Source of the DNA: a candidate division WOR-3 bacterium
GTDB taxonomy: Bacteria; Hydrothermota; Tepidihabitantia; SM23-42; JAOAFX01
NCBI GenBank assembly: GCA_039802005.1
Contig: JBDRVV010000002.1
Coordinates: 1-64,000, forward strand
Direction of reading: 5' to 3'
DNA: 64,000 nucleotides
Notes under the pieces: generated by a model
Seen by the model: only the letters and a program-made list of their open reading frames with translations
Databases searched by the model: none
What the model was told of the DNA's origin: nothing
Shown: in pieces, positions 1 to 64,000 of the stretch
Numbering within the stretch: the first letter of the stretch is position 1
How the letters are laid out: each line of letters begins with the position of its first letter
Made by a program: the position numbers and the translations under genes

Positions 1-503
1 ACATCAGCCTGGAGTAACTCAAGTCTTGATGCAGAACCGAGTTCATATTTCGTTTCAACAAGTTTTTTATTCTCCAGTGCACGCTCCAGTGCCTTCTGGG
101 ATGAATTCAGTAATTCATTTGCAGTGATAAGATTGTAATATGATTTCTTTATATTTAAGATAAGATTTGCAATATCCTGATTATGCTGTATTGAAGTGCC
201 TTTTTCCTGTCCTTTGGCAACAACTATTGAACTTATCACATCAAGGTCAAATACGGGCATTGAAAGAGTGATTGAGCCTGTGTAACGCTCGGTAGTCATA
301 CTCTGATATTCACTCTTTGTCCAGGACCCGGTTGTTGAATTTGTAGGCAGGAGATAAGAGAGTGCCTTGAAAAATTGAACCCTGGACTTTGCCAGATTTT
401 CTCTTGACTCAAGGTAAGTCGGACTTTGTCTCAATGCAATATCAATGGTTTCATTAAGGGATAATGTATCAATTTGTGACATTAAAGAAATTATTATCCA
501 CAT
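1..503 (-). CDS. TolC-like outer membrane efflux protein (N-terminal part)
   Basis: This is the N-terminal part of a gene that runs off the left edge of the window. The translation has the coiled-helix style of TolC/OEP proteins: an early 'SLNETIDIALRQSPTY' segment, then YYNLITANELL, then 'TKYELGSASRLELLQAD', the classic helical repeat with a G-x-x-x-x-x-E/D-L-L-Q turn. Family role: outer-membrane exit duct for RND or ABC efflux or type I secretion. I start it at the ATG ending at 503, giving a short leader (MWIIISLMS) followed by Gln; a second ATG at 482 would remove the leader. No Shine-Dalgarno precedes either start. A clear promoter lies only 10 bp upstream. The partner pump is not in the window. 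Confidence 0.8.
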   Translation of the reverse strand, partial: MWIIISLMSQIDTLSLNETIDIALRQSPTYLESRENLAKSRVQFFKALSYLLPTNSTTGSWTKSEYQSMTTERYTGSITLSMPVFDLDVISSIVVAKGQEKGTSIQHNQDIANLILNIKKSYYNLITANELLNSSQKALERALENKKLVETKYELGSASRLELLQAD

Positions 504-513
504 ATACTTTTAT

Positions 514-541
514 ATTATACACACATCCAGCACAAAATCAA
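514..541 (-). promoter_or_regulatory. Sigma70-type promoter of the TolC-like gene
   Basis: On the minus strand: TTGATT, 16 bp, TATAAT. The -10 box ends 10 bp before the ATG at 503, so the transcript would have a leader of only a few bases. Confidence 0.6.
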
Positions 542-679
542 GTATCAGATTAAACATATGTGTCAATTATTACAGTAATGGTGTTTGTGATGTGATATCC
601 CTTTTAAAAAGTTTCAAAAATGTGTCATTCTATCAGGCAAACTTTTTTAGTAGTAAAAAAATGAAAAAACAAAAATAAC

Positions 680-2080
680 TTACCAGATACCGGTTCTTAA
701 AAATTCGTCCATTGACCGTGCAGCAATGCGGGCATCACCCATTGCAAGAATTACGGTTGCCCCACCCCTCACCACATCACCACCTGCCCAGCAGCGGGGC
801 TTTGATGTCTTCATCGTTGCCTTATCAACCTCAATATTCCCCCATTTCCCTGCCTTCAAATCTGGGGTAGTTTGTGGAATCAAAGGATTGGGTCCTTGAC
901 CAATGGCACATATCACAGTATCAACTGCGGAGATATAATTGGAACCTTCTATTGGCACGGGTTTTCTTCTTCCTGATGCATCGGGTTCACCAAGCTGCAT
1001 TTTTATACACTCCATTTCTTTTACCCAGCCATTCTCATCACCAATATATTTTATTGGCAGCGTAAGCCAGTCAAATATAACACCTTCTTCTTCAGCGTGA
1101 TGTATCTCTTCTGCCCGTGCTGGCATCTCCTGTTTACTTCTGCGATAAACAATATGTACTTCATCTGCACCGAGCCTTAATGCAGTCCTTGCACAATCCA
1201 TTGCGACATTTCCACCACCAACAACTGCGACCCTCTTTCCTCTAACAATCGGTGTATCATATTCAGGGAATAGATATGCCTTCATTAAATTGGAACGGGT
1301 TAAATATTCATTTGCTGAATATACCCCATTCAAATTTTCTCCCGGAATATTCATAAACCAAGGCAATCCAGCGCCCGTACCGATATATACTGCATCAAAT
1401 TCCTTTAGCAACTGGTCTATTGTTGCAGTCTTACCAACAATAAAATTCAGAACAAGTTTTACTCCACACCTGATTAAATAATCTACTTCACGATAGACAA
1501 TCGCCTTGGGCAGACGAAATTCGGGAATACCATAGACAAGCACTCCACCAGGTTTATGTAATGCCTCAAATATTGTGACTGAATGCCCAAACCTGTTCAA
1601 ATCGCCTGCCACGGTCAAACCGCCGGGACCCGAACCGATCACCGCCACTTTCTTTCCCGTTGGTGGGGGTAATTCTGGAATAGGTGCCTCACCCTGTGCA
1701 GCCTCGTAATCAGCCGCAAACCTCTCAAGCCTTCCAATCGCCACGGGTTCAAATTTTTTCGCAAGGGTACAAACCTGCTCACATTGTGTCTCCTGGGGAC
1801 AGACCCTACCACATACTGCAGGCAGAACATTCTTTTCTTTTAGTTTTTTAATCGCTGCCTTAAAATCTCCTTCGGCAATAAACTTTATGAATCCCGGTAT
1901 ATCAATCTCTACTGGACAGCCTGAAATACAGGGTGCCTTTTTACACTGCAAACATCTTTTGGCTTCGGCAATTGCCTCTTCGGGGCTATATCCGTAAGGA
2001 ACTTCATTGAAATTTTTTATCCGCTCTTTAGGCGGCTGCTCCCTCATTGGGGTTTTTTTAGGAACTATCTTTTCAGGCAT
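680..2080 (-). CDS. NfnB/GltD-like NAD(P)H-binding FAD/Fe-S oxidoreductase
   Basis: A 466-residue protein of the glutamate synthase small subunit/NfnB family. An N-terminal Fe-S segment (CLQCKKAPCISGCPVEIDIP, about residues 42-61) and a second Cys cluster (CGRVCPQETQCEQVC, about 90-104) are followed by a GSGPGGL FAD-binding loop (about 149) and a second Rossmann fold (VVGGGNVAMDCA). In Nfn, this subunit binds NADP(H) and the bifurcating FAD. It is last in a five-gene operon behind nuoE, nuoF, nuoG and nfnA homologues. There is no glutamate synthase large subunit, so a role in glutamate synthesis is unlikely. AAGGA lies about 8 bp before the start. The electron partner is inferred from context. 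Confidence 0.85.
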   Translation of the reverse strand: MPEKIVPKKTPMREQPPKERIKNFNEVPYGYSPEEAIAEAKRCLQCKKAPCISGCPVEIDIPGFIKFIAEGDFKAAIKKLKEKNVLPAVCGRVCPQETQCEQVCTLAKKFEPVAIGRLERFAADYEAAQGEAPIPELPPPTGKKVAVIGSGPGGLTVAGDLNRFGHSVTIFEALHKPGGVLVYGIPEFRLPKAIVYREVDYLIRCGVKLVLNFIVGKTATIDQLLKEFDAVYIGTGAGLPWFMNIPGENLNGVYSANEYLTRSNLMKAYLFPEYDTPIVRGKRVAVVGGGNVAMDCARTALRLGADEVHIVYRRSKQEMPARAEEIHHAEEEGVIFDWLTLPIKYIGDENGWVKEMECIKMQLGEPDASGRRKPVPIEGSNYISAVDTVICAIGQGPNPLIPQTTPDLKAGKWGNIEVDKATMKTSKPRCWAGGDVVRGGATVILAMGDARIAARSMDEFLRTGIW

Positions 2081-2103
2081 AGTGCATCCTTCGGATTTGA
2101 GAT

Positions 2104-2157
2104 TTGAGATTCAAATTTAGATATTTAGGCATTTTGGTATTTAGGTATTTTATTGCT
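2104..2157 (-). repeat. Short-word repeat after nfnA stop
   Basis: An AT-rich stretch built of variants of the word 'ATTTAGGTATTT/AGGCATTTTGG'. It starts directly after the nfnA stop codon. A close copy sits directly after the nuoG stop at 3078-3113, in the same orientation relative to its gene. Confidence 0.6.
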
Positions 2158-2982
2158 TTATCCATATTTCTCACACTCATAAAAACTTAAAGACCTTCTT
2201 TCTTCAGTTATATATATGTGCCGGCGGGTAAGAAGATTCTGCCAGTCAACAGTGTGGCCATCAAATTCCGGACCATCAACACAGGCAAACTTTGTCTCGC
2301 CATTTATTATCACACGACAGACCCCACACATTCCTGTTGCATCAATCATAATTGGATTTAATCCCACAATCGTCTTTATCCCGAAAGGTTTGGTAGTTTG
2401 AGAAACAAGGTATGTAAGATATGTGCAACCCTGGGCGTAGACCATATCCACGCTATACTTTGAAAGATAATCATTCAAAAATTTATCAATATGTCCAGCA
2501 TAACCCTTTGTCCCATCACGGGTTATCTCAAAAATTTCATCACTATATTCTTTCAACTTTTCCTGCCAGTAAAGCAGAAAACTGCTCCTTGCCTCAATCG
2601 CGGTAATGATTTTGTTATTATTATTTTTGAACGCCTTTATTACAGGATAAATAGCACCAATCCCATAACAACCACCAATCACAAGAATTTTTTTATCGCT
2701 AACCATTTCGGTTGGTTTACCCAGTGGTCCAGCAAGGTCAGCAATTGTCTCTCCTGTTTTCAAACAACCAAGTTTTCTTGTTGATGTTCCAACTTCCATA
2801 AATACAACACTTGCTGAACGTTCATCCCAGTCAACAAGATTCAATGGTATACGCTCACCAAATTCATCCGCACGGACAACAACAAACTCGCCAGCCTTTG
2901 CGTTCAAGTGGATAAAATCAGATTCAAGAATCATAAAATGGATATTAGGGACAAGCAATTCTTTTTTTAATATTTTAACCAT
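2158..2982 (-). CDS. NfnA-like ferredoxin reductase subunit (FAD/NAD-binding, 2Fe-2S)
   Basis: 274 residues, matching NfnA/sulfide dehydrogenase beta/PyrK-type reductases. An N-terminal FAD-binding barrel is followed by an NAD-binding fold (ILVIGGCYGIGAIYPVIKAF, about residues 98-117). The C-terminal 2Fe-2S loop reads GMCGVCRV with a distant FACVDGPEFDGHTVDW, which is the usual signature of this family. In Nfn this subunit handles NAD(H) and passes electrons to the FAD of NfnB. The start has a good Shine-Dalgarno (AAGGTG, 5 bp spacing). It lies between nuoG and nfnB homologues, separated from each by short repeat-containing spacers. Confidence 0.85.
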   Translation of the reverse strand: MVKILKKELLVPNIHFMILESDFIHLNAKAGEFVVVRADEFGERIPLNLVDWDERSASVVFMEVGTSTRKLGCLKTGETIADLAGPLGKPTEMVSDKKILVIGGCYGIGAIYPVIKAFKNNNNKIITAIEARSSFLLYWQEKLKEYSDEIFEITRDGTKGYAGHIDKFLNDYLSKYSVDMVYAQGCTYLTYLVSQTTKPFGIKTIVGLNPIMIDATGMCGVCRVIINGETKFACVDGPEFDGHTVDWQNLLTRRHIYITEERRSLSFYECEKYG

Positions 2983-3017
2983 AAATCACCTTGCAACCAA
3001 TAATGCAACAGCATTTT

Positions 3018-3040
3018 GCAGAGTAAACTCTGCCACTACA
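3018..3040 (-). repeat. REP-like hairpin, GTAG foot
   Basis: On the minus strand TGTAG is followed by a perfect 7-bp stem, GCAGAGT/ACTCTGC, with a 2-base loop. It has the same build as elements at 22256, 26958, 36703 and 44132. It sits in the nuoG-nfnA spacer. Confidence 0.6.
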
Positions 3041-3077
3041 TTGCAATATTTATTCGTTCGACTAAAGATAGACGCCA

Positions 3078-3113
3078 CATTTAGGTATTTAGGCATTTTG
3101 GAATTTAGGTATT
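3078..3113 (-). repeat. Short-word repeat after nuoG stop
   Basis: Second copy of the 'ATTTAGGTATTTAGGCATTTTGG' word repeat, placed immediately after the nuoG stop codon as the 2104-2157 copy is after nfnA. Confidence 0.6.
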
Positions 3114-5303
3114 TTATCTTATGCATTCTATCCTCACCCTCTGGCTCTCAATCAACCCATTTTCCCTGTTATAGTAAGCAAATACATAACCCATTGGGAC
3201 CTTTTCTGTAACCAATATTTCCATTTCAATCTCCGAATCTTCTGTGACTACTTTTACCCTTTCACCATTTTTTATCCTCAATTTCTTGGTATCCTCAGGA
3301 TTAATCCATAAAACTCTATCCTGATGCACTCTTCTAAATCCCGTCAGTATATCTGATAACCTTCTGTTTCTGAATCTAAACCCATTTTCCCGAATAATTA
3401 AATAAAATGGATAATCTTTAGTAAGACTCTCACCCTTTGTTTTATTCCTATCACTTTTGGATGTATCAGTCTCCGGAGCAACCTCACTTTTTATCCTTTC
3501 AAAATCTGTTCTTTCAACAATACTTTTTATTATCCACTCATCAGGTCGTGCATTTCCTCTTGGCTCAACGGCCTTATGCAATCTCTTCTCTTTTCCTTTG
3601 ATATCAATAAAACTTCCATCAACCTCAATAAATGTTGCTGCAGGTAAAAATAGGTCAAAATCAAACTCAGGCAAAAAGCAATCCTGCACGATGACCTTTT
3701 TGTATTTCTTTGTCTTTGGTATTGCAGCACCGATAAGGTAAAGACATTCAATTGAATTATTATTTATGACATCAGTTGCCCTTAATATATTTGCCTTGCT
3801 TAAGAATGTGTGATTTAGATTACTCACAAGCGGGAAACATTTGAATTTATTTCCACACTTATATTCCATAATATTATTCGGATTGTATAGAACACAGATT
3901 TCTCTATTTTTAATTAAACGTCTCGCATCAATATATTCCTGCTTTTTAATACCGGCAAAATCACTCAATTTATCGGAAGATAATAAATGGTCAAGGGCCT
4001 CCCATTCCTTTGCGGGTTCGGGTCTTAACCATATATCAGCCATATCCGCTATTTTTGTCTGAATCGGGTCAATGACAATTATAACTGGCTTCTCATTCAA
4101 AAATTTCTTTAAATTTAATAAAAAGACTGAAAAATCATTTATGAGGTCAAGATTGAGCACAAAAAGTGCAATCTTTTTTTCGGGTCTATCAAGGCAGATT
4201 TCATCAAAACTGTTAGAAGTATTTATCTCGGCACCCAATTCTTCAACACCCATTATCTCAGAAAATGTATTCAGGGCAGTAATTGTTTCCATAGTCAAGT
4301 CTGGAGAGAAAATAACACCGGTCTTTCCTTGATATTCTTTTAAGATATTACCGGCAATTTCAATCGCCTCGTCCCAGGAAATTTCTATTAGTTGGCCATT
4401 CCTCTTTACCAGCGGGGTTGTAATTCTCCTTGGATGATTGACAATGGGTGCAATCCCGAAACGACCTCTGATACACAACGGTTCTTTATCGGGTCTTGTT
4501 TTGATTAATCCATTTCCATTCACCTCGGCAACTATTTCACAACCCATACTACAGAGCATACAATGAGTCTTGCTCTCTTTTTCACATTTACCAAGATATT
4601 TATTATACCTTTCACGCATCGCACCAGTTGGACAGGCATCAACACAGGCACCACAGAATTGACAATTTGCGTCAAGATGGGGAAGATTGAACGGCGTTCC
4701 GACAAGTGTCTTGGGACCGCGATGGTGAAAATCAATTACATAGGCATCTCTCAACTCTGCACAGGCGCGCACACATCTGCCACAGAGAACACAGAGATTG
4801 TAATCCCTTTCAAAAAATGGGTCATAATCTTCTACCGGGATATTTCTATATTTAAAGGAGAAAGGAATTTCTTTTATTTCAAATTCTTCAACAAGTTTCT
4901 GTAGTTCACAGGTTCCATTCGCAGAGCAGTATTTACATCCGAATGTTATTGGTTCCTTTTCAATACATTCCATATAGTTTGCACAATCCTTTGTCTTGTC
5001 ACAAATCAAACAGGAGTACGGGTGTTCAGAAAGTATCAACTGGAGTATGAATTTGCGAATTTCTTTAAGAAGCGGGGTATCGGTCTTGATAACCATTCCA
5101 TCCTGAACCGGTAACGTGCAGGCAGTCATAGGTCTATTATTACCTTCAACTTCAACAATACATAGCCTGCAACCACCATAAGGGGTTAAATTATCCTGAT
5201 AGCAAAGTGTAGGTACGTAAATATTTTCGCGACGACAGACTTCCAATACCGTCTCACCCTTTTTGGCTGTGTATTTTTCACCATTGATTACGATATTCAC
5301 CAT
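3114..5303 (-). CDS. NuoG-like iron-sulfur/molybdopterin-fold subunit
   Basis: 729 residues. The N-terminus is a 2Fe-2S ferredoxin domain (CYQDNLTPYGGCRLC, about 34-48), then a His/Cys 4Fe-4S segment, then a two-cluster ferredoxin segment (CVLCGRCVRAC and CQFCGACVDACPTGAM). A Mo/W-type 4Fe-4S motif (CMLCSMGC) leads into a molybdopterin oxidoreductase fold with a C-terminal MopB_CT-like domain (about 620-729). No Cys or Sec stands where formate dehydrogenases carry their active-site residue, and there are no [FeFe]-hydrogenase H-cluster motifs. I therefore read it as NuoG-like electron wiring rather than FDH or hydrogenase. No Nuo membrane subunits are nearby, so the complex is probably soluble. 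A GAGGTG motif lies upstream of the ATG. Confidence 0.8.
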   Translation of the reverse strand: MVNIVINGEKYTAKKGETVLEVCRRENIYVPTLCYQDNLTPYGGCRLCIVEVEGNNRPMTACTLPVQDGMVIKTDTPLLKEIRKFILQLILSEHPYSCLICDKTKDCANYMECIEKEPITFGCKYCSANGTCELQKLVEEFEIKEIPFSFKYRNIPVEDYDPFFERDYNLCVLCGRCVRACAELRDAYVIDFHHRGPKTLVGTPFNLPHLDANCQFCGACVDACPTGAMRERYNKYLGKCEKESKTHCMLCSMGCEIVAEVNGNGLIKTRPDKEPLCIRGRFGIAPIVNHPRRITTPLVKRNGQLIEISWDEAIEIAGNILKEYQGKTGVIFSPDLTMETITALNTFSEIMGVEELGAEINTSNSFDEICLDRPEKKIALFVLNLDLINDFSVFLLNLKKFLNEKPVIIVIDPIQTKIADMADIWLRPEPAKEWEALDHLLSSDKLSDFAGIKKQEYIDARRLIKNREICVLYNPNNIMEYKCGNKFKCFPLVSNLNHTFLSKANILRATDVINNNSIECLYLIGAAIPKTKKYKKVIVQDCFLPEFDFDLFLPAATFIEVDGSFIDIKGKEKRLHKAVEPRGNARPDEWIIKSIVERTDFERIKSEVAPETDTSKSDRNKTKGESLTKDYPFYLIIRENGFRFRNRRLSDILTGFRRVHQDRVLWINPEDTKKLRIKNGERVKVVTEDSEIEMEILVTEKVPMGYVFAYYNRENGLIESQRVRIECIR

Positions 5304-5382
5304 ATTAACAATTCACCTCATCGTCCAACTAAGGACGTAACGAGTTTCCAAACCGTATAACTCAAAACGATTGACATTCTTT

Positions 5383-7212
5383 TCATATTGCCGGTGTCAC
5401 CTTCTTTACTGCATTGAATTTGGGTGGACATACAGAAAGACATATTCCGCACTTTATACATTTTGATTGATCAATCTTGTGAACCTTCTTTGGTTCACCC
5501 GAAATTGCCTTTGTCGGACAGTTCTTTGCACAGGCAACGCAACCAGTGCATAAATCCGGGTCAATCACATAAGAGATGAGTGCCTTGCAAACAAGTGCCG
5601 GGCACTTCTTTTCTTTAATATGGGCAATATATTCATTTTTAAAATATTTTATTGTGGTCAAGACTGGATTGGGCGCGGTCTGCCCAAGACCACATAGAGA
5701 ACCGAGTTTTACATTCTTGCCTATTGCCTCAAGTAATTCAATATCATTCTCCTTACCCTGTCCTTCAACTATACGATTCAGGATCTCAACCATTTGTTTT
5801 GTTCCGAGTCGGCATGGAACACACTTTCCACATGATTCCTGCTGGGTAAAATTCAAAAAGTACCTTGCCACATCTACCATACAGGTATCTTCATCCATCA
5901 CAATCATACCGCCTGAACCCATCATTGAACCGACGGCAGTGAGACTCTCGTAGTCAATAGGTAAGTCAAGATGTTCTTTTGGAATACAACCTCCGGATGG
6001 TCCACCGGTCTGAACTGCCTTGAATGCCTTATTATTAGGTATCCCGCCACCGATATCATAAATGATTTCGCGCAGGGTTATTCCCATTGGAACTTCAACC
6101 AATCCGGTATTGTTTATCTTGCCCACAAGGGAAAATATCTTCGTTCCCTTGCTATTCTCTGTTCCAATAGAAGCAAACCAATCAGCACCCCTAAGGATTA
6201 TCACGGGCACATTTGCCCAGGTTTCTACATTATTAATATTCGTGGGTTTTCCCCACAATCCTTTTTCTACCGGATAAGGCGGCCTGGTCCTCGGTCTTCC
6301 CACCCTTCCTTCAATCGCCGCCATTAAAGCAGTCTCTTCGCCGCAGACAAATGCACCTGCTCCTTGAACAACATCAATATTAAAATTAAAACCAGTGCCT
6401 AAGATATCCTCACCAAGCAATCCATATTCAAGTGCCTGTTTAATAGCAATTTGAACCCTTTTTACCGCAAGGGGATATTCTTTTCGCACATAGATAAATC
6501 CTTTTTGGGCGCCAATTGCATAGGCACCAATAAGCATACCTTCAATCACCGAATGGGGGTCTGCCTCAAGAACACTTCTATCCATAAATGCACCGGGGTC
6601 ACCTTCGTCTCCGTTACAAATGATATACTTTGGATGTCCTTCTGCAGCACGGCATAATTCCCATTTTTTACCAGTAGGAAATCCTGCACCCCCCCTACCC
6701 CTTAATCCTGATTTTTTAATTTCCTCAATAACTTGCTCTGGCTTCATTGACGATAAGACCTTCTGGAGTGCCTGATAACCATCAAATGCAATATATTCTT
6801 CAATATTTTCCGGGTCAAGCCTGCCCCGATTACGCAAGACAATGAGCCGCTGGTGTTTGAAAAATCCGATATCTGACATTTTTGGAACGGGTAGCGCCTC
6901 TTTTTCTGGCACATACATCAATTTCTTTGCCGGTCTGCCTTTTATAAGGTGTTCCTCAACGAGGTATGGCACATCCTTCTCAGTAACCCTTTGATAAAAA
7001 ATTGAGTCAGGCTGGGCAATTACGATTGGGCCACGCTCACAAAATCCCTGACAGCCAGTCGCAATCACTCTAACCTCTTCCTGAAGCCCTCTTTTGGCAA
7101 TCTCTTTTTCCAGTGCCTCTTTGACAACAAATGAACGGTTTGAAACGCAACCGGTACCGGCACAGACAAGCAGGTCTAATCTAAAACCTTTAACCTTTAT
7201 CTTCTTTGGCAT
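5383..7212 (-). CDS. NuoF/HydB-type NADH-binding flavoprotein
   Basis: 609 residues with the full HndC/HydB layout. An N-terminal thioredoxin-like 2Fe-2S domain (CAGTGC ... CQGFC) is followed by the NADH/FMN domain (GLRGRGGAGFPTGKKWE, about residues 170-186), a 4Fe-4S site (ESCGKCVPCRLGT) and a C-terminal pair of 4Fe-4S motifs (CTGCVACAKNCP and CIKCGICLSVCP). NuoF of respiratory complex I lacks both terminal extensions, so this is the soluble, bifurcation-type form. It accepts or donates electrons at NAD(H). Its start overlaps the end of nuoE by 23 bp, indicating a coupled operon. Confidence 0.88.
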   Translation of the reverse strand: MPKKIKVKGFRLDLLVCAGTGCVSNRSFVVKEALEKEIAKRGLQEEVRVIATGCQGFCERGPIVIAQPDSIFYQRVTEKDVPYLVEEHLIKGRPAKKLMYVPEKEALPVPKMSDIGFFKHQRLIVLRNRGRLDPENIEEYIAFDGYQALQKVLSSMKPEQVIEEIKKSGLRGRGGAGFPTGKKWELCRAAEGHPKYIICNGDEGDPGAFMDRSVLEADPHSVIEGMLIGAYAIGAQKGFIYVRKEYPLAVKRVQIAIKQALEYGLLGEDILGTGFNFNIDVVQGAGAFVCGEETALMAAIEGRVGRPRTRPPYPVEKGLWGKPTNINNVETWANVPVIILRGADWFASIGTENSKGTKIFSLVGKINNTGLVEVPMGITLREIIYDIGGGIPNNKAFKAVQTGGPSGGCIPKEHLDLPIDYESLTAVGSMMGSGGMIVMDEDTCMVDVARYFLNFTQQESCGKCVPCRLGTKQMVEILNRIVEGQGKENDIELLEAIGKNVKLGSLCGLGQTAPNPVLTTIKYFKNEYIAHIKEKKCPALVCKALISYVIDPDLCTGCVACAKNCPTKAISGEPKKVHKIDQSKCIKCGICLSVCPPKFNAVKKVTPAI

Positions 7213-7651
7213 ACTTCTCTAATAATTTATCAACCTTATTAACGGTTGTCTGTCCATGATATTCACCATCAATAACCACAATCGGAGCCAAGGCACAGGC
7301 ACCGAGGCAATTGACGGTTTCAAGGGTAAATTGATTATCAGGCGTGGTCTCACCGGATTTTATATTCAATCGTTCTTCAATTCTGCTCAATACCGCGGGA
7401 GCACCACGCACATGACAGGCGGTTCCCATACAAACCGTGCAAAGATGTTTTCCCCTTGGAACAAGGCTGAAGGCGGCATAAAATGTTGCGATACTATAAA
7501 TCTTGCTCAATGGAATATGCAATGCTCTTGAAACATACTCAAGCACTTCCCTGGGAAGATAATTATATTTATTTTGAATATTGTGCAAAACCTGAATAAG
7601 GTCAATTTCTTTCTCAATATACTGCTCTATGATACGGTTAATATCTTTCAT
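7190..7651 (-). CDS. NuoE/HydC-type 2Fe-2S subunit
   Basis: 153 residues of the 24-kDa NADH dehydrogenase subunit family. An N-terminal helical domain is followed by a thioredoxin-like fold with the four 2Fe-2S cysteines in the CxxxxC ... CLGAC pattern (CMGTAC, VNCLGAC). It pairs with the NuoF-like protein encoded directly downstream and shuttles electrons from FMN. It is the first gene of the nuoE-nuoF-nuoG-nfnA-nfnB operon. No Shine-Dalgarno is visible; the promoter -10 ends 9 bp before the ATG, so the mRNA is predicted to be nearly leaderless. Confidence 0.88.
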   Translation of the reverse strand: MKDINRIIEQYIEKEIDLIQVLHNIQNKYNYLPREVLEYVSRALHIPLSKIYSIATFYAAFSLVPRGKHLCTVCMGTACHVRGAPAVLSRIEERLNIKSGETTPDNQFTLETVNCLGACALAPIVVIDGEYHGQTTVNKVDKLLEKYAKEDKG

Positions 7652-7660
7652 AAGATAAAA

Positions 7661-7688
7661 ATTATATTCAATTTCAAAAAAAAATCAA
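7661..7688 (-). promoter_or_regulatory. Promoter of the nuoE operon
   Basis: Minus strand TTGATT, 16 bp, TATAAT, then 9 bp to the nuoE ATG. It is divergent from the promoter at 7709-7736. Confidence 0.65.
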
Positions 7689-7708
7689 GTAGCCATTTAA
7701 AAACAGGA

Positions 7709-7736
7709 TTGACTTGGGCTCTCAATTGGGTATAAT
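7709..7736 (+). promoter_or_regulatory. Promoter of the transglutaminase-ABC operon
   Basis: TTGACT, 16 bp, TATAAT, then 10 bp to the ATG at 7747. An in-frame ATG at 7714 would overlap the -35 box, which argues for the 7747 start. Confidence 0.7.
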
Positions 7737-7746
7737 AACTATATCT

Positions 7747-9213
7747 ATGAAGAAAATTATCACTATTTTAATTATGGTTTTAATAGTAGGTATCACGATT
7801 TTTCTGTTTTCAATAATCCCCGACCGTCCACGAAGTAATGAGTTAAAAGAAAATAACCCCGGAACTGTCAAAGAAATATCTGAAGAATGGCTCGGTATTT
7901 TTATTCAAGGACAAAGGGTTGGATATACCTTTACAAAGATTAAAAAACTTGATAGAGGTTTAGAAATTGAAACCAACAGTCAAATGACTATAAATATGAT
8001 GAATGAAATAACGACCCTTAAAACCCAGATATTTGCCACTGCCGATACTGATTATGCCCTTACGGATTTCTCGCTTTTTATAAATGCTAAAGGGCACGAA
8101 TCAAAGATAGAAGGTAATATAAAAAATAATAAACTCATACTTACTACATATTCTCAAGGCATAAAACAAACCCAGGTCAAAGAAATTAAAGAGAAACCTT
8201 ATATTCCTGATGTGATCGATTTAATTGTGCAAAAAAAGGATCTAAAGCCCGGCACCGAAATAACCCTTCCGTATTTTGATCCAACAAGTCAATCAACAGG
8301 AAAGGCAAAAATAAAGGTCTATCCCGAAGAAAAGGTAATGGTTTTAAATAAAGAAACCCGAGGCAAAAAGATCGAAATAAATTTTATGGGCGTGGTTTCA
8401 TATGTATGGCTTGATGAAAACAATAAGATAATAAAAAATGAGACCCCTAATCTATTTATGGAAATGATCCCCATGACCAAAGATGAAGCACTTAAAGAAG
8501 TTAAACCCCAGGAGGCATTTGACCTGTTGAGTTTCTTCTCAATAAAACTATCCAAACCTTTACCAGAAGACAGGAAAATATCTTTTGTAAAACTCAAACT
8601 AACAGGTATTTCGGTTGAAGGGTTAGACCTTAATGATGATTTCCAAAAAGTAGTTTCTGAAGAACCTCTGATTATAGAAATATCACTCGCTGATATTAAT
8701 TCTTTGAAAGATTTAACAGTGCCAATTGCCGAATATAAGGAATTTCTATCGCCTTCGGCATATATTCAGTGTGAGCATCAAGATATTATCAAAGCAGCAA
8801 AAGAAATAGCTGGAAAAGAAAAATCTGCGCTTAATATAATAAAAAAGGTCACCAACGGAGTCTATAGAATGCTGAAAAAAGTCCCTACGCCTTCAATGCC
8901 CTCAGCAATTGATGTACTTAAGACAAAAGAAGGCGACTGTAATGAACATTCAATTCTCTTTACTGCATTTTCAAGGGCTCTTGGGATACCAACGAAAGTT
9001 TATGTTGGGTTAGTAAATCTTCAGGGAGATGCTTATTTCTATCATGCATGGTGTGCGGTATGGCTTGGACAATGGGTGCCGGTTGACCCCACATTCAACC
9101 AATTTCCGGCTGATGTATATCATTTAAAATTAAAAGAAGGCGAGATATCAGACTGGGCTGAAGTAATGAGGGTCGTGGGCAAACTCAAAATTGATGTATT
9201 AGAGTATCATTGA
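7747..9213 (+). CDS. Membrane-anchored transglutaminase-like protein
   Basis: 488 residues from the ATG at 7747. An N-terminal membrane anchor (MKKIITILIMVLIVGITIFL) is followed by a long beta-rich region of unknown function. The C-terminal transglutaminase-like domain carries the papain-type triad: Cys in EGDCNEHS, His in YHAWCAVW and Asp in VPVDPTFN. Such domains act as peptidases or amidases outside the cytoplasm. The orientation suggests an anchor with the catalytic part outside. The stop overlaps the ATG of an ABC ATPase by one base, so they share a transcript. The substrate is unknown. Confidence 0.8.
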   Translation: MKKIITILIMVLIVGITIFLFSIIPDRPRSNELKENNPGTVKEISEEWLGIFIQGQRVGYTFTKIKKLDRGLEIETNSQMTINMMNEITTLKTQIFATADTDYALTDFSLFINAKGHESKIEGNIKNNKLILTTYSQGIKQTQVKEIKEKPYIPDVIDLIVQKKDLKPGTEITLPYFDPTSQSTGKAKIKVYPEEKVMVLNKETRGKKIEINFMGVVSYVWLDENNKIIKNETPNLFMEMIPMTKDEALKEVKPQEAFDLLSFFSIKLSKPLPEDRKISFVKLKLTGISVEGLDLNDDFQKVVSEEPLIIEISLADINSLKDLTVPIAEYKEFLSPSAYIQCEHQDIIKAAKEIAGKEKSALNIIKKVTNGVYRMLKKVPTPSMPSAIDVLKTKEGDCNEHSILFTAFSRALGIPTKVYVGLVNLQGDAYFYHAWCAVWLGQWVPVDPTFNQFPADVYHLKLKEGEISDWAEVMRVVGKLKIDVLEYH

Positions 9214-9938
9214 TGAAAAGTCTTATTATAAAGAATCTGTCTAAAAGTTTTGATGGTATCTGGGCAGTTAGAAACTTAAGTCTTGGATTGAATAAAGGCG
9301 AAATCTTTGTCTTACTCGGACCGAATGGCGCGGGGAAGACCACGACCTTGAAACTAATTGCTGGGCTCCTCCATCCTGATTCCGGCGAAATCACATTGAA
9401 TGGTATTGATCTAAAAAAAGAGCCAATAAAATATAAATCCCTGCTCGGCTATGTTCCGGATGAACCATTTATCTACAATAAGTTAACTGGTAGAGAATTC
9501 ATAAATTTTGTTGCCGGACTATTTGGTATTAAAAAAGAACTTTATGATGAGAAACTAAACGCGCTAATCAGACGATTTGAAATTGGTGATTGGATTGATG
9601 AACCTTCAGAAACCTATTCCCACGGGATGAAACAAAAGATAATAATGTGCCAGTTACTGATGCACGACCCCGAATTGATTTTGATTGACGAACCACTCGT
9701 TGGGCTCGACCCCAAAATGAGTAAGATAGTGAGGGAAACATTTATTGAACTTGCCCACATTGGAAAAACACTCCTTGTTTCAACACACACCCTTCCATTT
9801 GCCCAACAGATTGCAAATCGTATAGGTATTATAAACAAAGGTGAATTAAAATTTGTAGGAACAACTGAAGAGCTTGCTGAAGTCTCCGGCAGGAAAGATA
9901 TTGAAGAAATATATTTGAAACTTACTGAAGAAATGTGA
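9213..9938 (+). CDS. ABC transporter ATP-binding protein
   Basis: 241 residues from the ATG at 9213; a TTG three bases upstream is also possible. It has Walker A GPNGAGKTT, a signature-like SHGMKQK, Walker B LILIDEP with VGLDP, and the switch His in STHT. The family is that of ABC-2/CcmA-like exporters. It overlaps the preceding transglutaminase gene by one base and the permease gene by four, forming a three-gene operon. The cargo cannot be told from sequence. Confidence 0.9.
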   Translation: MKSLIIKNLSKSFDGIWAVRNLSLGLNKGEIFVLLGPNGAGKTTTLKLIAGLLHPDSGEITLNGIDLKKEPIKYKSLLGYVPDEPFIYNKLTGREFINFVAGLFGIKKELYDEKLNALIRRFEIGDWIDEPSETYSHGMKQKIIMCQLLMHDPELILIDEPLVGLDPKMSKIVRETFIELAHIGKTLLVSTHTLPFAQQIANRIGIINKGELKFVGTTEELAEVSGRKDIEEIYLKLTEEM

Positions 9939-11590
9939 AGACCTTTTTCTCTTTATTCTGGGTTCGTCTGCGACTTTTATTCAAATATTTTACACCGCAG
10001 GAACATAAACTTCCCCGTATTACATTTTTTATTATTCTAATCGGATTTTTATCTGGTGGTTATTTTTTATTCTTCAGGATTTTCGCATACCTTGCTACAG
10101 TAGAAATTATCGGTCCTGCAATTATGGCACGAACAATTGAAATGATTCTATTTGTATTCTTTATAATGCTTCTTTTCAGTAATATTATAAGTTCATTTTC
10201 TACATTCTATAATAACCAAGAATTACATTTCCTTTTTTCACTTCCTGTCTTACCCACAACGATATACCTTGCTAAATTATTTGAAAATGCAATCTATGCT
10301 TCCTGGGCAACATTTGCAATAGCAATACCTTTGATACTCTCATACGGGGTCTCTAATAATGCTAATTTTATATTTTATCCTGTATCATTTTTTTGTTTTT
10401 TTGTTTTTCTAATCATTCCTTCAGCCCTATCTGCTGTAATAATATTCATATTTGTCATACTCTTCCCTAAATTTAAACCCAAGAATATAATATTTATTTC
10501 ACTATCTTTCATTTTCATATTGATCCTGCTTTATATCAAGATTGGAAATCCGGAGTTGTTGAGAATTTTTGAAACTGAGAATGAGAGAGAATTGCTTATG
10601 TTTGCTGCCAATCTTACGACCGTAGGAGGTATTTATGTTCCTTCAACCTGGTTGAGTAATATCTTCAAAAATTTCGTATCACCGAACCCCGCAGGTTATA
10701 TCTATATATTACTCTTGATATTTGTTGCATTGAGTTGCATTGCACTTTCATATATTATTGCCGAATCAATTTATCATAAATCATTCCTGCTCATTGCCGA
10801 ACATGGTGGTAAGGAAAATAAGAGAAAATCACTCCTTGCGGGATTTCAGAAAAATCCGATTCACGCTTTTTTATTTAAAGATATAATACTATTTGTGCGT
10901 GAACCAACCCAATGGGTTCAACTCGCTATATTTGTAATACTGCTTGTTGTCTATATCTTCTCATTACGCAGAACACCGATCTATTTTGGCTTTTCATTAT
11001 GGCGTACAATCGTTTCCTTTGCAAACTTTGCCTATGTGAGCTTTGTCATTGCAACATTAGGGGTAAGATTTATCTTTCCGGCGATGAGCCTGGAAAAAAA
11101 AGGAATTTGGATTATAAAAACTTCACCTTTCAGTCTGACTAAGGTTATTTTTACAAAATATGTCTTTTATGGTTTGCTCGGGATTATACTGATAGAATCT
11201 TTGCTTTTCTTCGCAAATTTTTTTATAAAAACCGAACCCATAATATTTTACTTCTCACTCTTTATAGGATTTTTCGTATCCCTGTCTTTGGTATCAATAA
11301 ACCTTGGTATGGGTTGTATTTTTCCCCAATTCAACGAAGACAACCCATCAAAAATTGCCTCGGGTAGCGGAGGAATTATTTCTGCATTAACAAGCATTGC
11401 GTATATTGCAATAGTAATAATTATTTTCGCTGCTCCAGTGCACAACTATTTAACTAGTCACTATTTCGGAAGAGCACTAAATCTAAAAATAATCATCACT
11501 TCTTTTTTAACATTCGCCATTTTGAATTTCGCTACAATTTATCTACCAATAAGGTTGGGCATAACATCAATGAACAAAAGGGATTTTTGA
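9935..11590 (+). CDS. ABC-2-type transporter permease, putative
   Basis: 551 residues from a GTG start that overlaps the ATPase stop codon (ATGTGA). The protein is very hydrophobic with about a dozen predicted membrane segments (for example around residues 28-50, 65-90, 115-140, 150-200, 330-350 and 420-450) and is rich in Phe/Ile/Leu. No soluble domain is seen. Its position behind the ATPase makes it the membrane part of the exporter. It may be a large ABC-2 permease that works as a homodimer. Confidence 0.75.
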   Translation: MKTFFSLFWVRLRLLFKYFTPQEHKLPRITFFIILIGFLSGGYFLFFRIFAYLATVEIIGPAIMARTIEMILFVFFIMLLFSNIISSFSTFYNNQELHFLFSLPVLPTTIYLAKLFENAIYASWATFAIAIPLILSYGVSNNANFIFYPVSFFCFFVFLIIPSALSAVIIFIFVILFPKFKPKNIIFISLSFIFILILLYIKIGNPELLRIFETENERELLMFAANLTTVGGIYVPSTWLSNIFKNFVSPNPAGYIYILLLIFVALSCIALSYIIAESIYHKSFLLIAEHGGKENKRKSLLAGFQKNPIHAFLFKDIILFVREPTQWVQLAIFVILLVVYIFSLRRTPIYFGFSLWRTIVSFANFAYVSFVIATLGVRFIFPAMSLEKKGIWIIKTSPFSLTKVIFTKYVFYGLLGIILIESLLFFANFFIKTEPIIFYFSLFIGFFVSLSLVSINLGMGCIFPQFNEDNPSKIASGSGGIISALTSIAYIAIVIIIFAAPVHNYLTSHYFGRALNLKIIITSFLTFAILNFATIYLPIRLGITSMNKRDF

Positions 11591-11593
11591 TTT

Positions 11594-12415
11594 TTATATC
11601 TTTTTTAAATAATTAATAACCCTTTCAATCTGCTCATCAGGTGTTGAGGCACCTGCGGTAACACCCACGCTCTTTACACCCTTAAACCATTTGGTTTTTA
11701 TATCATTCACTGATTCTATGTGATATGACGGCTTTATACTCCTACATATCTGGTATAATCTTGTCGTATTAGCACTGTTCTTCCCACCGATCACAAGCAT
11801 TATATCAACTTTTCTGGCAATTGAAAGTGCCTCCGCAATCCTCAGTATTGTCTCATCACATATTGTATTATAAATCTTCATTTCAATAACCTTTGGTAAT
11901 AAATTTTTTACGGCATTGTAAAAATGTTCAAAATCAAGCGTGGTTTGTGGGACAACTCCAATCTTCTTATGTTTCAATACAATATTTTCCGAATATATCG
12001 CAGAGTTCTTCCCTGCATAACCGAGGAGCCCCCTGACTTCAGGATGGTCTTTTTCACCAACAATGATAACAAAATATCCTGCCTCAACAAGTTTTTGAAC
12101 ATAGTGTTGAGCACGACGCACTTTCGGACAGGTTGCATCAATAATGTCCACGCCCCGCTTTTTTAATTTCTTCAAAAGTGCAGGCCTTATTCCGTGCGAA
12201 CGGATAATAACCGTGGGATTTTTTGCTTTGATTTCATCAACCTCTTCAGTTATCTTTATCCCCTTCTTCTCAAGTTCAGCAACAAAATCTCTATTGTGTA
12301 TCAAAGGTCCTAACGAATACACACATTCTTTTTTCTGAACCGCATCCATCGCCATTTTTATTGCCCTCTTTACGCCAAAACAAAATCCGGAGTGTTTCGC
12401 ACAATATATCTTCAT
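11594..12415 (-). CDS. ispH: 4-hydroxy-3-methylbut-2-enyl diphosphate reductase
   Basis: 273 residues, the usual IspH length. The three 4Fe-4S cysteines are in CFGVKRA (about 12), DATCP (about 95) and NTICDET (about 188). Conserved substrate residues appear in GPLIHN, EKDHPEV and GGKNSANT. It catalyses the last step of the MEP pathway, giving IPP and DMAPP. dxs and a prenyl synthase are at 53.7-56.5 kb in this window. Its ATG overlaps the plsC stop, so it is translated from the plsC transcript. Confidence 0.95.
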   Translation of the reverse strand: MKIYCAKHSGFCFGVKRAIKMAMDAVQKKECVYSLGPLIHNRDFVAELEKKGIKITEEVDEIKAKNPTVIIRSHGIRPALLKKLKKRGVDIIDATCPKVRRAQHYVQKLVEAGYFVIIVGEKDHPEVRGLLGYAGKNSAIYSENIVLKHKKIGVVPQTTLDFEHFYNAVKNLLPKVIEMKIYNTICDETILRIAEALSIARKVDIMLVIGGKNSANTTRLYQICRSIKPSYHIESVNDIKTKWFKGVKSVGVTAGASTPDEQIERVINYLKKI

Positions 12416-12990
12416 TTTAAATTCTTAACCTCCTCTCTTATTTTATTTGAAAATTTTTCAAAATCCTCTTTTGTATTTTGATAACCATCAGGATAGATAG
12501 GCTTGCCATATATTATCTTCACATTATTCCAGCGTATCATCAAACTTATCCAGTTTTTATTTGAATTTATTATTTTAACCGGCACAACAGGGATATTATA
12601 ATTTATTGCGAGAAAACCAACACCCGGATTAAAAGGTAAGAGCACACCCTTTCTTGAACGCGTTCCTTCAGGAAATATGACAACAGGCTTGCCGGATTTG
12701 AGCAATTTTATCGCGGGCCTTATTCCCTGCCCGCCCTCAAGATTTATTGCATTATAGGTTTTAATAAGCCAGGTAAAAAATTTAGACAATACAAACAACC
12801 CCGGCTTGGCAAGGAAGAAAACCTCTCTAAATGCGGTATAGCCTATCAATGGTGGGTCTAAGAAAGAAAGGTGATTGCTCGCAAGAATCACCGGACCCTT
12901 TTTGGGAATCCTGCCTTTAATTTTAACACCGGTGAGAAGAAGAAATAATGGGAATGTCAAAAGCCATGAGATAAGCCATTTCAATCCCAT
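12412..12990 (-). CDS. plsC: 1-acyl-sn-glycerol-3-phosphate acyltransferase
   Basis: 192 residues. An N-terminal membrane segment is followed by the acyltransferase HX4D motif (NHLSFLD, about residues 39-45) and the FPEGTRS glycerophosphate-binding motif (about 110). This is PlsC-type phosphatidic acid synthesis at the inner membrane. It starts just 5 bp after a TATAAT box with no Shine-Dalgarno, so it is predicted to be leaderless. It is co-transcribed with ispH (4-bp overlap) and divergent from a patatin gene. Confidence 0.9.
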   Translation of the reverse strand: MGLKWLISWLLTFPLFLLLTGVKIKGRIPKKGPVILASNHLSFLDPPLIGYTAFREVFFLAKPGLFVLSKFFTWLIKTYNAINLEGGQGIRPAIKLLKSGKPVVIFPEGTRSRKGVLLPFNPGVGFLAINYNIPVVPVKIINSNKNWISLMIRWNNVKIIYGKPIYPDGYQNTKEDFEKFSNKIREEVKNLK

Positions 12991-12995
12991 ACAAA

Positions 12996-13023
12996 ATTAT
13001 ATAACAAATCATTCAAAATGCAA
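12996..13023 (-). promoter_or_regulatory. Promoter of plsC-ispH (leaderless)
   Basis: Minus strand TTGCAT, 16 bp, TATAAT, then 5 bp to the ATG. Transcription would begin at or inside the start codon. Confidence 0.65.
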
Positions 13024-13048
13024 GGGTGTTTTTTTTGCACCTGAATCC

Positions 13049-13076
13049 TTGAATTATAAAATATTTTCGGTATAAT
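13049..13076 (+). promoter_or_regulatory. Promoter of the patatin gene (leaderless)
   Basis: TTGAAT, 16 bp, TATAAT, then 6 bp to the ATG at 13083. Confidence 0.65.
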
Positions 13077-13082
13077 AAAACT

Positions 13083-13931
13083 ATGCTTGGATTAGTTCTC
13101 GGTGGTGGTGCTGCAAAAGGTTATGCTCATATTGGGGTAATTAAATTTCTCGAAGAACTGAATATCAAACCTGATATTGTTGTTGGCGCAAGTATGGGTT
13201 CACTCATTGGTGGATTTTATGCCAAGGGATTTACTGCCCAAAAAATGGAAGAAATTGCGTTACAGATAGACAAAAAGAAAAAGAAAGAATTATTCAGATT
13301 CCAACTCTCTAAAAAAGGGTTTATCAATGGGAAAAACATTGTTAAATTTCTGAAACCATATCTTGGTGATACAAAGATTGAAGAACTGCCGATAAAATAT
13401 GCTGCAGTAGCCACTGATATTGAAGAGAATGCAGAGATTGTGATTGACAGTGGTGATTTAATTCAGGCAATAAGGTCATCAATTGCAATACCGGTCGTCT
13501 TTACACCCAATAAATACGAAGGAAGAATTCTCATTGATGGTGGTTTTATCAGTCCTGTGCCGGTGGATGTAGCAATGATTCTTGGTGCGGGAAAAATCAT
13601 TGCAGTGAATGTTCTTCACAGATTTGAATACCCACAAATTAAAATGTCAGCACATCAGGAATCGGGCAGAAAATATAATATAAAAGATATTTTTATAAAA
13701 ACATTTGATTTGATAAGTTCAAGACTGATTGAATATGACATTAAACAACTCAAAAATGGCGTATGGATAGATATTGATACAAGGGGAATTGGCCTTAGCC
13801 AGTTTGAAAAAGCAAAAGAAGCGATTGAAAGGGGATATATTCAGGCAAGAAAATATAAAGAAAAACTATTACAACTTATTTCTGCTTACGAAGTTAATAC
13901 AAACAAACAGACAAGGGTTATCACGGAATAA
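13083..13931 (+). CDS. Patatin-like phospholipase
   Basis: 282 residues. It has the oxyanion loop GGGAAKGYAHIG at residues 6-17, nucleophile elbow GASMGS (about 36-41) and the catalytic Asp in IDGGF (about 154). These are the Ser-Asp dyad marks of the patatin/RssA family. There is no signal peptide, so it is cytoplasmic or membrane-peripheral and likely an acyl hydrolase. It is divergent from plsC, and the -35 boxes are about 25 bp apart, so lipid synthesis and turnover genes share one control region. Predicted leaderless. Confidence 0.88.
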   Translation: MLGLVLGGGAAKGYAHIGVIKFLEELNIKPDIVVGASMGSLIGGFYAKGFTAQKMEEIALQIDKKKKKELFRFQLSKKGFINGKNIVKFLKPYLGDTKIEELPIKYAAVATDIEENAEIVIDSGDLIQAIRSSIAIPVVFTPNKYEGRILIDGGFISPVPVDVAMILGAGKIIAVNVLHRFEYPQIKMSAHQESGRKYNIKDIFIKTFDLISSRLIEYDIKQLKNGVWIDIDTRGIGLSQFEKAKEAIERGYIQARKYKEKLLQLISAYEVNTNKQTRVITE

Positions 13932-13976
13932 AGGACTCCTTTCGCCCCTCTTCCCCCTTATTCTCCCTTCTTCACC

Positions 13977-15344
13977 CTATCTTAATAGCACTACCTTCTC
14001 TACCTTATTGAAACCGCTCCCATCAAATTTGACAAAATACACACCCGCAGGAAGTTTGCGACCCTCATCATCATCACCAAACCAGATGATACTGGATTCA
14101 TGATTCATGATACAGGATTCAAGATTAAAAGACTTAACCACCCGACCCGAAACATCATAGATTGACAAACTTACACTCTGATTTCTTAATCCAGTATCAT
14201 GTATCGTGTATCTTATATCAAGTCTTTTCCTGAATGGATTGGGATAGACTTCTAATTTCGGATTTCGGATTGCGGATTGCGAATTTTTTAAATCTTCGAT
14301 ACCGACGAGATTAATTCCAAAGAAGTGCATAATGGAATCAAGCAAGTCTGCCTTTTTTGAAGAATCATTATCCACAAGTCCGGAAAGTTCAAATGATACA
14401 CCAACTGATTTATAATTGTTTGTGATATTTGCCACACCACAATAATAATCATCATCTCGGTCATGGAAGATTCTAAAACCCGTCTCTGTTGAATCTATCA
14501 CATCAAGATAGAAATTCTCACCATTGTATCTGAATTCCATACCCTGAGTAAATGTGTTATTTACCCCTTCAACTGGTCCCATATTTGTATAGCCATCGCT
14601 TATTGGTCTGATACCAAAATATGGGTTGAAATCAAAACCGAACATTACAAAAGGGTCAAATGCCCAGCATTCACCACCCTCAAGATATACATTACCAGCC
14701 TGATTTATGAAATCTATAACTTTTTTAACCTCATTGCAATCTTTAAATAATACATAATTTTCATAAGCTACACCTGTACAGATAAATAGCGACTTATAGT
14801 TTTTTAAGCATTCAAATGAGTAAAATTGTGTATTTATGTAATCGCCAACATAACCGAGATTTTGCAGAATTGAATGTATTATTGGTCCACTTGAATTGTT
14901 CCTATCCGGGTCCCAGACAAGATAATCTTTTTTGCCAATTATGACCTTTATCCTTATCGTATCAATATCACCTGAATTTTCACTCAATATCAAATCAATA
15001 TCAGCAAATGTTCCTTGCGGTGCATTGGATACCGCCTGAATCCGGAAAGAAATTGAATTTCTCACCAACGAATCAATTAAAACACTACCGAAATATGCAC
15101 TGCCATTTACAATGTTAAGATACGGTGATGAGCTCAAGATAATACCGGTTAAATTTTGGATATCAACCCCGCCGACATTCTTCAGCAGATAATAAAGTTC
15201 TACCTCTTCACCCGGGTCCAAAATGCCATTACCGTTTCCTGATGAATCATCAATAAAATATGAAACAAGGGTGCAATGGGCAGAATCGTCTGTGTATGAA
15301 AGGATTATGTCATCGGCGAAGACCTTCGCCTCTGCATGGAATGG
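13977..15344 (-). CDS. T9SS sorting-domain protein, 3' part after an in-frame TGA
   Basis: This is the downstream part of a gene whose reading frame continues, without shift, from the fragment at 15345-15899 across a single TGA (15345-15347). If translated alone it could start at a TTG ending at 15221. After the TGA comes AKVFADDIILSY, the last strand of a carbohydrate-binding-like jelly roll begun in the 5' part, so the two parts are one protein. A C-terminal T9SS type A sorting domain follows (LEVYPNPF ... LSIYDVSGRVV ... LPAGVYFVKF). The linker before it holds a short-word repeat (SAIRNP). Probable fate: secreted or cell-surface cargo of SprA. The TGA may be a mutation, an assembly error or a leaky stop. 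Confidence 0.75.
   Translation of the reverse strand, partial: PFHAEAKVFADDIILSYTDDSAHCTLVSYFIDDSSGNGNGILDPGEEVELYYLLKNVGGVDIQNLTGIILSSSPYLNIVNGSAYFGSVLIDSLVRNSISFRIQAVSNAPQGTFADIDLILSENSGDIDTIRIKVIIGKKDYLVWDPDRNNSSGPIIHSILQNLGYVGDYINTQFYSFECLKNYKSLFICTGVAYENYVLFKDCNEVKKVIDFINQAGNVYLEGGECWAFDPFVMFGFDFNPYFGIRPISDGYTNMGPVEGVNNTFTQGMEFRYNGENFYLDVIDSTETGFRIFHDRDDDYYCGVANITNNYKSVGVSFELSGLVDNDSSKKADLLDSIMHFFGINLVGIEDLKNSQSAIRNPKLEVYPNPFRKRLDIRYTIHDTGLRNQSVSLSIYDVSGRVVKSFNLESCIMNHESSIIWFGDDDEGRKLPAGVYFVKFDGSGFNKVEKVVLLR
14266..14292. repeat. 'ATTTCGGATTGCGGATTGCG' word repeat inside coding sequence
   Basis: Tandem near-copies of TTCGGATTGCGGATTGCGAA in the linker before the sorting domain, read as SAIRNP. 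The same words recur in 48269-48345 inside another sorting domain. Confidence 0.6.
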
Positions 15345-15899
15345 TCAACATCCATAAGATTGGCCCAAAAGAGTTATTCTCAACTTATAAATTTCTGCAG
15401 GATTTACCCCTGGTAGATTTTGTAATTCTTCGGCAATATTGATTGTATCGGCAATCCAGTTTGTATCACTTAATTCTATTAAGTGAAGTTTAGGTGATGG
15501 TGTCCAGTAAAGTGTATCACAATAATTTAATAATCTTGTTTCACCAAGAATATTCTCATCAATATCAAGATAAGAGATAATGATTGACGCTACTGCTGGA
15601 GCAGGATGGGATGTATCAGCACATCGGGCAACCACTTTTGCTTTAAATGAAAGATTGAGGTTAAAATTCGGGATATAACAGGTCTGGGATATTGCGGTTA
15701 TGAATCTATCAAGCCTTCCCACATAAACTTCTGAATCCGGGTCTTCTATTTCATACATTTTATCAGTATGAATCGTATAAGTCTCCCCTTGTGCATAACA
15801 ATTCCAGTAATTTAGCGAATCTTCAAAATTTCCATTAAAAATAAAATTGCCGGCAAACACAAAATTCAATACAAAGACAGAAATAATAATTACTCTCAT
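15345..15899 (-). CDS. T9SS cargo protein, 5' part ending at an in-frame TGA
   Basis: 184 residues from the ATG at 15899, which gives a clean signal peptide (MRVIIISVFVLNFVFA, then GNF). The frame is open further upstream to 15947, but that would overlap the transporter gene and bury the signal. The domain after it begins FNGNFEDSLNYW, typical of CBM4/9-like jelly rolls. It ends at a TGA followed by CCA. The 3' part in the same frame completes the jelly roll, so this is one interrupted gene. It lies 10 bp after the transporter gene with no Shine-Dalgarno. Confidence 0.72.
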   Translation of the reverse strand: MRVIIISVFVLNFVFAGNFIFNGNFEDSLNYWNCYAQGETYTIHTDKMYEIEDPDSEVYVGRLDRFITAISQTCYIPNFNLNLSFKAKVVARCADTSHPAPAVASIIISYLDIDENILGETRLLNYCDTLYWTPSPKLHLIELSDTNWIADTINIAEELQNLPGVNPAEIYKLRITLLGQSYGC

Positions 15900-15909
15900 A
15901 AAAAGAACT

Positions 15910-17418
15910 CTACCCGAGTAATGGTAAGAGTAAAAATACACCCGCAAGAATTATCAGAAATCCTAAGAAATCAAAGATTATTCCAGTCCTGATCATTCTT
16001 GTAATTGGCACATAACCAGAGCCATAAATTATCGCATTCGGCGGTGTTGATACAGGAAGCATAAATCCATAACTTGCACCGAGACAGGCACCGAGTGCTG
16101 GCATCAGGGGGTTAACCCGGGCTACATTCGCAAGCGAAATCATAATCGGAATCACCATATTCGCTGAGGCTGTATTTGATGAAAGTTCACTGGTAATAAT
16201 TGCAAGCATGATGGAAATTGCGGTTATTGCAAAAAGGCTCTTTGCACCAGTGAGGCTCAAAATGCCTTTTCCGATATTTTCTGCCAGACCGGTAGAAAAC
16301 ATCAGACTGCCCAAAGATAATCCACCTCCAAACAAAATAATCGTCCCCCAGTCTACATCTACTGCCTCTTTCCAGGTGATTGTTCCTTTTCTTTCTCTCC
16401 AGTTAAGTGGCAAAATAAATAAAATAATCGCACCAATGATTGCTGATAGCCCTTCTGGTATATGTGCCTCCCACCACTTACAGATTTGAGCGTCTGAACC
16501 AAAAATTATTGCTAATATGCCTGGGAAGACCCATAAAAAGACCGTTATCAAGAATCCAATCAAGACATTCCTCTCCCCGCGTGACATTTTACCCATTGCC
16601 TTCTTTTCTTTTTCTACATACTCTTCAATCCCTGAAAGTTTTTTAAACTCTGGTGGGAATAACAATCTTAGTAATAAAAATAGAACTGCATACATTATCG
16701 CCACCATCGGTATTGCAAATAGCATCCATCTGAAAAATGTAATATTTTTCCCTAAAAGTTCTTTAATCAATCCTATGCCGATAAGATTTGGTGGTGTTCC
16801 TACTGGTGTTCCAATGCCACCGACCGATGCGCCGTATGCAATGATGAGCATAAGACCCGTAGAATATTTCATTTTCTTAAGTTCTTTTGCTTGCAGTTGA
16901 GCAATTGTATTAAGAATTCCCAATCCTATTGGATAAAGCATTGCGGTTGTGGCAGTATTACTCACCCACATTGATATAACCACGGCAATAAGTCCGAGTG
17001 TAAAGAGAATAAGACTGCTACTCTTGCCAATTCCCGGAATGGATAGAATTTGAAATGCGAATCTGCGGTCAAGTCTGTGCACCATCATCGCCTTTGCAAT
17101 AATAAAACTACCAATGAATAAAAAGATAATCGGGTCAGCAAAAGGCGCAAATATCTTCTTCATGGTATCAACGCCCATTATTACACAGAGTGTTGTACCC
17201 AATAACGCAGTTATCGGTATCGGAACTGGCTCAGTTATCCACCATACTACAACCCAGCCGAGTATTGCTGACAAAAAATGGGCATTTCTTGAAAGACTGG
17301 ACATAGGGAGGAGCAAGAATACTACAAAAATAGTTGGTCCTAAAAAAAACCCTATTGTTGTTCTAAATCTCTCAAATCTCTCTTCACCCGGCGAAATCTT
17401 CTCTTCTACATCTTCCAT
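15910..17418 (-). CDS. DASS/SLC13-family sodium-coupled anion transporter
   Basis: 502 residues with about 11-12 membrane segments. The family's paired SNT motifs are visible: SNTATTAMLYPIG (about residues 158-170) and SSNTASANMVIPIM (about 415-428), the sodium and substrate sites. Further family marks are GTPVGTPPNLIG and LPVSTPPNAIIYGSGYV. Known substrates are dicarboxylates, citrate or sulfate; which one applies here is not clear. TTGACA/TATGAT lies 6 bp from the ATG and there is no Shine-Dalgarno, so it is predicted to be leaderless. Confidence 0.9.
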   Translation of the reverse strand: MEDVEEKISPGEERFERFRTTIGFFLGPTIFVVFLLLPMSSLSRNAHFLSAILGWVVVWWITEPVPIPITALLGTTLCVIMGVDTMKKIFAPFADPIIFLFIGSFIIAKAMMVHRLDRRFAFQILSIPGIGKSSSLILFTLGLIAVVISMWVSNTATTAMLYPIGLGILNTIAQLQAKELKKMKYSTGLMLIIAYGASVGGIGTPVGTPPNLIGIGLIKELLGKNITFFRWMLFAIPMVAIMYAVLFLLLRLLFPPEFKKLSGIEEYVEKEKKAMGKMSRGERNVLIGFLITVFLWVFPGILAIIFGSDAQICKWWEAHIPEGLSAIIGAIILFILPLNWRERKGTITWKEAVDVDWGTIILFGGGLSLGSLMFSTGLAENIGKGILSLTGAKSLFAITAISIMLAIITSELSSNTASANMVIPIMISLANVARVNPLMPALGACLGASYGFMLPVSTPPNAIIYGSGYVPITRMIRTGIIFDFLGFLIILAGVFLLLPLLG

Positions 17419-17424
17419 TATTTT

Positions 17425-17452
17425 ATCATATCTAATTTCTCATAGATGTCAA
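17425..17452 (-). promoter_or_regulatory. Promoter of the DASS transporter (leaderless)
   Basis: Minus strand TTGACA, 16 bp, TATGAT, then 6 bp to the ATG. Confidence 0.65.
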
Positions 17453-17465
17453 GTACACCGGTTGT

Positions 17466-17613
17466 GGTTGCTGAAAAAGTCTTTTATGTCACCCTGAACG
17501 TGTTTCAGGGTCTCAAAAGCTATCGATTTTCCAGACGCCGTCCTGATGAAAATCTGGATGCTGAAATAAATTCAGCATGACAATGGACGCTGAATCGCAC
17601 TTTTTCAGCTACC
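17466..17613. mobile_element. MITE-like element with 15-bp terminal inverted repeats
   Basis: About 148 bp bounded by GGTTGCTGAAAAAGT and its inverted copy at 17599-17613, matching at 14 of 15 positions. Inside are two perfect hairpins (CCCTGAA/TTCAGGG, ATGCTGAA/TTCAGCAT) and a CCAGA/TCTGG pair. It has no coding capacity. It lies in the 410-bp spacer between two genes; no target duplication could be established. Confidence 0.55.
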
Positions 17614-17752
17614 TCCTGTTGTCCTGGCGTATTTAGTTTACTCTACTCGGATAATATCCTGCTCATACAATATTCATATGCAACTTTTCATCGTCTCTTA
17701 TTCCAATCATCCATCCCGGGCTTGTGAATTTCCTCCATTCAACTATTGAATT

Positions 17753-17786
17753 ATTCCATTATTTTATTATTATATAATAATGGAAT
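17753..17786. terminator. AT-rich hairpin downstream of the propeller gene
   Basis: Perfect 11-bp stem ATTCCATTATT/AATAATGGAAT around a 12-base AT loop. It lies about 45 bp past the stop of the minus-strand gene at 17829. It is a weak, AT-only candidate terminator. Between it and the MITE-like element I see nothing else. Confidence 0.35.
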
Positions 17787-17828
17787 GATAAAATCAAGGG
17801 TGATTATACAAAAATTTTATTAGAATAT

Positions 17829-19310
17829 CTATTTTACGAGTATGATTTTTGAAACAAGTCTCCAGTCACTGAAATGTAGTACACAAAAATAGACACCATC
17901 ATTTAGTTTTTCATTATTTTGATCCATGCCATTCCATTCTATACATTTGGAAAAAGGCAGAACTCGCACCAATCTTCCTGCAACATCATAGATATTTATG
18001 GCTTTTATTTCTGTAAGTTCCAGACCGTTGTAATTGAAAAGGCTAATAGCTACTTTATCGTGAAAAGGATTCGGAATAACTTTAAGAACTGGTCTCTGGT
18101 TTCCTTCATACACAATATCCTTCTCTTCTATTGCCAGTGTATCCTGTACTGTTTTTATAAGATAGATATCTCTGTTTTCAGTGGTGCCAAGTGTATCAAT
18201 GTACCCACAAATCACATATCCATTATCGCTTGTCTTTTGAATTGCGTATGCTTCTTCGTCACCGCCGCCACCATAGGTCGTCTGCCACACGAGATTACCA
18301 TTGGGATCTACTTTTATGAGATAGACATCAGTAGAACCAGCCCCATATGAATTTGTCCCGCCAGCAATCACAATATTCCCATTACGCGTTTCCATAACTG
18401 CACTCCCTACTTCATCGTTTTCGCCCCCATAAGTCTTAAACCATATTAAGTCTCCATCAGGAGTTACTCTTAAGAGACAGACATCCCAATTCCCCAAAGA
18501 ATCTGTAAACCCCGTAGCAACATAATCACCGTTACTCGAGACCGTGACCGAGTAACCACTATCAAAACCGTTTCTCCCATAATTTCTTATCCAGATTGTA
18601 TCGCCCTCAGGGTCTGTCTTAATGAGTAAAATATCAGCAGTTTCATTCATAGTGGTTTGCCCAGCAATTATGAATCCATTATCGTTAATTTGTTTAACAG
18701 AAAATACCACATCATCACCCGAACAGTCGTATTTTTTAAACCAGACTGAATTGCCCAAAGTGTCAACCTCCATAAGAAAGGCATCCCATGAATTACCGTA
18801 GGATGTAGTACTGCCGGCAACTATATAACCATCCGTTATTTCAATAACACACCGGCCTTCATCATAATCAGTGCCTCCATATGTCCTTGACCATTGTAAG
18901 TTACCATTTTTATCGACTTTTACTAGAAAAATTTCTGTATGGTTAATGCTGTCAAGCATAGTTATGCCACAGGCAATATATCCACTATCCCGACACTGAA
19001 CAACACAGAAACCTCCGTCACAATATTGTCCTCCATACGTGCGCATCCAGATTGAGTCACCATTCGCATCAGTTTTTAGAAGAAAAAGGTCATATCCATC
19101 TGTAGTAGGTATATATTTCTCACCGGTAATGATATAACCACCATCAAATGTTTCTTTAACAGAATACCCCTCTTCCCAGCCAACATCTCCATAGAATTTT
19201 GTCCAGAGCGTATCAGGAGGCTGGCCAGAAAGTATATTTGACCATGAAGATAACATTAATACCAAAAGAGCAAATCTAAGATGAAAATGGAACAAGTTCT
19301 TAAAATTCAA
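17829..19310 (-). CDS. Secreted beta-propeller protein with T9SS sorting domain
   Basis: 493 residues. Signal peptide with a hydrophobic run ending SNILSG, then Gln-Pro-Pro. About seven 50-residue blades follow, of the form 'W.KTYGG...DEG..V..T.DGGYIIAG.T', with D-x-N-G-D/N Ca-like turns between them. The C-terminal domain (LKVIPNPFHDKVAISLF ... NIYDVAGRLVRVLP ... LNDGVYFCVLHF) is a T9SS type A sorting signal. Likely a secreted or surface-bound propeller; the ligand is unknown. Its start overlaps the end of the TonB receptor gene by 11 bp, so the two are probably one transcript and perhaps work together. Confidence 0.82.
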   Translation of the reverse strand: MNFKNLFHFHLRFALLVLMLSSWSNILSGQPPDTLWTKFYGDVGWEEGYSVKETFDGGYIITGEKYIPTTDGYDLFLLKTDANGDSIWMRTYGGQYCDGGFCVVQCRDSGYIACGITMLDSINHTEIFLVKVDKNGNLQWSRTYGGTDYDEGRCVIEITDGYIVAGSTTSYGNSWDAFLMEVDTLGNSVWFKKYDCSGDDVVFSVKQINDNGFIIAGQTTMNETADILLIKTDPEGDTIWIRNYGRNGFDSGYSVTVSSNGDYVATGFTDSLGNWDVCLLRVTPDGDLIWFKTYGGENDEVGSAVMETRNGNIVIAGGTNSYGAGSTDVYLIKVDPNGNLVWQTTYGGGGDEEAYAIQKTSDNGYVICGYIDTLGTTENRDIYLIKTVQDTLAIEEKDIVYEGNQRPVLKVIPNPFHDKVAISLFNYNGLELTEIKAINIYDVAGRLVRVLPFSKCIEWNGMDQNNEKLNDGVYFCVLHFSDWRLVSKIILVK

Positions 19311-22059
19311 TTCCTACCCCCAATCTTATACGAAAAGGATTTTTGTAGAATGTCGGATCAGAATATAAGTCATTGAGAGCGGATATATATTCAGATTTCA
19401 TCTCGGATGGAGTAATTAAGCCATCGTGATTGTAATCTGCCTGCGGCGAATAGTGTGTACCTGTGATTGGTATAAAATCAAATGCACCGAGTGTTGGCTC
19501 AGGTAAACCTGGGTCATCAGGGTTGCCGGTCGTAGGATAAACTTCGCTAATTTGCTTTGTGTTAAACAAGTTATTAATCAAACCAGTAAACACTAAAGAA
19601 AAATTCTTAACCCTTAATTTTTTACTCAGCTTCCAGTCGACATTCCAGTAACCGGGCATTCGTGAGGAATTAACATTTCCAGCCCTATCTCCCGAGAAAT
19701 CAAGAGGCGTATATGGGTGTCCCGAGTGATAACAAAAAATTACCGAATTTGTAATATCGCGCAAGAATTTTATAGAAAAACTGCCGGGCACCTGAAAATC
19801 AATATTTGCCCTTATGCTATGTCGCTCATCATAATCAAGTGGATAATCTACTGCAGGAGGGATAACATCAGATTCATAATATAATTGATGTGCCCAGGCA
19901 CCCGTTCCTTCAGCAAGTTGGAGCGTATAATTTAAGTTAAAACCCCACGCGTCTGCAAACGCCCTTATCAAAGCAATCTCAAGCCCTTTTACATAATATC
20001 TTCCATCATTGAAATATTGATAATATGGTTCAGGCAAAGCAATTACCTTCCTCAATTCCACAGCATTGAATATGTCTTTGTAGAAAATAGAAAAAGTAAA
20101 TAGTAAAAATCTGCTTAACATATTCTCAAAACCAAATTCATAGGCAACAGTCTTCTCAGGTTTTAATGAAATATTGCTCAGGTTTGACCTATACCTCAGC
20201 ATTATCAGTCTTATGACCGCAGTATCACTTGTGTTGTACAAATAATCAAAATTAGGAATGACATTATAATGCGAATAACTGAAACGGAATTTTTGCCATT
20301 CTGTTATGGGCAATGAAAAGCCAAGGCGCGGGGAGAGAGTGGTTATCTTATCTGCATAGGTCAAAGTATCATCCCCCAAATTATAAAGGTCTTTGAATGT
20401 CCACACTTGAGGGTCAAAATAATCAAATCTGATTCCTAAATTTGTAATCAAGATTGTAATGTCTATCTTATCTTGTAAAAAACCGGAGATTCTATATGGT
20501 GTCCGTTCGTAAAAATTAAAGTCGGGATAGTCTTCGGTAAGTGGTGGAAAAGTGCGATTGTAATATCTAATGTCATATTTAATAAAATCAATACCAGCCT
20601 TGAAATCGTGGTACTTGCCACATGCACATTCTATTTTTGCATGCATCTGCAGGTCGTTATTATACCAGTATCGCCAGACAGGATAATCGCCAATTGTGTA
20701 GAAAATTTCATCCACTCCGTAAGGGGATTTGCGAAGAACATCTGGCCCGGAATTTCTGCATCCAAGACGGATTCCTTCAATCAAGACTTCGCGTGGTGAA
20801 GCATAATGTGCTTTATATTCTTTAGTATTCAACAAATCAAGTAATTCTTCAAATTTTAGACGGTAATCATCATACCGTTTGTAGTTGTTTTTCAATTCCC
20901 ACTCGTAGTCACGGGGACCAAAAACCCGGTCAAAGTGGGTGAAACCAATACCAACAGATGCTATTGTTTGCCAGCTAAGCATATAACTAAAACTACCTGC
21001 AAGAATCTGATATTTGCTTCTCATCATTGGTTTATTTTCAAGATATTTAAATGCTACGGCATTTTCTTCATACGGAATATAATATACAAACTGCTCTCTT
21101 ACTCTGAGTCCTGAAATATCAAATTTTCCCCTCGCATTTGGTAAATAATAAGACAATTTTCCAAATAGCCGATAATCATTACCAGGAGAATAAATCCTGT
21201 ATTTTGCAGGTTGATAAGCATCTGTGGAAAGCCATTCGCCAGATAAAAGATATCGTAATCTTCTCAACGGCAGCGGACCATTAATTAAAAATTTGTACTC
21301 ATTATATCCGTAATCAAGTCTCTTGTTCTGTAGTATTCCATCAGAGAGCCAGCTGATATTTCCAGAATGTCGCGAACTATTTCCAGTTTTCGTGGCTATG
21401 TTGATAACTGCCGGGGCATCACCATTCTCTGCATATAATCCACCATTAATAATAGAAACTTCGTCTATGATTTCTTTGTTGATTTGAATTGGCAGTCTCC
21501 CAGTATTAGGGGCTCCAATTAAAATTCCATCAAGGTAATACTCTGTTTCATATACCTTTCCACCCCTGATATGAAAGCCCGAATTGGTCTCCGCAACACC
21601 TTGCTGGATTCTCAAAAAATCATCAAATGATATAATCGGCAATCTACGGACCTCTTTTGCCCTTTTGATAACAGCATTTAAACTTTGATTGACATAAATC
21701 ATCCGCGGATAACATAATAGAAGAGGATGGATATCCCCAATGGGTGGTGATTTAAGTTTAAAATTTAAAAAGGTTGTTTGATCTGGTACAACCAGAACAT
21801 TGTAAATAGTCACTGGGTTATAACCAATATGACTCGCTGTTACATTATACTCACCAGGTGGGACATTTAATATTAGGTAATTACCCTGTTCATCCGCAGC
21901 TGCACCAATTTCGCCTCCCATTATAAATACCTCGGCACTGATTAGTGGCTCACCAGATTCTGCATCAACCACTTTTCCTGCTATACTGCCATATTCTTCA
22001 GCGATAGCAAATCGGAATACAGTAATGGTATAGGTTATAAGTAAACAACAATACTTCAT
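19300..22059 (-). CDS. TonB-dependent outer membrane receptor
   Basis: 919 residues from the ATG at 22059, preceded by GAGGTGG; an upstream GTG (22068) would add three residues. A signal peptide ending FAIA is followed by a CarboxypepD_reg-like domain (GSIAGKVVDAESGEPLISAE), a plug domain (VRRLPIISFDDFLRIQQGV, FHIRGG) and a 22-stranded-type barrel ending in Phe. Such receptors import ligands with TonB energy. Near the C-terminus is a perfect 12-residue EF-hand loop (DYNHDGLITPSE). It is first in an operon with the propeller gene. Confidence 0.88.
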   Translation of the reverse strand: MKYCCLLITYTITVFRFAIAEEYGSIAGKVVDAESGEPLISAEVFIMGGEIGAAADEQGNYLILNVPPGEYNVTASHIGYNPVTIYNVLVVPDQTTFLNFKLKSPPIGDIHPLLLCYPRMIYVNQSLNAVIKRAKEVRRLPIISFDDFLRIQQGVAETNSGFHIRGGKVYETEYYLDGILIGAPNTGRLPIQINKEIIDEVSIINGGLYAENGDAPAVINIATKTGNSSRHSGNISWLSDGILQNKRLDYGYNEYKFLINGPLPLRRLRYLLSGEWLSTDAYQPAKYRIYSPGNDYRLFGKLSYYLPNARGKFDISGLRVREQFVYYIPYEENAVAFKYLENKPMMRSKYQILAGSFSYMLSWQTIASVGIGFTHFDRVFGPRDYEWELKNNYKRYDDYRLKFEELLDLLNTKEYKAHYASPREVLIEGIRLGCRNSGPDVLRKSPYGVDEIFYTIGDYPVWRYWYNNDLQMHAKIECACGKYHDFKAGIDFIKYDIRYYNRTFPPLTEDYPDFNFYERTPYRISGFLQDKIDITILITNLGIRFDYFDPQVWTFKDLYNLGDDTLTYADKITTLSPRLGFSLPITEWQKFRFSYSHYNVIPNFDYLYNTSDTAVIRLIMLRYRSNLSNISLKPEKTVAYEFGFENMLSRFLLFTFSIFYKDIFNAVELRKVIALPEPYYQYFNDGRYYVKGLEIALIRAFADAWGFNLNYTLQLAEGTGAWAHQLYYESDVIPPAVDYPLDYDERHSIRANIDFQVPGSFSIKFLRDITNSVIFCYHSGHPYTPLDFSGDRAGNVNSSRMPGYWNVDWKLSKKLRVKNFSLVFTGLINNLFNTKQISEVYPTTGNPDDPGLPEPTLGAFDFIPITGTHYSPQADYNHDGLITPSEMKSEYISALNDLYSDPTFYKNPFRIRLGVGIEF

Positions 22060-22081
22060 TCCAACCACCTCAACTAAATAA

Positions 22082-22109
22082 ATTGTATTCCAAAAGGTTT
22101 CAATGTCAA
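22082..22109 (-). promoter_or_regulatory. Promoter of the TonB receptor operon
   Basis: Minus strand TTGACA, 16 bp, TACAAT, 22 bp before the ATG. Unlike the leaderless genes, there is room for the visible GAGGTGG. Confidence 0.6.
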
Positions 22110-22215
22110 TATAGTATTTATCATCTCTAATTATTATCTGGTTTTAACAGGATTCAAGCATGCCCTGACTTGAATTAGATTCTATCCCAATTAGAAAACA
22201 AGACATTTGAACATA

Positions 22216-22245
22216 TAAACAATTAAACAATTGTTTAATTGTTTA
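22216..22245. promoter_or_regulatory. Perfect 30-bp palindrome
   Basis: TAAACAATTAAACAA joined to its exact inverse with no spacer. It is operator-like and lies in the 547-bp divergent spacer between the TonB receptor and the lipoprotein gene. No regulator gene is adjacent. Confidence 0.4.
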
Positions 22246-22255
22246 AAAGTCTGGT

Positions 22256-22279
22256 GCAAACCCGAAGATTTACTCTACA
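22256..22279 (-). repeat. REP-like hairpin, GTAG foot (degenerate)
   Basis: Minus strand TGTAGA, then GTAAATC-TTCG-GGTTTGC, a 7-bp stem with two G-T pairs. Confidence 0.4.
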
Positions 22280-22412
22280 TTATTTTAGAATTTTGAGGAA
22301 TTAAAAATCCCTATTTTGTTTTTGATTGGTGTTTTCCGATAAAAGAAAGGACTTCAAGTTTTTCATAGGTAAGCCCCGGTCTTAAAATAGTGGGAACAAT
22401 TACAATTTGATG

Positions 22413-22438
22413 ATTTGACAATTGTACAATAGTCAAAT
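22413..22438. promoter_or_regulatory. 26-bp palindrome with one mismatched pair
   Basis: ATTTGACAATTGT followed by its near-exact inverse. It is operator-like, about 87 bp upstream of the -35 box of the lipoprotein gene. Confidence 0.4.
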
Positions 22439-22524
22439 GGATAAAATACAAATCCACTTCTCACCGGGTCAATGGAGCAATATTAAAGATGTGAATATAT
22501 TTGAAGTTCAAACCCATATACAGG

Positions 22525-22552
22525 TTGACAAACCTTAGATTGTGAATACAAT
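22525..22552 (+). promoter_or_regulatory. Promoter of the lipoprotein gene
   Basis: TTGACA, 16 bp, TACAAT. It predicts a leader of about 57 bases containing the hairpin at 22570-22592 and an AGGAG site. Confidence 0.6.
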
Positions 22553-22569
22553 GTTTACATATTAAGATT

Positions 22570-22592
22570 CCAGAAGAGCCAGTATCTTCTGG
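22570..22592 (+). promoter_or_regulatory. Leader hairpin before the lipoprotein gene
   Basis: Perfect 8-bp stem CCAGAAGA/TCTTCTGG with a 7-base loop, ending about 13 bases before the Shine-Dalgarno. It could stabilise the mRNA or regulate it; there is no U-run after it. Confidence 0.4.
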
Positions 22593-22615
22593 AAAATTGG
22601 CAAAAAGGAGACAAA

Positions 22616-23836
22616 ATGAACTGTAAAAAGGCATTGGCTATTTTATCGTTCGTTTTCTTTTTATTTCTAATTACCTGCAAGAAAAAAGAACCGGAACTGC
22701 CTGCTAAGGGTGTAGCATTCACCGATTCACTCTATGGAACAACAATAGTGCGCATTACCGATAAAGATATTGATAATTATTCGGGTAATGGTATAGAAAA
22801 CGAGTATGCACGGGCAGATGCCTATAATATAGATGAAACCTATTTAATCCTCCGTGGCAATGATGGTGTCTTTTATCTATATAACGCCTCAAATTATCAA
22901 CTTGTAAGAAGCCTTGACCATCTCAGTGGTGGTCAGGAACTGGAACCAAGATGGCACGCAACCGACCCCAATATCTTTTATTATTTTTCTGGTCCCAATC
23001 TCAATTCATATAATATTACAAGCAATGCACAGCAGATAATCCATAATTTTACCCAGGAATTTCCTAATTGCTCTTACATAACCACTGGGTCAGAAGGTGA
23101 TGCATCTATGGATAGAAATTACTGGTGTCTTATGATTGTAGATTCGACATTTAACACAATTGCGGTCGTTGTCTATGAATTGAGCACAGATAGCATTATC
23201 GGTCAAAAGACGAGTTTTCCGGACGCTATAAATTGGGTGAGTATGGATATGTCAGGTAACCATGCAGTCATTGGATATGATAGCCATGTCTGCCAGGTCT
23301 TCAACAAGAATCTCACAAGTTATATTGACCTGCCTGCCGGTGCGAATGGGCATATGGATCTGGCACTCGATGCCTCAAATAATGATGTGATGGTCTATCA
23401 GAATAACGCCACGGACTGGATTGCAATGGCGGATTTGAATACTGGAACTGAGACCCAACTCGTCCAGATTCCCTTTGATGTCAATCCTGACATCGGGCTT
23501 CATTTTTCCGGCAATTGTGGTGCTACACCTGGCTGGGTTCTCGTTTCTACCTATGGAGCAAAAAATCCACCTAAAGGTAAAACTCATTCGTGGATGGATA
23601 ATTTAATATTTATGGTTGAACTGAAGGCAAACCCAAGGATAATAAAACTGGCGCAGACCCACTCCTACACCGCTGAAGACCCAGAAGATGTAGAAAAAAA
23701 TTATTTTGCTGAGGCATTTGCGAGTATAAATTATAATGGCACAAAGGTTGTCTTTGGTTCAAACTGGGGGATTCTGTCCCCGCTTGATTACACCGATGCG
23801 TATCAGGTTACAATGCCCACTGGCTGGAATCAATGA
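22616..23836 (+). CDS. Propeller-like lipoprotein of unknown function
   Basis: 406 residues. The leader has a lipobox (LFLITC, Cys21) after MNCKK. The rest is a soluble beta-rich domain with PD40/oligogalacturonate-lyase-like blade features (e.g. 'ARADAYNIDETYLILRGNDG', 'AVIGYDSHVCQVF'). I do not recognise a catalytic motif. The protein should be lipid-anchored in the periplasm or on the surface. AGGAG precedes the ATG. It stands alone between two minus-strand operons, with its own promoter, a leader hairpin and two palindromes upstream, so it may be tightly regulated. Confidence 0.7.
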   Translation: MNCKKALAILSFVFFLFLITCKKKEPELPAKGVAFTDSLYGTTIVRITDKDIDNYSGNGIENEYARADAYNIDETYLILRGNDGVFYLYNASNYQLVRSLDHLSGGQELEPRWHATDPNIFYYFSGPNLNSYNITSNAQQIIHNFTQEFPNCSYITTGSEGDASMDRNYWCLMIVDSTFNTIAVVVYELSTDSIIGQKTSFPDAINWVSMDMSGNHAVIGYDSHVCQVFNKNLTSYIDLPAGANGHMDLALDASNNDVMVYQNNATDWIAMADLNTGTETQLVQIPFDVNPDIGLHFSGNCGATPGWVLVSTYGAKNPPKGKTHSWMDNLIFMVELKANPRIIKLAQTHSYTAEDPEDVEKNYFAEAFASINYNGTKVVFGSNWGILSPLDYTDAYQVTMPTGWNQ

Positions 23837-23895
23837 GCAAATTAGTAATAAATGCTGAGGTTAACGATTAATTAAACTGCGGTCAGAAACTACTC

Positions 23896-23919
23896 TTTCA
23901 CTTTTGCGAAAAAGTGAAA
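23896..23919 (+). terminator. Terminator-like hairpin after the lipoprotein gene
   Basis: Perfect 10-bp stem TTTCACTTTT/AAAAGTGAAA with a GCGA loop. It is followed by A-rich rather than U-rich sequence, so it is a modest candidate. Confidence 0.4.
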
Positions 23920-23949
23920 AAAGGTAAACAAGTATTCACTCCACTTCGC

Positions 23950-24184
23950 AAGTAAATAGGAGACAAAAAATGAAGAGCAGTCTTTTCCCCTCACCTTTAC
24001 CCCGAAACAAGCCTGTCCTGGCGCCAGACCAGGATTCGGGGTAAGCTCTCTCCCACAAGGGGAGAGGGGTTTGATGTATGGAGGGGGTAAATTGAAAATC
24101 CCCCTTTATCCCCCTTTAAGAAAGGGGGATATTAAACTTTTGAGATTGCCACGCCCCTCGCTATGCTCAGGGCTCGCAATGACA
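23950..24184. repeat. Composite of dispersed intergenic repeats
   Basis: An AGGAGA plus ATG AAG (23962-23976) looks like a gene start but runs straight into repeats and stops after about 24 codons. Then follow CCCCGAA...TTCGGGG, CTCTCCC-type G/C blocks, a CCCCCTTT/AAAGGGGG hairpin (about 24109-24128), and a 'GATTGCCACGCCCCTCGC...TCGCAATGAC' element of a kind widespread in environmental bacterial genomes. No gene is visible here. Confidence 0.55.
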
Positions 24185-24204
24185 CTATGTGTGAATAACG
24201 CTAG

Positions 24205-26883
24205 TTAAAAACCAATTCCAATAACAGAAAATTCTACTGACCAGTTCTTGGGCCAGAATTTGTCAATGTGATTATACAGGGGCAGGATGAAACCAATTGG
24301 TCCAACAATAATCTTTATACCTGTATCATAGGCATATTCCCATTTCAAACTATCTCCATTATAATAATAACCCAAATCACCGAAAATTCTTAATGGAAAA
24401 CCTTCAGGAAATTGCGAATTTATACAAATAAGCCCATCAGTCTTTATATGATAACCCTGATAACCTGCCATATTCCCATCCTGTTTGATATGGATATGCT
24501 CCTGTGGAGACGCATATCCTTTATGACCGAAAAACAAATCAGAAACAAAAGTGTGCCTCAAGGCACCACTTAAAAATATCATTTCCTGATTTGGCGCAGT
24601 GCCAAGAATCTTTCCGGCAAAAAGGCGGAAATATAATGGCGATAAATACAACTTTGAATCTTTCTCAAATTCAAAAGTCAATTTTGAAAAACTCCAGTCA
24701 GTGTTAAAAAACTCATCAGTGCCGCAGAAATTTATCCCTGCTGACCAGTGATTTGTATGATAAGAAAATTGATTCTGTAGTAAATAATATTCAGTAATCG
24801 TCCAATCTATTGAATCAACCGAGATAAATGATTTTAGATTATTATAACTTAAAAAAGTTTTTATATTCATCTTGGGTTCTGGAGCAAATGGAATTCCAAA
24901 ATCATTAGTAAATCCCATTTGATGTTTTATCTCATCACCACCGTTAGAACTTTTTAAGAATATGCGCGAACGATAACCTTTTTTAAATATTATCGGGGTC
25001 TGATAACTAAAATTGTAATAATGTTTTTTACTTTTGACTCCATAGATATAGCCAAGCAACCACTGATTTTTGCCCTTGATAAAATCCACATCAATGAATT
25101 GTGCACCGGCAAGATAAAGTCCGGGCGTAAAGCCGTCGTTTGTGTCATACCATAAATAAGGAAGAACAAAGACCTGATAGGTATCAAAAGAGGGCCAGTT
25201 TAAGAACGGCTTTAAGGCAAATTTTTTGGGGTGATAATTATTATATCTGTCTGCTTCAGGTGTATATCCGTATGGATCAATAATAACCTTCTTTATCTTT
25301 TTTGCCTCAGAAAAATGAAAAGTATCTGAATGTTGCTTTATTTTCAAGATTTGACCACCATTGTCAGTCTGAACCAGCAAATCGGTCGGTAGTAAAAACT
25401 TTCCTTTGTTTTCAACCACCAGCGAATTTCCTGATATCCTTTTTATATGCCAATCACAATATTTTGTAGTATGTAGAAAATCATTAAAGAACTCCTGCAA
25501 ATCTTTACCACTTGTTTCTTCACATATCCTGATAAAATCTTCAGTATGCGGATGTTTGAATTTGAAATCTTCAAAGTATCTCTTGAGGATTATATCAAAT
25601 GTATTTGCACCCAGATATGCTTCAAGGTAACGAAGAAAAAATGCAGGCTTTGAATAAACTGCATTCTGGTAGGCAATCGGGTTATCAATGAATTCACAGG
25701 ACTTTGTTAAAACAGGTTTTTCTATCTGATTCGTTAATGTAATATAATATATTAACCGGTTGATATAATTATGAGGCATTTCAGGTAGGAAGGATGATTT
25801 AAAAAATGAATTATCAACACCGTATTTATCTATAAAATACCTTGCTTCAGCATACGAAGTAAATCCTTCGTCAAGCCAGGCTTCGTCCATTTCATTAGAA
25901 CCGAGTATGCCATAAAACCACTGATGGGCAATTTCATGGATAATAACGAGCTCAAATTGCCTTGTAAGTTTATCTTCACTTCCGCCGACAATTACCAGAT
26001 TTGGATACTCCATTCCACCACCAAAATATCCCTGGACCACACTCAATTTTTTATATGGATACATACCAAACCACTTATTATATCTCATTATCGCATCAAC
26101 TGCATAATCTCCGGCATTCTCCCATTTTTTGCGGTATTTTTTTATATAATAAACCTCAATCTCTATTCCATCAACTATTCTCTTCTCAATCTCAAAATCT
26201 TTATCACAGACCCAGGCAAAGTCATGGACATTCTCGACAAGGAAGCGAACAATTTTTCTATTATTCTCTAATTTAGATGAATCTAAAACCACACCACTAC
26301 CTGCCACTACATAATCGTTTGGCAATTCTATTGAAACATCAAAATTTCCAAATTCTCCGTAGAATTCACCGATTGCGTGATAACCCTGCTTGTGCCAGCC
26401 CTTTTCATCAAAGACACAGGGCTTTGGATACCACTGAACTATCTCATAATGTTTACCCCTGTATCCGAGACGGGAGAAAATCTTTGGAATTCTTAAAATT
26501 GCATCAATTTTTAGAACAGCTGAATCTCCGTTCAATAAAGGTTTATCAAGCACAACTGCCATAATCGTTTCATCTATTATAAAATTTAATTCCCTCTCCC
26601 CTATTTGCACCGAATTTATATCAATCCAGCCCCTTTCTGACTTCTTTGCCTTCAAGAATTTATAAGAACCCATTTTTTTTAATTCCTTTGCAAAAGTAGT
26701 GTTATTGTCACGATAAGCATTGGCATAGAGATGGAAATATAGAGTTTCAAGACTGACTGGTGAGTTGTTATGATAGGTCAAAACTTCAGTAATTTTTAAT
26801 GTATTATTCTCATCATCAAGAATGCACGAGATTTTGTAATCCACCTTCTGCTGCCAGAAAAATAAAAATAATATAATCGCCAT
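24205..26883 (-). CDS. M1-family metallopeptidase
   Basis: 892 residues. It has the gluzincin motif HEIAHQW (about residue 320) and the third zinc ligand Glu exactly 18 residues later (WLDEGFTSYAEA). The exopeptidase GxMEN motif appears as GGGMEYPN. A C-terminal half of about 350 residues is beta-rich and may be a barrel or surface domain (it ends VIGIGF). The leader is very short (MAIILFLFFW, then QQ), so export to the periplasm or surface is likely. Start: the -10 TATAAT ends 8 bp before the ATG and there is no Shine-Dalgarno. It would trim peptides released by other exported peptidases. Confidence 0.85.
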   Translation of the reverse strand: MAIILFLFFWQQKVDYKISCILDDENNTLKITEVLTYHNNSPVSLETLYFHLYANAYRDNNTTFAKELKKMGSYKFLKAKKSERGWIDINSVQIGERELNFIIDETIMAVVLDKPLLNGDSAVLKIDAILRIPKIFSRLGYRGKHYEIVQWYPKPCVFDEKGWHKQGYHAIGEFYGEFGNFDVSIELPNDYVVAGSGVVLDSSKLENNRKIVRFLVENVHDFAWVCDKDFEIEKRIVDGIEIEVYYIKKYRKKWENAGDYAVDAIMRYNKWFGMYPYKKLSVVQGYFGGGMEYPNLVIVGGSEDKLTRQFELVIIHEIAHQWFYGILGSNEMDEAWLDEGFTSYAEARYFIDKYGVDNSFFKSSFLPEMPHNYINRLIYYITLTNQIEKPVLTKSCEFIDNPIAYQNAVYSKPAFFLRYLEAYLGANTFDIILKRYFEDFKFKHPHTEDFIRICEETSGKDLQEFFNDFLHTTKYCDWHIKRISGNSLVVENKGKFLLPTDLLVQTDNGGQILKIKQHSDTFHFSEAKKIKKVIIDPYGYTPEADRYNNYHPKKFALKPFLNWPSFDTYQVFVLPYLWYDTNDGFTPGLYLAGAQFIDVDFIKGKNQWLLGYIYGVKSKKHYYNFSYQTPIIFKKGYRSRIFLKSSNGGDEIKHQMGFTNDFGIPFAPEPKMNIKTFLSYNNLKSFISVDSIDWTITEYYLLQNQFSYHTNHWSAGINFCGTDEFFNTDWSFSKLTFEFEKDSKLYLSPLYFRLFAGKILGTAPNQEMIFLSGALRHTFVSDLFFGHKGYASPQEHIHIKQDGNMAGYQGYHIKTDGLICINSQFPEGFPLRIFGDLGYYYNGDSLKWEYAYDTGIKIIVGPIGFILPLYNHIDKFWPKNWSVEFSVIGIGF

Positions 26884-26891
26884 AGTCTCTC

Positions 26892-26919
26892 ATTATATCC
26901 ATCATTTTAAATAACGCAA
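26892..26919 (-). promoter_or_regulatory. Promoter of the M1 peptidase gene
   Basis: Minus strand TTGCGT, 16 bp, TATAAT, then 8 bp to the ATG. Confidence 0.55.
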
Positions 26920-26957
26920 GACTCAAATGCGAAAGAAGAAACTTTGCAAAAGTTATT

Positions 26958-27080
26958 GCAAACCTCAAGGTTTGCCCTACATTATTTATCGCGGCTGGAA
27001 GCCCTTCTACAGAATAATTATAGTAAGTTAGAATTAAATTAAAAATTTTTAAACTACGCATTAGCAAGCTAATGCACTCC
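26958..27080 (-). repeat. Cluster of three REP-like hairpins
   Basis: On the minus strand: TGTAGGG plus GCAAACC/GGTTTGC (26958-26981); GTAG plus a GGCT/AGCC hairpin (26991-27010); and GGAGT plus the perfect 8-bp stem GCATTAGC/GCTAATGC (27054-27080). The third is nearly identical to elements at 44031 and 44067. They fill the spacer between queA and the M1 peptidase gene. Confidence 0.6.
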
Positions 27081-27105
27081 AAAAAATTAGTTGCTATGAT
27101 AACAG

Positions 27106-27172
27106 AAGTTTGGTGAGGAAGTGAGTTTGGAAGTTAGAAGTGAGAAGTTAAGAAAGGAAAAAGAATTAGGTT
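27106..27172. repeat. 'GGTGAGGAAGTGAGTTTGG' word repeat
   Basis: A purine-rich short-word repeat directly after the queA stop. It is closely similar to 47965-48008 and, inverted, to 48029-48064, which lie after the S8 peptidase gene. Confidence 0.5.
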
Positions 27173-27173
27173 G

Positions 27174-28187
27174 TTAGATTATAAACATTGCATCACCATA
27201 GGATAAAAATCTATATCTTTTTTCAATCGCCTCTTTGTATGCCTTAAATATCAACTCCTTTCCCGCAAACGCACAGACGAGCAATAAAGGTGTTGAACAG
27301 GGAAGGTGAAAATTTGTGATAAGGCAATCAATCACCTTAAATTTATGACCCGGATATATAAATAGATCAGCATATCCAGAAAACGGCATAACCCTTTTTT
27401 TACCATCTTTATTTTTTGAGGCAATATATTCCAGGGTGCGCGTCACGGATGTGCCAACACCGATTACTTTTTTACCTATGTTTATCAGTTCCGCAGCCTC
27501 TTCAGATACTTCTACATATTCTGGATCCATATAATGCTCTTCAATATTTTCCGAACGAATCGGTTTGAATGTTCCGGGACCAATATGGAGTGTAATATAA
27601 GCAATTTTAACACCCTTGCTTTTAATTTCATAAAGAATTTCTTTTGTGAAATGTAATCCTGCGGTTGGTGCAGCAATTGAACCAGTCTTTTGGGCAAATA
27701 CGGTTTGATATTCCTTTTCATCTAATTTCTCTGGTTCTCTCTTTATGTAATGGGGCAATGGGATTTTTCCTAAGTGCTCTATTATATTTTCAACTTCTTT
27801 GTTGAATTCAAGCTGATACCTTCCTTTCTCACGACTCTTTACCTGAGCAAATAGACCATTAGCAAAAAATATCTTTGTATTATCCCTGATACGACTGCCC
27901 GGATTGATTAGTGCGGTGCATTCATTATTATGGTAAGAAATTATAAGAATTTCAATTTGGGCACCGGTCTCCTTTCTTCCAAAAATCCGTGCCTTAAAAA
28001 CCTTCGTATCATTCAAAACAAGAATGTCACCTTCAGAAAAATATTCTACTATTTCGTAAAAGTGGCGATGGATTATCTCGCCGGTATTCCTATTCAGAAT
28101 TAGCAGCCGTGCCTCTGCCCTATTCTCAATCGGATACTGGGCAATCAATTCTTCGGGTAAATCATAATAAAATTCCTGGAGTTTCAT
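27174..28187 (-). CDS. queA: tRNA preQ1(34) S-adenosylmethionine ribosyltransferase-isomerase
   Basis: 337 residues, standard QueA length. Signature stretches are FYYDLPEELIAQYPI at the N-terminus, LNDTKVFKARI, GSIAAPTAGLHFT and LHIGPGTFKPI. It makes epoxyqueuosine in the anticodon of tRNAs during queuosine synthesis. It follows the methyltransferase gene by 3 bp and is last in an operon that starts near 32.4 kb. No other queuosine genes are in the window. Confidence 0.95.
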   Translation of the reverse strand: MKLQEFYYDLPEELIAQYPIENRAEARLLILNRNTGEIIHRHFYEIVEYFSEGDILVLNDTKVFKARIFGRKETGAQIEILIISYHNNECTALINPGSRIRDNTKIFFANGLFAQVKSREKGRYQLEFNKEVENIIEHLGKIPLPHYIKREPEKLDEKEYQTVFAQKTGSIAAPTAGLHFTKEILYEIKSKGVKIAYITLHIGPGTFKPIRSENIEEHYMDPEYVEVSEEAAELINIGKKVIGVGTSVTRTLEYIASKNKDGKKRVMPFSGYADLFIYPGHKFKVIDCLITNFHLPCSTPLLLVCAFAGKELIFKAYKEAIEKRYRFLSYGDAMFII

Positions 28188-28190
28188 ATC

Positions 28191-29012
28191 CTATGGCTTC
28201 TCCGCCAGCACATAAGACCTTCTTCCTTCTTTAAAAAAAAGTTTTATTAATTTACCAAGACCGAGTGTATCAAGGATAAAGAATGTATCAATCTCAAGTC
28301 TGTTTAACATTTTAACAAATAAGATATTTAGCGCTGAATCGGGAAAGAATTTATCTGATATTGATTCAAAAATGCCAGTCAATGTAGTAAATGGCTTTAC
28401 CCAGCCCCTGGATTCAAATTCAAAACTGCCTGATTCAATAATTTTAAAACCTTTTTTCTCAACGAGTATTTTTAACTCTTCTGGCTTATAAGCGGTATGT
28501 AGATAACCCGCACCTTCCACACCACTCTTTATACCAAAACTCTTTAGAACACCAAGTTTTGTTATAACTGGACGTTTTTTTGAATAAGAAGGGGTTGTGA
28601 TCAATACCATACCCCCGGGTTTGAGGATATTGAATAATCCGATAAGAAAATCATCCACACGGTCAAGGTGCTCAATTACTTCAATCGCAATTGCATTATC
28701 TATTGAATCTTTCTTAAAGAATCCAATATTTCGCAAATCTCCCTGTATAAAATTTATGTGGGGAAAGAGTTTTCTGCCTTTTATCAGCAAAGAAAATGCA
28801 ATATCAACACCAATCACGGTTCCTTTTTTCCATCCTGAAGAGAGCCGTCCGATATTACAACCACAATCAAGCAGGATACCTTTGGGTAATTGCTCTAATT
28901 TTTCAAGCACCCATTTCTTTCTCATTATGCCACTCAGACTTGAATATGTCAATTTATCTTCAGGATAGCATTTTCCGGCAAGTTCGTAAAATTCACGATA
29001 TTTATCAGCCAT
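28191..29012 (-). CDS. Class I SAM-dependent methyltransferase
   Basis: 273 residues. SAM motif I is LLDCGCNIGRLS (about residues 47-58), followed by VIGVDIA, GDLRNI and the post-I motif AIEVIEHLDR (about 108-117). The fold is of the UbiG/Methyltransf_11 type. A C-terminal 60-residue basic, hydrophobic part might touch the membrane. Its ATG overlaps the stop of the large barrel gene (TAATG). The substrate is unknown; lipid, quinone and small-molecule substrates are equally possible. Confidence 0.78.
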   Translation of the reverse strand: MADKYREFYELAGKCYPEDKLTYSSLSGIMRKKWVLEKLEQLPKGILLDCGCNIGRLSSGWKKGTVIGVDIAFSLLIKGRKLFPHINFIQGDLRNIGFFKKDSIDNAIAIEVIEHLDRVDDFLIGLFNILKPGGMVLITTPSYSKKRPVITKLGVLKSFGIKSGVEGAGYLHTAYKPEELKILVEKKGFKIIESGSFEFESRGWVKPFTTLTGIFESISDKFFPDSALNILFVKMLNRLEIDTFFILDTLGLGKLIKLFFKEGRRSYVLAEKP

Positions 29013-31720
29013 TAGAATTTTATCCTTGTTTGAAATTTTAAATTCTGAATGGGTGCCTCATCAGGCGGGAGCTGGATACGATATATTAAACTGAAAATAG
29101 TATTATTACCTATCCCCATTGAACCACTCAAAGTAAATATCTTGGTCAATCCCGGTGGCTCATTTGCAGAGAATAAATATGGAACATTTTCAACATTGTA
29201 TCTACGATAAATAAATTCGCTATTCAATTCAATCCGACCCTGATTTTTTATCGGTTTTCCTAATAGCAAACCTGCCGAAGGTGTCTGGAGAATCAAGGTC
29301 AGGTCTGGAAAGAAATCAGAAAAAATTTTACTGTATTTAAAACCGGTGAAAGGCTTTACCTGAGGATTTTCAACCATTTCCAGGTCCAGCGCAATACCAT
29401 AATCAATCCTTTCTTCCCTTAAAAATCCACTCCATTTCTCATTATGATAATCTATTGAATGATAATTGTAAAATTTTCTGTATCCAGGATTCACAGATAA
29501 AAAATACTGAACATGTGAAACTGGCTCAAGTGCATAACGACCATCTCTTGAAAAACTTTCTTGAAGATTTATTTCAAGATGTTTATCTTCTTTTTCAAGA
29601 TTTATAAAAACTTCTTCCCTCCGGTTGAGGAAATTTTCTTCATTTAAATAAAAGAGCCTTGCCTTCGCGTCAGATATACCATACGAAAAGGAGGGTTCAA
29701 GATTGTATCTCCTGCTTATGACCCTCTGAAAATCCTGCAATAGTATTGTCTGTTTAATATAATCCCCTCTTTCCTTTGGGATATAGGTCTGCGTTACCGG
29801 GTCATAAACATAATTTCCTGTTCCATCAGGAACTTTTACATAAATTTCATCTTTCTTCTGGGTATATCTCTGGGATTGTTCAAGTTCCCCGGTTAGTCTG
29901 AAATTATTAAAATACAAATTTAAGTTAGTATTTAAAAATATGAATATAGTGTCATTAAAAAGCCGAGCACCTACAGAAGCATTCAATGGTTTTGTTGAAA
30001 AATCAATTTTTGTCAGAATTGCCCTACCATTTTTGCTTCTCTCATAATTTCCTGATACACCTATTGACTTATCCTTTTGAAAGAGATAATTTGTCCCGTA
30101 CTCTGTATAATGTTCTCCTTCTTGATTTAAATACTGCGTATAGAGAGAAACATTGTTTATCTGTTTCCTCAAACCAAGTATGTATTTATTAATCGTGTCG
30201 ATATCTTCATAACCACAATAGAAAAAAAGTGGCTTCAGATATATAAGCCTTCTTTTATGCTGACGGTTCAAAATACCAAAACCCATATCAATCCCGAAAT
30301 TTTCAAAAGGCTTTATTCCGGAATTAAATTGGAAAAGTTCATTCAGAAGTTCGGTAGTATTCCACTCATAATTATAGTTCAAATCCTGCCTTCCTTTAGG
30401 CTGATAAAGGTCTTTCTCATAATTTACATACTTGCTTGAAATTGAAAAAATACCAAATTTTCTTTCCAAATTCAATTCATAACCCTTCGCCATATTATCG
30501 TTATCATCATAAGGAGAAAACTTGTTCTTATCCACATTTGAACCATAAAACCTACCAGACAATCCAGAATTGTGTTTCAAACCAAATCCATAAAATTGAT
30601 TATCCGCGGGAAGAGGAATATATTTTTCCGGAGTGTAATTACCGAGATTTTTCCCAACATAGACAAATCCCTTAATCGTCGGATCATAAACATAATCTCC
30701 CCTATTCTCGCCGGCATAGAAAAATGAAACCCGGTAATGTCCATTCCCTTCACCTACATATACAAATCTTCCGTCTATCAGATCATAATTTCCTGTTGAT
30801 GAAGTATCAGCATATATGTGTCTGACCCTTAAACTATCACCGCTTGCCTTCAAACTTTCAATCTCTGCCTGATTTAGCTGAAATCCAAGCGGGCTATTAT
30901 TATCATCATAAATGCGATGAAAAATGGAATTAAACTGGAAATTTTTTACCCGATATTGTGCGTCAAATTCCTGATAGATATTTGTATAATTCTCTATTGC
31001 TTCCAGATATTCTATAATTATGCGCGTATTTGCGGTGATTATATTTTTATTGGTAAAATTAATTACACCTTGTTCATAGTCTATGTTATAATCCACATCC
31101 ACCATTAAAATTCTTGCAGGGTTCATAAGGTCAGAAAGATAAACCTTTTCTGAACCATAAACAATTTTACCTGAAAGAAAATATGGACCCTGCTTCCCCT
31201 CTTCTCCATCAAATTCAATCCTGCGGAACTGCCCGCGATTAAGTGCATAGGAAAGATTTAAATTATTTTCCTGCTGCGCAAGCCCCATTCTCACACCACT
31301 GATTTCATTGAATATCTCAAAAGGCAATACAAGGCTCAAATCACCGATACCACCATAAAAATTTTTTGACCAGACTTCAAGTTTCATTTTTTCAATGTCT
31401 GTAATCCTGCGCGTTGGCGCATCCGTTCCCTGGTCAGAAAGAGCACCTTTTATCTTTACTCCCTCTATCTCACCACCCACATAGAGTTTCAGTCCCTGGT
31501 CAAAACCTTCTTCAATGTCAAAAGAAAAATCCTTAATTCCACTTATCTTTAAACGATTTTGCTCATCTTCTTCAATCCTTTCTCTAACAGACATATATGC
31601 TGTATCTATTGTCATATCCGTATCAACCTCTATCAACCGGAAATTATAATAAACTGAATCAAGCCTAAAACTATCCGATTCAAAAATCTGATTTGTTGTA
31701 AATATAAATAGTATCACCAT
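29012..31720 (-). CDS. Large outer-membrane beta-barrel protein, SprA-like repeats
   Basis: 902 residues. Short leader (MVILFIFTTN, then Gln). It has a segment GSEKVYLSDLMNP ... VDYNIDYEQGVINF (about 188-222) like the 'DYxxDYExGxxxF' units in the SprA homologue at 56.5 kb. It also has glycine-tyrosine units 'GNY..IDGRFVYVGEGNGHY', 'GDYVYDP.IKGFVYVG', 'GNYVYDPVTQTYIP' around 309-361 and 640-660. The last 400 residues alternate like barrel strands and end RIKF. Probably an outer-membrane protein of unknown function. It overlaps the upstream propeller gene by 41 bp. Confidence 0.65.
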   Translation of the reverse strand: MVILFIFTTNQIFESDSFRLDSVYYNFRLIEVDTDMTIDTAYMSVRERIEEDEQNRLKISGIKDFSFDIEEGFDQGLKLYVGGEIEGVKIKGALSDQGTDAPTRRITDIEKMKLEVWSKNFYGGIGDLSLVLPFEIFNEISGVRMGLAQQENNLNLSYALNRGQFRRIEFDGEEGKQGPYFLSGKIVYGSEKVYLSDLMNPARILMVDVDYNIDYEQGVINFTNKNIITANTRIIIEYLEAIENYTNIYQEFDAQYRVKNFQFNSIFHRIYDDNNSPLGFQLNQAEIESLKASGDSLRVRHIYADTSSTGNYDLIDGRFVYVGEGNGHYRVSFFYAGENRGDYVYDPTIKGFVYVGKNLGNYTPEKYIPLPADNQFYGFGLKHNSGLSGRFYGSNVDKNKFSPYDDNDNMAKGYELNLERKFGIFSISSKYVNYEKDLYQPKGRQDLNYNYEWNTTELLNELFQFNSGIKPFENFGIDMGFGILNRQHKRRLIYLKPLFFYCGYEDIDTINKYILGLRKQINNVSLYTQYLNQEGEHYTEYGTNYLFQKDKSIGVSGNYERSKNGRAILTKIDFSTKPLNASVGARLFNDTIFIFLNTNLNLYFNNFRLTGELEQSQRYTQKKDEIYVKVPDGTGNYVYDPVTQTYIPKERGDYIKQTILLQDFQRVISRRYNLEPSFSYGISDAKARLFYLNEENFLNRREEVFINLEKEDKHLEINLQESFSRDGRYALEPVSHVQYFLSVNPGYRKFYNYHSIDYHNEKWSGFLREERIDYGIALDLEMVENPQVKPFTGFKYSKIFSDFFPDLTLILQTPSAGLLLGKPIKNQGRIELNSEFIYRRYNVENVPYLFSANEPPGLTKIFTLSGSMGIGNNTIFSLIYRIQLPPDEAPIQNLKFQTRIKF

Positions 31721-32399
31721 ATTGGCTCAGGGTCACGATATTTTTTTCAGTGGCTTTTAAATCAATAATAGGATGACCGATTTCAATTTTCTTCCAATCC
31801 TGTCCTTTCACAAGAACATCTTTTTGTGCAGATGAAAAGAGATAAATTTTTTCATCAACCACAATTTTTTCTTTTTTTTCAGGAATTTCAATTTTTTCAA
31901 TTATATTTCCATACTCATCAAGAACAAAAATTTCCTTTCTTGTCAAAAGATAAATCCGATTGCTAAAATAATCCATATCAACCACATTAAAATTCTTTTT
32001 TATCAGTCGGGTCTTATATCGGGAATCCAAAAATAAAATCTCTTTTTTCAATCGGTCCATCAGAATGATTTCTTCTGCATCGGTTATAACAAAAGAAGCA
32101 ACATCGCCTTTATAAATATTCTCAATTAATCCAGAGTTGAGAGATAATTTAAAGATTCCACCCATCATATTTAAATAAATAGAGAAGGGTGCCATACGAA
32201 ACCCATAAATGCGATTATTTATCCCCCCTTCAACAGCTATATTCTGCATATTATTTGAACTGTCAACCTTAAGTATTGCCCTATTATTCTCCTGGATTAA
32301 ATAAACCCCCTCTTCGTAAAACTCAAGTTTTGTGCATTTCACAGGCAATTCAAGAATAGAGTGTGGATCAAGAAAGAATATTAAGAAGAGCAATGGCAC
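31680..32399 (-). CDS. Exported small propeller-like protein
   Basis: About 239 residues from the GTG at 32399. A longer frame to 32423 exists, but its start would fall inside the promoter spacer. Short hydrophobic leader (MPLLFLIFFL). The rest shows repeated 'I.KVDSSN', 'LLTRKEIFVLDEYGN', 'IYLFSS' strands, suggesting an NHL/six-bladed propeller. I recognise no catalytic residues. The 41-bp overlap with the large barrel gene suggests a matched pair, perhaps a periplasmic or lipoprotein-like partner of that barrel. Confidence 0.6.
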   Translation of the reverse strand: MPLLFLIFFLDPHSILELPVKCTKLEFYEEGVYLIQENNRAILKVDSSNNMQNIAVEGGINNRIYGFRMAPFSIYLNMMGGIFKLSLNSGLIENIYKGDVASFVITDAEEIILMDRLKKEILFLDSRYKTRLIKKNFNVVDMDYFSNRIYLLTRKEIFVLDEYGNIIEKIEIPEKKEKIVVDEKIYLFSSAQKDVLVKGQDWKKIEIGHPIIDLKATEKNIVTLSQYGDTIYIYNKSDF

Positions 32400-32405
32400 A
32401 AATAA

Positions 32406-32433
32406 AGAATATATAAAAACCACGCTTTGTCAA
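32406..32433 (-). promoter_or_regulatory. Promoter of the propeller-barrel-methyltransferase-queA operon
   Basis: Minus strand TTGACA, 16 bp, TATTCT, then 6 bp to the GTG at 32399; predicted leaderless. Confidence 0.55.
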
Positions 32434-32467
32434 CCAAATTAAGTATATCACTGCTTGCTCGGTCTTA

Positions 32468-32496
32468 TTGACAAACAACGATAATTAAAGTAAAAT
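32468..32496 (+). promoter_or_regulatory. Promoter of rtcB
   Basis: TTGACA, 17 bp, TAAAAT. It is followed by a leader of about 37 bases with a strong AAGGAGG site. Confidence 0.6.
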
Positions 32497-32539
32497 ATAA
32501 TGCGATTAAATAAATTTCCTTTTAGATAAGGAGGTCACC

Positions 32540-33994
32540 ATGGCGTGGCAAGGCGAACTTATTAAAATTGATGAATATCGTTATAAAATTCCTAAATCCC
32601 ATAAATCTGGTATGAGAACAGATGGGATTATTTATGCCTCATCAAAGATGCTGGAAAAAATAAAAGATGATGAGGCGCCGGAACAGGTAGCAAATGTCGC
32701 AACCCTGCCGGGCATAGTGGGCTATTCACTTGCAATGCCTGACATCCACTGGGGATATGGGTTTGCAATCGGTGGTGTTGCTGCGTTTGATGTAAAAGAA
32801 GGAATCATATCGCCCGGCGGTGTCGGCTATGATATTAATTGCGGGGTAAGACTTTTAAGAACCGATTTGAAATATACAGAAATAAAAAACAAACTCAAAG
32901 AACTTGTGCGTGCTATTTTTGAAAATGTCCCTTCAGGAGTTGGTTCCACCGGTAAAATTAGAATTGATGACCGGGAAGTAAAAGAAGTTATGCTTTATGG
33001 TGCACAGTGGGCATTGAAAAAAGGCTATGGTTGGAAAAGAGATATTGAAAAGATAGAAGAAAATGGAATGCTTAAAGGTGCTAATCCAGATAAAGTCTCA
33101 AGAAGGGCAATTGAAAGGGGAAGACCACAATTGGGCACACTCGGCGCTGGTAACCATTTTCTTGAGATACAGATTGTTGAAGATATCTATGACCCTGAAA
33201 CTGCAAAATTGATGGGAATATTCGAAACAGGACAAATAACGGTTATGATCCACACTGGCTCAAGGGGACTTGGTTATCAAATCTGTGATGATAATGTAAA
33301 AACCCTTGGTAATGCAGTGAGAAAATACGGCATCAATATACCGGACCGCCAGCTTGCCTGTGCACCGATTGAATCACCTGAAGGTAAATCTTATTTTGAA
33401 CAGATGGCTTGCGCGGCAAATTATGCCTGGGCAAATCGTCAGTGTATAATGCACTGGGTAAGAGAGGCATTTGAAAATGTCCTGGGCAAGAAGGCAGAAG
33501 ACCTTGGGATGGAATTGATTTACGATGTTGCCCATAACATTGCCAAATTTGAAGAGCATAGAATCAATGGAGAAACAAAAAAAGTCTGTGTCCATCGTAA
33601 GGGTGCAACAAGGGCATTCTCAGCCGGGCATAAAGATATTCCAGAGGTCTACAAAAAGATTGGGCAGCCTGTCTTGATTCCTGGAGATATGGGTTCACAT
33701 TCCTATTTATTAATCGGCACTGAGCAGGCAATGAAAGAAACCTTTGGTTCAACCTGTCATGGTGCGGGAAGACTTTTATCAAGAACCAAGGCACTTGATG
33801 TGACAAAAGGGAGAAGGATTGACAAAGAACTTGAGGCAAAAGGAATATATGTTCTATGTGCATCAAATGAAGTTTTAAGAGAAGAAGTCCCTGAAGCATA
33901 TAAGGACATTGATACGGTGGTTGAAGCGGTCGTCGGTGCAGGGATATCAAAAAAGGTCGCCCGTATGAGACCACTGGGTGTTGTGAAAGGATAG
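32540..33994 (+). CDS. rtcB: RNA-splicing ligase RtcB
   Basis: 484 residues. RtcB signatures are GGVGYDINCGVRLL (metal-binding Asp and Cys), GAGNHFLEIQ, HTGSRGLG and PGDMGSHSYL. The guanylylated His is expected in SKGATRAF-like sequence, here HRKGATRAFSAGH. It joins 2',3'-cyclic phosphate or 3'-phosphate RNA ends to 5'-OH ends using GTP and Mn2+, in RNA repair or tRNA ligation. Strong Shine-Dalgarno (AAGGAGG). It is followed after 4 bp by tldD. No archease or rtcA is adjacent. Confidence 0.95.
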   Translation: MAWQGELIKIDEYRYKIPKSHKSGMRTDGIIYASSKMLEKIKDDEAPEQVANVATLPGIVGYSLAMPDIHWGYGFAIGGVAAFDVKEGIISPGGVGYDINCGVRLLRTDLKYTEIKNKLKELVRAIFENVPSGVGSTGKIRIDDREVKEVMLYGAQWALKKGYGWKRDIEKIEENGMLKGANPDKVSRRAIERGRPQLGTLGAGNHFLEIQIVEDIYDPETAKLMGIFETGQITVMIHTGSRGLGYQICDDNVKTLGNAVRKYGINIPDRQLACAPIESPEGKSYFEQMACAANYAWANRQCIMHWVREAFENVLGKKAEDLGMELIYDVAHNIAKFEEHRINGETKKVCVHRKGATRAFSAGHKDIPEVYKKIGQPVLIPGDMGSHSYLLIGTEQAMKETFGSTCHGAGRLLSRTKALDVTKGRRIDKELEAKGIYVLCASNEVLREEVPEAYKDIDTVVEAVVGAGISKKVARMRPLGVVKG

Positions 33995-33998
33995 AAAA

Positions 33999-35363
33999 AT
34001 GATAGAAAAATTAAAATCTTTGCTTTCAAAAATAAATGCTGATTATGCAGATTTGAGATATGAGATTAAGACCGAAACAAAAATAATTTTTTCGGGCAGG
34101 GATATCACCGAAGTGAGTACCTGCCCTACCGATGGATTTGTGCTTCGGGTCATCAAAAATAAATCGCTTGCGACAATAACATTTACTAAAGGGGATGATT
34201 TTGAAAAGGCAGTAAATACCACCCTATCCAATGCAGAAATTATGTCACAAAATAATTGTATACCGGTTGAATTTAGTAAAGTCCCAATTATAAAAGACAA
34301 ATTCACCCCCGAACTCAAAGAAGACCCTGAAAAAATTTCTATTGAAGAAAAGATAGAATTAACCCGCCATTATAATGAGATACCTTACAGAATACCGGGG
34401 ATAATCCATACTGATATCGGTTACAGTGAAACAATAAGAGAAAAATGTTTTGTGAATACCGAAGGAACCGAGATAGTAGAAAAACTCGTTACAACCCGAA
34501 TTGCCGGTTCAATCATAAGTAGCAATGGGCAGATTATACAGACCGTTCGTGTTGGTGTCGGTGGTAGTAGTGGATTTGCCATCCTGCGAAATCGTGAAGA
34601 GCAATTTATAAAGAAAGCGGAAATTGCCGGTAATTTGTTGAATGCCACACCGGTAAAGGCAGGAATTTATAATGTAATACTGAATCAAAACCTCGGTGGA
34701 GTATTTACCCATGAAGCATTTGGGCATTTCTCTGAGGCAGATTTGATTGAAAATAATCCTTCAATGCGGGAGAAGATGAAACTCGGTGCGAAACTTGGCA
34801 CTGAAATTCTTAATATCATTGACGACCCGACAATTCCTGGGCAGTTAGGATTTTATAAATATGATGACGAAGGTGTTCCAGCACAACCAGTACAATTGTT
34901 GAAAAACGGCGTCCTTGTCGGTAGGCTTCATTCAAGGCGCACAGCGAGTGCATTCAATGAACCACCCAACGGTCATTGTGTCGCCGAGGATTATCGGTAT
35001 CCACCAATAATTCGTATGGGAACGATCTTTATCCAACCTGGAGAAAAAACATTTGAAGAATTACTTGAAATACTCGGTGATGGACTTTATCTATGCGATG
35101 CAATGGGTGGGCAGACGAGTGGTGAAAATTTTACATTTGCTGCCCAGTATGGATATATTGTAAAAAACGGCAAAATTGCAGATATGGTTCGCGATATTAA
35201 TATCTCAGGAAATCTCTATGCAACATTGAATAACATTCAGGCAATTGGCAATGATTTAAAACTTGGAGAGATCGGCGGATGTGGTAAAGGGCAGATGAAT
35301 ATACGCTCCTGTTATGGTGCGCCCCATATCATTATCAAAGATGCGGTGATCGGAGGTGTATAA
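33999..35363 (+). CDS. tldD: TldD-type zinc metalloprotease subunit
   Basis: 454 residues with the TldD motif HEAFGH (HExxxH, about residue 238) and the glycine-rich MGGQTSGENFTFAAQYGY downstream. TldD pairs with TldE/PmbA, encoded directly next with a one-base overlap, to form a peptidase that clips unfolded or modified peptides. AAAGGA lies before the ATG. No small RiPP precursor is seen nearby, so a general peptide-degrading role is the simplest reading. Confidence 0.92.
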   Translation: MIEKLKSLLSKINADYADLRYEIKTETKIIFSGRDITEVSTCPTDGFVLRVIKNKSLATITFTKGDDFEKAVNTTLSNAEIMSQNNCIPVEFSKVPIIKDKFTPELKEDPEKISIEEKIELTRHYNEIPYRIPGIIHTDIGYSETIREKCFVNTEGTEIVEKLVTTRIAGSIISSNGQIIQTVRVGVGGSSGFAILRNREEQFIKKAEIAGNLLNATPVKAGIYNVILNQNLGGVFTHEAFGHFSEADLIENNPSMREKMKLGAKLGTEILNIIDDPTIPGQLGFYKYDDEGVPAQPVQLLKNGVLVGRLHSRRTASAFNEPPNGHCVAEDYRYPPIIRMGTIFIQPGEKTFEELLEILGDGLYLCDAMGGQTSGENFTFAAQYGYIVKNGKIADMVRDINISGNLYATLNNIQAIGNDLKLGEIGGCGKGQMNIRSCYGAPHIIIKDAVIGGV

Positions 35364-36676
35364 TGAAGAAATTTCTATCCGTTCTAAAAACAAGAGTTGA
35401 CCAGGCTGAAATTTATTATTATGAATCTTTTTCTAATGGAATCGCTTTTCAGAATGGGAAATTAACGGAACTGGAAGGAACGATTCAATCTGGTTATTCA
35501 TTAAGAATAATTAAAGACAATATCCTTGGTTTTGCATACACAAAGAATTTAAACAATCCTGAGTTGCTTTTGGAAGGTGCGATTAGTTCATTGAAGGCAG
35601 GCACAAAGACAAATCTAAAATTCCCGGAAAACAAAGTTAATCATAAATTAAATAATTATGACCGCGAAATTGAAAATGTTACGAATGAACTGGTGGTTGA
35701 GGAATGTAAAAAGGTGATTGATAAGTTGAAAGAAAAAATAGATGCAAAAATAGATGTCCGAGTTGTTTATGGAACTGAAAAGATACAGATAATGAACACA
35801 AACGGTGCCGAACTTTCAGAAAACTTTTCTACATATACACTTATATGCGGTGTGGTATTTCCGAATACTGCAAATGGTCTTTATTATTTGCTAAAAGAAA
35901 AAAAATTTACCCCGGCACCCGAGACTGAATTGGATAATATGATTGAAATGTATCAGAAGGCATTGACTGAAAAGAAATTGCCGAGTGGTAAAATGAAGGT
36001 ATTATTTTTGCCCACGGTTCTCTACGCACTGCTCTGGCGTCTTCAGAGTGGAACAGCAGGCAGTAATGTATATTACAAAAAGTCGCCGTTGATAAATAAA
36101 ATTAACGAAAAGATATTAAGCGAAAAATTAACCATATACGATGACCCACATAACGAAGAGTATCCGTTTGCGCGGGCATTTGATGATGAAGGAACACCCA
36201 CAAAAAAGTTGATGATTGTTGAAAAAGGCGTACTGAAAAATTTCTATTACGACCTTTTCTATGCTGACAAAATGGGCGTTAGCCCCACGGGCAATGGATA
36301 TAAAGGCGCAATGTGGGGTGGTGAATATGCAGCGTTAAAACCAATGCCAGGGCTTGAACATCTTGTTATTGAACCCGGAACAAAGAGTTTACAGGAAATG
36401 ATTCGTTTAATAGATAAAGGTGTAATTGTTGTGGGTGCCCTTGGTGCACATAGCGGGAATATTCCTAATGGTGATTTTTCAATCGGCATTGACCCCTGTC
36501 TATATGTTGAAAATGGCGAAATAATTGGTCGGGTTAAAAATACTATGATTGCGGGCAATATCTATGATGTAATGAAAAATGTTGTTGAAGTTGAGAACAG
36601 ACTCCATCCCACATATATGGCTGGAAAGGCACTGCCTGCAATCTTATTTGATGATATGATGGTAGTTAGTGGATAG
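35363..36676 (+). CDS. TldE/PmbA-family protease subunit
   Basis: 437 residues of the TldE/PmbA family, lacking the HExxxH zinc motif as expected for the partner subunit. Family stretches include PFARAFDDEGTPTKK, GALGAHSGNIPNGDFSIG and NTMIAGNIYDVMKN. It overlaps the tldD stop by one base (TAATG), so the two are translated together. The function follows TldD. Confidence 0.9.
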   Translation: MKKFLSVLKTRVDQAEIYYYESFSNGIAFQNGKLTELEGTIQSGYSLRIIKDNILGFAYTKNLNNPELLLEGAISSLKAGTKTNLKFPENKVNHKLNNYDREIENVTNELVVEECKKVIDKLKEKIDAKIDVRVVYGTEKIQIMNTNGAELSENFSTYTLICGVVFPNTANGLYYLLKEKKFTPAPETELDNMIEMYQKALTEKKLPSGKMKVLFLPTVLYALLWRLQSGTAGSNVYYKKSPLINKINEKILSEKLTIYDDPHNEEYPFARAFDDEGTPTKKLMIVEKGVLKNFYYDLFYADKMGVSPTGNGYKGAMWGGEYAALKPMPGLEHLVIEPGTKSLQEMIRLIDKGVIVVGALGAHSGNIPNGDFSIGIDPCLYVENGEIIGRVKNTMIAGNIYDVMKNVVEVENRLHPTYMAGKALPAILFDDMMVVSG

Positions 36677-36702
36677 GAATTATCTCGTTTATAAAGACCA
36701 AT

Positions 36703-36727
36703 GCGCACCCTGAAGGGTGCGGCTACA
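36703..36727 (-). repeat. REP-like hairpin, GTAG foot
   Basis: Minus strand TGTAGCC, then GCACCC/GGGTGC with a four-base loop. It matches the element at 44132-44156 almost base for base (TGTAGCCGCAnCC-TTCA-GGnTGCGC). It lies in the 74-bp spacer before uvrC. Confidence 0.65.
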
Positions 36728-36750
36728 AAAAGTTGTCTTACTGATTTGAT

Positions 36751-38523
36751 ATGGAAAGTGTTATAAAACAAAAAATTGACCAGTCACCAGCACTACCGGG
36801 CGTTTATATATTCAAAAATCAAAAAAACAAACCACTATATATCGGTAAGGCAGGTGATTTAAAAAATCGCCTCAGTTCATATCTGAAAAATCCTGACCCC
36901 CGGATAAATAGAATCATAACAAACTCTGCTGATATTGATATAATAATCACGAACTCCGATACTGAAGCCCTCAGCCTTGAAGAATCTTTGATAAAACTTC
37001 ACAAACCAAAATATAATATTCGTCTGAAAGATGACAAAAAATTTCCCTATCTTAAAATAACTGTTCAGGAAGAATATCCAAGGATATTTTTCACAAGAAA
37101 TTTGAAAAAAGATGGCTCGCTAATATTCGGTCCTTATACAAGTGCCCGTGCATTGCGTCAGACCAGGGATGCATTATGCAAAATATTCAAGATCGCTTCC
37201 TGCAATAAAGATTTTTCCAAACCTCTTCCCCGTCCCTGTCTTTCAGCCTACATCGGTAGATGCAGTGCACCCTGTGTGCGGAAAATATCAAAAGAAGAAT
37301 ATCAAAATCTTGTGAAGAAGGCGATAAAATTTTTAAAGGGCGAATCAGATGAACTTGCAAGGGCAATTGAAGAACGAATGTGGGAACATGCAAAAAAAGA
37401 GAATTTTGAGGCGGCAAAGATTTTAAGGGATGAATTGTTTGCCATAAGAAGAATAACCCAGCGCCAGCAAATCGTCACCAATGACGGGATAAATCGCGAT
37501 GTGATAGGTTTTGCTCGCAGCGGTATTCATTGTACTGGTTGTCTTTTCAGAATTAGAGAAAATAGATTAATATCAAAAGAGATATACCATTTAAAGGTAC
37601 CTAAAGACGAAAACACCCAAAATATTATTTCGGCATTTATAAGACTTATCTATACCCATATTTCATTTTTACCTGCAGAAATAATTGTAGCAAAGGAACC
37701 GAGTGACTGGGATATACAACAAAAATGGTTTAAGGAAAAAGGAATTTATATTGCTCTCGTAATTCCCTATAAGGCGGAACTAAAAAACCTTCTTGAGTGG
37801 GCAGAAAAGAACGCTGAAACCGAACTCGCGGGGGTTGTGATTGCAAAAAGGACGCCAACTCCAATCATTGAACTTCAGAATATTCTCCAGTTAGATAAAC
37901 CACCAAGATGGATTGAGGCATTTGATATTTCAAATTTGAAAGAAAAATTTGCGGTTGGGTCATCCGTTGCATTTCATGATGGGAAGCCATACAAGAAATT
38001 ATATCGTCATTATCGGATAAAAAGGGTTCAAGGACAGAATGACTTTGCAATGATCCAGGAGATAGTTTCAAGAAGACTTGATGATATAAAATCCTCCAAT
38101 CAAATGCCAGATTTATTATTGATTGATGGAGGAAAGGCGCAACAGAATGCTGCACTAAAAGTCATAAAACAGATTGACCTGCCAATACCGGTATTTGCAA
38201 TTGCCAAACGCAGTGACCAGTTATACTATCCTGATGGTAGAACCATATCAATACCAACTCTTTCAAGAAGCGTGGTTTTACTGAAAAGAATCCGCGATGA
38301 GGCACATAGATTTGCCATTACCTATCATAGAAAAGTAAGGATTAAACAGGTCACAGCCTCTGCCCTTGATAGAATTCCGGGCATTGGGGAAAAAAGAAAA
38401 GTCATTCTGCTTAAACATTTTGGCAGTGTTGATGCAATTAAAAAGGCAGGGGAAGAAGATATTTCAAAACTTCCCGGTATAGGTAAAAAGATTGCGCGTG
38501 TAATATACGAAGCCCTCCATTAA
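36751..38523 (+). CDS. uvrC: Excinuclease ABC subunit C
   Basis: 590 residues. N-terminal GIY-YIG nuclease (PGVYIFKNQKNKPLYIGKAG, about residues 13-32), UVR/UvrB-binding motif (AKKENFEAAKILRDELFAI, about 212-230), central RNase H-like nuclease with Asp in LLLIDGGKAQQ, and two C-terminal helix-hairpin-helix units (IPGIGEKRKVILL, LPGIGKKIARVI). It makes both incisions in nucleotide excision repair. No clear Shine-Dalgarno. It is slightly shorter than the E. coli enzyme but complete. Confidence 0.95.
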   Translation: MESVIKQKIDQSPALPGVYIFKNQKNKPLYIGKAGDLKNRLSSYLKNPDPRINRIITNSADIDIIITNSDTEALSLEESLIKLHKPKYNIRLKDDKKFPYLKITVQEEYPRIFFTRNLKKDGSLIFGPYTSARALRQTRDALCKIFKIASCNKDFSKPLPRPCLSAYIGRCSAPCVRKISKEEYQNLVKKAIKFLKGESDELARAIEERMWEHAKKENFEAAKILRDELFAIRRITQRQQIVTNDGINRDVIGFARSGIHCTGCLFRIRENRLISKEIYHLKVPKDENTQNIISAFIRLIYTHISFLPAEIIVAKEPSDWDIQQKWFKEKGIYIALVIPYKAELKNLLEWAEKNAETELAGVVIAKRTPTPIIELQNILQLDKPPRWIEAFDISNLKEKFAVGSSVAFHDGKPYKKLYRHYRIKRVQGQNDFAMIQEIVSRRLDDIKSSNQMPDLLLIDGGKAQQNAALKVIKQIDLPIPVFAIAKRSDQLYYPDGRTISIPTLSRSVVLLKRIRDEAHRFAITYHRKVRIKQVTASALDRIPGIGEKRKVILLKHFGSVDAIKKAGEEDISKLPGIGKKIARVIYEALH

Positions 38524-38648
38524 TGAATAAATCCAAGACTTTTGTTTGCAATTTACAACAAACTCTAATTTTTACAATCCCGCTAAATCCTATATTGATA
38601 ATTTAAAATGTCCTGATTATCTATATGTAGGCAAAAGCCCAAAACCCC

Positions 38649-38676
38649 TTGAATTAATGAAAAATTTGGATATACT
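38649..38676 (+). promoter_or_regulatory. Promoter of pckG
   Basis: TTGAAT, 16 bp, TATACT. The start would lie about 70 bases downstream, with GGAGG before it. The rest of the 230-bp spacer after uvrC shows nothing I can identify. Confidence 0.45.
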
Positions 38677-38753
38677 TATAAAGTGGATTTCAATAGAAAA
38701 CATTGCTCTAAAAATGGGTCAAAATTTATTTTTTAAGAGAGGAGGTTTAAAAA

Positions 38754-40634
38754 ATGGCAAATGACCTGAAATTTTTGGAAGAAAAACTCGGGAAACAGGG
38801 TTTTGAGCGGTTAAAAAAGATAAATAATACTGCTTTATATGCGTTTCTTGCAAAATATTTACAGTTATGTAATCCTGATAAGGTATTTGTTTGTACCGAC
38901 ACGCCTGAAGATATAGATTACATCAGACAGACCGCTATAAAGAATGGTGAGGAGAGAAAACTCGCAACCCCAGGTCATACTATTCATTTTGACAATTACG
39001 GAGACCAGGGAAGAGACAAAAAGAATACAGGCATTTTATTACCAAAGGGTAAAAAACTTGATGAAGCTATAGAGACTAAAGACCGTGATACCGCCCTTGC
39101 AGATATCCATGAAGTATTGAAAGATATAATGAAGGGCAAAGAAGCCTTTGTCTGTTTTTTCTGTCTCGGACCAACAAATTCTGAATTCTCAATCCCTGCG
39201 GTCCAGTTGACCGATTCCAGTTATGTTGCACACAGTGAAACGATACTTTACCGCCCTGGTTATCAGGAATTTATCAAGCAGGGGCCAAATTTGCGATTTT
39301 TCAAATTTGTCCATTCCCAGGGTGAACTTGATGAAAGGAAGACCTGCAAAAATCTTGATAAAAGAAGAATTTTCATTGACCTTGAAGAAGATATTGTTTA
39401 TAGCACCAATACCCAGTATGGCGGGAATACGATAGGATTAAAAAAACTTGCAATGCGTCTGGCAATAAATCGTGGTTCAAAAGAAGGGTGGTTGACCGAG
39501 CATATGCTCGTTATGCGTGTCAATGGTCCAAATAATAGAAAAACCTATTTCTTAGGTGCCTTCCCATCCCTTTGTGGGAAGACTTCAACCGCGATGCTTG
39601 AAGGTGAGAATATTGTCGGCGATGACATTGCATATCTCAGAAAGAAAGATGGCATTGTCAGGGCAGTGAATGTAGAAAAAGGTATGTTTGGTATCATTCA
39701 GGGTGTAAATTCAAAGGATGATAAGTATCAGTGGGAGGCACTCCATACCCCCGGCGAAATAATCTTTTCCAATGTTCTGGTTACACCCGAAGGCAAGGTG
39801 CACTGGATTGGAAAAGATGGCGAAATTCCTGAGAAAGGTGAGAATCATTCGGGTGAGTGGTTTAAGGGCAAAAAAGACGCCAATGGTAAAGAGATTCCGG
39901 TTTCCCATCCCAATGCACGATTTACAATTGACTTACAATTATTCCAGAATCTTGATAAAGAAGCATTACACAATCCAGAAGGTGTAGAGGTCGGTGCAAT
40001 TGTCTATGGCGGAAGGGATTCTGATACCTGGGTTCCTGTGGAAGAGGCATTTGATTGGACACATGGTATCATTACCAAAGGTGCTTCGCTTGAATCAGAG
40101 ACAACCGCAGCGACTTTAGGAAAGGAAGGTGTAAGAGAATTCAACCCTATGTCCAACATTGATTTTCTATCAATACCGATTGGCAAATACATTGAAGCAA
40201 ATTTAAAATTCGCACAAGGGTTGAAAAAAGAACCAAAGATATTCGGAGTAAATTATTTCTTAAAAGACAAAGATGGAAAATTTCTGAATGAGAAAACGGA
40301 TAAAAGGGTCTGGTATAAATGGATGGAATTAAGGGTCCACAATGATGTGAAGGCGATAAAGACACCCACGGGTTTGATTCCGGAATATGAAGATTTGAAA
40401 AAACTTTTTAAACAGGTTCTGAACAAGGATTATACATTTGAAGATTATTCAAAACAATTTACGGTGAGAATCCCTGAGCATCTTGCAAAGATTGACCGTA
40501 TTGTAGATATCTACAAGACAAAGGTCATTGACCCACCACAGGTTCTATTTGATGTTCTTGAAGAACAGAGAAAGAGATTGCTTGAATATCAGAAGAAATT
40601 CGGCGACTACATAAAGCCAGAACAATTAAAATAA
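38754..40634 (+). CDS. pckG: Phosphoenolpyruvate carboxykinase (GTP)
   Basis: 626 residues, the GTP-enzyme length. The P-loop (kinase-1a) reads FPSLCGKTS (about residue 274), followed by GENIVGDDIAYL. Other family blocks are YSTNTQYGGNTIGLKK and GVNYFLKD. It converts oxaloacetate and GTP to PEP, CO2 and GDP, a gluconeogenic step that can also run in reverse for anaplerosis. Strong GGAGG, its own promoter and a strong terminator make it a single-gene unit. The gene faces purH. Confidence 0.95.
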   Translation: MANDLKFLEEKLGKQGFERLKKINNTALYAFLAKYLQLCNPDKVFVCTDTPEDIDYIRQTAIKNGEERKLATPGHTIHFDNYGDQGRDKKNTGILLPKGKKLDEAIETKDRDTALADIHEVLKDIMKGKEAFVCFFCLGPTNSEFSIPAVQLTDSSYVAHSETILYRPGYQEFIKQGPNLRFFKFVHSQGELDERKTCKNLDKRRIFIDLEEDIVYSTNTQYGGNTIGLKKLAMRLAINRGSKEGWLTEHMLVMRVNGPNNRKTYFLGAFPSLCGKTSTAMLEGENIVGDDIAYLRKKDGIVRAVNVEKGMFGIIQGVNSKDDKYQWEALHTPGEIIFSNVLVTPEGKVHWIGKDGEIPEKGENHSGEWFKGKKDANGKEIPVSHPNARFTIDLQLFQNLDKEALHNPEGVEVGAIVYGGRDSDTWVPVEEAFDWTHGIITKGASLESETTAATLGKEGVREFNPMSNIDFLSIPIGKYIEANLKFAQGLKKEPKIFGVNYFLKDKDGKFLNEKTDKRVWYKWMELRVHNDVKAIKTPTGLIPEYEDLKKLFKQVLNKDYTFEDYSKQFTVRIPEHLAKIDRIVDIYKTKVIDPPQVLFDVLEEQRKRLLEYQKKFGDYIKPEQLK

Positions 40635-40651
40635 ATCTTGAGAAAAATCAA

Positions 40652-40679
40652 AGCCCCCTTCAGAGAAGGGGGCTTTTTC
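40652..40679. terminator. Bidirectional rho-independent terminator between pckG and purH
   Basis: Perfect 9-bp stem AGCCCCCTT/AAGGGGGCT with a 5-base loop. A T5 run follows on the plus strand, and T-rich sequence follows on the minus strand after the opposite arm. Confidence 0.85.
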
Positions 40680-40710
40680 ATTTGTAGACTAAACTCTACC
40701 TCTACAAATG
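40679..40710. repeat. Inverted repeat CATTTGTAGA/TCTACAAATG
   Basis: Perfect 10-bp arms around 12 bases, adjoining the terminator and just after the purH stop on the other strand. It contains TGTAG feet like the REP-like elements. Confidence 0.5.
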
Positions 40711-40717
40711 TTATTTT

Positions 40718-42160
40718 CTAATGGCGGAAATGGCGATAGCCAGTGAAGACCATTGCAATATCATATTCATTACATGCCTGGATTACCTCTTCATCCCTCT
40801 TTGAACCACCGGGTTGAATAACTGCTGTTACTTTTCCTTTTGCTGCTGCATCAATACCATCCCGGAAAGGAAAGAATGCATCTGAGGCAAGGACTGAACC
40901 TTCTGCCTGTGGACCTGCATTCTTTACCGCAATCTCAACTGCACTGACACGGGAGGTCTGGCCACCACCAATACCAACAGTTCTACCTTTGTTCGCAAGG
41001 ACAATGGCATTTGACCTGACCCACTTCACAACCTTCCAGGCAAATTTCAATGCCTCTTCTTCGTATTTGCTCGGTGCCCTTTTTGTAACAACCTTCCACT
41101 CGGTAAAGTCTTTGTTATCTGCATCTTGAACGAGTATTCCCCCAAATACCGATTTGAAGGTAATCTTGGGCAGAAGTTCTGGAGAGACCTTTACGAGCCT
41201 GAGATTCTTTTTTGTACGGAGAATCTCAAGTGCCTTTGGTTCATAATCAGGGGCAATTATAACTTCATAAAAAATCTTTGCCATTGCCTCAGCGGTTGTG
41301 GCATCAATAGTTCTATTAAGTCCAACAATACCCCCGAATGCGGAAACCGAATCAGCCATATATGCTCTTTCATAGGCTTCATTTACTGTATCACCGATTG
41401 CAACACCACAGGGCGTTTGATGTTTTATTATTACACAGGCAGTCTCAGAAAAATCCATTGCGGCATTAAACGCTATTTCCGCATCAAGGATATTATTATA
41501 TGAAAGTTCCTTTCCACCCAATATTTCAAAATGTTTTTTTAGTAATGGATTTAGATAAAATCCCGCATTCTGGTGGGGATTTTCTCCATACCGCATCGGA
41601 ATAAATAATTCAGCACCTGCTGAAAAATAATTTCTCTTACTGAAGTCCTGATTGAAGTATTCGGCAATTACTGCATCATACCAGGCAATGTAATCAAGCG
41701 CCTTCCGTGCGAGATTCAATCTGTATTCTTCATTAAATTGGTTTTCCTTCAATGTTTTTATCAACTCGTCATATTGCGAAGGACAGAATACCACACCTAC
41801 CTTTTTATAATTTTTGGCACCAGCGCGAATCAGGGTCACACCACCAATGTCAATAAACTCAATCATTTCATCCAGAGTTTTGTTCTCCTGGTTGAAAAAT
41901 GGATATAGATTACACACAACAATGCTGATTTCTCCAGTTTCAAGAATTTCCTTTGCAATGCGCTGGCTCAATGTCTTAACGCGTTCACTCTCGGTGCCAC
42001 CGGTATAATCAGATATTTTTATAGCCGGTATCCCATTTTCACTCAATAATTTCTGGGTACCACCCGTGGCAATTATTTCATAACCAAGTTCTTTTAAATT
42101 TTTTCCAAGTTCTACTATACCCTGTTTATCTGCTACTGAAATTAATGCTTTTTTGTTCAT
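40718..42160 (-). CDS. purH: Bifunctional AICAR transformylase/IMP cyclohydrolase
   Basis: 480 residues from the ATG at 42160, one base after the apgM stop and 7 bp after a GGAG; an ATG at 42172 is less well placed. The N-terminal MGS-like IMP cyclohydrolase domain has ATGGTQKLL. The C-terminal transformylase has MRYGENPHQ and KHQTPCGVAIG and ends TGYRHFRH. It carries out the last two steps of IMP synthesis. It shares a transcript with apgM; no other pur genes are near. Confidence 0.94.
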   Translation of the reverse strand: MNKKALISVADKQGIVELGKNLKELGYEIIATGGTQKLLSENGIPAIKISDYTGGTESERVKTLSQRIAKEILETGEISIVVCNLYPFFNQENKTLDEMIEFIDIGGVTLIRAGAKNYKKVGVVFCPSQYDELIKTLKENQFNEEYRLNLARKALDYIAWYDAVIAEYFNQDFSKRNYFSAGAELFIPMRYGENPHQNAGFYLNPLLKKHFEILGGKELSYNNILDAEIAFNAAMDFSETACVIIKHQTPCGVAIGDTVNEAYERAYMADSVSAFGGIVGLNRTIDATTAEAMAKIFYEVIIAPDYEPKALEILRTKKNLRLVKVSPELLPKITFKSVFGGILVQDADNKDFTEWKVVTKRAPSKYEEEALKFAWKVVKWVRSNAIVLANKGRTVGIGGGQTSRVSAVEIAVKNAGPQAEGSVLASDAFFPFRDGIDAAAKGKVTAVIQPGGSKRDEEVIQACNEYDIAMVFTGYRHFRH

Positions 42161-42161
42161 T

Positions 42162-43358
42162 TTATGCTCCATATTTTTTTAATTTCAAAGAATGGGCAAG
42201 GAGCAATGGCATAACCTCCATCGCCCGCATAACACCAAGACTGCCCTTTACACAATTTCTTTCTGTGAATCTCATATTATCAGGAAAAATGTATGGAGAA
42301 TATAAAAGTAATGGATTGGGATGCCAGGAATGGGAGTGTAATTTTGTCGGTGTAGAATGGTCAGCGGTAATACATAACACATCAGGTTTTAAATCTACTA
42401 TTTCGGGTAGGAATTTATCAAATTCTTCTATCGCCTTTATCTTCGCATCCTGATTGCCATCTTCGCCTGCCTTATCTGTTGGTTTGTAATGGAAATAGAA
42501 GAAATCAAATTTTGAATAATTTGTCTTTAGTGTTTCTATTTGATTCCTAATTGTATCACCGGTAGTTAGTATCTCCATACTCACAGTCTTTGCCAGACCA
42601 CGATACATTGGATAATTGGCAATCGCGGCACTATTGATACCGTATTTATCATTCATCGGTGTGAGTGCAGGTAGTCTTGCAAATCCCCTTAATAAAACAT
42701 AATTAGCCTTTGGCTCGTTTTTTAATATCTCCTGGCATTTTTTAATGAATATATTTATGACTTCAGCACTTCTTTTTGCTTCAGGAATTTTGGGTTCTGC
42801 ATAGACTGGGGGTAGATTATCTTTTTGCGGGTCTGCATCAGTAAGGGCATCAGAAAGTCCACAATTTTTAAAGACAACAACAAAACGATGCTCTTTTGCC
42901 GGCTTGATTAAAACCTTAATTCCATCTATATCCTTTATACTCTCCTGTAGTATATTGCATATCCTTGCACACTCTTCACTTGATATCCTGCCTGCCCTTC
43001 TGTCAATAATTATCCCTGATTTATCTATCGTGGCAAAATTCGCCCGAACCGCAAGGTCATCTTTATCAAGTTCAAGCCCGATACCCAATGCCTCAAGCAC
43101 TCCTCTACCGATTTGATTTCTGATTGGATCATAACCGAATAGAGCAAGATGTGCAGGACCGCTACCAGGGGTAATACCGGGGAAGATGGAAATGGTCAAA
43201 CCAAGACTGCTCTTGCTGCTTACATTATCAAGATTTGGTGTCTTTGCTTTTTCCAGGGCAGTTTCATCAGGGTCAGGCAAATCACCAAGCCCATCAAGGA
43301 CTATAAGCAAGATTCTCTTTTCGTTTTTATTGATTAACTCTTTTATGAGTTCTTCCAT
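42162..43358 (-). CDS. apgM: 2,3-bisphosphoglycerate-independent phosphoglycerate mutase, archaeal type
   Basis: 398 residues of the ApgM family in the alkaline-phosphatase superfamily. The N-terminus has the metal-binding [14 protein letters not shown]; later [14 protein letters not shown] carries the catalytic Ser, and [18 protein letters not shown] is the C-terminal metal site. It interconverts 3- and 2-phosphoglycerate in glycolysis and gluconeogenesis. The promoter -10 ends 5 bp before the ATG and there is no Shine-Dalgarno, so it is predicted to be leaderless. Confidence 0.93.
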
Positions 43359-43363
43359 AGCAA

Positions 43364-43391
43364 AATATAGTCAGAAAATAACCAATGTCAA
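43364..43391 (-). promoter_or_regulatory. Promoter of apgM-purH (leaderless)
   Basis: Minus strand TTGACA, 16 bp, TATATT, then 5 bp to the ATG. Confidence 0.7.
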
Positions 43392-43431
43392 TATGGGTCG
43401 CAGTGGGTCCCTGTTTTGTTCTTTTTATTTA

Positions 43432-43459
43432 TTGACTTTCTCTTAAAAATAAATATAAT
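43432..43459 (+). promoter_or_regulatory. Promoter of the SEC-C gene (leaderless)
   Basis: TTGACT, 16 bp, TATAAT, then 5 bp to the ATG at 43465. Confidence 0.7.
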
Positions 43460-43464
43460 CAATT

Positions 43465-44010
43465 ATGGCAATTATAGATATTCAAGAAAAAAAGGCTGAA
43501 GAAAGAAAGAGGGAAAAAAGGCTTGTGCATTTTACCAATACCACGGTGCGGCAATTTGTTGAAACCACTAAATTTAAAACGAAAAATATAAAGACACTTA
43601 CCGAATATATCACAAAGAGTCTTCTTGACTATGTTTTTTTTCAACAGCACAAAGAAATTGGAGAATTCAACGAAGAACATCTCCGCCATTTTTTGCTTGA
43701 ATATGCACCACAAAAACTTGAAATAAATAAAGATACAGGCAAAGAAATTCCTAATATAATAACTAATTTCTTGGAATTTCTTGAAAATGAAGGGCACATA
43801 AAGAATAGTGTCCAACTTAAAAAGGTCTTGGACGAAAATACCAAGGATTTTATAAAGTTATTGCCATCCCAGAAACCTTCGGATAAAAAATCCCAGACAA
43901 AGACTACAAAGGAATCCGTAGTTTCAGAAGGAGCAAAGGTCGGCAGGAACGACCCCTGCCCCTGTGGCAGTGGAAAAAAATACAAAAAGTGCTGCGGAAA
44001 GAATAAATAG
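43465..44010 (+). CDS. SEC-C motif protein
   Basis: 181 residues. The C-terminal 20 or so residues are a zinc-binding SEC-C motif ([18 protein letters not shown]), as at the end of SecA. The first 120 residues are helical and charged and I do not recognise them; a Lys/Ser/Thr-rich linker joins the two. SEC-C tails bind ribosomes or SecB-like partners, so a role near the ribosome or in protein quality control is possible. Single gene, predicted leaderless, divergent from apgM. Confidence 0.7.
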
Positions 44011-44030
44011 CCTTTAATAAATACATTTCA

Positions 44031-44220
44031 GGAGTGCATTAGCTTGCCAATGCGTTGTTCTTGTCTGGAGTGCATCAGCTTGCTGATGCGTCGTTATCGT
44101 GGAATACATTAGATTGATAATGCACATTTCATGTAGCCGCAACCTTCAGGTTGCGCAGGGTTAATATTATCCTCAACGCGACTGAAGTCGCTACTCCAGA
44201 GCGTAGGGCAAACACGCTGT
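44031..44220. repeat. Cluster of about six REP-like hairpins
   Basis: In order: GGAG plus GCATTAGC/GCCAATGC (44031-44056); GGAG plus the perfect stem GCATCAGC/GCTGATGC (44067-44093); a decayed copy (about 44101-44124); TGTAGCC plus GCAACC/GGTTGC (44132-44156); on the minus strand GGAGTA plus GCGACT/AGTCGC (44177-44197); and GCGT/ACGC (44200-44218). Two foot types (GTAG, GGAG) and both orientations occur. No gene is present. Confidence 0.65.
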
Positions 44221-44292
44221 AAATTGTTGGGCAAGCTCGACCACTATATTTAAATGCTAATGAAATGTGGATATGACTTAGAATACAACACC

Positions 44293-44319
44293 TTGACTTT
44301 TACAAAAAAATAGTAAAAT
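44293..44319 (+). promoter_or_regulatory. Promoter of the frameshifted T9SS cargo gene
   Basis: TTGACT, 15 bp, TAAAAT, about 21 bp before the start, with GGGAGGA as ribosome site. Confidence 0.5.
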
Positions 44320-44340
44320 TTATTAATACAGGGAGGAACT

Positions 44341-45932
44341 ATGTTTAGTAAACTGTTCTGTGCATTGGTCTTGTTCACAAGCAGTATTCAGGCAACAGTT
44401 ACGCTTGCGCACATTGATATAGCAAAAATTGATGGAGAAAACATCGTATCCGGTCCTCATTATCCATTTCTACCAATGCGTTTCATTCAAGTAGTAGATT
44501 CATCAACTGAATATACATGTGGACTCAACAGCAAGAATGCCTGGCAAATAATACCCAGGATGGATATATCCAGTTCGTCTGTAGAAATTTTGCAATCGGT
44601 GGCAATCTTGATGTCTGGCAAAGCGACTATTTTTTTATCACAACACTCTCGGACGAAAATGTCTATTCTGGACAATTAGGTTCAGCAAGGTATCCACATT
44701 CAATCCCATCCCCTAATGGCATGGGACCTCATATTTCAGCACCAGTTCTGATTACAGGTGCGTGGGGAGCCATGATGGGGCAATATGAAATTGGAGGTTG
44801 GTTCTCTTCTTTGTGGAATCAACCGGTTGATTTAGCAGGAAATGTATGGGCACATAAATGTATCGCCAAACAACTCTCCAATGGCAACATACTCTTTATC
44901 GGTATTACGAGCAATTATGAAATTTTATATCGGACCTACACCCCGAACCTTGATTCTCTGATTGCCTATGGTGTTGTTTCTCCAGCGACGAGTCATTATT
45001 TTGGATATGATATTAATTGCGGGATTGCCTATGTCTTCTGGTATAACGACCAACTGAATGTATATTACAAAACCACGACCGACGGTATAAACTGGAGTCA
45101 AACCCAGATCTACAATTTAGTCTGGCCACAGCCATTTACCCAGAATGTTTTTTACTGGGGACAGATGGCAGTTACTGATGCGGGTAATCCAATCCTTGTA
45201 TTTGATATTATTGACGGTAGTGACTCGGAATATCCTTATATCGGTAAGGTCTACGTTTCAACTGCACCCGGTCAGCCGTGCATTGAGGTTGGTATTACAA
45301 CTCAGGGCGCGGAAAATTTCTATCCTACAATTGCCACCGGTGGCAATTGTGTCGTTGTTCTTTTCGGCGAGACGAGGAGTGGCAGTGGCCAATATACATT
45401 CTGGGATATTTACTATAATTATTCTGCAGATAATGGATTAACCTGGCATACACCAATAAATCTTACCGCAAGTATCACTGACCACAACAATTGTCTCTGG
45501 CAGATTGCCAAGAGATTTTCATCATATGCGTTTTTTGTCTTTGGAAGTGCAATATCGGACCCGATGCTTGACTTATACTGGGACATAAATAATGGCGGGG
45601 CGCATTATGCCCGCTGGTATGTAGGCCGCTTTCCGGACCCGGGTATTAGTGAAAATAGTAGTACTCATTTTTCTAAATATGAAATTACCATTTCACCAAA
45701 TCCAGCAAATACAAATATAACAGTCTCGTATTCTTTACCAATTCCAAATGATATTACGCTCAAGGTTTATAGTGCAGATGGCAGGTTGTGTCAAATACTA
45801 TACAATGGTTATCAAAAAGATGGAAATTACAAAGTTAATCTGTTAACCAGAAATCTTGCCAATGGAACCTATTTCATAGTTCTTGATTCTGCAACCAGAA
45901 GACTTCAGAAGTCTATCGTGGTTACACACTAA
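44341..45932 (+). pseudogene. T9SS sorting-domain protein split by a frameshift
   Basis: A strong GGGAGGA and signal peptide (MFSKLFCALVLFTSSIQA) open one frame at 44341, but the long 471-codon frame (ATG at 44517, open from 44511) lies in a different phase. Neither alone makes a sensible exported protein. The switch must fall between about 44511 and 44560 and equals loss of one base, or a -1 shift. The body is a sialidase/BNR-like beta-propeller (e.g. VYYKTTTDGINWS, YNYSADNGLTWHTP). The C-terminus is a T9SS type A sorting domain (ISPNPANTNITVSYSL ... KVYSADGRL ... GTYFIVL). It is either a true frameshift mutation, an assembly error or, less likely, programmed frameshifting. Confidence 0.7.
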
Positions 45933-45944
45933 TAGAGCATTGGC

Positions 45945-47864
45945 TCACTTAATTATTACAATCTTTTTTACCTCCTGAACATCATCAATCTTTGAATGTA
46001 CGAAATATACACCGCTCGGTAATGCAGGTAAAATCAGATTGTGTTCTCCTGGGGAGTGAGACTTCTTTATATGCCAGACCCTGCTACCTAAAGAATTAAA
46101 AACACATATTTCCACATCGCTTGTTTTATTCAGTTTTAGATTAATCTTGGGAATCCTTGTGATTGATTGCGCGGAGATTTCACCACCCCTAACACTCTGT
46201 TTCGCCAGTTCTTTAACCGAAACACTTGAAGGTAATACCGGTAATAAAAGGTGTGAAGCAAGCGTTGGTGTTCTATATATCTTTTGCGTAGCAACAAGGA
46301 AATTCGGGTCATCCCTTTGAAACGGGGCTCCAGTGTTAGGATTTTTTTCAAACCGAGGATAGTTTGAAGATGAAATGATTATCCTTAACCGATGTCCGGT
46401 ATTGAACACCTGGGCAGTGCTCCATAAATCAATATTAAATGTATCAGGCACATTGGGAATTAAAGAATCTTCTCTATCAAATCCATGCCGGTGTCGGGCT
46501 TTTAAAATATTGTCGGTCACCAAAATTGACCTGCCATCAGGGTAAACATCAGTCACCCTTATCGCCCAATCAGTATCATATCTATCTGAAGCTGCATAGA
46601 GAACGAATTTTAATTTACCGATCACTGTTAAAGGTGTTGTCAAAGGCGGCGTTGAGAATATCAAAACATCAGGTCGGTTTTCAATCGGCCTCTGGTCAAT
46701 CGGACCATATCCGTGAGTGAGACCGATGAATTCTCTTCCGCCATAGGTGGTGCAAGGATTTGCAGGATTGTAGATAAATGTATCTATTGCTGATATGGTT
46801 GGTGGTAAGGTGTCAAGCAAGTGATTCTCTCGTAAATAATACTTTTTATAAACAACCTGGGGCAGGGGCCAGGTGTCAGCTTCTACCCAGTGATTCCAGT
46901 TTGTGGTATCCTGTGTATCACAATCTCCCATAAGATAGAATTTTACTTTAGGTGCAGGAACCGGGCCACCACCCTGTTGAATCCAGTAATCATACCAGTC
47001 CAATAACATCTGAATAAAACTCAGTTCATCCATTTCGGCATTCGGTGGATAGACCAAGTCTCCCTGTTCCCTTGTTCCCCAGGCATCACCATGCCCCCAG
47101 GGTCCGATAAACAATTTTTGGTTATGAAATCTTTTCTGCAATTCGCTGAACGCCTCAAGCACACCATCAGTATACATATCATACCAGCCTTCAATATGAA
47201 ACATTGGATAATTAGCAACATTATATTTTTGAGAAAGGTCAACTATTGACCACCGGCTGCAATATCGCGGATAATTACATACCGAATCAATGAGCCAGGG
47301 TGTATCAACACCTTGTAGCCAGGTCTCAACAAGTGCCTTCCTGAATTCGCCACCCGTAAATGCACAATCACGATAAAGATTTGGCGCAGCAACCGCTGGT
47401 GCACAGCATACAAGTTTAGGTGGTAATGCACCTGCGGCATAATATTGGGTCATACCATGGGCTGAAGCACCAATCATTCCCACCTTTCCATTGCACCAGT
47501 TCCTCGTTCCCACCCACTGGACTGCATCGTAACCATCCTGCAAATCACCCCAACCATCAGTCCAGAAAACCATCGGGTCCCCTTCTGAATCACCATAACC
47601 ACGCAGGTTTTGAACCACCAGGGCATAACCCATTATATCACAGATAAGGGTGATATAAGTATTATCCCAGCCCCTTCCATAAGGGGTTCTCTGTAAAAGT
47701 GCCGGCGCCTTCAATATCGGATTGTTCCAGAAAGGACGATAGATATCAGTCCCTAATTTTACTCCATCCCTCATCGGCATACCGACGCTATCCCTTTGAT
47801 AGCCAAACGCCGATATGCTAAAAAGCAAAAACACACATAAAAAGATTATGTTTTTATTTTTCAT
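45945..47864 (-). CDS. CocE/NonD-type (S15-like) exported hydrolase with T9SS sorting domain
   Basis: 639 residues from the ATG at 47864, chosen for the AAAGGAGG 7 bp upstream and the signal peptide (MKNKNIIFLCVFLLFSISAFG). An alpha/beta-hydrolase domain of the X-Pro dipeptidyl-peptidase/cocaine-esterase family follows: MRDGVKLGTDIYRP, LQRTPYGRG and nucleophile GASAHG (about 131). The jelly-roll C-terminal domain (VTDVYPDGRSILVTD) is typical. The last 75 residues are a T9SS sorting domain ending SGVYFVHSKIDDVQEVKKIVIIK-like sequence. A secreted peptidase or esterase; the exact substrate is unclear. It converges with the frameshifted gene. Confidence 0.87.
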   Translation of the reverse strand: MKNKNIIFLCVFLLFSISAFGYQRDSVGMPMRDGVKLGTDIYRPFWNNPILKAPALLQRTPYGRGWDNTYITLICDIMGYALVVQNLRGYGDSEGDPMVFWTDGWGDLQDGYDAVQWVGTRNWCNGKVGMIGASAHGMTQYYAAGALPPKLVCCAPAVAAPNLYRDCAFTGGEFRKALVETWLQGVDTPWLIDSVCNYPRYCSRWSIVDLSQKYNVANYPMFHIEGWYDMYTDGVLEAFSELQKRFHNQKLFIGPWGHGDAWGTREQGDLVYPPNAEMDELSFIQMLLDWYDYWIQQGGGPVPAPKVKFYLMGDCDTQDTTNWNHWVEADTWPLPQVVYKKYYLRENHLLDTLPPTISAIDTFIYNPANPCTTYGGREFIGLTHGYGPIDQRPIENRPDVLIFSTPPLTTPLTVIGKLKFVLYAASDRYDTDWAIRVTDVYPDGRSILVTDNILKARHRHGFDREDSLIPNVPDTFNIDLWSTAQVFNTGHRLRIIISSSNYPRFEKNPNTGAPFQRDDPNFLVATQKIYRTPTLASHLLLPVLPSSVSVKELAKQSVRGGEISAQSITRIPKINLKLNKTSDVEICVFNSLGSRVWHIKKSHSPGEHNLILPALPSGVYFVHSKIDDVQEVKKIVIIK

Positions 47865-47893
47865 AAAGTCCTCCTTTTCTATTTGTCCATCTT

Positions 47894-47912
47894 TGTACGG
47901 CTTCGCCGCTCC
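47894..47912 (-). repeat. REP-like hairpin, GGAG foot
   Basis: Minus strand GGAG plus CGGC-GAA-GCCG hairpin and TACA end, upstream of the S15-like gene. Confidence 0.45.
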
Positions 47913-47964
47913 TATCGCCTCTAACATTCCATCTGATTTATCATCACCTAAAAAATAGAAATCA

Positions 47965-48064
47965 GTTTTTTGGTGAAGAAGTGAGTATGGAAATGTGAAG
48001 TAAGAAGATAGTATTTTAATCTCCAGATTCCCACATCCAACCTCCTAACCCACTTCCTCACCTA
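47965..48064. repeat. Inverted pair of 'GGTGAGGAAGTGAG' word repeats
   Basis: A plus-strand copy (47965-48008) and a minus-strand copy (48029-48064) of the repeat also found at 27106-27172, together filling the spacer after the S8 peptidase gene. Confidence 0.5.
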
Positions 48065-48072
48065 ACTTCACA

Positions 48073-49800
48073 TCATCTCAAAAGAACCGCCTTCTCAATC
48101 TGCTTGTAATCTTCGGCCTCTAACCTCACAAAATAAACCCCCGCAGGCAATCTGCGACCAGAATCATCACAACCATCCCAGATGATACTTGATACCTGAT
48201 TCAGGATACAGGATGCAAGATTGAAAGATTTAACCACCCGCCCCGTAACATCGTAAACCATTAATAGAATTTCGGATTGCGGATTGCGAATTGCGGATTG
48301 GGAAAAAGACATTTCGGATTGCGGATTGCGGAATGCGAAATTGTTTGGATTTTGGGATTTGGTGATTGGGATTTGAAATTTAATAACGCAGTGATTCTGG
48401 AATGGATTCGGTAATACATTGAGCGAGATTATCATATTTTTCGTCTTGCTTTGTTCATGGATACCGGTCGTTGCCTGTAATGCCTTCCAGACATTCAACC
48501 TTCCCCAACCATAATTATTATTCGGATATGGTGCACCAGCAGCGGGTCTATCCGCATTATTGAGCAGAATATTATAAATCTCAGTAACTGAAAGATTTGG
48601 ATTTTTCTCAAAAAGTATTGCCACTGCACCAGTAGCATGGGCACAGGAGAATGAAGTTCCATGGATTGTTGTGTATTGCTGATTGAGCCAGGCAGTTCTT
48701 ATGCTGTAACCAGGGGCGCTCAAGTCCGGTTTTGTTAAATTCCAGTCATTCCTATACCAGTATGTAGTATCATTCCAGGGGGTTGTATCAGGTGCCGGAC
48801 CACGGGAAGAGAACGACACTATTGTATCATTTAGATTTGTGGCACCGATGCCCAGTACCGTTGGATAGTTGCCTGGAGTATTTGTAGTCATTGAACCAGG
48901 GCCAGCATTTCCAATTGAAAAGACTGGCAAAATTTCAAGTGATTTCAGGTTATTACAGATATCCCACCAAGTGAGGACAAATTGATTTGAACTCCCCCAG
49001 GCATTGTTAATTGCCCTGATATCAAAACCGGAATCCACTTTTAAAGTAGCGAACCACTGTAATGCAACAATTGGGCTAACATTACCTCCGATCATTGCAA
49101 CACATAATTTTACATCTGGGGCTACACCGATATCATCGGTAAACGGACCCAATCCATCACCACCACATATAATACCAGCACAGGCTGTGCCATGACCATT
49201 GTCATCGTATGGATATGGGATACCATGCCAAAAATCCCGCCACTTTATTAACTTACCACCCCTTAGTGCCGGATGGGTCGTATCTATACCAGTATCAAGC
49301 ATGCCGATTATAATACTATCACCGGTATATCCATAATACCAGCAGGAATCCGCCATTATGCGCTGAATATTCCATTCAGGTGTGCGCGATGCTGTTCCTG
49401 ATTCTTCTATAATGGGAGTTGGCTTGACCTCAGGGATATGGGAAATCAATCTTACTGACGGATGACGGGCAAGTTCTTTTATAACTCGCACACTCGCCCT
49501 TAAATATATCCCATTCACAATCCAGAATTGCAAAACAGAATCTATTTCCCCGGAGAATCTTTGCAAAAATTCTATAATTGGTTTTTGGCTATTTCTGGCG
49601 ATTGATTTGAATACTTCTGCCTTTTGTTTTATGGTCAGATCTCCAAGTGTATTGTTAGGATAAGGTTGATTGATAATAACTAAAACCTCAATTCTTGTAT
49701 CGTCGCTAATCTTTATTAGTTGTTCTTGTAGTTGTGGTGAAATGTTTTCCTGTCCTGTTTCCAATCCAAATCCAACGAGTATTAATAAAACTAACCACAT
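48073..49800 (-). CDS. Subtilisin-like serine protease with T9SS sorting domain
   Basis: 575 residues. Leader MWLVLLILVGFGLETG, then Gln. A pro-domain-like region is followed by the S8 triad: Asp in GMLDTGIDTTHP (about 168), His in NGHGTACAG (about 200) and Ser in HGTSFSCAHATG (about 381). The C-terminal sorting domain (LNVLPNPFQNHCVIKF ... LMVYDVTGRVVKS ... LPAGVYFVRL) is interrupted by about 35 residues of repeat-derived sequence (SAIRNPQSE and similar). GGAGG precedes the ATG. A secreted or surface protease, likely involved in extracellular protein breakdown or T9SS cargo maturation. Confidence 0.9.
   Translation of the reverse strand: MWLVLLILVGFGLETGQENISPQLQEQLIKISDDTRIEVLVIINQPYPNNTLGDLTIKQKAEVFKSIARNSQKPIIEFLQRFSGEIDSVLQFWIVNGIYLRASVRVIKELARHPSVRLISHIPEVKPTPIIEESGTASRTPEWNIQRIMADSCWYYGYTGDSIIIGMLDTGIDTTHPALRGGKLIKWRDFWHGIPYPYDDNGHGTACAGIICGGDGLGPFTDDIGVAPDVKLCVAMIGGNVSPIVALQWFATLKVDSGFDIRAINNAWGSSNQFVLTWWDICNNLKSLEILPVFSIGNAGPGSMTTNTPGNYPTVLGIGATNLNDTIVSFSSRGPAPDTTPWNDTTYWYRNDWNLTKPDLSAPGYSIRTAWLNQQYTTIHGTSFSCAHATGAVAILFEKNPNLSVTEIYNILLNNADRPAAGAPYPNNNYGWGRLNVWKALQATTGIHEQSKTKNMIISLNVLPNPFQNHCVIKFQIPITKSQNPNNFAFRNPQSEMSFSQSAIRNPQSEILLMVYDVTGRVVKSFNLASCILNQVSSIIWDGCDDSGRRLPAGVYFVRLEAEDYKQIEKAVLLR
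48269..48381. repeat. Short-word repeats inside the S8 sorting domain
   Basis: Tandem TTCGGATTGCGGATTGCG words (48269-48340) followed by TTTGGATTTTGGGATTTGG words (to 48381). They are read in frame, without a stop, between two strands of the sorting domain. Confidence 0.6.
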
Positions 49801-49817
49801 AGCAATCCTCCAGCAAA

Positions 49818-49846
49818 ATCATATACCACAATAAATCCTTTGTCAA
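49818..49846 (-). promoter_or_regulatory. Promoter of the S8 protease gene
   Basis: Minus strand TTGACA, 17 bp, TATGAT, 17 bp before the ATG, which leaves room for the GGAGG site. Confidence 0.55.
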
Positions 49847-49898
49847 GATCCCATACTATCATTAACTTCCATTCAGCGCTGTCTGGTATTTCTCAATA

Positions 49899-51245
49899 TT
49901 AAAATACTACAAATTTTTTCGTAAAACTTTCTCTTCTATCAGGATAAAATTTAATAAAATAGCATCCTTTCACAAATTTGGGTAATTCTATGACTGAAGA
50001 GCAAATATCACTTTTCTCAAAGACTTTTCTACCGAGGGCATCAAAGATTTCAATTTTATTATATCTCTCTCTGTTTCCAAGGTTAAATTGGATTCTTTTG
50101 CCTGACGGGAAGATAGTAGGTGAATTCTGATTATTCAATGCAATATCTCGGTTTTCTTCAACCGCTACATTCAATGGGGTGTATCTGAATGCGGATAATC
50201 TTGTGCCACCTGCATAACCCCATCTTGAATTGAACATATCCATTCCCAATGGTGAACAACCCCAGGGACTGTTATCAAATATCACAGTATCCACAAACCA
50301 TTGATTTCCACCATTGGTCGTTTTTAAGAAGATACTAAAATGGCTTCCCTGCCAACCGGCACGATTACCGCCGCCAACGGCAAATCCATTCTGATTATCA
50401 ACAAATTCAATCGCATATAAGCCATATTTACCAATGGATACCGATGGTCCCATTACTTCAACCCAATTGTTTCCGCCATCGGTTGTTCTGAAGAAAATTC
50501 CGGGTGATGCAGAATCCCTTAATCCGCAGACCCAGCCATTGAGGTTATCAATAAAATGGACACCAAAGAATTCATAAGGTGCATTTGAAATCTGGGCAGT
50601 CCAGTTCGTCCCGCCATTTGTTGTATGGAGAATCAGGCCATTTATTCCCTGCTGATTTATTGTGTCATAATCACCACCCACAATCCAGCCCTCATTTGGG
50701 TTTATAAAATATATGCTTTTCAACGACCCAGACACCGGGGCACCCTGGGTAGTCCAGGAAGAACCACCGTTGGTTGTTTTTCTAATATCGCTGTTTGCAC
50801 CGGCAATCCACCCGGTGTTCGCGTCAAGGAAGAATACATCATCCCACATCTTACCGATGAATTCAAAAGTCAAACCATAGATATTCGTCCAGGAATTACC
50901 ACCATCAGTAGTTTTGTAAACAACTGCTGCGGGAAAGAGATTAGCTATTATCCCCATTGCCGTGAGATAACCGGTACTGGTATTGACAAAATCCATTCCG
51001 AAGACAAACATACACTGGTTTATAGTCCAGGGACGAATTTCCTGCCAGGTATTACCACCATCTGTCGTTTTATAAATAATTCCCCCCACCTGGTCCCTTA
51101 CACCGCAAAGAATTCCGATGAGTGAATCAGGTGTTGCAGTATCCAGAAATCCGTTATCCGTCGCCTCATAATGACGTGTTTCCCATCTTGATACCCCCAA
51201 AAGAAACCATACAGCAACACAATATACTATAATAACTCTCTTCAC
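49899..51245 (-). CDS. Ycf48/BNR-repeat exported protein with T9SS sorting domain
   Basis: 448 residues from a GTG start with AAAGGAGG upstream. A signal-like N-terminus (MKRVIIVYCVAVWFLLGV) is followed by six or more BNR/Ycf48-type blades of the form 'YKTTDGGNTWQEI ... DANTGWIAG', a seven-bladed propeller. The C-terminal T9SS sorting domain contains KIEIFDALGRKVFEK and GCYFIKFYP. In other organisms such propellers bind glycans or assist protein assembly; here I infer only a secreted or surface-bound scaffold. Divergent from the chimeric regulator gene. Confidence 0.85.
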   Translation of the reverse strand: MKRVIIVYCVAVWFLLGVSRWETRHYEATDNGFLDTATPDSLIGILCGVRDQVGGIIYKTTDGGNTWQEIRPWTINQCMFVFGMDFVNTSTGYLTAMGIIANLFPAAVVYKTTDGGNSWTNIYGLTFEFIGKMWDDVFFLDANTGWIAGANSDIRKTTNGGSSWTTQGAPVSGSLKSIYFINPNEGWIVGGDYDTINQQGINGLILHTTNGGTNWTAQISNAPYEFFGVHFIDNLNGWVCGLRDSASPGIFFRTTDGGNNWVEVMGPSVSIGKYGLYAIEFVDNQNGFAVGGGNRAGWQGSHFSIFLKTTNGGNQWFVDTVIFDNSPWGCSPLGMDMFNSRWGYAGGTRLSAFRYTPLNVAVEENRDIALNNQNSPTIFPSGKRIQFNLGNRERYNKIEIFDALGRKVFEKSDICSSVIELPKFVKGCYFIKFYPDRRESFTKKFVVF

Positions 51246-51290
51246 AGTTCCTCCTTTCTATACCTAAATTATTTTTCCCACCCTTATATT

Positions 51291-51319
51291 ATTTTAATTA
51301 TAATGCTATAACTTGTCAA
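51291..51319 (-). promoter_or_regulatory. Promoter of the Ycf48-like gene
   Basis: Minus strand TTGACA, 17 bp, TAAAAT, with a leader of about 40 bases. Confidence 0.5.
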
Positions 51320-51417
51320 TTCTCAATTATTATATAATTAACTGTGTGTCACTTTTTTATCGCTATTGCTGAATAAAGTATTTAAATACCAGTAATTAAC
51401 GATATCTGTAATTAATA

Positions 51418-51446
51418 TTGACGCAATAAAAAATTTTTGTTATAAT
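51418..51446 (+). promoter_or_regulatory. Promoter of the chimeric regulator gene
   Basis: TTGACG, 17 bp, TATAAT, then 10 bp to the ATG at 51457; no Shine-Dalgarno. Confidence 0.65.
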
Positions 51447-51456
51447 ATTCCCGCAA

Positions 51457-53694
51457 ATGGCTAACAGAAAGTTAGAATTTAAAAAAACCGTCATTGAGCA
51501 TTATCTGAAAAATGGTTCTATAAGAAAGACCGCAAAAAATTTTGGAATTCACTATCAAACTCTTTACCGCTGGCTAAAAATTTATAAAAAATTAAAAGAC
51601 CGATTCTTTATAACGACTTACAAAACGCCGTGGAACAGAACGACTAATGAATTGGAAAAAGATATTATATCTTTAAAAGAACAGAACCCAACTATTACAA
51701 TAAAAAATGCCCAGGATATCTTGAGAAAGAAAGGGGTTAAAATCTCCCACCATACGATTTGGTCAATATGGAATAGATACGGTTACGCAGGGTCGACAAA
51801 ACTGGATTTAGGAAGAGAATACGGAGAATCCCGCGGATGGACAAATGAAGCACAAAAAAAATTTGCATTAGCATCGAATTTATTTGACGATGGTAATATT
51901 AAAGAAGCAGCAAGGGTATTGAACACCATCCCATTTTTACCTAAAAATGAATTACTGACCAAAATCCCGGACAGATTTTTGAATCTCCACAGGCGCCTTG
52001 AAAAAAGTATTTACCTTTTTGGAAAGATTCCTATAGTAGAAAATTTAAAGAAATTAGATAAATACTATCACGAAGCAAAGAAAAGAAGGTTATCATATTT
52101 AGCAATACGTGCCGGTCTAGTAGAGATAGCGTTACTCTCCTGGAAAGGCGACCTGTTAACCCAGCAAAAAATTTTAAATGAATTAAAAGCCATTTTTAAG
52201 ATTAAAAGAAAAAGATTTGCGATTACGGAATTCAATCTTTTCTTCACACTCCTAATCGCCGAAGGTAATTTTTATATAGATCTTTTCAAAATTGATCGGG
52301 CATATCATATCGCCAGAAACTGTCATTTAAGCCTTATGCGTCGGAAAAATCCAGACGCCAACTTAATATTACACCTTGCCAGACTCTATGTCCGCCTTGG
52401 TGAAATCAAAAAGGCTGAATACTGGTATCAAAAAGCCCTTATGCAGATGTCTGATGATATGAAGAGAGAGTTAAATGCCCAGTTAGCACTGAATATTTAT
52501 TTTATGAAAGGTGAATATAAAAATGCAATGGAATTGTGTAAAGACATAAATCTGCCCGAATGGATTCGCACCGCTCTCCCTTTAAGGTTTAAAAGTCTTT
52601 ACTATTTAATCAAAGGAAATCCCAATCTGGCAATAGAAACTGCGACCAAAAGTTTGAATCTGTCAAAAGAACAGGAATTACCCCGCGATATATTTAATGC
52701 ATATTTGACAATTGCTGCAGCATTTAATACTATGAATGAAAAAAATAAAGCAATTATTATTTTAAGAAATTTAAAAAGATATATCAAAAAATTTAAGTTA
52801 AAGGTCCAGGAAAAAATGCTCCAGATAATTCTTGAAGGAGATCGGAATTGGGGCGAAGAGTATAAATTACCAATTTTGCGGATAGGAGTACTTTTAAGAA
52901 ATAACCGATATCAGCAGGCACTAAATTTGGCGAAAAAAAAGGGATTAATTACAATCTTTTATCGTTATATACTTTTTATTCCTCAATCTGTATTAAGTCT
53001 ACTGGCTAAAGGCAAAAATACCAGATTACCAAAATCAATCTTAAAACTTCCGATATTCAATCAGAATACAATAACCTTTTATATAAAATTTATTGGAAAG
53101 CTAACCATCACAAGAAATCAAAAATTTATTAAAACCAAATTGAAACCAAAGGATGCGGCGCTATTAATCCATCTGAGTCTTAAATTAAATAATCCCGAGA
53201 GTTTTATCCATCTTGACGATTTGTGCAAAAATTTCTGGCATAATCAAACTACCGCACACAGGAATTTATCCCATGCATTAAACAGATTAAAAAAGCAATT
53301 AAACATTCCTGGTCATTATCTTGAAATGGGCTATGATTCAGGAATTCCCTGCCTAAAAAACAGAAATTTATTCTTCACAACTGATTATCAGGATATATTA
53401 CGGTCATTATCTCAGGCAAAAGCCCTGGAACGTGCAGGCGAGTGGGAATTTGCTAAAAACGAATACATAAAGGCTTTCTCATTATTCCGGGGTGAACCAT
53501 TGAAAAAGAACTTTGACCAATGGTCGGTTGATTTAAGATATAAGATTTTATCCCAGCTGGAAGTTGAAGGTGTTAATTTTGCCCGCAATTGCCTCGCCTA
53601 TGGTAATAAAATTGAGGCGCGTAGAATTCTTAAACGGGTCTTAAAAATTATCCCTGATTCTGCAGAAGCAAAAAAACTATTTGCAACTTTATAA
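51457..53694 (+). CDS. Chimeric regulator: transposase-like HTHs, TPR array, SARP/BTAD end
   Basis: 745 residues. Residues 1-45 form a homeodomain-like HTH of the IS3/IS630 kind (GSIRKTAKNFGIHYQTLYRW). Residues 62-112 form a second HTH as in IS630/winged transposases (KKGVKISHHTIWSIWNRYG). There is no DDE catalytic domain. Residues about 130-500 are TPR-like helical hairpins (LARLYVRLGEIKKAEYWYQK). Residues about 540-625 look like an OmpR-type winged helix (LKPKDAALLIHLSLKL). The end (about 640-745) is like the bacterial transcriptional activator domain of SARP/LuxR-MalT-type regulators (AKALERAGEWEFAKNEYIKA, EARRILKRVLKIIPDS). Probably a DNA-binding regulator responding through its TPR part. 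Targets unknown; divergent from a T9SS cargo gene. Domain calls are from pattern reading only. Confidence 0.7.
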   Translation: MANRKLEFKKTVIEHYLKNGSIRKTAKNFGIHYQTLYRWLKIYKKLKDRFFITTYKTPWNRTTNELEKDIISLKEQNPTITIKNAQDILRKKGVKISHHTIWSIWNRYGYAGSTKLDLGREYGESRGWTNEAQKKFALASNLFDDGNIKEAARVLNTIPFLPKNELLTKIPDRFLNLHRRLEKSIYLFGKIPIVENLKKLDKYYHEAKKRRLSYLAIRAGLVEIALLSWKGDLLTQQKILNELKAIFKIKRKRFAITEFNLFFTLLIAEGNFYIDLFKIDRAYHIARNCHLSLMRRKNPDANLILHLARLYVRLGEIKKAEYWYQKALMQMSDDMKRELNAQLALNIYFMKGEYKNAMELCKDINLPEWIRTALPLRFKSLYYLIKGNPNLAIETATKSLNLSKEQELPRDIFNAYLTIAAAFNTMNEKNKAIIILRNLKRYIKKFKLKVQEKMLQIILEGDRNWGEEYKLPILRIGVLLRNNRYQQALNLAKKKGLITIFYRYILFIPQSVLSLLAKGKNTRLPKSILKLPIFNQNTITFYIKFIGKLTITRNQKFIKTKLKPKDAALLIHLSLKLNNPESFIHLDDLCKNFWHNQTTAHRNLSHALNRLKKQLNIPGHYLEMGYDSGIPCLKNRNLFFTTDYQDILRSLSQAKALERAGEWEFAKNEYIKAFSLFRGEPLKKNFDQWSVDLRYKILSQLEVEGVNFARNCLAYGNKIEARRILKRVLKIIPDSAEAKKLFATL

Positions 53695-53697
53695 CTA

Positions 53698-53725
53698 TTG
53701 ACAAGTGGCTATTTTTACTTAAAAT
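53698..53725 (+). promoter_or_regulatory. Promoter of the prenyl synthase-dxs-sprA group
   Basis: TTGACA, 16 bp, TAAAAT, 15 bp before the ATG. It overlaps the end of the regulator gene's spacer. Confidence 0.55.
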
Positions 53726-53740
53726 TATATACTTGCATTT

Positions 53741-54610
53741 ATGAATATTAATGTTAATGATTATCTTGCCGAAAAGAAGAATCTGGTGGATACAGCGCTG
53801 AAGAAATATTTCAGTGATAATAATCCATTCTTTGATATTATGTACTATTCTCTTGATCAAGGAAAAAGGATAAGACCTATTCTTGCTATAGCGAGTTATG
53901 AATCAAATGGAGGCAGGGATATTGGTGTAATAATGCCCATTGCCTGTGGGCTTGAGTTGATTCACACATATTCGCTGATTCACGATGACCTTCCGGCAAT
54001 GGATAATGATGATTATCGTCGTGGGAAAGAATCCGCGCATAAAAAATTTGGCGAAGCCCTCGCGGTGCTCTCTGGAGACGGTCTCTTTGCCTATGCCTTT
54101 GAGTTATTTACCGAATCCGAAGACTATCTGCCTCAAAGGGTAAGGATAATAAGAGAAATAAGCGAAGCGGTCGGACCAAAGGGTGTTGTTTATGGACAGG
54201 TACTTGATATTCAGAATCATAAAGACCTAAATCCAAAAATGCTACGCCAGATTCATTTAAACAAAACTGCCAAGTTTATTGCCCTATCAATCAAGGTTGG
54301 TGCGATAATGGCACAGGCACAGGAGAATATAATAAAAATACTGGAAAAGGCAGGTTTATTTCTTGGCATACTATTCCAGTATACTGATGACATACTTGAT
54401 GTCACAGGCAAAAAAGAGAAATTGGGCAAAACACCACAAAAAGATATCCTGCAGGAAAAACTTACTGCACCAAGAGTTTATGGACTTTCTGGTGCACGAT
54501 TTCGTGCCCAGCGATACGCAACACTCGCAAAAACTCTTTTCAATCAACTGGGCAGGAATTTTGAAATATTCAGTCAAATCACCGATTTTGTCCTCAATCG
54601 CTCATTCTAA
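53741..54610 (+). CDS. Polyprenyl (farnesyl/geranylgeranyl) diphosphate synthase
   Basis: 289 residues of the short-chain IspA/GGPPS type. First Asp-rich motif DDLPAMDND (about residue 84), GKRIRPIL upstream, second Asp-rich motif DDILDVTG (about 214). The extra residues between the Asp pair (DDxxxxD) are typical of bacterial FPP/GGPP synthases. It condenses IPP and DMAPP units into C15 or C20 diphosphates. Followed by dxs after 63 bp, so precursor supply and chain building are linked. The product length cannot be told. Confidence 0.92.
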   Translation: MNINVNDYLAEKKNLVDTALKKYFSDNNPFFDIMYYSLDQGKRIRPILAIASYESNGGRDIGVIMPIACGLELIHTYSLIHDDLPAMDNDDYRRGKESAHKKFGEALAVLSGDGLFAYAFELFTESEDYLPQRVRIIREISEAVGPKGVVYGQVLDIQNHKDLNPKMLRQIHLNKTAKFIALSIKVGAIMAQAQENIIKILEKAGLFLGILFQYTDDILDVTGKKEKLGKTPQKDILQEKLTAPRVYGLSGARFRAQRYATLAKTLFNQLGRNFEIFSQITDFVLNRSF

Positions 54611-54673
54611 TATGCGGTATAATAATATAACCATAAAATATAAAATGCAATTCTAATTTATATTAAACGAAAA

Positions 54674-56533
54674 ATGGCTTTACTTGAAAAGATAAACAAA
54701 CCTGATGATTTAAAAAAATATTCAGTGGAACAACTCCAGATTCTTGCAAAAGAAATTAGAGAAGAAATTTTAAAAACTGTAGCCAACAACGGCGGGCATT
54801 TAGCCCCATCATTAGGAGTTGTTGAACTTACTCTTGCTATTTATCGGGTATTTGATGGTGAAAAAGATAAAATTATCTGGGATGTAGGACATCAAACATA
54901 TGCTCAAAAATTGATAACAGGCCGGAGGGAACTATTCTCAACTTTACGAACTTACAAAGGGATAAGTGGATTTCCAAAAAGGGAAGAATCAAAATATGAC
55001 CATTTCAATACCGGACATTCATCAACCTCTTTATCTGCTGCTGCAGGTTTTGCTATTGCAAGAGACTTTAGAAAGGAAAATTATCATATCATAAGCATAA
55101 TCGGAGATGGTTCGCTTGGTGCAGGTATGGCATTTGAAGCACTGAATTACATCGGACAATTGAAAAAAGATGTCATTGTAATTCTGAACGATAATGAAAG
55201 GTCAATCGGCGAAAGTGTTGGAGCCTTATCGCAGTATCTCACCAAGATAATTACCACAAGAACATATAACAGATTCCGTGATGACTTATGGGTATTTTTA
55301 GGCAAATTTCCGCCGTATATCAGGGATCGCGCAAGGAATTTCGCAAAAAGAATACAGGAAGGTATGAAAGGTTTATACTCACCTTCAGTTATATTTGAAG
55401 AACTTGGTTTCAGGTATATCGGACCACTAAATGGGCATAAACTAAACGAACTCATTGATACATTCTCAAGGATAAAAGAGATGCGGGGACCACGATTAGT
55501 CCACGTAGTAACAAAAAAAGGAAAAGGGTATAAAATAGCGGAAGAATCGCCAGAAAGATTTCATGGTATAGCACCGTTTGACATAAATACTGGCATAGAG
55601 AAACATAAATCCAACTCATACACAAACGTTTTCGGTAACGCAATTGTAAAATTCGCTGAGGAAAATAAAAAAATTGTTGCCATTACGGCTGGTATGTGTC
55701 TGGGCACAGGTCTGAAGGATTTTTCATTAAAATTTCCCGAACGATTCTTTGATGTCGGAATTTGTGAACAACATGGAGTCACTATGGCAGCGGCACTTGC
55801 ACTTGAAGGTTATATCCCAGTATGTGCAATATATTCAACTTTTCTCCAGCGGGCATATGACCAGATTATCCATGATGTCTGTCTGCAAAATGCACCGGTG
55901 ATATTCGCAATTGACCGTGCCGGACTTGTTGGGGAAGATGGGCCAACCCATCATGGACCTTTTGATTTATCTTATCTTAATTGCATCCCCAATATCATAA
56001 TAAGTGCACCCAAAAACGGCACAGAACTGGTTTCTCTTTTAAAAACTGCGATAGAATATCGTAAGGGACCCTTTGCAATCCGTTATCCTCGCGGCAATTG
56101 TGTTCAACCAGTAAATTATAACATTCCAACGGTAGAAATTGGTAAATGGGAAATTTTAAATCAGGGTAAGGATTTTGCAATAATTGCCTGCGGTTCAACT
56201 GTCCAAACGTGTAGTGAAGTATTATCTTTATTGCAAAAAAATAAAATGAATCCATTTTTAATAAATGCCCGATTCGTTAAACCACTTGATTACGAACTAA
56301 TTGATAAACTCAGTAGAGATTTGAAAACAATATTTATCGTTGAAGAAAACACTTTTTTAGGTGGATTGGGAAGCACAATCGCAGTATATCTATCAAATAA
56401 AAATTCAAAAATAAAGATTTATACGATCTCCCTGCCCGACAAATTTATTCCCCACGGTGCACGAAATATTTTACTCAATGCGGTCGGTCTTGACACCCAT
56501 TCCATTGCGGATAAAATTATCAAGTTGTTATGA
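54674..56533 (+). CDS. dxs: 1-deoxy-D-xylulose-5-phosphate synthase
   Basis: 619 residues, usual length. TPP-binding motif GDGSLGAGMAFEALNY (about residues 152-167) with NDNERSIGESVGALS, then the transketolase pyrimidine domain (GICEQHGVTMAAALALEG, DRAGLVGEDGPTHHG) and C-terminal domain. It condenses pyruvate and glyceraldehyde 3-phosphate in the first step of the MEP pathway, whose last enzyme IspH is at 11.6 kb. No Shine-Dalgarno. The stop overlaps the sprA start by 4 bp (ATGA), coupling isoprenoid synthesis to the secretion gene. Confidence 0.95.
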   Translation: MALLEKINKPDDLKKYSVEQLQILAKEIREEILKTVANNGGHLAPSLGVVELTLAIYRVFDGEKDKIIWDVGHQTYAQKLITGRRELFSTLRTYKGISGFPKREESKYDHFNTGHSSTSLSAAAGFAIARDFRKENYHIISIIGDGSLGAGMAFEALNYIGQLKKDVIVILNDNERSIGESVGALSQYLTKIITTRTYNRFRDDLWVFLGKFPPYIRDRARNFAKRIQEGMKGLYSPSVIFEELGFRYIGPLNGHKLNELIDTFSRIKEMRGPRLVHVVTKKGKGYKIAEESPERFHGIAPFDINTGIEKHKSNSYTNVFGNAIVKFAEENKKIVAITAGMCLGTGLKDFSLKFPERFFDVGICEQHGVTMAAALALEGYIPVCAIYSTFLQRAYDQIIHDVCLQNAPVIFAIDRAGLVGEDGPTHHGPFDLSYLNCIPNIIISAPKNGTELVSLLKTAIEYRKGPFAIRYPRGNCVQPVNYNIPTVEIGKWEILNQGKDFAIIACGSTVQTCSEVLSLLQKNKMNPFLINARFVKPLDYELIDKLSRDLKTIFIVEENTFLGGLGSTIAVYLSNKNSKIKIYTISLPDKFIPHGARNILLNAVGLDTHSIADKIIKLL

Positions 56534-59500
56534 ATTTATTCTTAATTCTTTTAATAAACCAGTTTACCCTGCCCTATGAGATTAAAACATTTGTTACTTC
56601 AGATATTCAGTATATAATATACACAAGATTTTATCAGGGGGAGTTAATCAGTATTGACAGCATTGTGCCCTTGCCCACCTATCTTTCTGCAGGATTAAAA
56701 AAGAAAAATCAGAAATTGCTGTTGAAAGAGCTCCAGAGCGATTTGATTAAAAAAGGTGGATATGCAAACAAAGGTTTGTTTGGCACTTTTGAAGTACCGC
56801 TACCCAAGGGTGGATTCAGCGATTTTATGGGCGAAACTGGTAAACTTGATGTAGGAGGATACATAAAGATAACCCTGGGTGGAACCGAGACCTTTTATTC
56901 AAATCTACCAGCAGACCAGCAAAGAACCTCACTCCTACCTGAGTTAAAGATGGAACAGGAAATGGCAGTTAACCTTGATGGCGAAGTTGGCGACCGTATG
57001 AAGGTATTCATTGACCATAATTCAACAAGGGTGGATGAAAATGAGAATAAAATTCGCGTAACCTACAAAGGCAAAGAAGATGAAATACTCCAAGAACTTG
57101 AAGGGGGTGATACACAACTTTCCATTCCCGGAACGAGTTATACTGGTGATATTCCATCCCATCAGGGGCTGTTTGGGCTTAAATCAACAGCAAAATTAGG
57201 ACCGGTTGATATTGTTGGAATTGCTTCAAGGGAACAGACCCAGTTCAGTGAACAGGAAATAACCGGCGGGGCAGAAAGTATGCCCGATACAATCTGGGCA
57301 AGGGATTACCAGAAAAGACAATTTTTCTGGCTTGGGACCAGTGATTCAATCATTGAACTCCGTGTTTATATTGATGACGGTAATCCAGCAAATAATAATA
57401 ATGGAATCACGCGCTATGCCTACGCATATCTTGATTTAAATGATGATAATATTCCGGATGACAGCCTCGAAAAAGAGGAAGGATTTTTTACTTTAAAATA
57501 CGAAGGGCCTGTCCAGGATTACCAATTTTTTGGAAGAAGAGTGAATATCATTGAATTGAAAAACAGTCTTTATAATAATATTGAGGCACTCGGCGTTTAT
57601 TATCGTAAAGTCAATAGTCAAGGCAAGGAAGATACTGTTGGTTTTATTGGTTCTGATACATTTAGATTAAAACTCATATGTCCGAGAACCTTTAGACCGA
57701 CATCACTCACCTGGAAATATTATGAATTAAAAAATTATTATCGTATTGGCGGTCCGGGTGGAATGGTTGATACAATCAGAATATATCACAATGTAGCCAA
57801 TGGTATTGATGAAGATATTTATCAAAACAGAACTTTATTATCCATACTCGGGCTTGATAATGATAATAATAATGTAGTGGACCCATACAATGGATATGGT
57901 GGATTTGATTTTAATCGTGGGCTCCTGATCTTCCCCGAGCCAACACCATTTGTCAACAACAATCTTCCTGAACCTGATTCCGAGGTATATACCAATCCCT
58001 ATTATTCAATTGGACCCGACAAATATTACATATATACAAAATCTGTTCAGGTAAAGCGTATCTTCAGCATTCCATTTAACACAAAAAGAGTAAGAGTCTA
58101 TATAAATGATGTTTTGATAGATTCAACCCAATATGTTGTGGATTACGAGGGTGGTAAACTTGAGTTTTTAAGACCGCTTTCAGTAACCGATAGAATCCGT
58201 ATCCAGGCAGAATATACAACATTATTCTCTGCTTCCCAGAAATCACTCATCGGGTTAAGGGCAAACTCAAAAATATTTGGAGAAGGAAATTTAGGTTCTT
58301 CTTTCTTCTATCGCACGGAATCTTATCAAACCGCACCCTATGAACATATAAGACTAAATGAAGAGCCATATAATCGCATGGTATGGGAGGCTGATTTTGC
58401 ATTACCCGGCAAGATTCCTTACTTAACAGAACTCATTGATAATCTACCACTGATAAAGACTGAAGCCGAATCAAAATTCAACATTAATTTTGAAGGTGCA
58501 TATTCATTCTCAAATATAAACTCACAAAATGCGGTATATCTGGATGATTTTGAAGCCACGACCATAAACCATTCTGTCGCTTTAACAAAAAATTACTGGC
58601 ATCTTTGTTCAAAACCAGTAAATCAGGATACTGGAAATTTTGCCAAAAAAAGGATAATCTGGTATAATCCACCAAGCAGAAATGTATTTAAAATGGAAGA
58701 CATTTACAATAATCCGACTGATCCAAAGGCAATTGCTGAAGTTCTGCAGATTCAATTCACCCCTGATAATCTCCAATCCTTTGCTGGATTAACTCAATAT
58801 ATCACAAACACCAACCTTGATGAATGCGAAAATATTGAGTTAATTGTAAACGGTACGGGTGGTAAAATTCACATAGAAATTGCTGAAGAAATCAGTGAAG
58901 ATCAATTGCGCAGAAATAAAAAAGGCGAACTCGTTGGTCTCAACACATTTGAAGACGAAGATAATGCACCAAGGAACTTTTCCTGGGATGCAGTCAACGA
59001 AGACAGGGGGCTTGATAATGTTGCGGGTAAAGATAACCAGAGTGTCAGTGGAGATGATGGAAATGATGATTATGTAGACGAGGATTATTCGGGTGGAATA
59101 AATGGAACTGAAGGAAATGGAATATGGGACACAGAAGATATAGACCGAAATGGAATATTCAACTTAAGTTCAAATATATACCATAGTTTTTCCGTGCATC
59201 TCGATTCAACACGATTTCTTGTTGAAGGAGGTCTAAAGGATGGCTGGAAGATGTTCCGCATTCCATTGAAAGATTCGTTGGCGCGCGATACTTCCTTTGG
59301 CACAATAAACTGGCAAAACATTAAGTTCGTTCGTATATGGTTTGACAATTTTTCCAAAACAGAAGTGATCTATATTCATAAATTGAGTTTGACTGGAAGC
59401 AGATGGAAAAATTATGGGATTGTAGCCAATGATTCTTTATATCCTGTTGATACAACAGAAAAATTTGTTATTACACCGGTTAATACTGGAACCCATACTT

Positions 59501-61959
59501 ACTATCGACCACCTTATCCACTTCCCATAGACCCTATCACAGGAAAGACAATAAATGAAGGTGGTTTAGAATTCAATTTACTGAATGTCAAAGAGAATCA
59601 TACCTGCATTGCCTATCGCAGGGTAGAAACGCAGGAGGATTACCGCGGTTATGATACATTGGTATTTTATTTTAGGACGCTACACTCAAATCCAGAAATT
59701 GCCCTGCGCTTTGGCTCGGATTCAAATTATTATGAATATAAAACTGATTATGAAACAGGGATATTGGGATACAATAATTGGCGAAAATACACAGTAATAT
59801 TGGCTAATTTTCCGGAATTGAAGAAAAAAACTGGTGGTATTGGTAAATTTACCGAAGGTTCTTATACTGTTTCTGGAAATCCGTCATTAGAAACAAATCG
59901 TTTTTTTGAAATCAGAATCACAAATAAATTTACTACCCCACTCACCGATACGATGTGGTTCAACGATATCAAACTTACATCTCCTAAATATGAAATTGGT
60001 AGAATCTTCAGATCAAATGGCTCCCTAAATATTGCTGATTTATCAAGCATAATATTTGCTTATTCTGAATCAAACGGCAAATTCAAAAGATTATCAGAAT
60101 CTAAAAATATTTCAACATCCGGTCCAGGCAGAAATTATGGTATAAATTCTACGATTTCACTTGATAAAATTCTCCCCACAACCTGGGGCTTCAGTATTCC
60201 TTTGGGATTGAGTTATAATAAAAATATTCAGGAACCGAGATACTCATCTACGATCGCATCGGATATTGAATTAGATGATTCAAGCCGTACATTGGAAAAA
60301 TCAATGAGCACGGTCCGCGGTTATAATATAAGTCTTTCAAAAACCGGTTCCAAAAACTGGTTGATGAAACAGACCCTGGATAACCTTAGATTTTCCAATG
60401 ACCGCACGATTAGCATTTCAAACGGTCCAAAAAATGCCGATACATCTGATTTAAGGAATTATCGTGGTGAATATAGTCTTGGACCGAAGGCATCAATTAG
60501 ATTCTTTAAGCAACAAATATCTCTTCTACCCCAGACAATCTCTTTTAGTTCACTATATACAGAAAATTTGATAAAATCATATCGTCGCGATAGTCTAAAT
60601 CAACCATTTAATACGAGTCCTGGTTATCCCCAGCATCGCAAGACACTTACCCCATCGTTTTCCACAAGTTACTCGCCACACCAAATTCTATCAACATCGT
60701 ATAACTTTGCCCAAACAAGAGATTCGGTATCAGAGAAATGGCGTTTGGGTGAAGAAGTAAACCGTACCCAGACATTCAATAGTCGCATTTCAAAAGACTT
60801 GATACTTCTCAATCCGTCCTTACAATTTTCTGCGAATTACAACGAAGACCATAGATTTGAATTGCGTAAACCTTATGACCGAAGGGGAATTAACAACGCT
60901 TCCAATATAAGCATCTCGACAATCGCTGATATCAAAAAAGTGGTAAAATTTTTAACCCACCTGCGCGATGAATCAAAAGACAGTCTGCAGATCCCCGGCT
61001 CGCCGTTATGGGTCGTAAAACAGATTGAAACATTCGTTGACCTCATCCAGAATCCCAGCATAAGTTTCTCACGACAAAAATCGTCGGGTTATTATAGCAA
61101 ATTAAGACCGGATTTAAAGTATCAATTTGGTCTTGTTGATACAATTCCATCGGATCAAATTGATCCCAATAGTTACTCAAGCCGCAGTATAACCGATAAT
61201 TTTAGTGCAGGTTCGGGTATCAATTATAAGATATTTAGTTTGAATGGTAGTTACTCAAAACAAATTAATAGAAGTTTTGGTTATAGCGGTGATGAAAACA
61301 GAAGTGTGACTGAATCTTACCCGGGTGCAAACCTACGAATTTCAAGCGTAGAAAAAATTCCGATGCTCAAAAAGTATGCATACACATCGTCAATAAATAT
61401 AGGTTTAAACCAAAATTACATGAGACTCTACAGGGTCTCTCCCGACACAACTCCTGAATTAACATCGGATAGCAAAACCCTATCTTTCAACCCATTACTC
61501 GGTTGGCAGGTCAACTGGAAAAGAGGTATTACCACCAACGCAAATATTAATTACTCCGAAACTCAAAATCATCAATATTCAGATATGTTCATAAATCCTT
61601 CCAAATCTGTAAATTGGGGTGGCTCAATGTCTTTCGCTTATACATTTAGTGCACCAAAGGGAATATCCCTGCCGTTGCTTCGTGGTATAAGATTTACATC
61701 AAATCTTACAACAAACATAACATACAGTTACAACCGCAATACAAGTTACGCAGCATCAATAGAAAATCCAAACGACCTTGATATGGATAATCCAGTGGCT
61801 GATAATGAAAATAGTAATATTGATGTTTCATTTAGTTATAATTTTTCAACAAGCATTACCGGGGGAGCGAATCTGAATTATTCCCGTAATCAAGACCGGG
61901 TTTTTAATAATAGTTATCGAAGGGTAGGTCTAAATATATGGGCAAATATAAATTTTTAA
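56530..61959 (+). CDS. sprA: SprA-type T9SS outer-membrane translocon protein
   Basis: 1809 residues, smaller than Flavobacterium SprA but with its marks. Short leader (MNLFLILLIN, then Gln). The N-terminal region has GDTQLSIPGTSYTG (about 193-206). A conserved central block follows: MVWEADFALPGKIPYLTEL, then LPLIKTEAESKFNINFEGAY and VYLDDFEATT (about 617-680). Ca-binding-like Asp/Asn runs appear around 830-880. The C-terminal 600 residues alternate as barrel strands and end in a Phe (NINF). In Bacteroidota SprA/Sov forms the giant pore through which sorting-domain proteins leave. It overlaps dxs by 4 bp and the glutaminyl-cyclase-like gene by 22 bp. Identity rests on motif memory. Confidence 0.83.
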   Translation: MNLFLILLINQFTLPYEIKTFVTSDIQYIIYTRFYQGELISIDSIVPLPTYLSAGLKKKNQKLLLKELQSDLIKKGGYANKGLFGTFEVPLPKGGFSDFMGETGKLDVGGYIKITLGGTETFYSNLPADQQRTSLLPELKMEQEMAVNLDGEVGDRMKVFIDHNSTRVDENENKIRVTYKGKEDEILQELEGGDTQLSIPGTSYTGDIPSHQGLFGLKSTAKLGPVDIVGIASREQTQFSEQEITGGAESMPDTIWARDYQKRQFFWLGTSDSIIELRVYIDDGNPANNNNGITRYAYAYLDLNDDNIPDDSLEKEEGFFTLKYEGPVQDYQFFGRRVNIIELKNSLYNNIEALGVYYRKVNSQGKEDTVGFIGSDTFRLKLICPRTFRPTSLTWKYYELKNYYRIGGPGGMVDTIRIYHNVANGIDEDIYQNRTLLSILGLDNDNNNVVDPYNGYGGFDFNRGLLIFPEPTPFVNNNLPEPDSEVYTNPYYSIGPDKYYIYTKSVQVKRIFSIPFNTKRVRVYINDVLIDSTQYVVDYEGGKLEFLRPLSVTDRIRIQAEYTTLFSASQKSLIGLRANSKIFGEGNLGSSFFYRTESYQTAPYEHIRLNEEPYNRMVWEADFALPGKIPYLTELIDNLPLIKTEAESKFNINFEGAYSFSNINSQNAVYLDDFEATTINHSVALTKNYWHLCSKPVNQDTGNFAKKRIIWYNPPSRNVFKMEDIYNNPTDPKAIAEVLQIQFTPDNLQSFAGLTQYITNTNLDECENIELIVNGTGGKIHIEIAEEISEDQLRRNKKGELVGLNTFEDEDNAPRNFSWDAVNEDRGLDNVAGKDNQSVSGDDGNDDYVDEDYSGGINGTEGNGIWDTEDIDRNGIFNLSSNIYHSFSVHLDSTRFLVEGGLKDGWKMFRIPLKDSLARDTSFGTINWQNIKFVRIWFDNFSKTEVIYIHKLSLTGSRWKNYGIVANDSLYPVDTTEKFVITPVNTGTHTYYRPPYPLPIDPITGKTINEGGLEFNLLNVKENHTCIAYRRVETQEDYRGYDTLVFYFRTLHSNPEIALRFGSDSNYYEYKTDYETGILGYNNWRKYTVILANFPELKKKTGGIGKFTEGSYTVSGNPSLETNRFFEIRITNKFTTPLTDTMWFNDIKLTSPKYEIGRIFRSNGSLNIADLSSIIFAYSESNGKFKRLSESKNISTSGPGRNYGINSTISLDKILPTTWGFSIPLGLSYNKNIQEPRYSSTIASDIELDDSSRTLEKSMSTVRGYNISLSKTGSKNWLMKQTLDNLRFSNDRTISISNGPKNADTSDLRNYRGEYSLGPKASIRFFKQQISLLPQTISFSSLYTENLIKSYRRDSLNQPFNTSPGYPQHRKTLTPSFSTSYSPHQILSTSYNFAQTRDSVSEKWRLGEEVNRTQTFNSRISKDLILLNPSLQFSANYNEDHRFELRKPYDRRGINNASNISISTIADIKKVVKFLTHLRDESKDSLQIPGSPLWVVKQIETFVDLIQNPSISFSRQKSSGYYSKLRPDLKYQFGLVDTIPSDQIDPNSYSSRSITDNFSAGSGINYKIFSLNGSYSKQINRSFGYSGDENRSVTESYPGANLRISSVEKIPMLKKYAYTSSINIGLNQNYMRLYRVSPDTTPELTSDSKTLSFNPLLGWQVNWKRGITTNANINYSETQNHQYSDMFINPSKSVNWGGSMSFAYTFSAPKGISLPLLRGIRFTSNLTTNITYSYNRNTSYAASIENPNDLDMDNPVADNENSNIDVSFSYNFSTSITGGANLNYSRNQDRVFNNSYRRVGLNIWANINF

Positions 61960-62729
61960 GAATTAATTTCATATTTTTGTTTTTCGTAGGTTTCGTTAGC
62001 GCAAAAGAACCGTATGATTATCTTGTTGAATTCTGCAAATTTGGTAATCGGACAATTGGAACCGAAGGGCATAGAAATGCCTTCAATTATATAATAAAGA
62101 ATCTTAAAAACCCTGAGATAGATTCTTTCTTTATTGATGGCGTCTGGCTTTACAATATTTATCAGAAATTTCCGGGGAATGAACCACTAATTGGTATTGG
62201 CACACACTGGGACTCAGACCGGAATTGCCCTGGTGCCAACGATGGAGGCTCAACTGTAGCACTACTCTTAAAACTTGCTGATACCCTCTCAAAAAATCCT
62301 GCTGATATGAATATACATATTCTATTTTTTGACGGTGAAGATGTAGAAAAGGCTGAACTTTATGGCTCAACCCATTTTGCTGCAAAATGTCTTGATCATT
62401 ATTCTTTCATATTGATTGTTGATATGGTAGGGGATAAAAATTTACAGATTTATAAAGAAGGTAATTCTACAAAATTCTTTCCTGCACTTGTTGACTCAAT
62501 CTGGGAGATAGGAATGATTGAGGCGCCAGGTGTTTTTATTCCGACAATTAAATATTTTATCATTGATGACCATATGCCTTTGATAAAATATGGTATAAGG
62601 GCAATTGATATCATAGATTTTGATTATCCCTACTGGGACACACCCTTTGATACAATTGACAAATGCAGTAAAGAAAGTTTAGATAAAATGTATAAATTTT
62701 TATTACGGATAGTTTATCCAGGATATTGA
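61938..62729 (+). CDS. M28/glutaminyl-peptide cyclotransferase-like exported protein
   Basis: 263 residues. Signal peptide (ends FVGFVSA). The fold and motifs are those of zinc glutaminyl cyclases: GTHWDSDR (zinc Asp), GANDGGSTVA, FFDGEDVEKAELYGS (zinc Glu), and DDHMPLIKYGI, which is QC-like. The final zinc ligand, a His in the 'WHT' motif of known enzymes, is Asp here (YWDTPFDT), so activity or metal use may differ. In Bacteroidota such enzymes turn N-terminal Gln of exported proteins into pyroglutamate. It overlaps the 3' end of sprA by 22 bp and is followed by a comEA-like gene with one-base overlap. Confidence 0.8.
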   Translation: MGKYKFLRINFIFLFFVGFVSAKEPYDYLVEFCKFGNRTIGTEGHRNAFNYIIKNLKNPEIDSFFIDGVWLYNIYQKFPGNEPLIGIGTHWDSDRNCPGANDGGSTVALLLKLADTLSKNPADMNIHILFFDGEDVEKAELYGSTHFAAKCLDHYSFILIVDMVGDKNLQIYKEGNSTKFFPALVDSIWEIGMIEAPGVFIPTIKYFIIDDHMPLIKYGIRAIDIIDFDYPYWDTPFDTIDKCSKESLDKMYKFLLRIVYPGY

Positions 62730-63046
62730 TGAATCGTAAAGAAATCATCATTCTATCTGTTTTGATTTCTCTTCTTTTAATAATAAATATCTTAAATTAT
62801 GCAGTATGGAAATTCAACAAAAAAAGTTATGCTTTAATCATAGAAGAAGAGATGCGACAAATTTCAATCAACCTCGCCAGCGAAGAACAACTTGTAATGT
62901 TGCCTGGAATTGGTCCGGCATTAGCCCAAAGAATAGTTGAATTTCGCGAAAATAATGGTGAATTCAAAAAAATTGAAGATATAAAAAAAGTAAAGGGAGT
63001 CGGAGAAAAATTATTTGAAAAAATTAAATCCTATATAAAACTATAA
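62729..63046 (+). CDS. ComEA-like helix-hairpin-helix DNA-binding protein
   Basis: 105 residues from the ATG at 62729, which overlaps the preceding stop by one base; a TTG at 62726 is also possible. One N-terminal membrane segment (IIILSVLISLLLIINIL) is followed by a ComEA-type double HhH: ISINLASEEQLVMLPGIGP and IKKVKGVGEKLFEKI. ComEA binds incoming DNA at the membrane during natural transformation. It is the last gene of the sprA group. No other com genes are in the window, so a role in DNA uptake is plausible but unproven. Confidence 0.88.
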   Translation: MNRKEIIILSVLISLLLIINILNYAVWKFNKKSYALIIEEEMRQISINLASEEQLVMLPGIGPALAQRIVEFRENNGEFKKIEDIKKVKGVGEKLFEKIKSYIKL

Positions 63047-63064
63047 ATAGGGTTTTTTCAATAA

Positions 63065-63092
63065 TTGACAAATAATTTTATTGGATTATCAT
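63065..63092 (+). promoter_or_regulatory. Promoter of the sugar ABC permease gene (leaderless)
   Basis: TTGACA, 16 bp, TATCAT, then 5 bp to a GTG at 63098. Confidence 0.65.
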
Positions 63093-63097
63093 TACCT

Positions 63098-64000
63098 GTG
63101 AATAAAAGAAAAGATAAAGTGGCTTATCTATTTCTGCTACCTGCATTACTAATAATTTGTATTTTCAGGTTTTATCCGATAATCCAGGCTATCGGTATGA
63201 GCTTATATAACTGGTCTATCGCGGGGCCACTGAAGTTCATATGGTTCAAAAATTATTACAAACTTTTCATAGATCCAAAATTTTATCAATCACTCATAAA
63301 TACCTTCTGGTATGTTTTAGGGGTGGTCCCGCTAACAATTATTCTCTCTATAGTTATTGCGTATCTTCTGAATCAAAAAATTAAAGGACAGGGAATATAC
63401 AGGACGCTCTATTATCTACCGGTTGTTACATCCATCGTTGCAATAAGTGTGGTCTGGCGCTGGATATTTAATCCCGACCGTGGAATATTGAATGCATTAT
63501 TCAACTTGCTCGGTATCGCAGGTGTAAAATGGCTGAATGATTCAAGGGGAATTTTTGAAATAATCTTACATACTGACATTTCTGGTTTTTTTGCGGGACC
63601 TTCTATCGCACTCTGCTCATTAATGATAATGGCTATATGGCATAATATTGGATATTGTATCATTATCTGCCTTGCCGGACTTCAGAACATTCCTGCCCAG
63701 TATTATGAAGCGGCAAAAATAGATGGGGCAAGAGGTTGGGAGTTATTCTGGAATATCACAATTCCAATACTTTCACCAACAATATTTTATCTGCTGTTAA
63801 CGCAATCAATCATTGCTTTTAATACATTCACCCCGGTTTATGTAATGACACAACCACCGGGTGGACCACTGGGGACAACAAGCCTGGTTGTATATTATTT
63901 ATATGAACAATCCTTCAGGTTATGGAATCTTGGATATGCAAACGCCATTGCCTTTGTTGTCTTCGTTATTATCTTCGCCCTGACAAAACTCCAGCAAAAA
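63098..64000 (+). CDS. Sugar ABC transporter permease, MalF/UgpA type (cut by window end)
   Basis: 301 codons are in the window; the 3' end, if any remains, is outside. Start: GTG five bases after a TATCAT box. Six membrane segments are visible (e.g. VAYLFLLPALLIICIFRF, TFWYVLGVVPLTIILSIVIA, LVVYYLYEQSF region). The EAA loop that docks the ATPase reads YYEAAKIDGARGWELFWNITIP. Carbohydrate-uptake (CUT1) importers have a MalG-type second permease and a binding protein; these should follow outside the window. The sugar is unknown. Confidence 0.9.
   Translation, partial: MNKRKDKVAYLFLLPALLIICIFRFYPIIQAIGMSLYNWSIAGPLKFIWFKNYYKLFIDPKFYQSLINTFWYVLGVVPLTIILSIVIAYLLNQKIKGQGIYRTLYYLPVVTSIVAISVVWRWIFNPDRGILNALFNLLGIAGVKWLNDSRGIFEIILHTDISGFFAGPSIALCSLMIMAIWHNIGYCIIICLAGLQNIPAQYYEAAKIDGARGWELFWNITIPILSPTIFYLLLTQSIIAFNTFTPVYVMTQPPGGPLGTTSLVVYYLYEQSFRLWNLGYANAIAFVVFVIIFALTKLQQK

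Follow-up and report, generated by a model that had tools for sequence, protein, structure and literature searches.

Have short DNA repeats entered the export tags of secreted proteins in frame, and how did they come to lie there? This question is raised by the window, the whole 64,000-nucleotide stretch analysed here on contig C2 of a candidate division WOR-3 genome of 2.54 Mb (G000; C numbers denote its contigs), in which two genes end in type IX secretion system (T9SS) sorting domains that carry runs of seven-base words. An earlier note on this DNA had proposed that such words entered both domains in frame, and had likened them to Rickettsia palindromic elements (RPEs). We distinguish two kinds of run. 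F1 is a heptamer repeat with units GGATT(T/G)C, searched for with the pattern GGATTKCGGATTKCG allowing up to one mismatch; F2 is a heptamer run of GATNCAN that codes for a SCIxNxxSSI-type peptide and was searched for with GATDCADGATDCADGAT. Three sites that carry heptamer runs in the sorting domains of G000 are named below: linker A precedes YPNPF, loop B joins strands 1 and 2, and loop C leads into the SIIW strand. The other WOR-3 genomes named are the congeners G069 and G068, G067 of family f1, G105 and G120 of f10, and G137 and G138 of f34.

Two sorting domains in the window carry a heptamer repeat

The features of the window on which the analysis turns are the following.

48073..49800, minus strand: S8 subtilase with a C-terminal T9SS type A sorting domain, 575 aa (Pfam PF00082, 154.7 bits; TIGR04183, 23.5 bits, cut-off 23)
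48076..48411, minus strand: sorting domain of the S8 protease, from PNPF to the last residue (TIGR04183 match C2:48091-48333; AlphaFold mean pLDDT 81.7)
48269..48337, plus strand: F1 array in loop B of the S8 protease, two blocks linked by GGGAAAAAGAC (TRF period 7, 9.9 copies)
48351..48375, plus strand: second heptamer-like run (TTTGGGA), coding QIPITKSQN at the end of strand 1 in the S8 protease (period 7, 3.6 copies)
48191..48221, plus strand: F2 run (GATNCAN) in loop C of the S8 protease, coding NLASCILNQVSS (similar sequence in an F1-free congener)
13977..15221, minus strand: second gene with a T9SS type A sorting domain (TIGR04183, 34.6 bits, cut-off 23; PF18962, 33.2 bits)
14255..14286, plus strand: F1 in linker A of that gene, directly before YPNPF (4.6 copies; stop-free minus-strand peptide SQSAIRNPK(LE))
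14189..14212, minus strand: F2 in reverse orientation, strand 1 / loop B of that gene (RYTIHDTGL; F2 pattern match)
14088..14125, plus strand: F2 in loop C of that gene, coding NLESCIMNHESSII (F2 pattern match)
56530..61959, plus strand: SprA, T9SS translocon (TIGR04189, 313.8 bits with neighbours in frame, cut-off 200)

The runs lie where the earlier note had seen repeat words: between two strands of the S8 protease sorting domain, where we found arrays at 48269-48337 and 48351-48375, and in the linker of the 13977-15221 gene, where the array spans 14255-14286 (14266-14292 in that note). Its stop-free, SAIRNPQSE-like reading also holds for both genes, the S8 protease F1 array being translated from the minus strand as FAFRNPQSEMSFSQSAIRNPQSEI and the linker array as SQSAIRNPKLE. 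The position of the array differs between the genes, a loop between two strands in the protease and a linker before the domain in the other, as does the phase of the last unit (2 for the 14255-14286 linker A array versus 0 for loop B copies).

On the S8 protease, PF18962 scored 19.0 bits, below its cut-off of 27. In the AlphaFold model of its sorting domain, strands span residues 17-22 and 57-62 with none in between, residues 31-50 have a pLDDT of 46-51, and the F1 repeat is predicted to sit in this disordered, low-confidence loop between strands. Foldseek gave six matches to the domain at E <= 0.001 (TMq 0.42-0.56), of which five are T9SS proteins (PorU twice, a NucA substrate complex chain, PorZ and the mirolase CTD) and one is a C5a peptidase. 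The tryptic peptides predicted to span loop B are FAFRNPQSEMSFSQSAIR. Relatives of the protease come mostly from candidate division WOR-3 or Stahlbacteria genomes, with a few titled Hydrothermota, Bacteroidales or Zixibacteriota. With SprA present and the PorV family above cut-off in five frames of G000, the host is predicted to have a type IX secretion system; the SprA gene shares the 64-kb window with both repeat-bearing cargo genes.

F1 behaves as a dispersed repeat concentrated at sorting domains

The F1 pattern matches 81 times in the G000 genome and its reversed control 0 times, a result far from chance, and the matches merge into 39 arrays of about 15-90 bp each. Sorting domains in G000 were taken as 129 found with the HMM TIGR04183 plus two array-bearing domains added by eye (C14:1690 and C14:28090), 131 in all. 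Seventeen of the 39 arrays overlap or lie just upstream of the 129 HMM-found domains, and 19 lie within 70 bp of the 131, against 1.8% expected (131 domains with their 70 bp margins make up 1.84% of the genome); the p-value of 5e-23 assumes independence, which the arrays lack. In the congener G069, sorting domains hold 14 of 22 F1 arrays, with a p-value that likewise assumes independence and is too small. The position bias that the earlier note had raised is seen in both genomes. At these domains F1 runs antisense to the gene in all 17 G000 arrays at the HMM-found domains and all 14 of G069, and is read as a hydrophilic IRNPKSE peptide.

Were the peptide conserved in distant homologues, the earlier note had argued, it would be ancient protein sequence. 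For F1 such conservation was not found. F1-free domains exist in both G000 and G068, and an alignment of 33 domains has a gap at loop B in those that are repeat-free. Copies outside sorting domains, also at issue in that note, were searched for and found to share the internal order of the others. Over the 39 arrays, T-type units change to G-type 24 times and the reverse occurs 4 times; the start ATTTC-GGATTTC is common to many arrays outside sorting domains; and a two-block layout (joint GGGAAAA..ACATTTC) is found in the S8 loop (C2:48267), in the sorting domain at C58:6493 and, away from sorting domains, at C16:60603. The remaining G000 copies are intergenic or at apparent N-termini, and in two instances fall in a very long frame, with gene limits around F1 copies judged by eye. 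Because unit order is similar at sorting domains and elsewhere, F1 appears to be a dispersed DNA repeat, more than a protein motif. A phage collection searched with the F1 array gave no match.

One F1 match, RIADGESLDDILPEAFAL at C17:17818 in a frame that we take to be SecA-like, looks like a chance coding match and is still included in the 39 arrays. Apparent protein N-termini with F1 are those of L083:1487-2245, L101:1492-2703, L113 (C16:60603) and L320:575-1552. Signal-peptide-like starts occur among the N-terminal copies (MNKI-LDFGLRIAK and MKSEIRNPKSEI), and one copy, MSE-LNPKSEIRNPE, opens what is presumably a hydrogenase-like large subunit.

The second loop is probably old domain sequence

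Both window genes share a second loop, as the earlier note had recognised (48191-48221 and 14088-14125). That this loop is a second inserted repeat is not supported: the KSFNLxSCIxNxxSSIIW loop is found in domains of G068 (NLASCIMNRASSIIWDG and NLESCIVNRVSNVIWDG), the kind of conservation that by that note's own criterion would mark old protein sequence, and G068 (84% complete) has no F1 match at one mismatch. F2 matches 52 times in G000 (its control, 0). Of its 19 arrays there, 15 are at sorting domains, or 13 if the two by-eye domains are left out, for which reason F2 was rejected as a dispersed repeat in this genome. The other four arrays are single one-mismatch matches, three of them reading DAGYKID, DAGLKMD and DAGFKIV in long frames. 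Since the loop is conserved in G068 without F1 and the arrays are mostly at sorting domains, F2 is probably old domain sequence with a heptamer-like texture, not inserted DNA. In the 13977-15221 gene the two F2 runs are oppositely oriented and form two weak inverted repeats.

F1 occurs in other families and in unrelated proteins

Exact F1 matches occur in 32 of the 147 genomes of a phylum sample that includes G000, and the reversed control gave 0 in every row. In the fetched loci 51 F1 arrays were read; setting aside four repeat-read rows (two of L315 = L180, one of L321 = L179 and one of L326 = L177) leaves 47, and one from G069 leaves 46. Outside G000 and G069, 7 of these 46 distinct arrays are at sorting domains, in G067 (f1), G105 and G120 (f10), and G137 and G138 three times (f34), with a p-value of 3e-5 at an assumed 2% of the genome; the 46 are not all independent, as L182/L328 and L326/L332 are each the same gene in two genomes. 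F1 is thereby placed in sorting domains of at least three WOR-3 families. Six of the seven copies are in the linker or domain start and one, that of G067, is in loop B. Both orientations are represented, giving PQSAIRNP and PKSAIQNP as well as the opposite-strand peptides GIADFGLRIA, RISDFGF, GLRIAE and GLRIAD, which stand at or near linker A in G105, G120 and G138.

Outside sorting domains, a YmdB phosphodiesterase has an in-frame insertion with RNPKSE that measures 17 residues against 4b2o and 16 residues against 1t70; among the F1-bearing proteins aligned here, this is the only clean gap. EF-G (L318:817-2958, G139) has an in-frame F1, NPKSEIRNPKSE, at a break of its best PDB alignment. The EF-G stretch after F1, ITINSQLRGTQHLCISA, likewise falls beyond the segments aligned with the best match and could be another insert. 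In an HdrA-like frame F1 lies within a stretch without significant alignment, and in an Fe-S reductase F1 is aligned through and does not appear as an insertion. Neither case speaks for insertion, and the two slightly lower our confidence in the explanation preferred below. For ten genes outside sorting domains, the last unit has phase 2 in six, phase 1 in two and phase 0 in the other two. Pooled phase counts for such genes (8, 8, 8) were discarded as uninformative, because each added unit moves the phase by one, and the last unit alone was used.

Loaded domains have probably spread within the genome

Insertion phase, which the earlier note had also brought up, varies in one respect and is uniform in another: the last-unit phase differs between genes, linker A versus loop B, and is constant within each site in G000. 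There, 16 of 16 site-B rows have phase 0 and six of eight rows labelled A have phase 2, the two exceptions being, by their peptides, loop B rows of C58_6301. This constancy implies that the sorting-domain arrays of G000 are not independent insertions. When the sorting domains of unrelated genes are compared as DNA, PN-56 (the linker repeat), PN+1 and PN+31 are frequent starting points of homology in the best 90 of 373 pairwise rows; frequent end points are the stop codon and a position about 54 bases upstream of it. Given a single phase per site, and homology that sets in at the repeat or the domain start, many in-genome F1 copies probably spread by copying or recombination of whole sorting domains. 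At a minimum, the G000 lineage would have undergone one insertion at A and one at B, to which those in other families are to be added.

Orthologous genes were compared between G000 and G069 using 80 of 88 chosen G069 stretches, so that some of 144 domains were missed. The S8 ortholog in G069 is 89% identical and matches through FQIPxTKSQNPN, where the 48351-48375 run is retained as QIPSTKSQN; it then has a different second half of the domain, starting NVGQGFSLA. The C14_1690 pair differs in strand 1 and loop B (F1 in G000 versus an F2-like IHDTGYMIK in G069) with both sides conserved. Loop B differs in length between C58_6301 and its ortholog L309, C14_8096 diverges in loop C and over much of the second half, and in C12_162 the entire domain differs just past the linker repeat. 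Of the seven ortholog pairs read at the DNA level, three conserve F1 (C22_42451, C22_44856 and C10_70852), and none has a clean empty F1 site with both flanks near-identical. C6_82315 carries a clean in-frame 36-bp insertion with its own inverted repeat, lying inside the palindrome AAGGCT..AGCCTT and absent in G069, where the flanks are near-identical; this insertion is a hairpin-like sequence other than F1.

Loop B is filled differently in G000, G069, G068 and G067. Exact copies of the palindrome GCAAGGCT..AGCCTTGC number 14 in G000 (two in sorting domains, positions by eye), 42 in G068, at least 39 in G069 and 5 in G067. Other repeat-like words in loop B (G068 L219, L222, L225, L228 and L231; G067 L234) are VGQGFxLA twice, ILNQVQDND, CYSATQYGG and PPPLPSPLEGEDKGGG; the dispersed-repeat count for loop B words covers the VGQGFSLA palindrome only.

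The data do not show the repeats to be a cause of domain exchange: relative to the gene body, identity of the C-terminal half drops by over 30 points in 5 of 12 repeat-bearing versus 14 of 56 other ortholog pairs (Fisher p 0.29; the 68 pairs are those with usable values out of 131 domains, with the repeat-bearing label given by hand and palindrome-bearing domains included in it). At repeat-free sorting domains, too, DNA identity falls abruptly from mostly 90-100% in the gene body to about 60-82% at the domain edge. Such drops between G000 and G069 are seen at C12:55281, C16:20514, C13:34330 and C22:45881, and look as if recombination tracts ended at the domain edge. In G000, the contig ends C44:381 and C51:9621 share one gene body but differ in the second half of its sorting domain, and may be duplicate genes, strain variants or an assembly effect.

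The F1 copies in sorting domains could also be passengers, an ancestral domain having gained F1 once per site and duplication or gene conversion having made the copies, an account to which we give somewhat less than an even chance. It draws on the phase fixed per site (16 of 16 at 0 in loop B, true linker A rows at 2), on the recurrent homology starts at PN-56, PN+1 and PN+31 among the best 90 of 373 rows, and on the ortholog pairs with exchanged halves. However, linker A and loop B copies differ in phase, linker copies in f10 and f34 are in other sorting domains and some are oppositely oriented, and the YmdB and EF-G copies cannot derive from a sorting domain.

Discussion

The explanation that we prefer, and consider likely, is a dispersed heptamer repeat that was tolerated in frame and then multiplied with copied sorting domains. 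F1, about 15-90 bp long and with a recurring unit order, would reside both outside and inside genes of WOR-3 genomes. Seven is not a multiple of three, so whichever frame of a strand is read, an F1 run yields the same peptide, and GGATTTC and GGATTGC have no stop in any of six frames. We infer from placement that insertions of net length a multiple of three are tolerated in exposed loops, linkers and N-termini; T9SS sorting domains, with about 130 copies in G000, would offer the flexible linker before PNPF and the loop between strands 1 and 2. Loaded domains would then have been copied onto other genes in this genus, presumably by recombination, multiplying F1. As for how F1 itself moves, slippage together with ectopic conversion between copies is a guess. 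Six-frame openness as a selected trait was rejected for want of evidence: 33.6% of tandem heptamers at this composition are open in six frames. Among random 30-mers only 1.3% are open in all six.

Local slippage, by which each array would have expanded at its own site out of a few tolerant coding bases, is an improbable alternative. The units are tandem heptamers whose number varies by site, and loop B differs in length between the orthologs C58_6301 and L309, much as slippage would have it; yet the T-type/G-type order and the two-block layout recur in unrelated places, and the reversed pattern is without matches. We think it quite unlikely that F1 encodes a functional peptide, a spacer or recognition segment of the sorting domain kept by selection. 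Its conservation in 3 of 7 ortholog pairs and the hydrophilic orientation of 17 of 17 arrays at HMM-found domains in G000 and 14 of 14 in G069 would be expected of such a segment, but at the pattern level F1 is in just 16 of 131 sorting domains of G000, it is absent from G068, whose loop B holds other sequence, the peptide in G105, G120 and G138 is that of the opposite strand, and the segment is predicted to be disordered. A DNA-uptake or regulatory word tolerated in genes is very improbable, for although uptake sequences of Pasteurellaceae and Neisseriae can be intragenic and orientation-biased, they number hundreds to thousands in the part of the literature cited (PMC2346458), against only 39 arrays per 2.54 Mb here, and F1 forms long arrays, not a single short word.

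Beyond the in-frame tolerance and domain copying that we prefer, we tentatively suggest a broader reading, possible though less likely than not, in which the export tag of the T9SS offers repeat DNA a general refuge. Linker and loop B would have been entered independently by unrelated repeats in several WOR-3 families (heptamers in both orientations, the GCAAGGCT..AGCCTTGC palindrome and the nested 36-bp hairpin sequence), and the repeats would then have served as joints for domain swapping between secreted proteins.

The likeness to RPEs that the earlier note had drawn holds for behaviour and fails for structure. RPEs are described, in the portion of the source relied on here, as dispersed palindromic elements of 100-150 bp, some lying in open reading frames without loss of frame and in solvent-exposed parts, the repeat group near a given site differing between species (PMC3767692). 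Like RPEs and their Wolbachia relatives, F1 is dispersed, with copies between genes and in frame within genes, and its occupancy is similarly variable, loop B being one site with different contents in the four genomes compared. Unlike them, F1 is seven-base periodic, about 15-90 bp long and concentrated here in one domain type. Nor is it palindromic: inverted repeats of 10 or more bases number 0 in 48060-48440, the two inverted-repeat pairs in 13980-14300 (72% and 82%) lie between the F2 runs and outside F1, and single-strand folding of F1 is weak (z -1.9 and -1.5).

Other known systems are alike in part. The heptameric tandem repeats of Nostoc, Calothrix and Xanthomonas are genome-dispersed seven-base units, and those studied in Nostoc and Xanthomonas are, in the cited part of the work, G-rich and under-represented in coding regions (PMC4692102), whereas F1 is here concentrated in coding loops. 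Over 35-38 bases, the window array resembles stretches of three Nostoc plasmids and one Caballeronia plasmid at 87-89% identity, a weak match (E 8e-3). Enterobacterial RU elements are, as far as the cited section goes, small intergenic repeats with open frames, found in gene loci including that of an exported protein; they differ from F1 in being 103-168 bp long and MITE-like, not heptamer runs (PMC2759123). In Porphyromonas gingivalis, according to the passages cited, recombination reshuffles parts of T9SS surface proteins in such a way that the C-terminal domain is conserved and adhesin modules move (PMC5266723); here, in contrast, the sorting domain itself differs between orthologs. Our search of open-licence papers turned up no account of T9SS sorting domains that carry repeats, and none of repeats in WOR-3.

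To our knowledge, in-frame repeat DNA in working genes is known chiefly from the palindromes of Rickettsia and Wolbachia. The present case would extend this to a distant phylum that is uncultured, where the repeat is harmless for a simple reason, its seven-base unit being free of stops, and has one kind of protein site that it prefers. It carries a warning for annotation, in that SEIRNPKSEIRNP-like peptides would reflect repeat DNA and not homology, and it opens to testing both the passage of non-coding repeats into protein and the possible evolution of export tags through swapping assisted by repeats.

Follow-up and report, generated by a model that had tools for sequence, protein, structure and literature searches.

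What does a protein that begins like a transposase and ends like a SARP do beside the gene for a secreted protein? The question is raised by P0001, an intact 745-aa ORF on the plus strand of the window (the whole 64,000-nucleotide stretch of WOR-3 DNA analysed here), which runs from an ATG at 51457 to a stop at 53694. Another species of the genus has a 74%-identical orthologue, and dozens of full-length homologues at 30–42% identity keep the reading frame open throughout. These comparisons place the protein-coding nature of the gene beyond doubt. The first-pass annotation had read its product as a transposase-type double HTH, a TPR array and a winged helix with BTAD, in that order, and Pfam, NCBIfam and AlphaFold uphold both the parts and their arrangement. 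An AlphaFold model built on an alignment of 42 full-length homologues (A1; mean pLDDT 87) has two tri-helical HTHs (residues 6–46 and 64–107), a low-confidence linker (113–125), a helical array extending to about residue 530, and a mixed alpha/beta end. Both terminal parts are thus where the annotation had put them, an HTH within residues 1–112 and a winged helix and BTAD within 540–745. A single-sequence phmmer search of P0001 against the PDB returned TPR noise only.

The two HTHs occupy residues 6–110 (51472–51786, plus strand), with helices at 6–19, 22–28 and 33–46 and at 64–76, 82–91 and 98–107, and are homologous to the N-termini of IS481, IS3 and IS630 transposases according to Pfam, NCBIfam and AlphaFold. 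Residues 8–110 match the Pfam families HTH_28, HTH_23 and HTH_32, and residues 11–117 align with positions 4–114 of the IS481 transposase model (E 1.8e-11). When the N-terminal region was scanned separately in 47 homologues, IS481 was matched by all 47, IS630 by 46 and IS3 by 45. Matches of an N-terminal profile in the PDB include the DNA-binding domains of Sleeping Beauty and TnsB (E 0.006–0.008), and a resident IS481-like transposase of the same genome, complete with rve domain, has a homologous HTH pair. Pfam and NCBIfam find no DDE/rve catalytic domain in P0001, and the AlphaFold model has the helical array in its place. These matches demonstrate that the HTH pair is homologous to that of IS481-group transposases; the term domesticated transposase implies in addition a direction of descent, which we can only infer.

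The middle of the protein (residues ~130–530; 51844–53046, plus strand) is a TPR/helical array by Pfam and AlphaFold and is the fastest-diverging part of the family. Pfam TPR_MalT is found in 14 of 42 family members, and MalT domain III is among the fold matches. Since Foldseek with the whole model retrieved TPR solenoids only, the SARP end was modelled separately. Residues 528–745 alone were predicted with a pLDDT of 93.7, and the best PDB matches of this model, full length over ~206 columns, are the AfsR SARP (8k60, 8hvr; TM 0.72–0.73) and EmbR (2ff4, 2fez; TM 0.69–0.70). Because the model superposes on both over its full length, the prediction holds that the C-terminal 218 residues form a complete SARP module. 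An OmpR-type winged helix (residues 536–640; 53062–53376, plus strand), with its recognition helix at about residues 600–615 (R602, N603, H606, R610), is followed directly by a BTAD (residues 641–745; 53377–53691, plus strand), which is the order that defines the SARP family. By Pfam alone the BTAD is weak (residues 643–707, E 0.0058, about 17 bits); at E<0.01, BTAD is recognised in 24 and Trans_reg_C in 6 of 53 family members. No part of the regulator protein is more conserved than the BTAD.

The first-pass annotation had described a lone chimera. The protein is indeed chimeric, but it does not stand alone: a search for homologues of the same domain order, which that annotation had proposed, found a multi-copy WOR-3 family paired one-to-one with T9SS cargo genes. 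A contig scan with P0001 by itself gave no match, and an alignment-based scan gave matches. The genome of P0001 itself (G000, 2.54 Mb) has three full copies, one in the window and one each on contigs C14 and C47; contig C4 carries in addition an orphan 3' end. Matches occur in 21 of 61 relatives and 28 of 147 genomes of the phylum, with up to 11 matching stretches per genome, and at least 69 distinct long copies, up to about 10 per genome, could be collected from WOR-3 genomes, most of them mutually only 30–40% identical. Among GTDB representatives, scanned with one degenerate motif, all but the weakest matches fell in records titled WOR-3/Stahlbacteria or in MAGs labelled TA06, Cloacimonadota or Spirochaetales. 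Neither the family nor any regulation of T9SS cargo in WOR-3 turned up in the open-access literature that we searched, and the family is apparently an undescribed large regulator family of this uncultured phylum.

Comparison of the copies suggests that the family evolves modularly: the HTH and TPR parts vary from copy to copy and are at times transferred from one genome to another, while SARP ends are swapped or converted among the copies of a single genome. Mean identity within genomes is 67% for the BTAD and 32–33% for the TPR region, against 50% and 30% between genomes. By BTAD, 28 of 59 copies have their closest counterpart in their own genome, versus 5 of 60 by TPR (p 1e-6), so the BTAD is the part homogenised among same-genome copies. 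Nucleotide profiles break near residue 530, at the border of TPR array and winged helix, or inside the BTAD. For example, L035 (genome G013) matches L043 (G017) at about 95% identity as far as residue ~530 and at ~70% beyond it, and the 3' part of L035 is 90–93% identical over residues 541–620 to L034, a paralogue in its own genome; L041 and L042 show a similar breakpoint pattern. Identity falls from ~80–90% to 40–60% between L076 and L081, which belong to different genomes, and climbs from 35–48% to 98% between L057 and L058 of G001. Orphan, non-coding 3' ends are 84–92% identical to intact copies. One of the orphans, a BTAD 3' end on C4 of G000 (L055, ~115–118.6 kb), occupies the position at which contig C10 of G001 (~23–44 kb) carries three cargo-regulator units in a 20-kb array; the flanks are syntenic on both sides. 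The empty site in G000 consists of this orphan and a small gene pair, one member of which looks AbiEii-like by eye. Because of the breakpoints, the orphan 3' ends and the presence or absence of the array, the sequences support gene conversion or recombination anchored in the coding sequence of the SARP end.

An in-frame insertion in the BTAD (EIRQKKRRTPSAKCRGGNM or nearly so) was also seen at the same place in three paralogues of G017 (L042 at 4641–6923; L046 at 2701–5013 and 8054–10363), with a shorter insertion similar to it in L018 (G023). The shared insertion would be another sign of copying between copies.

The likeness of BTADs within a genome could instead come solely from selection for a fit to the host RNA polymerase, without recombination. 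The BTAD of AfsR does contact sigma R4, the beta flap and the alpha-CTD (PMC10936776), and the likeness of four-fold sites in the BTAD is only modestly higher within genomes (0.44) than between them (0.36). Such selection is nonetheless a rather unlikely sole cause, given breakpoints that are sharp at the DNA level (L035/L043/L034 and L057/L058) and orphan ends that are non-coding and still close to intact copies, although it may add to the likeness of the SARP ends. Assembly error is an unlikely source of chimeras at 70–90% identity, though it might play a part in the contig-end copies L035 and L041. We tentatively offer, as a possibility that we would not yet favour, that the units are portable cassettes in which the cargo, the divergent promoter and the 5' part of the regulator (DNA reading and sensing) are exchanged together, and recombination in the winged helix or BTAD fuses the incoming regulator to a host-adapted SARP end. 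If so, this would be a surface-variation system that works by swapping the output domains of transcription factors. The chimeric copies themselves offer natural evidence that a sensing and targeting half and a polymerase-contacting half evolve as separate, exchangeable modules.

Opposite P0001, on the minus strand, lies a gene for a 448-aa beta-propeller-like (Ycf48/BNR-type) secreted protein with a T9SS type A sorting domain (49899–51245). Its TIGR04183 match exceeds the model's cut-off, which confirms the divergent T9SS cargo gene that the first reading had named. The 211-bp spacer between the two genes (51246–51456) holds both promoters, and a block around an ACACA motif within it is conserved in the genus orthologue. 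Across the family, 64 of the 65 copies that have an upstream neighbour are transcribed divergently from it, across a median gap of 149 bp. TIGR04183 is matched at E<0.001 by 45 of 53 complete upstream proteins versus 17 of 51 downstream neighbours (Fisher p 1e-7); the background in G000 is 132 such matches in 2.54 Mb. Pairing with T9SS cargo is the rule of this regulator family. The cargo proteins are diverse and include beta-propellers and subtilases among others. Over all pairs, cargo similarity shows almost zero rank correlation with regulator similarity in any domain (0.04–0.07), and a clear match of the two is limited to close pairs.

Several features of the surroundings deserve mention. 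With 132 sorting-domain matches, the predicted T9SS secretome of G000 is large for a non-Bacteroidota genome. The T9SS outer-membrane translocon gene sprA/sov (TIGR04189, 323 bits) lies at 56530–61959, 2.8 kb downstream of the regulator, with prenyl diphosphate synthase and dxs genes in between. Proteins downstream of two other regulators (L034:329–3640 and L051:2371–6030) have, by eye, GGDEF-like starts (DLTGLYNRR/H), and the C-terminus of the L051 protein looks BTAD-like, also by eye.

The cargo promoter, on the minus strand of the spacer, has a -10 hexamer (TATAAT, 51329–51334) and no -35; an ACACA box (51343–51347) stands 8 bp from the -10 (whole element 51329–51347). SARP sites likewise place their 3' repeat 8 bp from the -10 (PMC10936776). 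When all 5-mers were counted without bias, at all spacings, ahead of TATAAT-like hexamers in 58 spacers, ACACA at exactly 8 bp was the top combination, present in 22 spacers from 12 genomes; in 100 dinucleotide shuffles the best combination of any kind reached 7. The relaxed form ACA[CT][ATC] is found 8 bp from the -10 in 34 of the 58 spacers and at any other spacing in at most 9, and a TTGACA-like -35 occurs in only 1 of 21 boxed cargo promoters. ACACA-N8-TATAAT occurs twice in G000, once in this spacer on the cargo strand and once inside a coding ORF on C29. The remaining 24 spacers have no recognisable ACA[CT][ATC] box at 8 bp, so their regulators would recognise different sequences or work in another way. 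Scanned by lag for direct and inverted repeats, the spacers gave no clear signal at SARP spacings: direct repeats show no significant excess at the classical 11 or 22 bp and, anchored on the box, a weak maximum at 10. Some of the promoters share a GG-TTT element ~31 bp upstream of their ACACA box; we do not claim this element as a signal.

Residues of the predicted recognition helix follow the box. In counts that ignore kinship, R602 is found in 21 of 22 regulators of boxed genes versus 15 of 36 unboxed, N603 in 20 of 22 versus 13 of 36, and R610 in 21 of 22 versus 16 of 36. No column of the N-terminal HTHs is associated with the box at p<1e-4; associated columns do occur in the TPR region, where kinship is likewise ignored. 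At the level of sequence, the winged-helix recognition helix is shown to co-vary with the ACACA box. Because of the SARP fold, the box that replaces the -35 at 8 bp from the -10, this co-variation and the pairing with T9SS cargo, we put at roughly three in four the probability that P0001 is a local SARP-type transcriptional activator dedicated to its divergent T9SS cargo gene. The winged helix would bind the ACACA box and the BTAD would, as in AfsR, contact RNA polymerase at its sigma region 4, beta flap and alpha-CTD, so that cargo transcription is switched on; the sign of regulation is proposed by analogy with SARPs. The TPR array, set between two DNA-binding ends, is likely to be the part that senses a signal or binds a partner.

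The regulator has a promoter of its own, and the suggestion that it is nearly leaderless is plausible. TTGACG (51418–51423) and TATAAT (51441–51446) are separated by 17 bp on the plus strand, the -10 ends 10 nt before the ATG, and the promoter is conserved in the genus orthologue. Transcription is therefore predicted to start within a few nucleotides of the ATG, i.e., to be leaderless. Under a strict test (a near-consensus promoter with the -10 ending 3–13 nt before the start codon), 41 of 67 family genes qualify versus 41 of 365 other ORFs at the same loci. Promoters that look leaderless are thus also found outside the family. The share of about 11% among other ORFs in these WOR-3 loci suggests that leaderless transcription may be common in the phylum. 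A TTCC-like (TTTCC-like) element follows the -10 in 31 of the 41 family promoters, in the window as ATTCCC, and is absent from the background list.

The HTH pair would most likely tether the protein to another site within this spacer, and the simplest guess is autoregulation of the leaderless regulator promoter. Taken further, the protein could be a repressor or mainly an autoregulator whose HTH pair holds the divergent spacer closed, with a SARP end that serves dimerisation only or is vestigial. The enrichment of near-consensus start-proximal promoters, the family-specific element after the -10 as a plausible repressor site, and an HTH pair that is well conserved across the family all fit this possibility. 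We consider it unlikely, because the cargo promoter carries a SARP box in place of its -35, which points to activation, and because the most conserved part of the protein can hardly be vestigial. It is also conceivable that the units are mobile or selfish elements whose N-terminal HTHs still recognise element ends and whose cargo is a passenger. The family is multi-copy, the three-unit array is present in one species of the genus and absent from another, whose empty site has an orphan 3' end, and further orphan 3' ends occur elsewhere. In G013, REP-like or palindromic repeats between genes, among them GCGTCAGCAAGCTGACGC, share up to 99% identity (L038:6561–6790 and copies) and lie beside many cargo-regulator units. 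The same repeats, however, also occur away from the units, and terminal repeats common to the family were not found. The protein has no nuclease or recombinase domain, the plasmids and viral contigs searched contained no regulator homologue, and copies mostly 30–40% identical are not recent transpositions, all of which makes this explanation very improbable. That the pairing is incidental, with both kinds of gene accumulating in the same variable regions, is the least credible reading: the sorting domains of downstream neighbours (17/51) are also above the genome average, but the excess upstream over downstream, the near-universal divergence and the cargo-side promoter box all speak against it.

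The local-activator reading sets P0001 beside several known systems. With IS481, IS3 and IS630 transposases it has the HTH-HTH region in common, but it lacks their DDE/rve domain and is fused to TPR and SARP parts. With MalT/LAL regulators it shares a MalT-like TPR region; unlike them, the family has no NTPase domain or LuxR-type C-terminal HTH recognised in Pfam scans. Large SARPs begin with the SARP module, followed by NB-ARC and then TPR (PMC10972967, PMC10936776). P0001 resembles the large SARPs of Streptomyces (AfsR, PolY) in its OmpR-type winged helix and BTAD fold, in the 8-bp spacing from box to -10 and in having TPRs in the same protein. It differs from them in that its module is C-terminal (residues 536–745 of 745), in lacking NB-ARC/NOD, in its additional N-terminal transposase-type HTH pair, in the absence of a clear 11-bp direct repeat, and in serving secreted-protein genes rather than antibiotic clusters. 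The reversed order alone is not new, because four other G000 proteins carry a BTAD at their extreme C-terminus behind TPRs (L151:1445–3787, L152:272–3556, L153:2466–5861 and L154:1420–3570). Two of them start with an AAA_16 ATPase. They share with P0001 the TPR array and the terminal BTAD, but have an N-terminal AAA ATPase or nothing recognised where P0001 has its HTH pair, and their full-length BTADs score 70–100 bits against about 17 bits. Of the new architecture envisaged by the first-pass annotation, the C-terminal SARP placement therefore falls away, and the transposase-type HTH pair at the other end, which we found nowhere else, stands. In the open-access literature we found no description of an IS481-type HTH pair combined with a SARP, of dedication to T9SS cargo or of such module exchange. 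We regard the family as a variant of SARP-type regulators, one that would work like a SARP but does not have the module at the N-terminus, where the usual definition places it. SARP-type output is familiar chiefly from actinomycetes, where it activates antibiotic clusters; the family described here would extend it to an uncultured phylum, in which each regulator would control a single type IX secreted protein through a predicted operator at a constant position.
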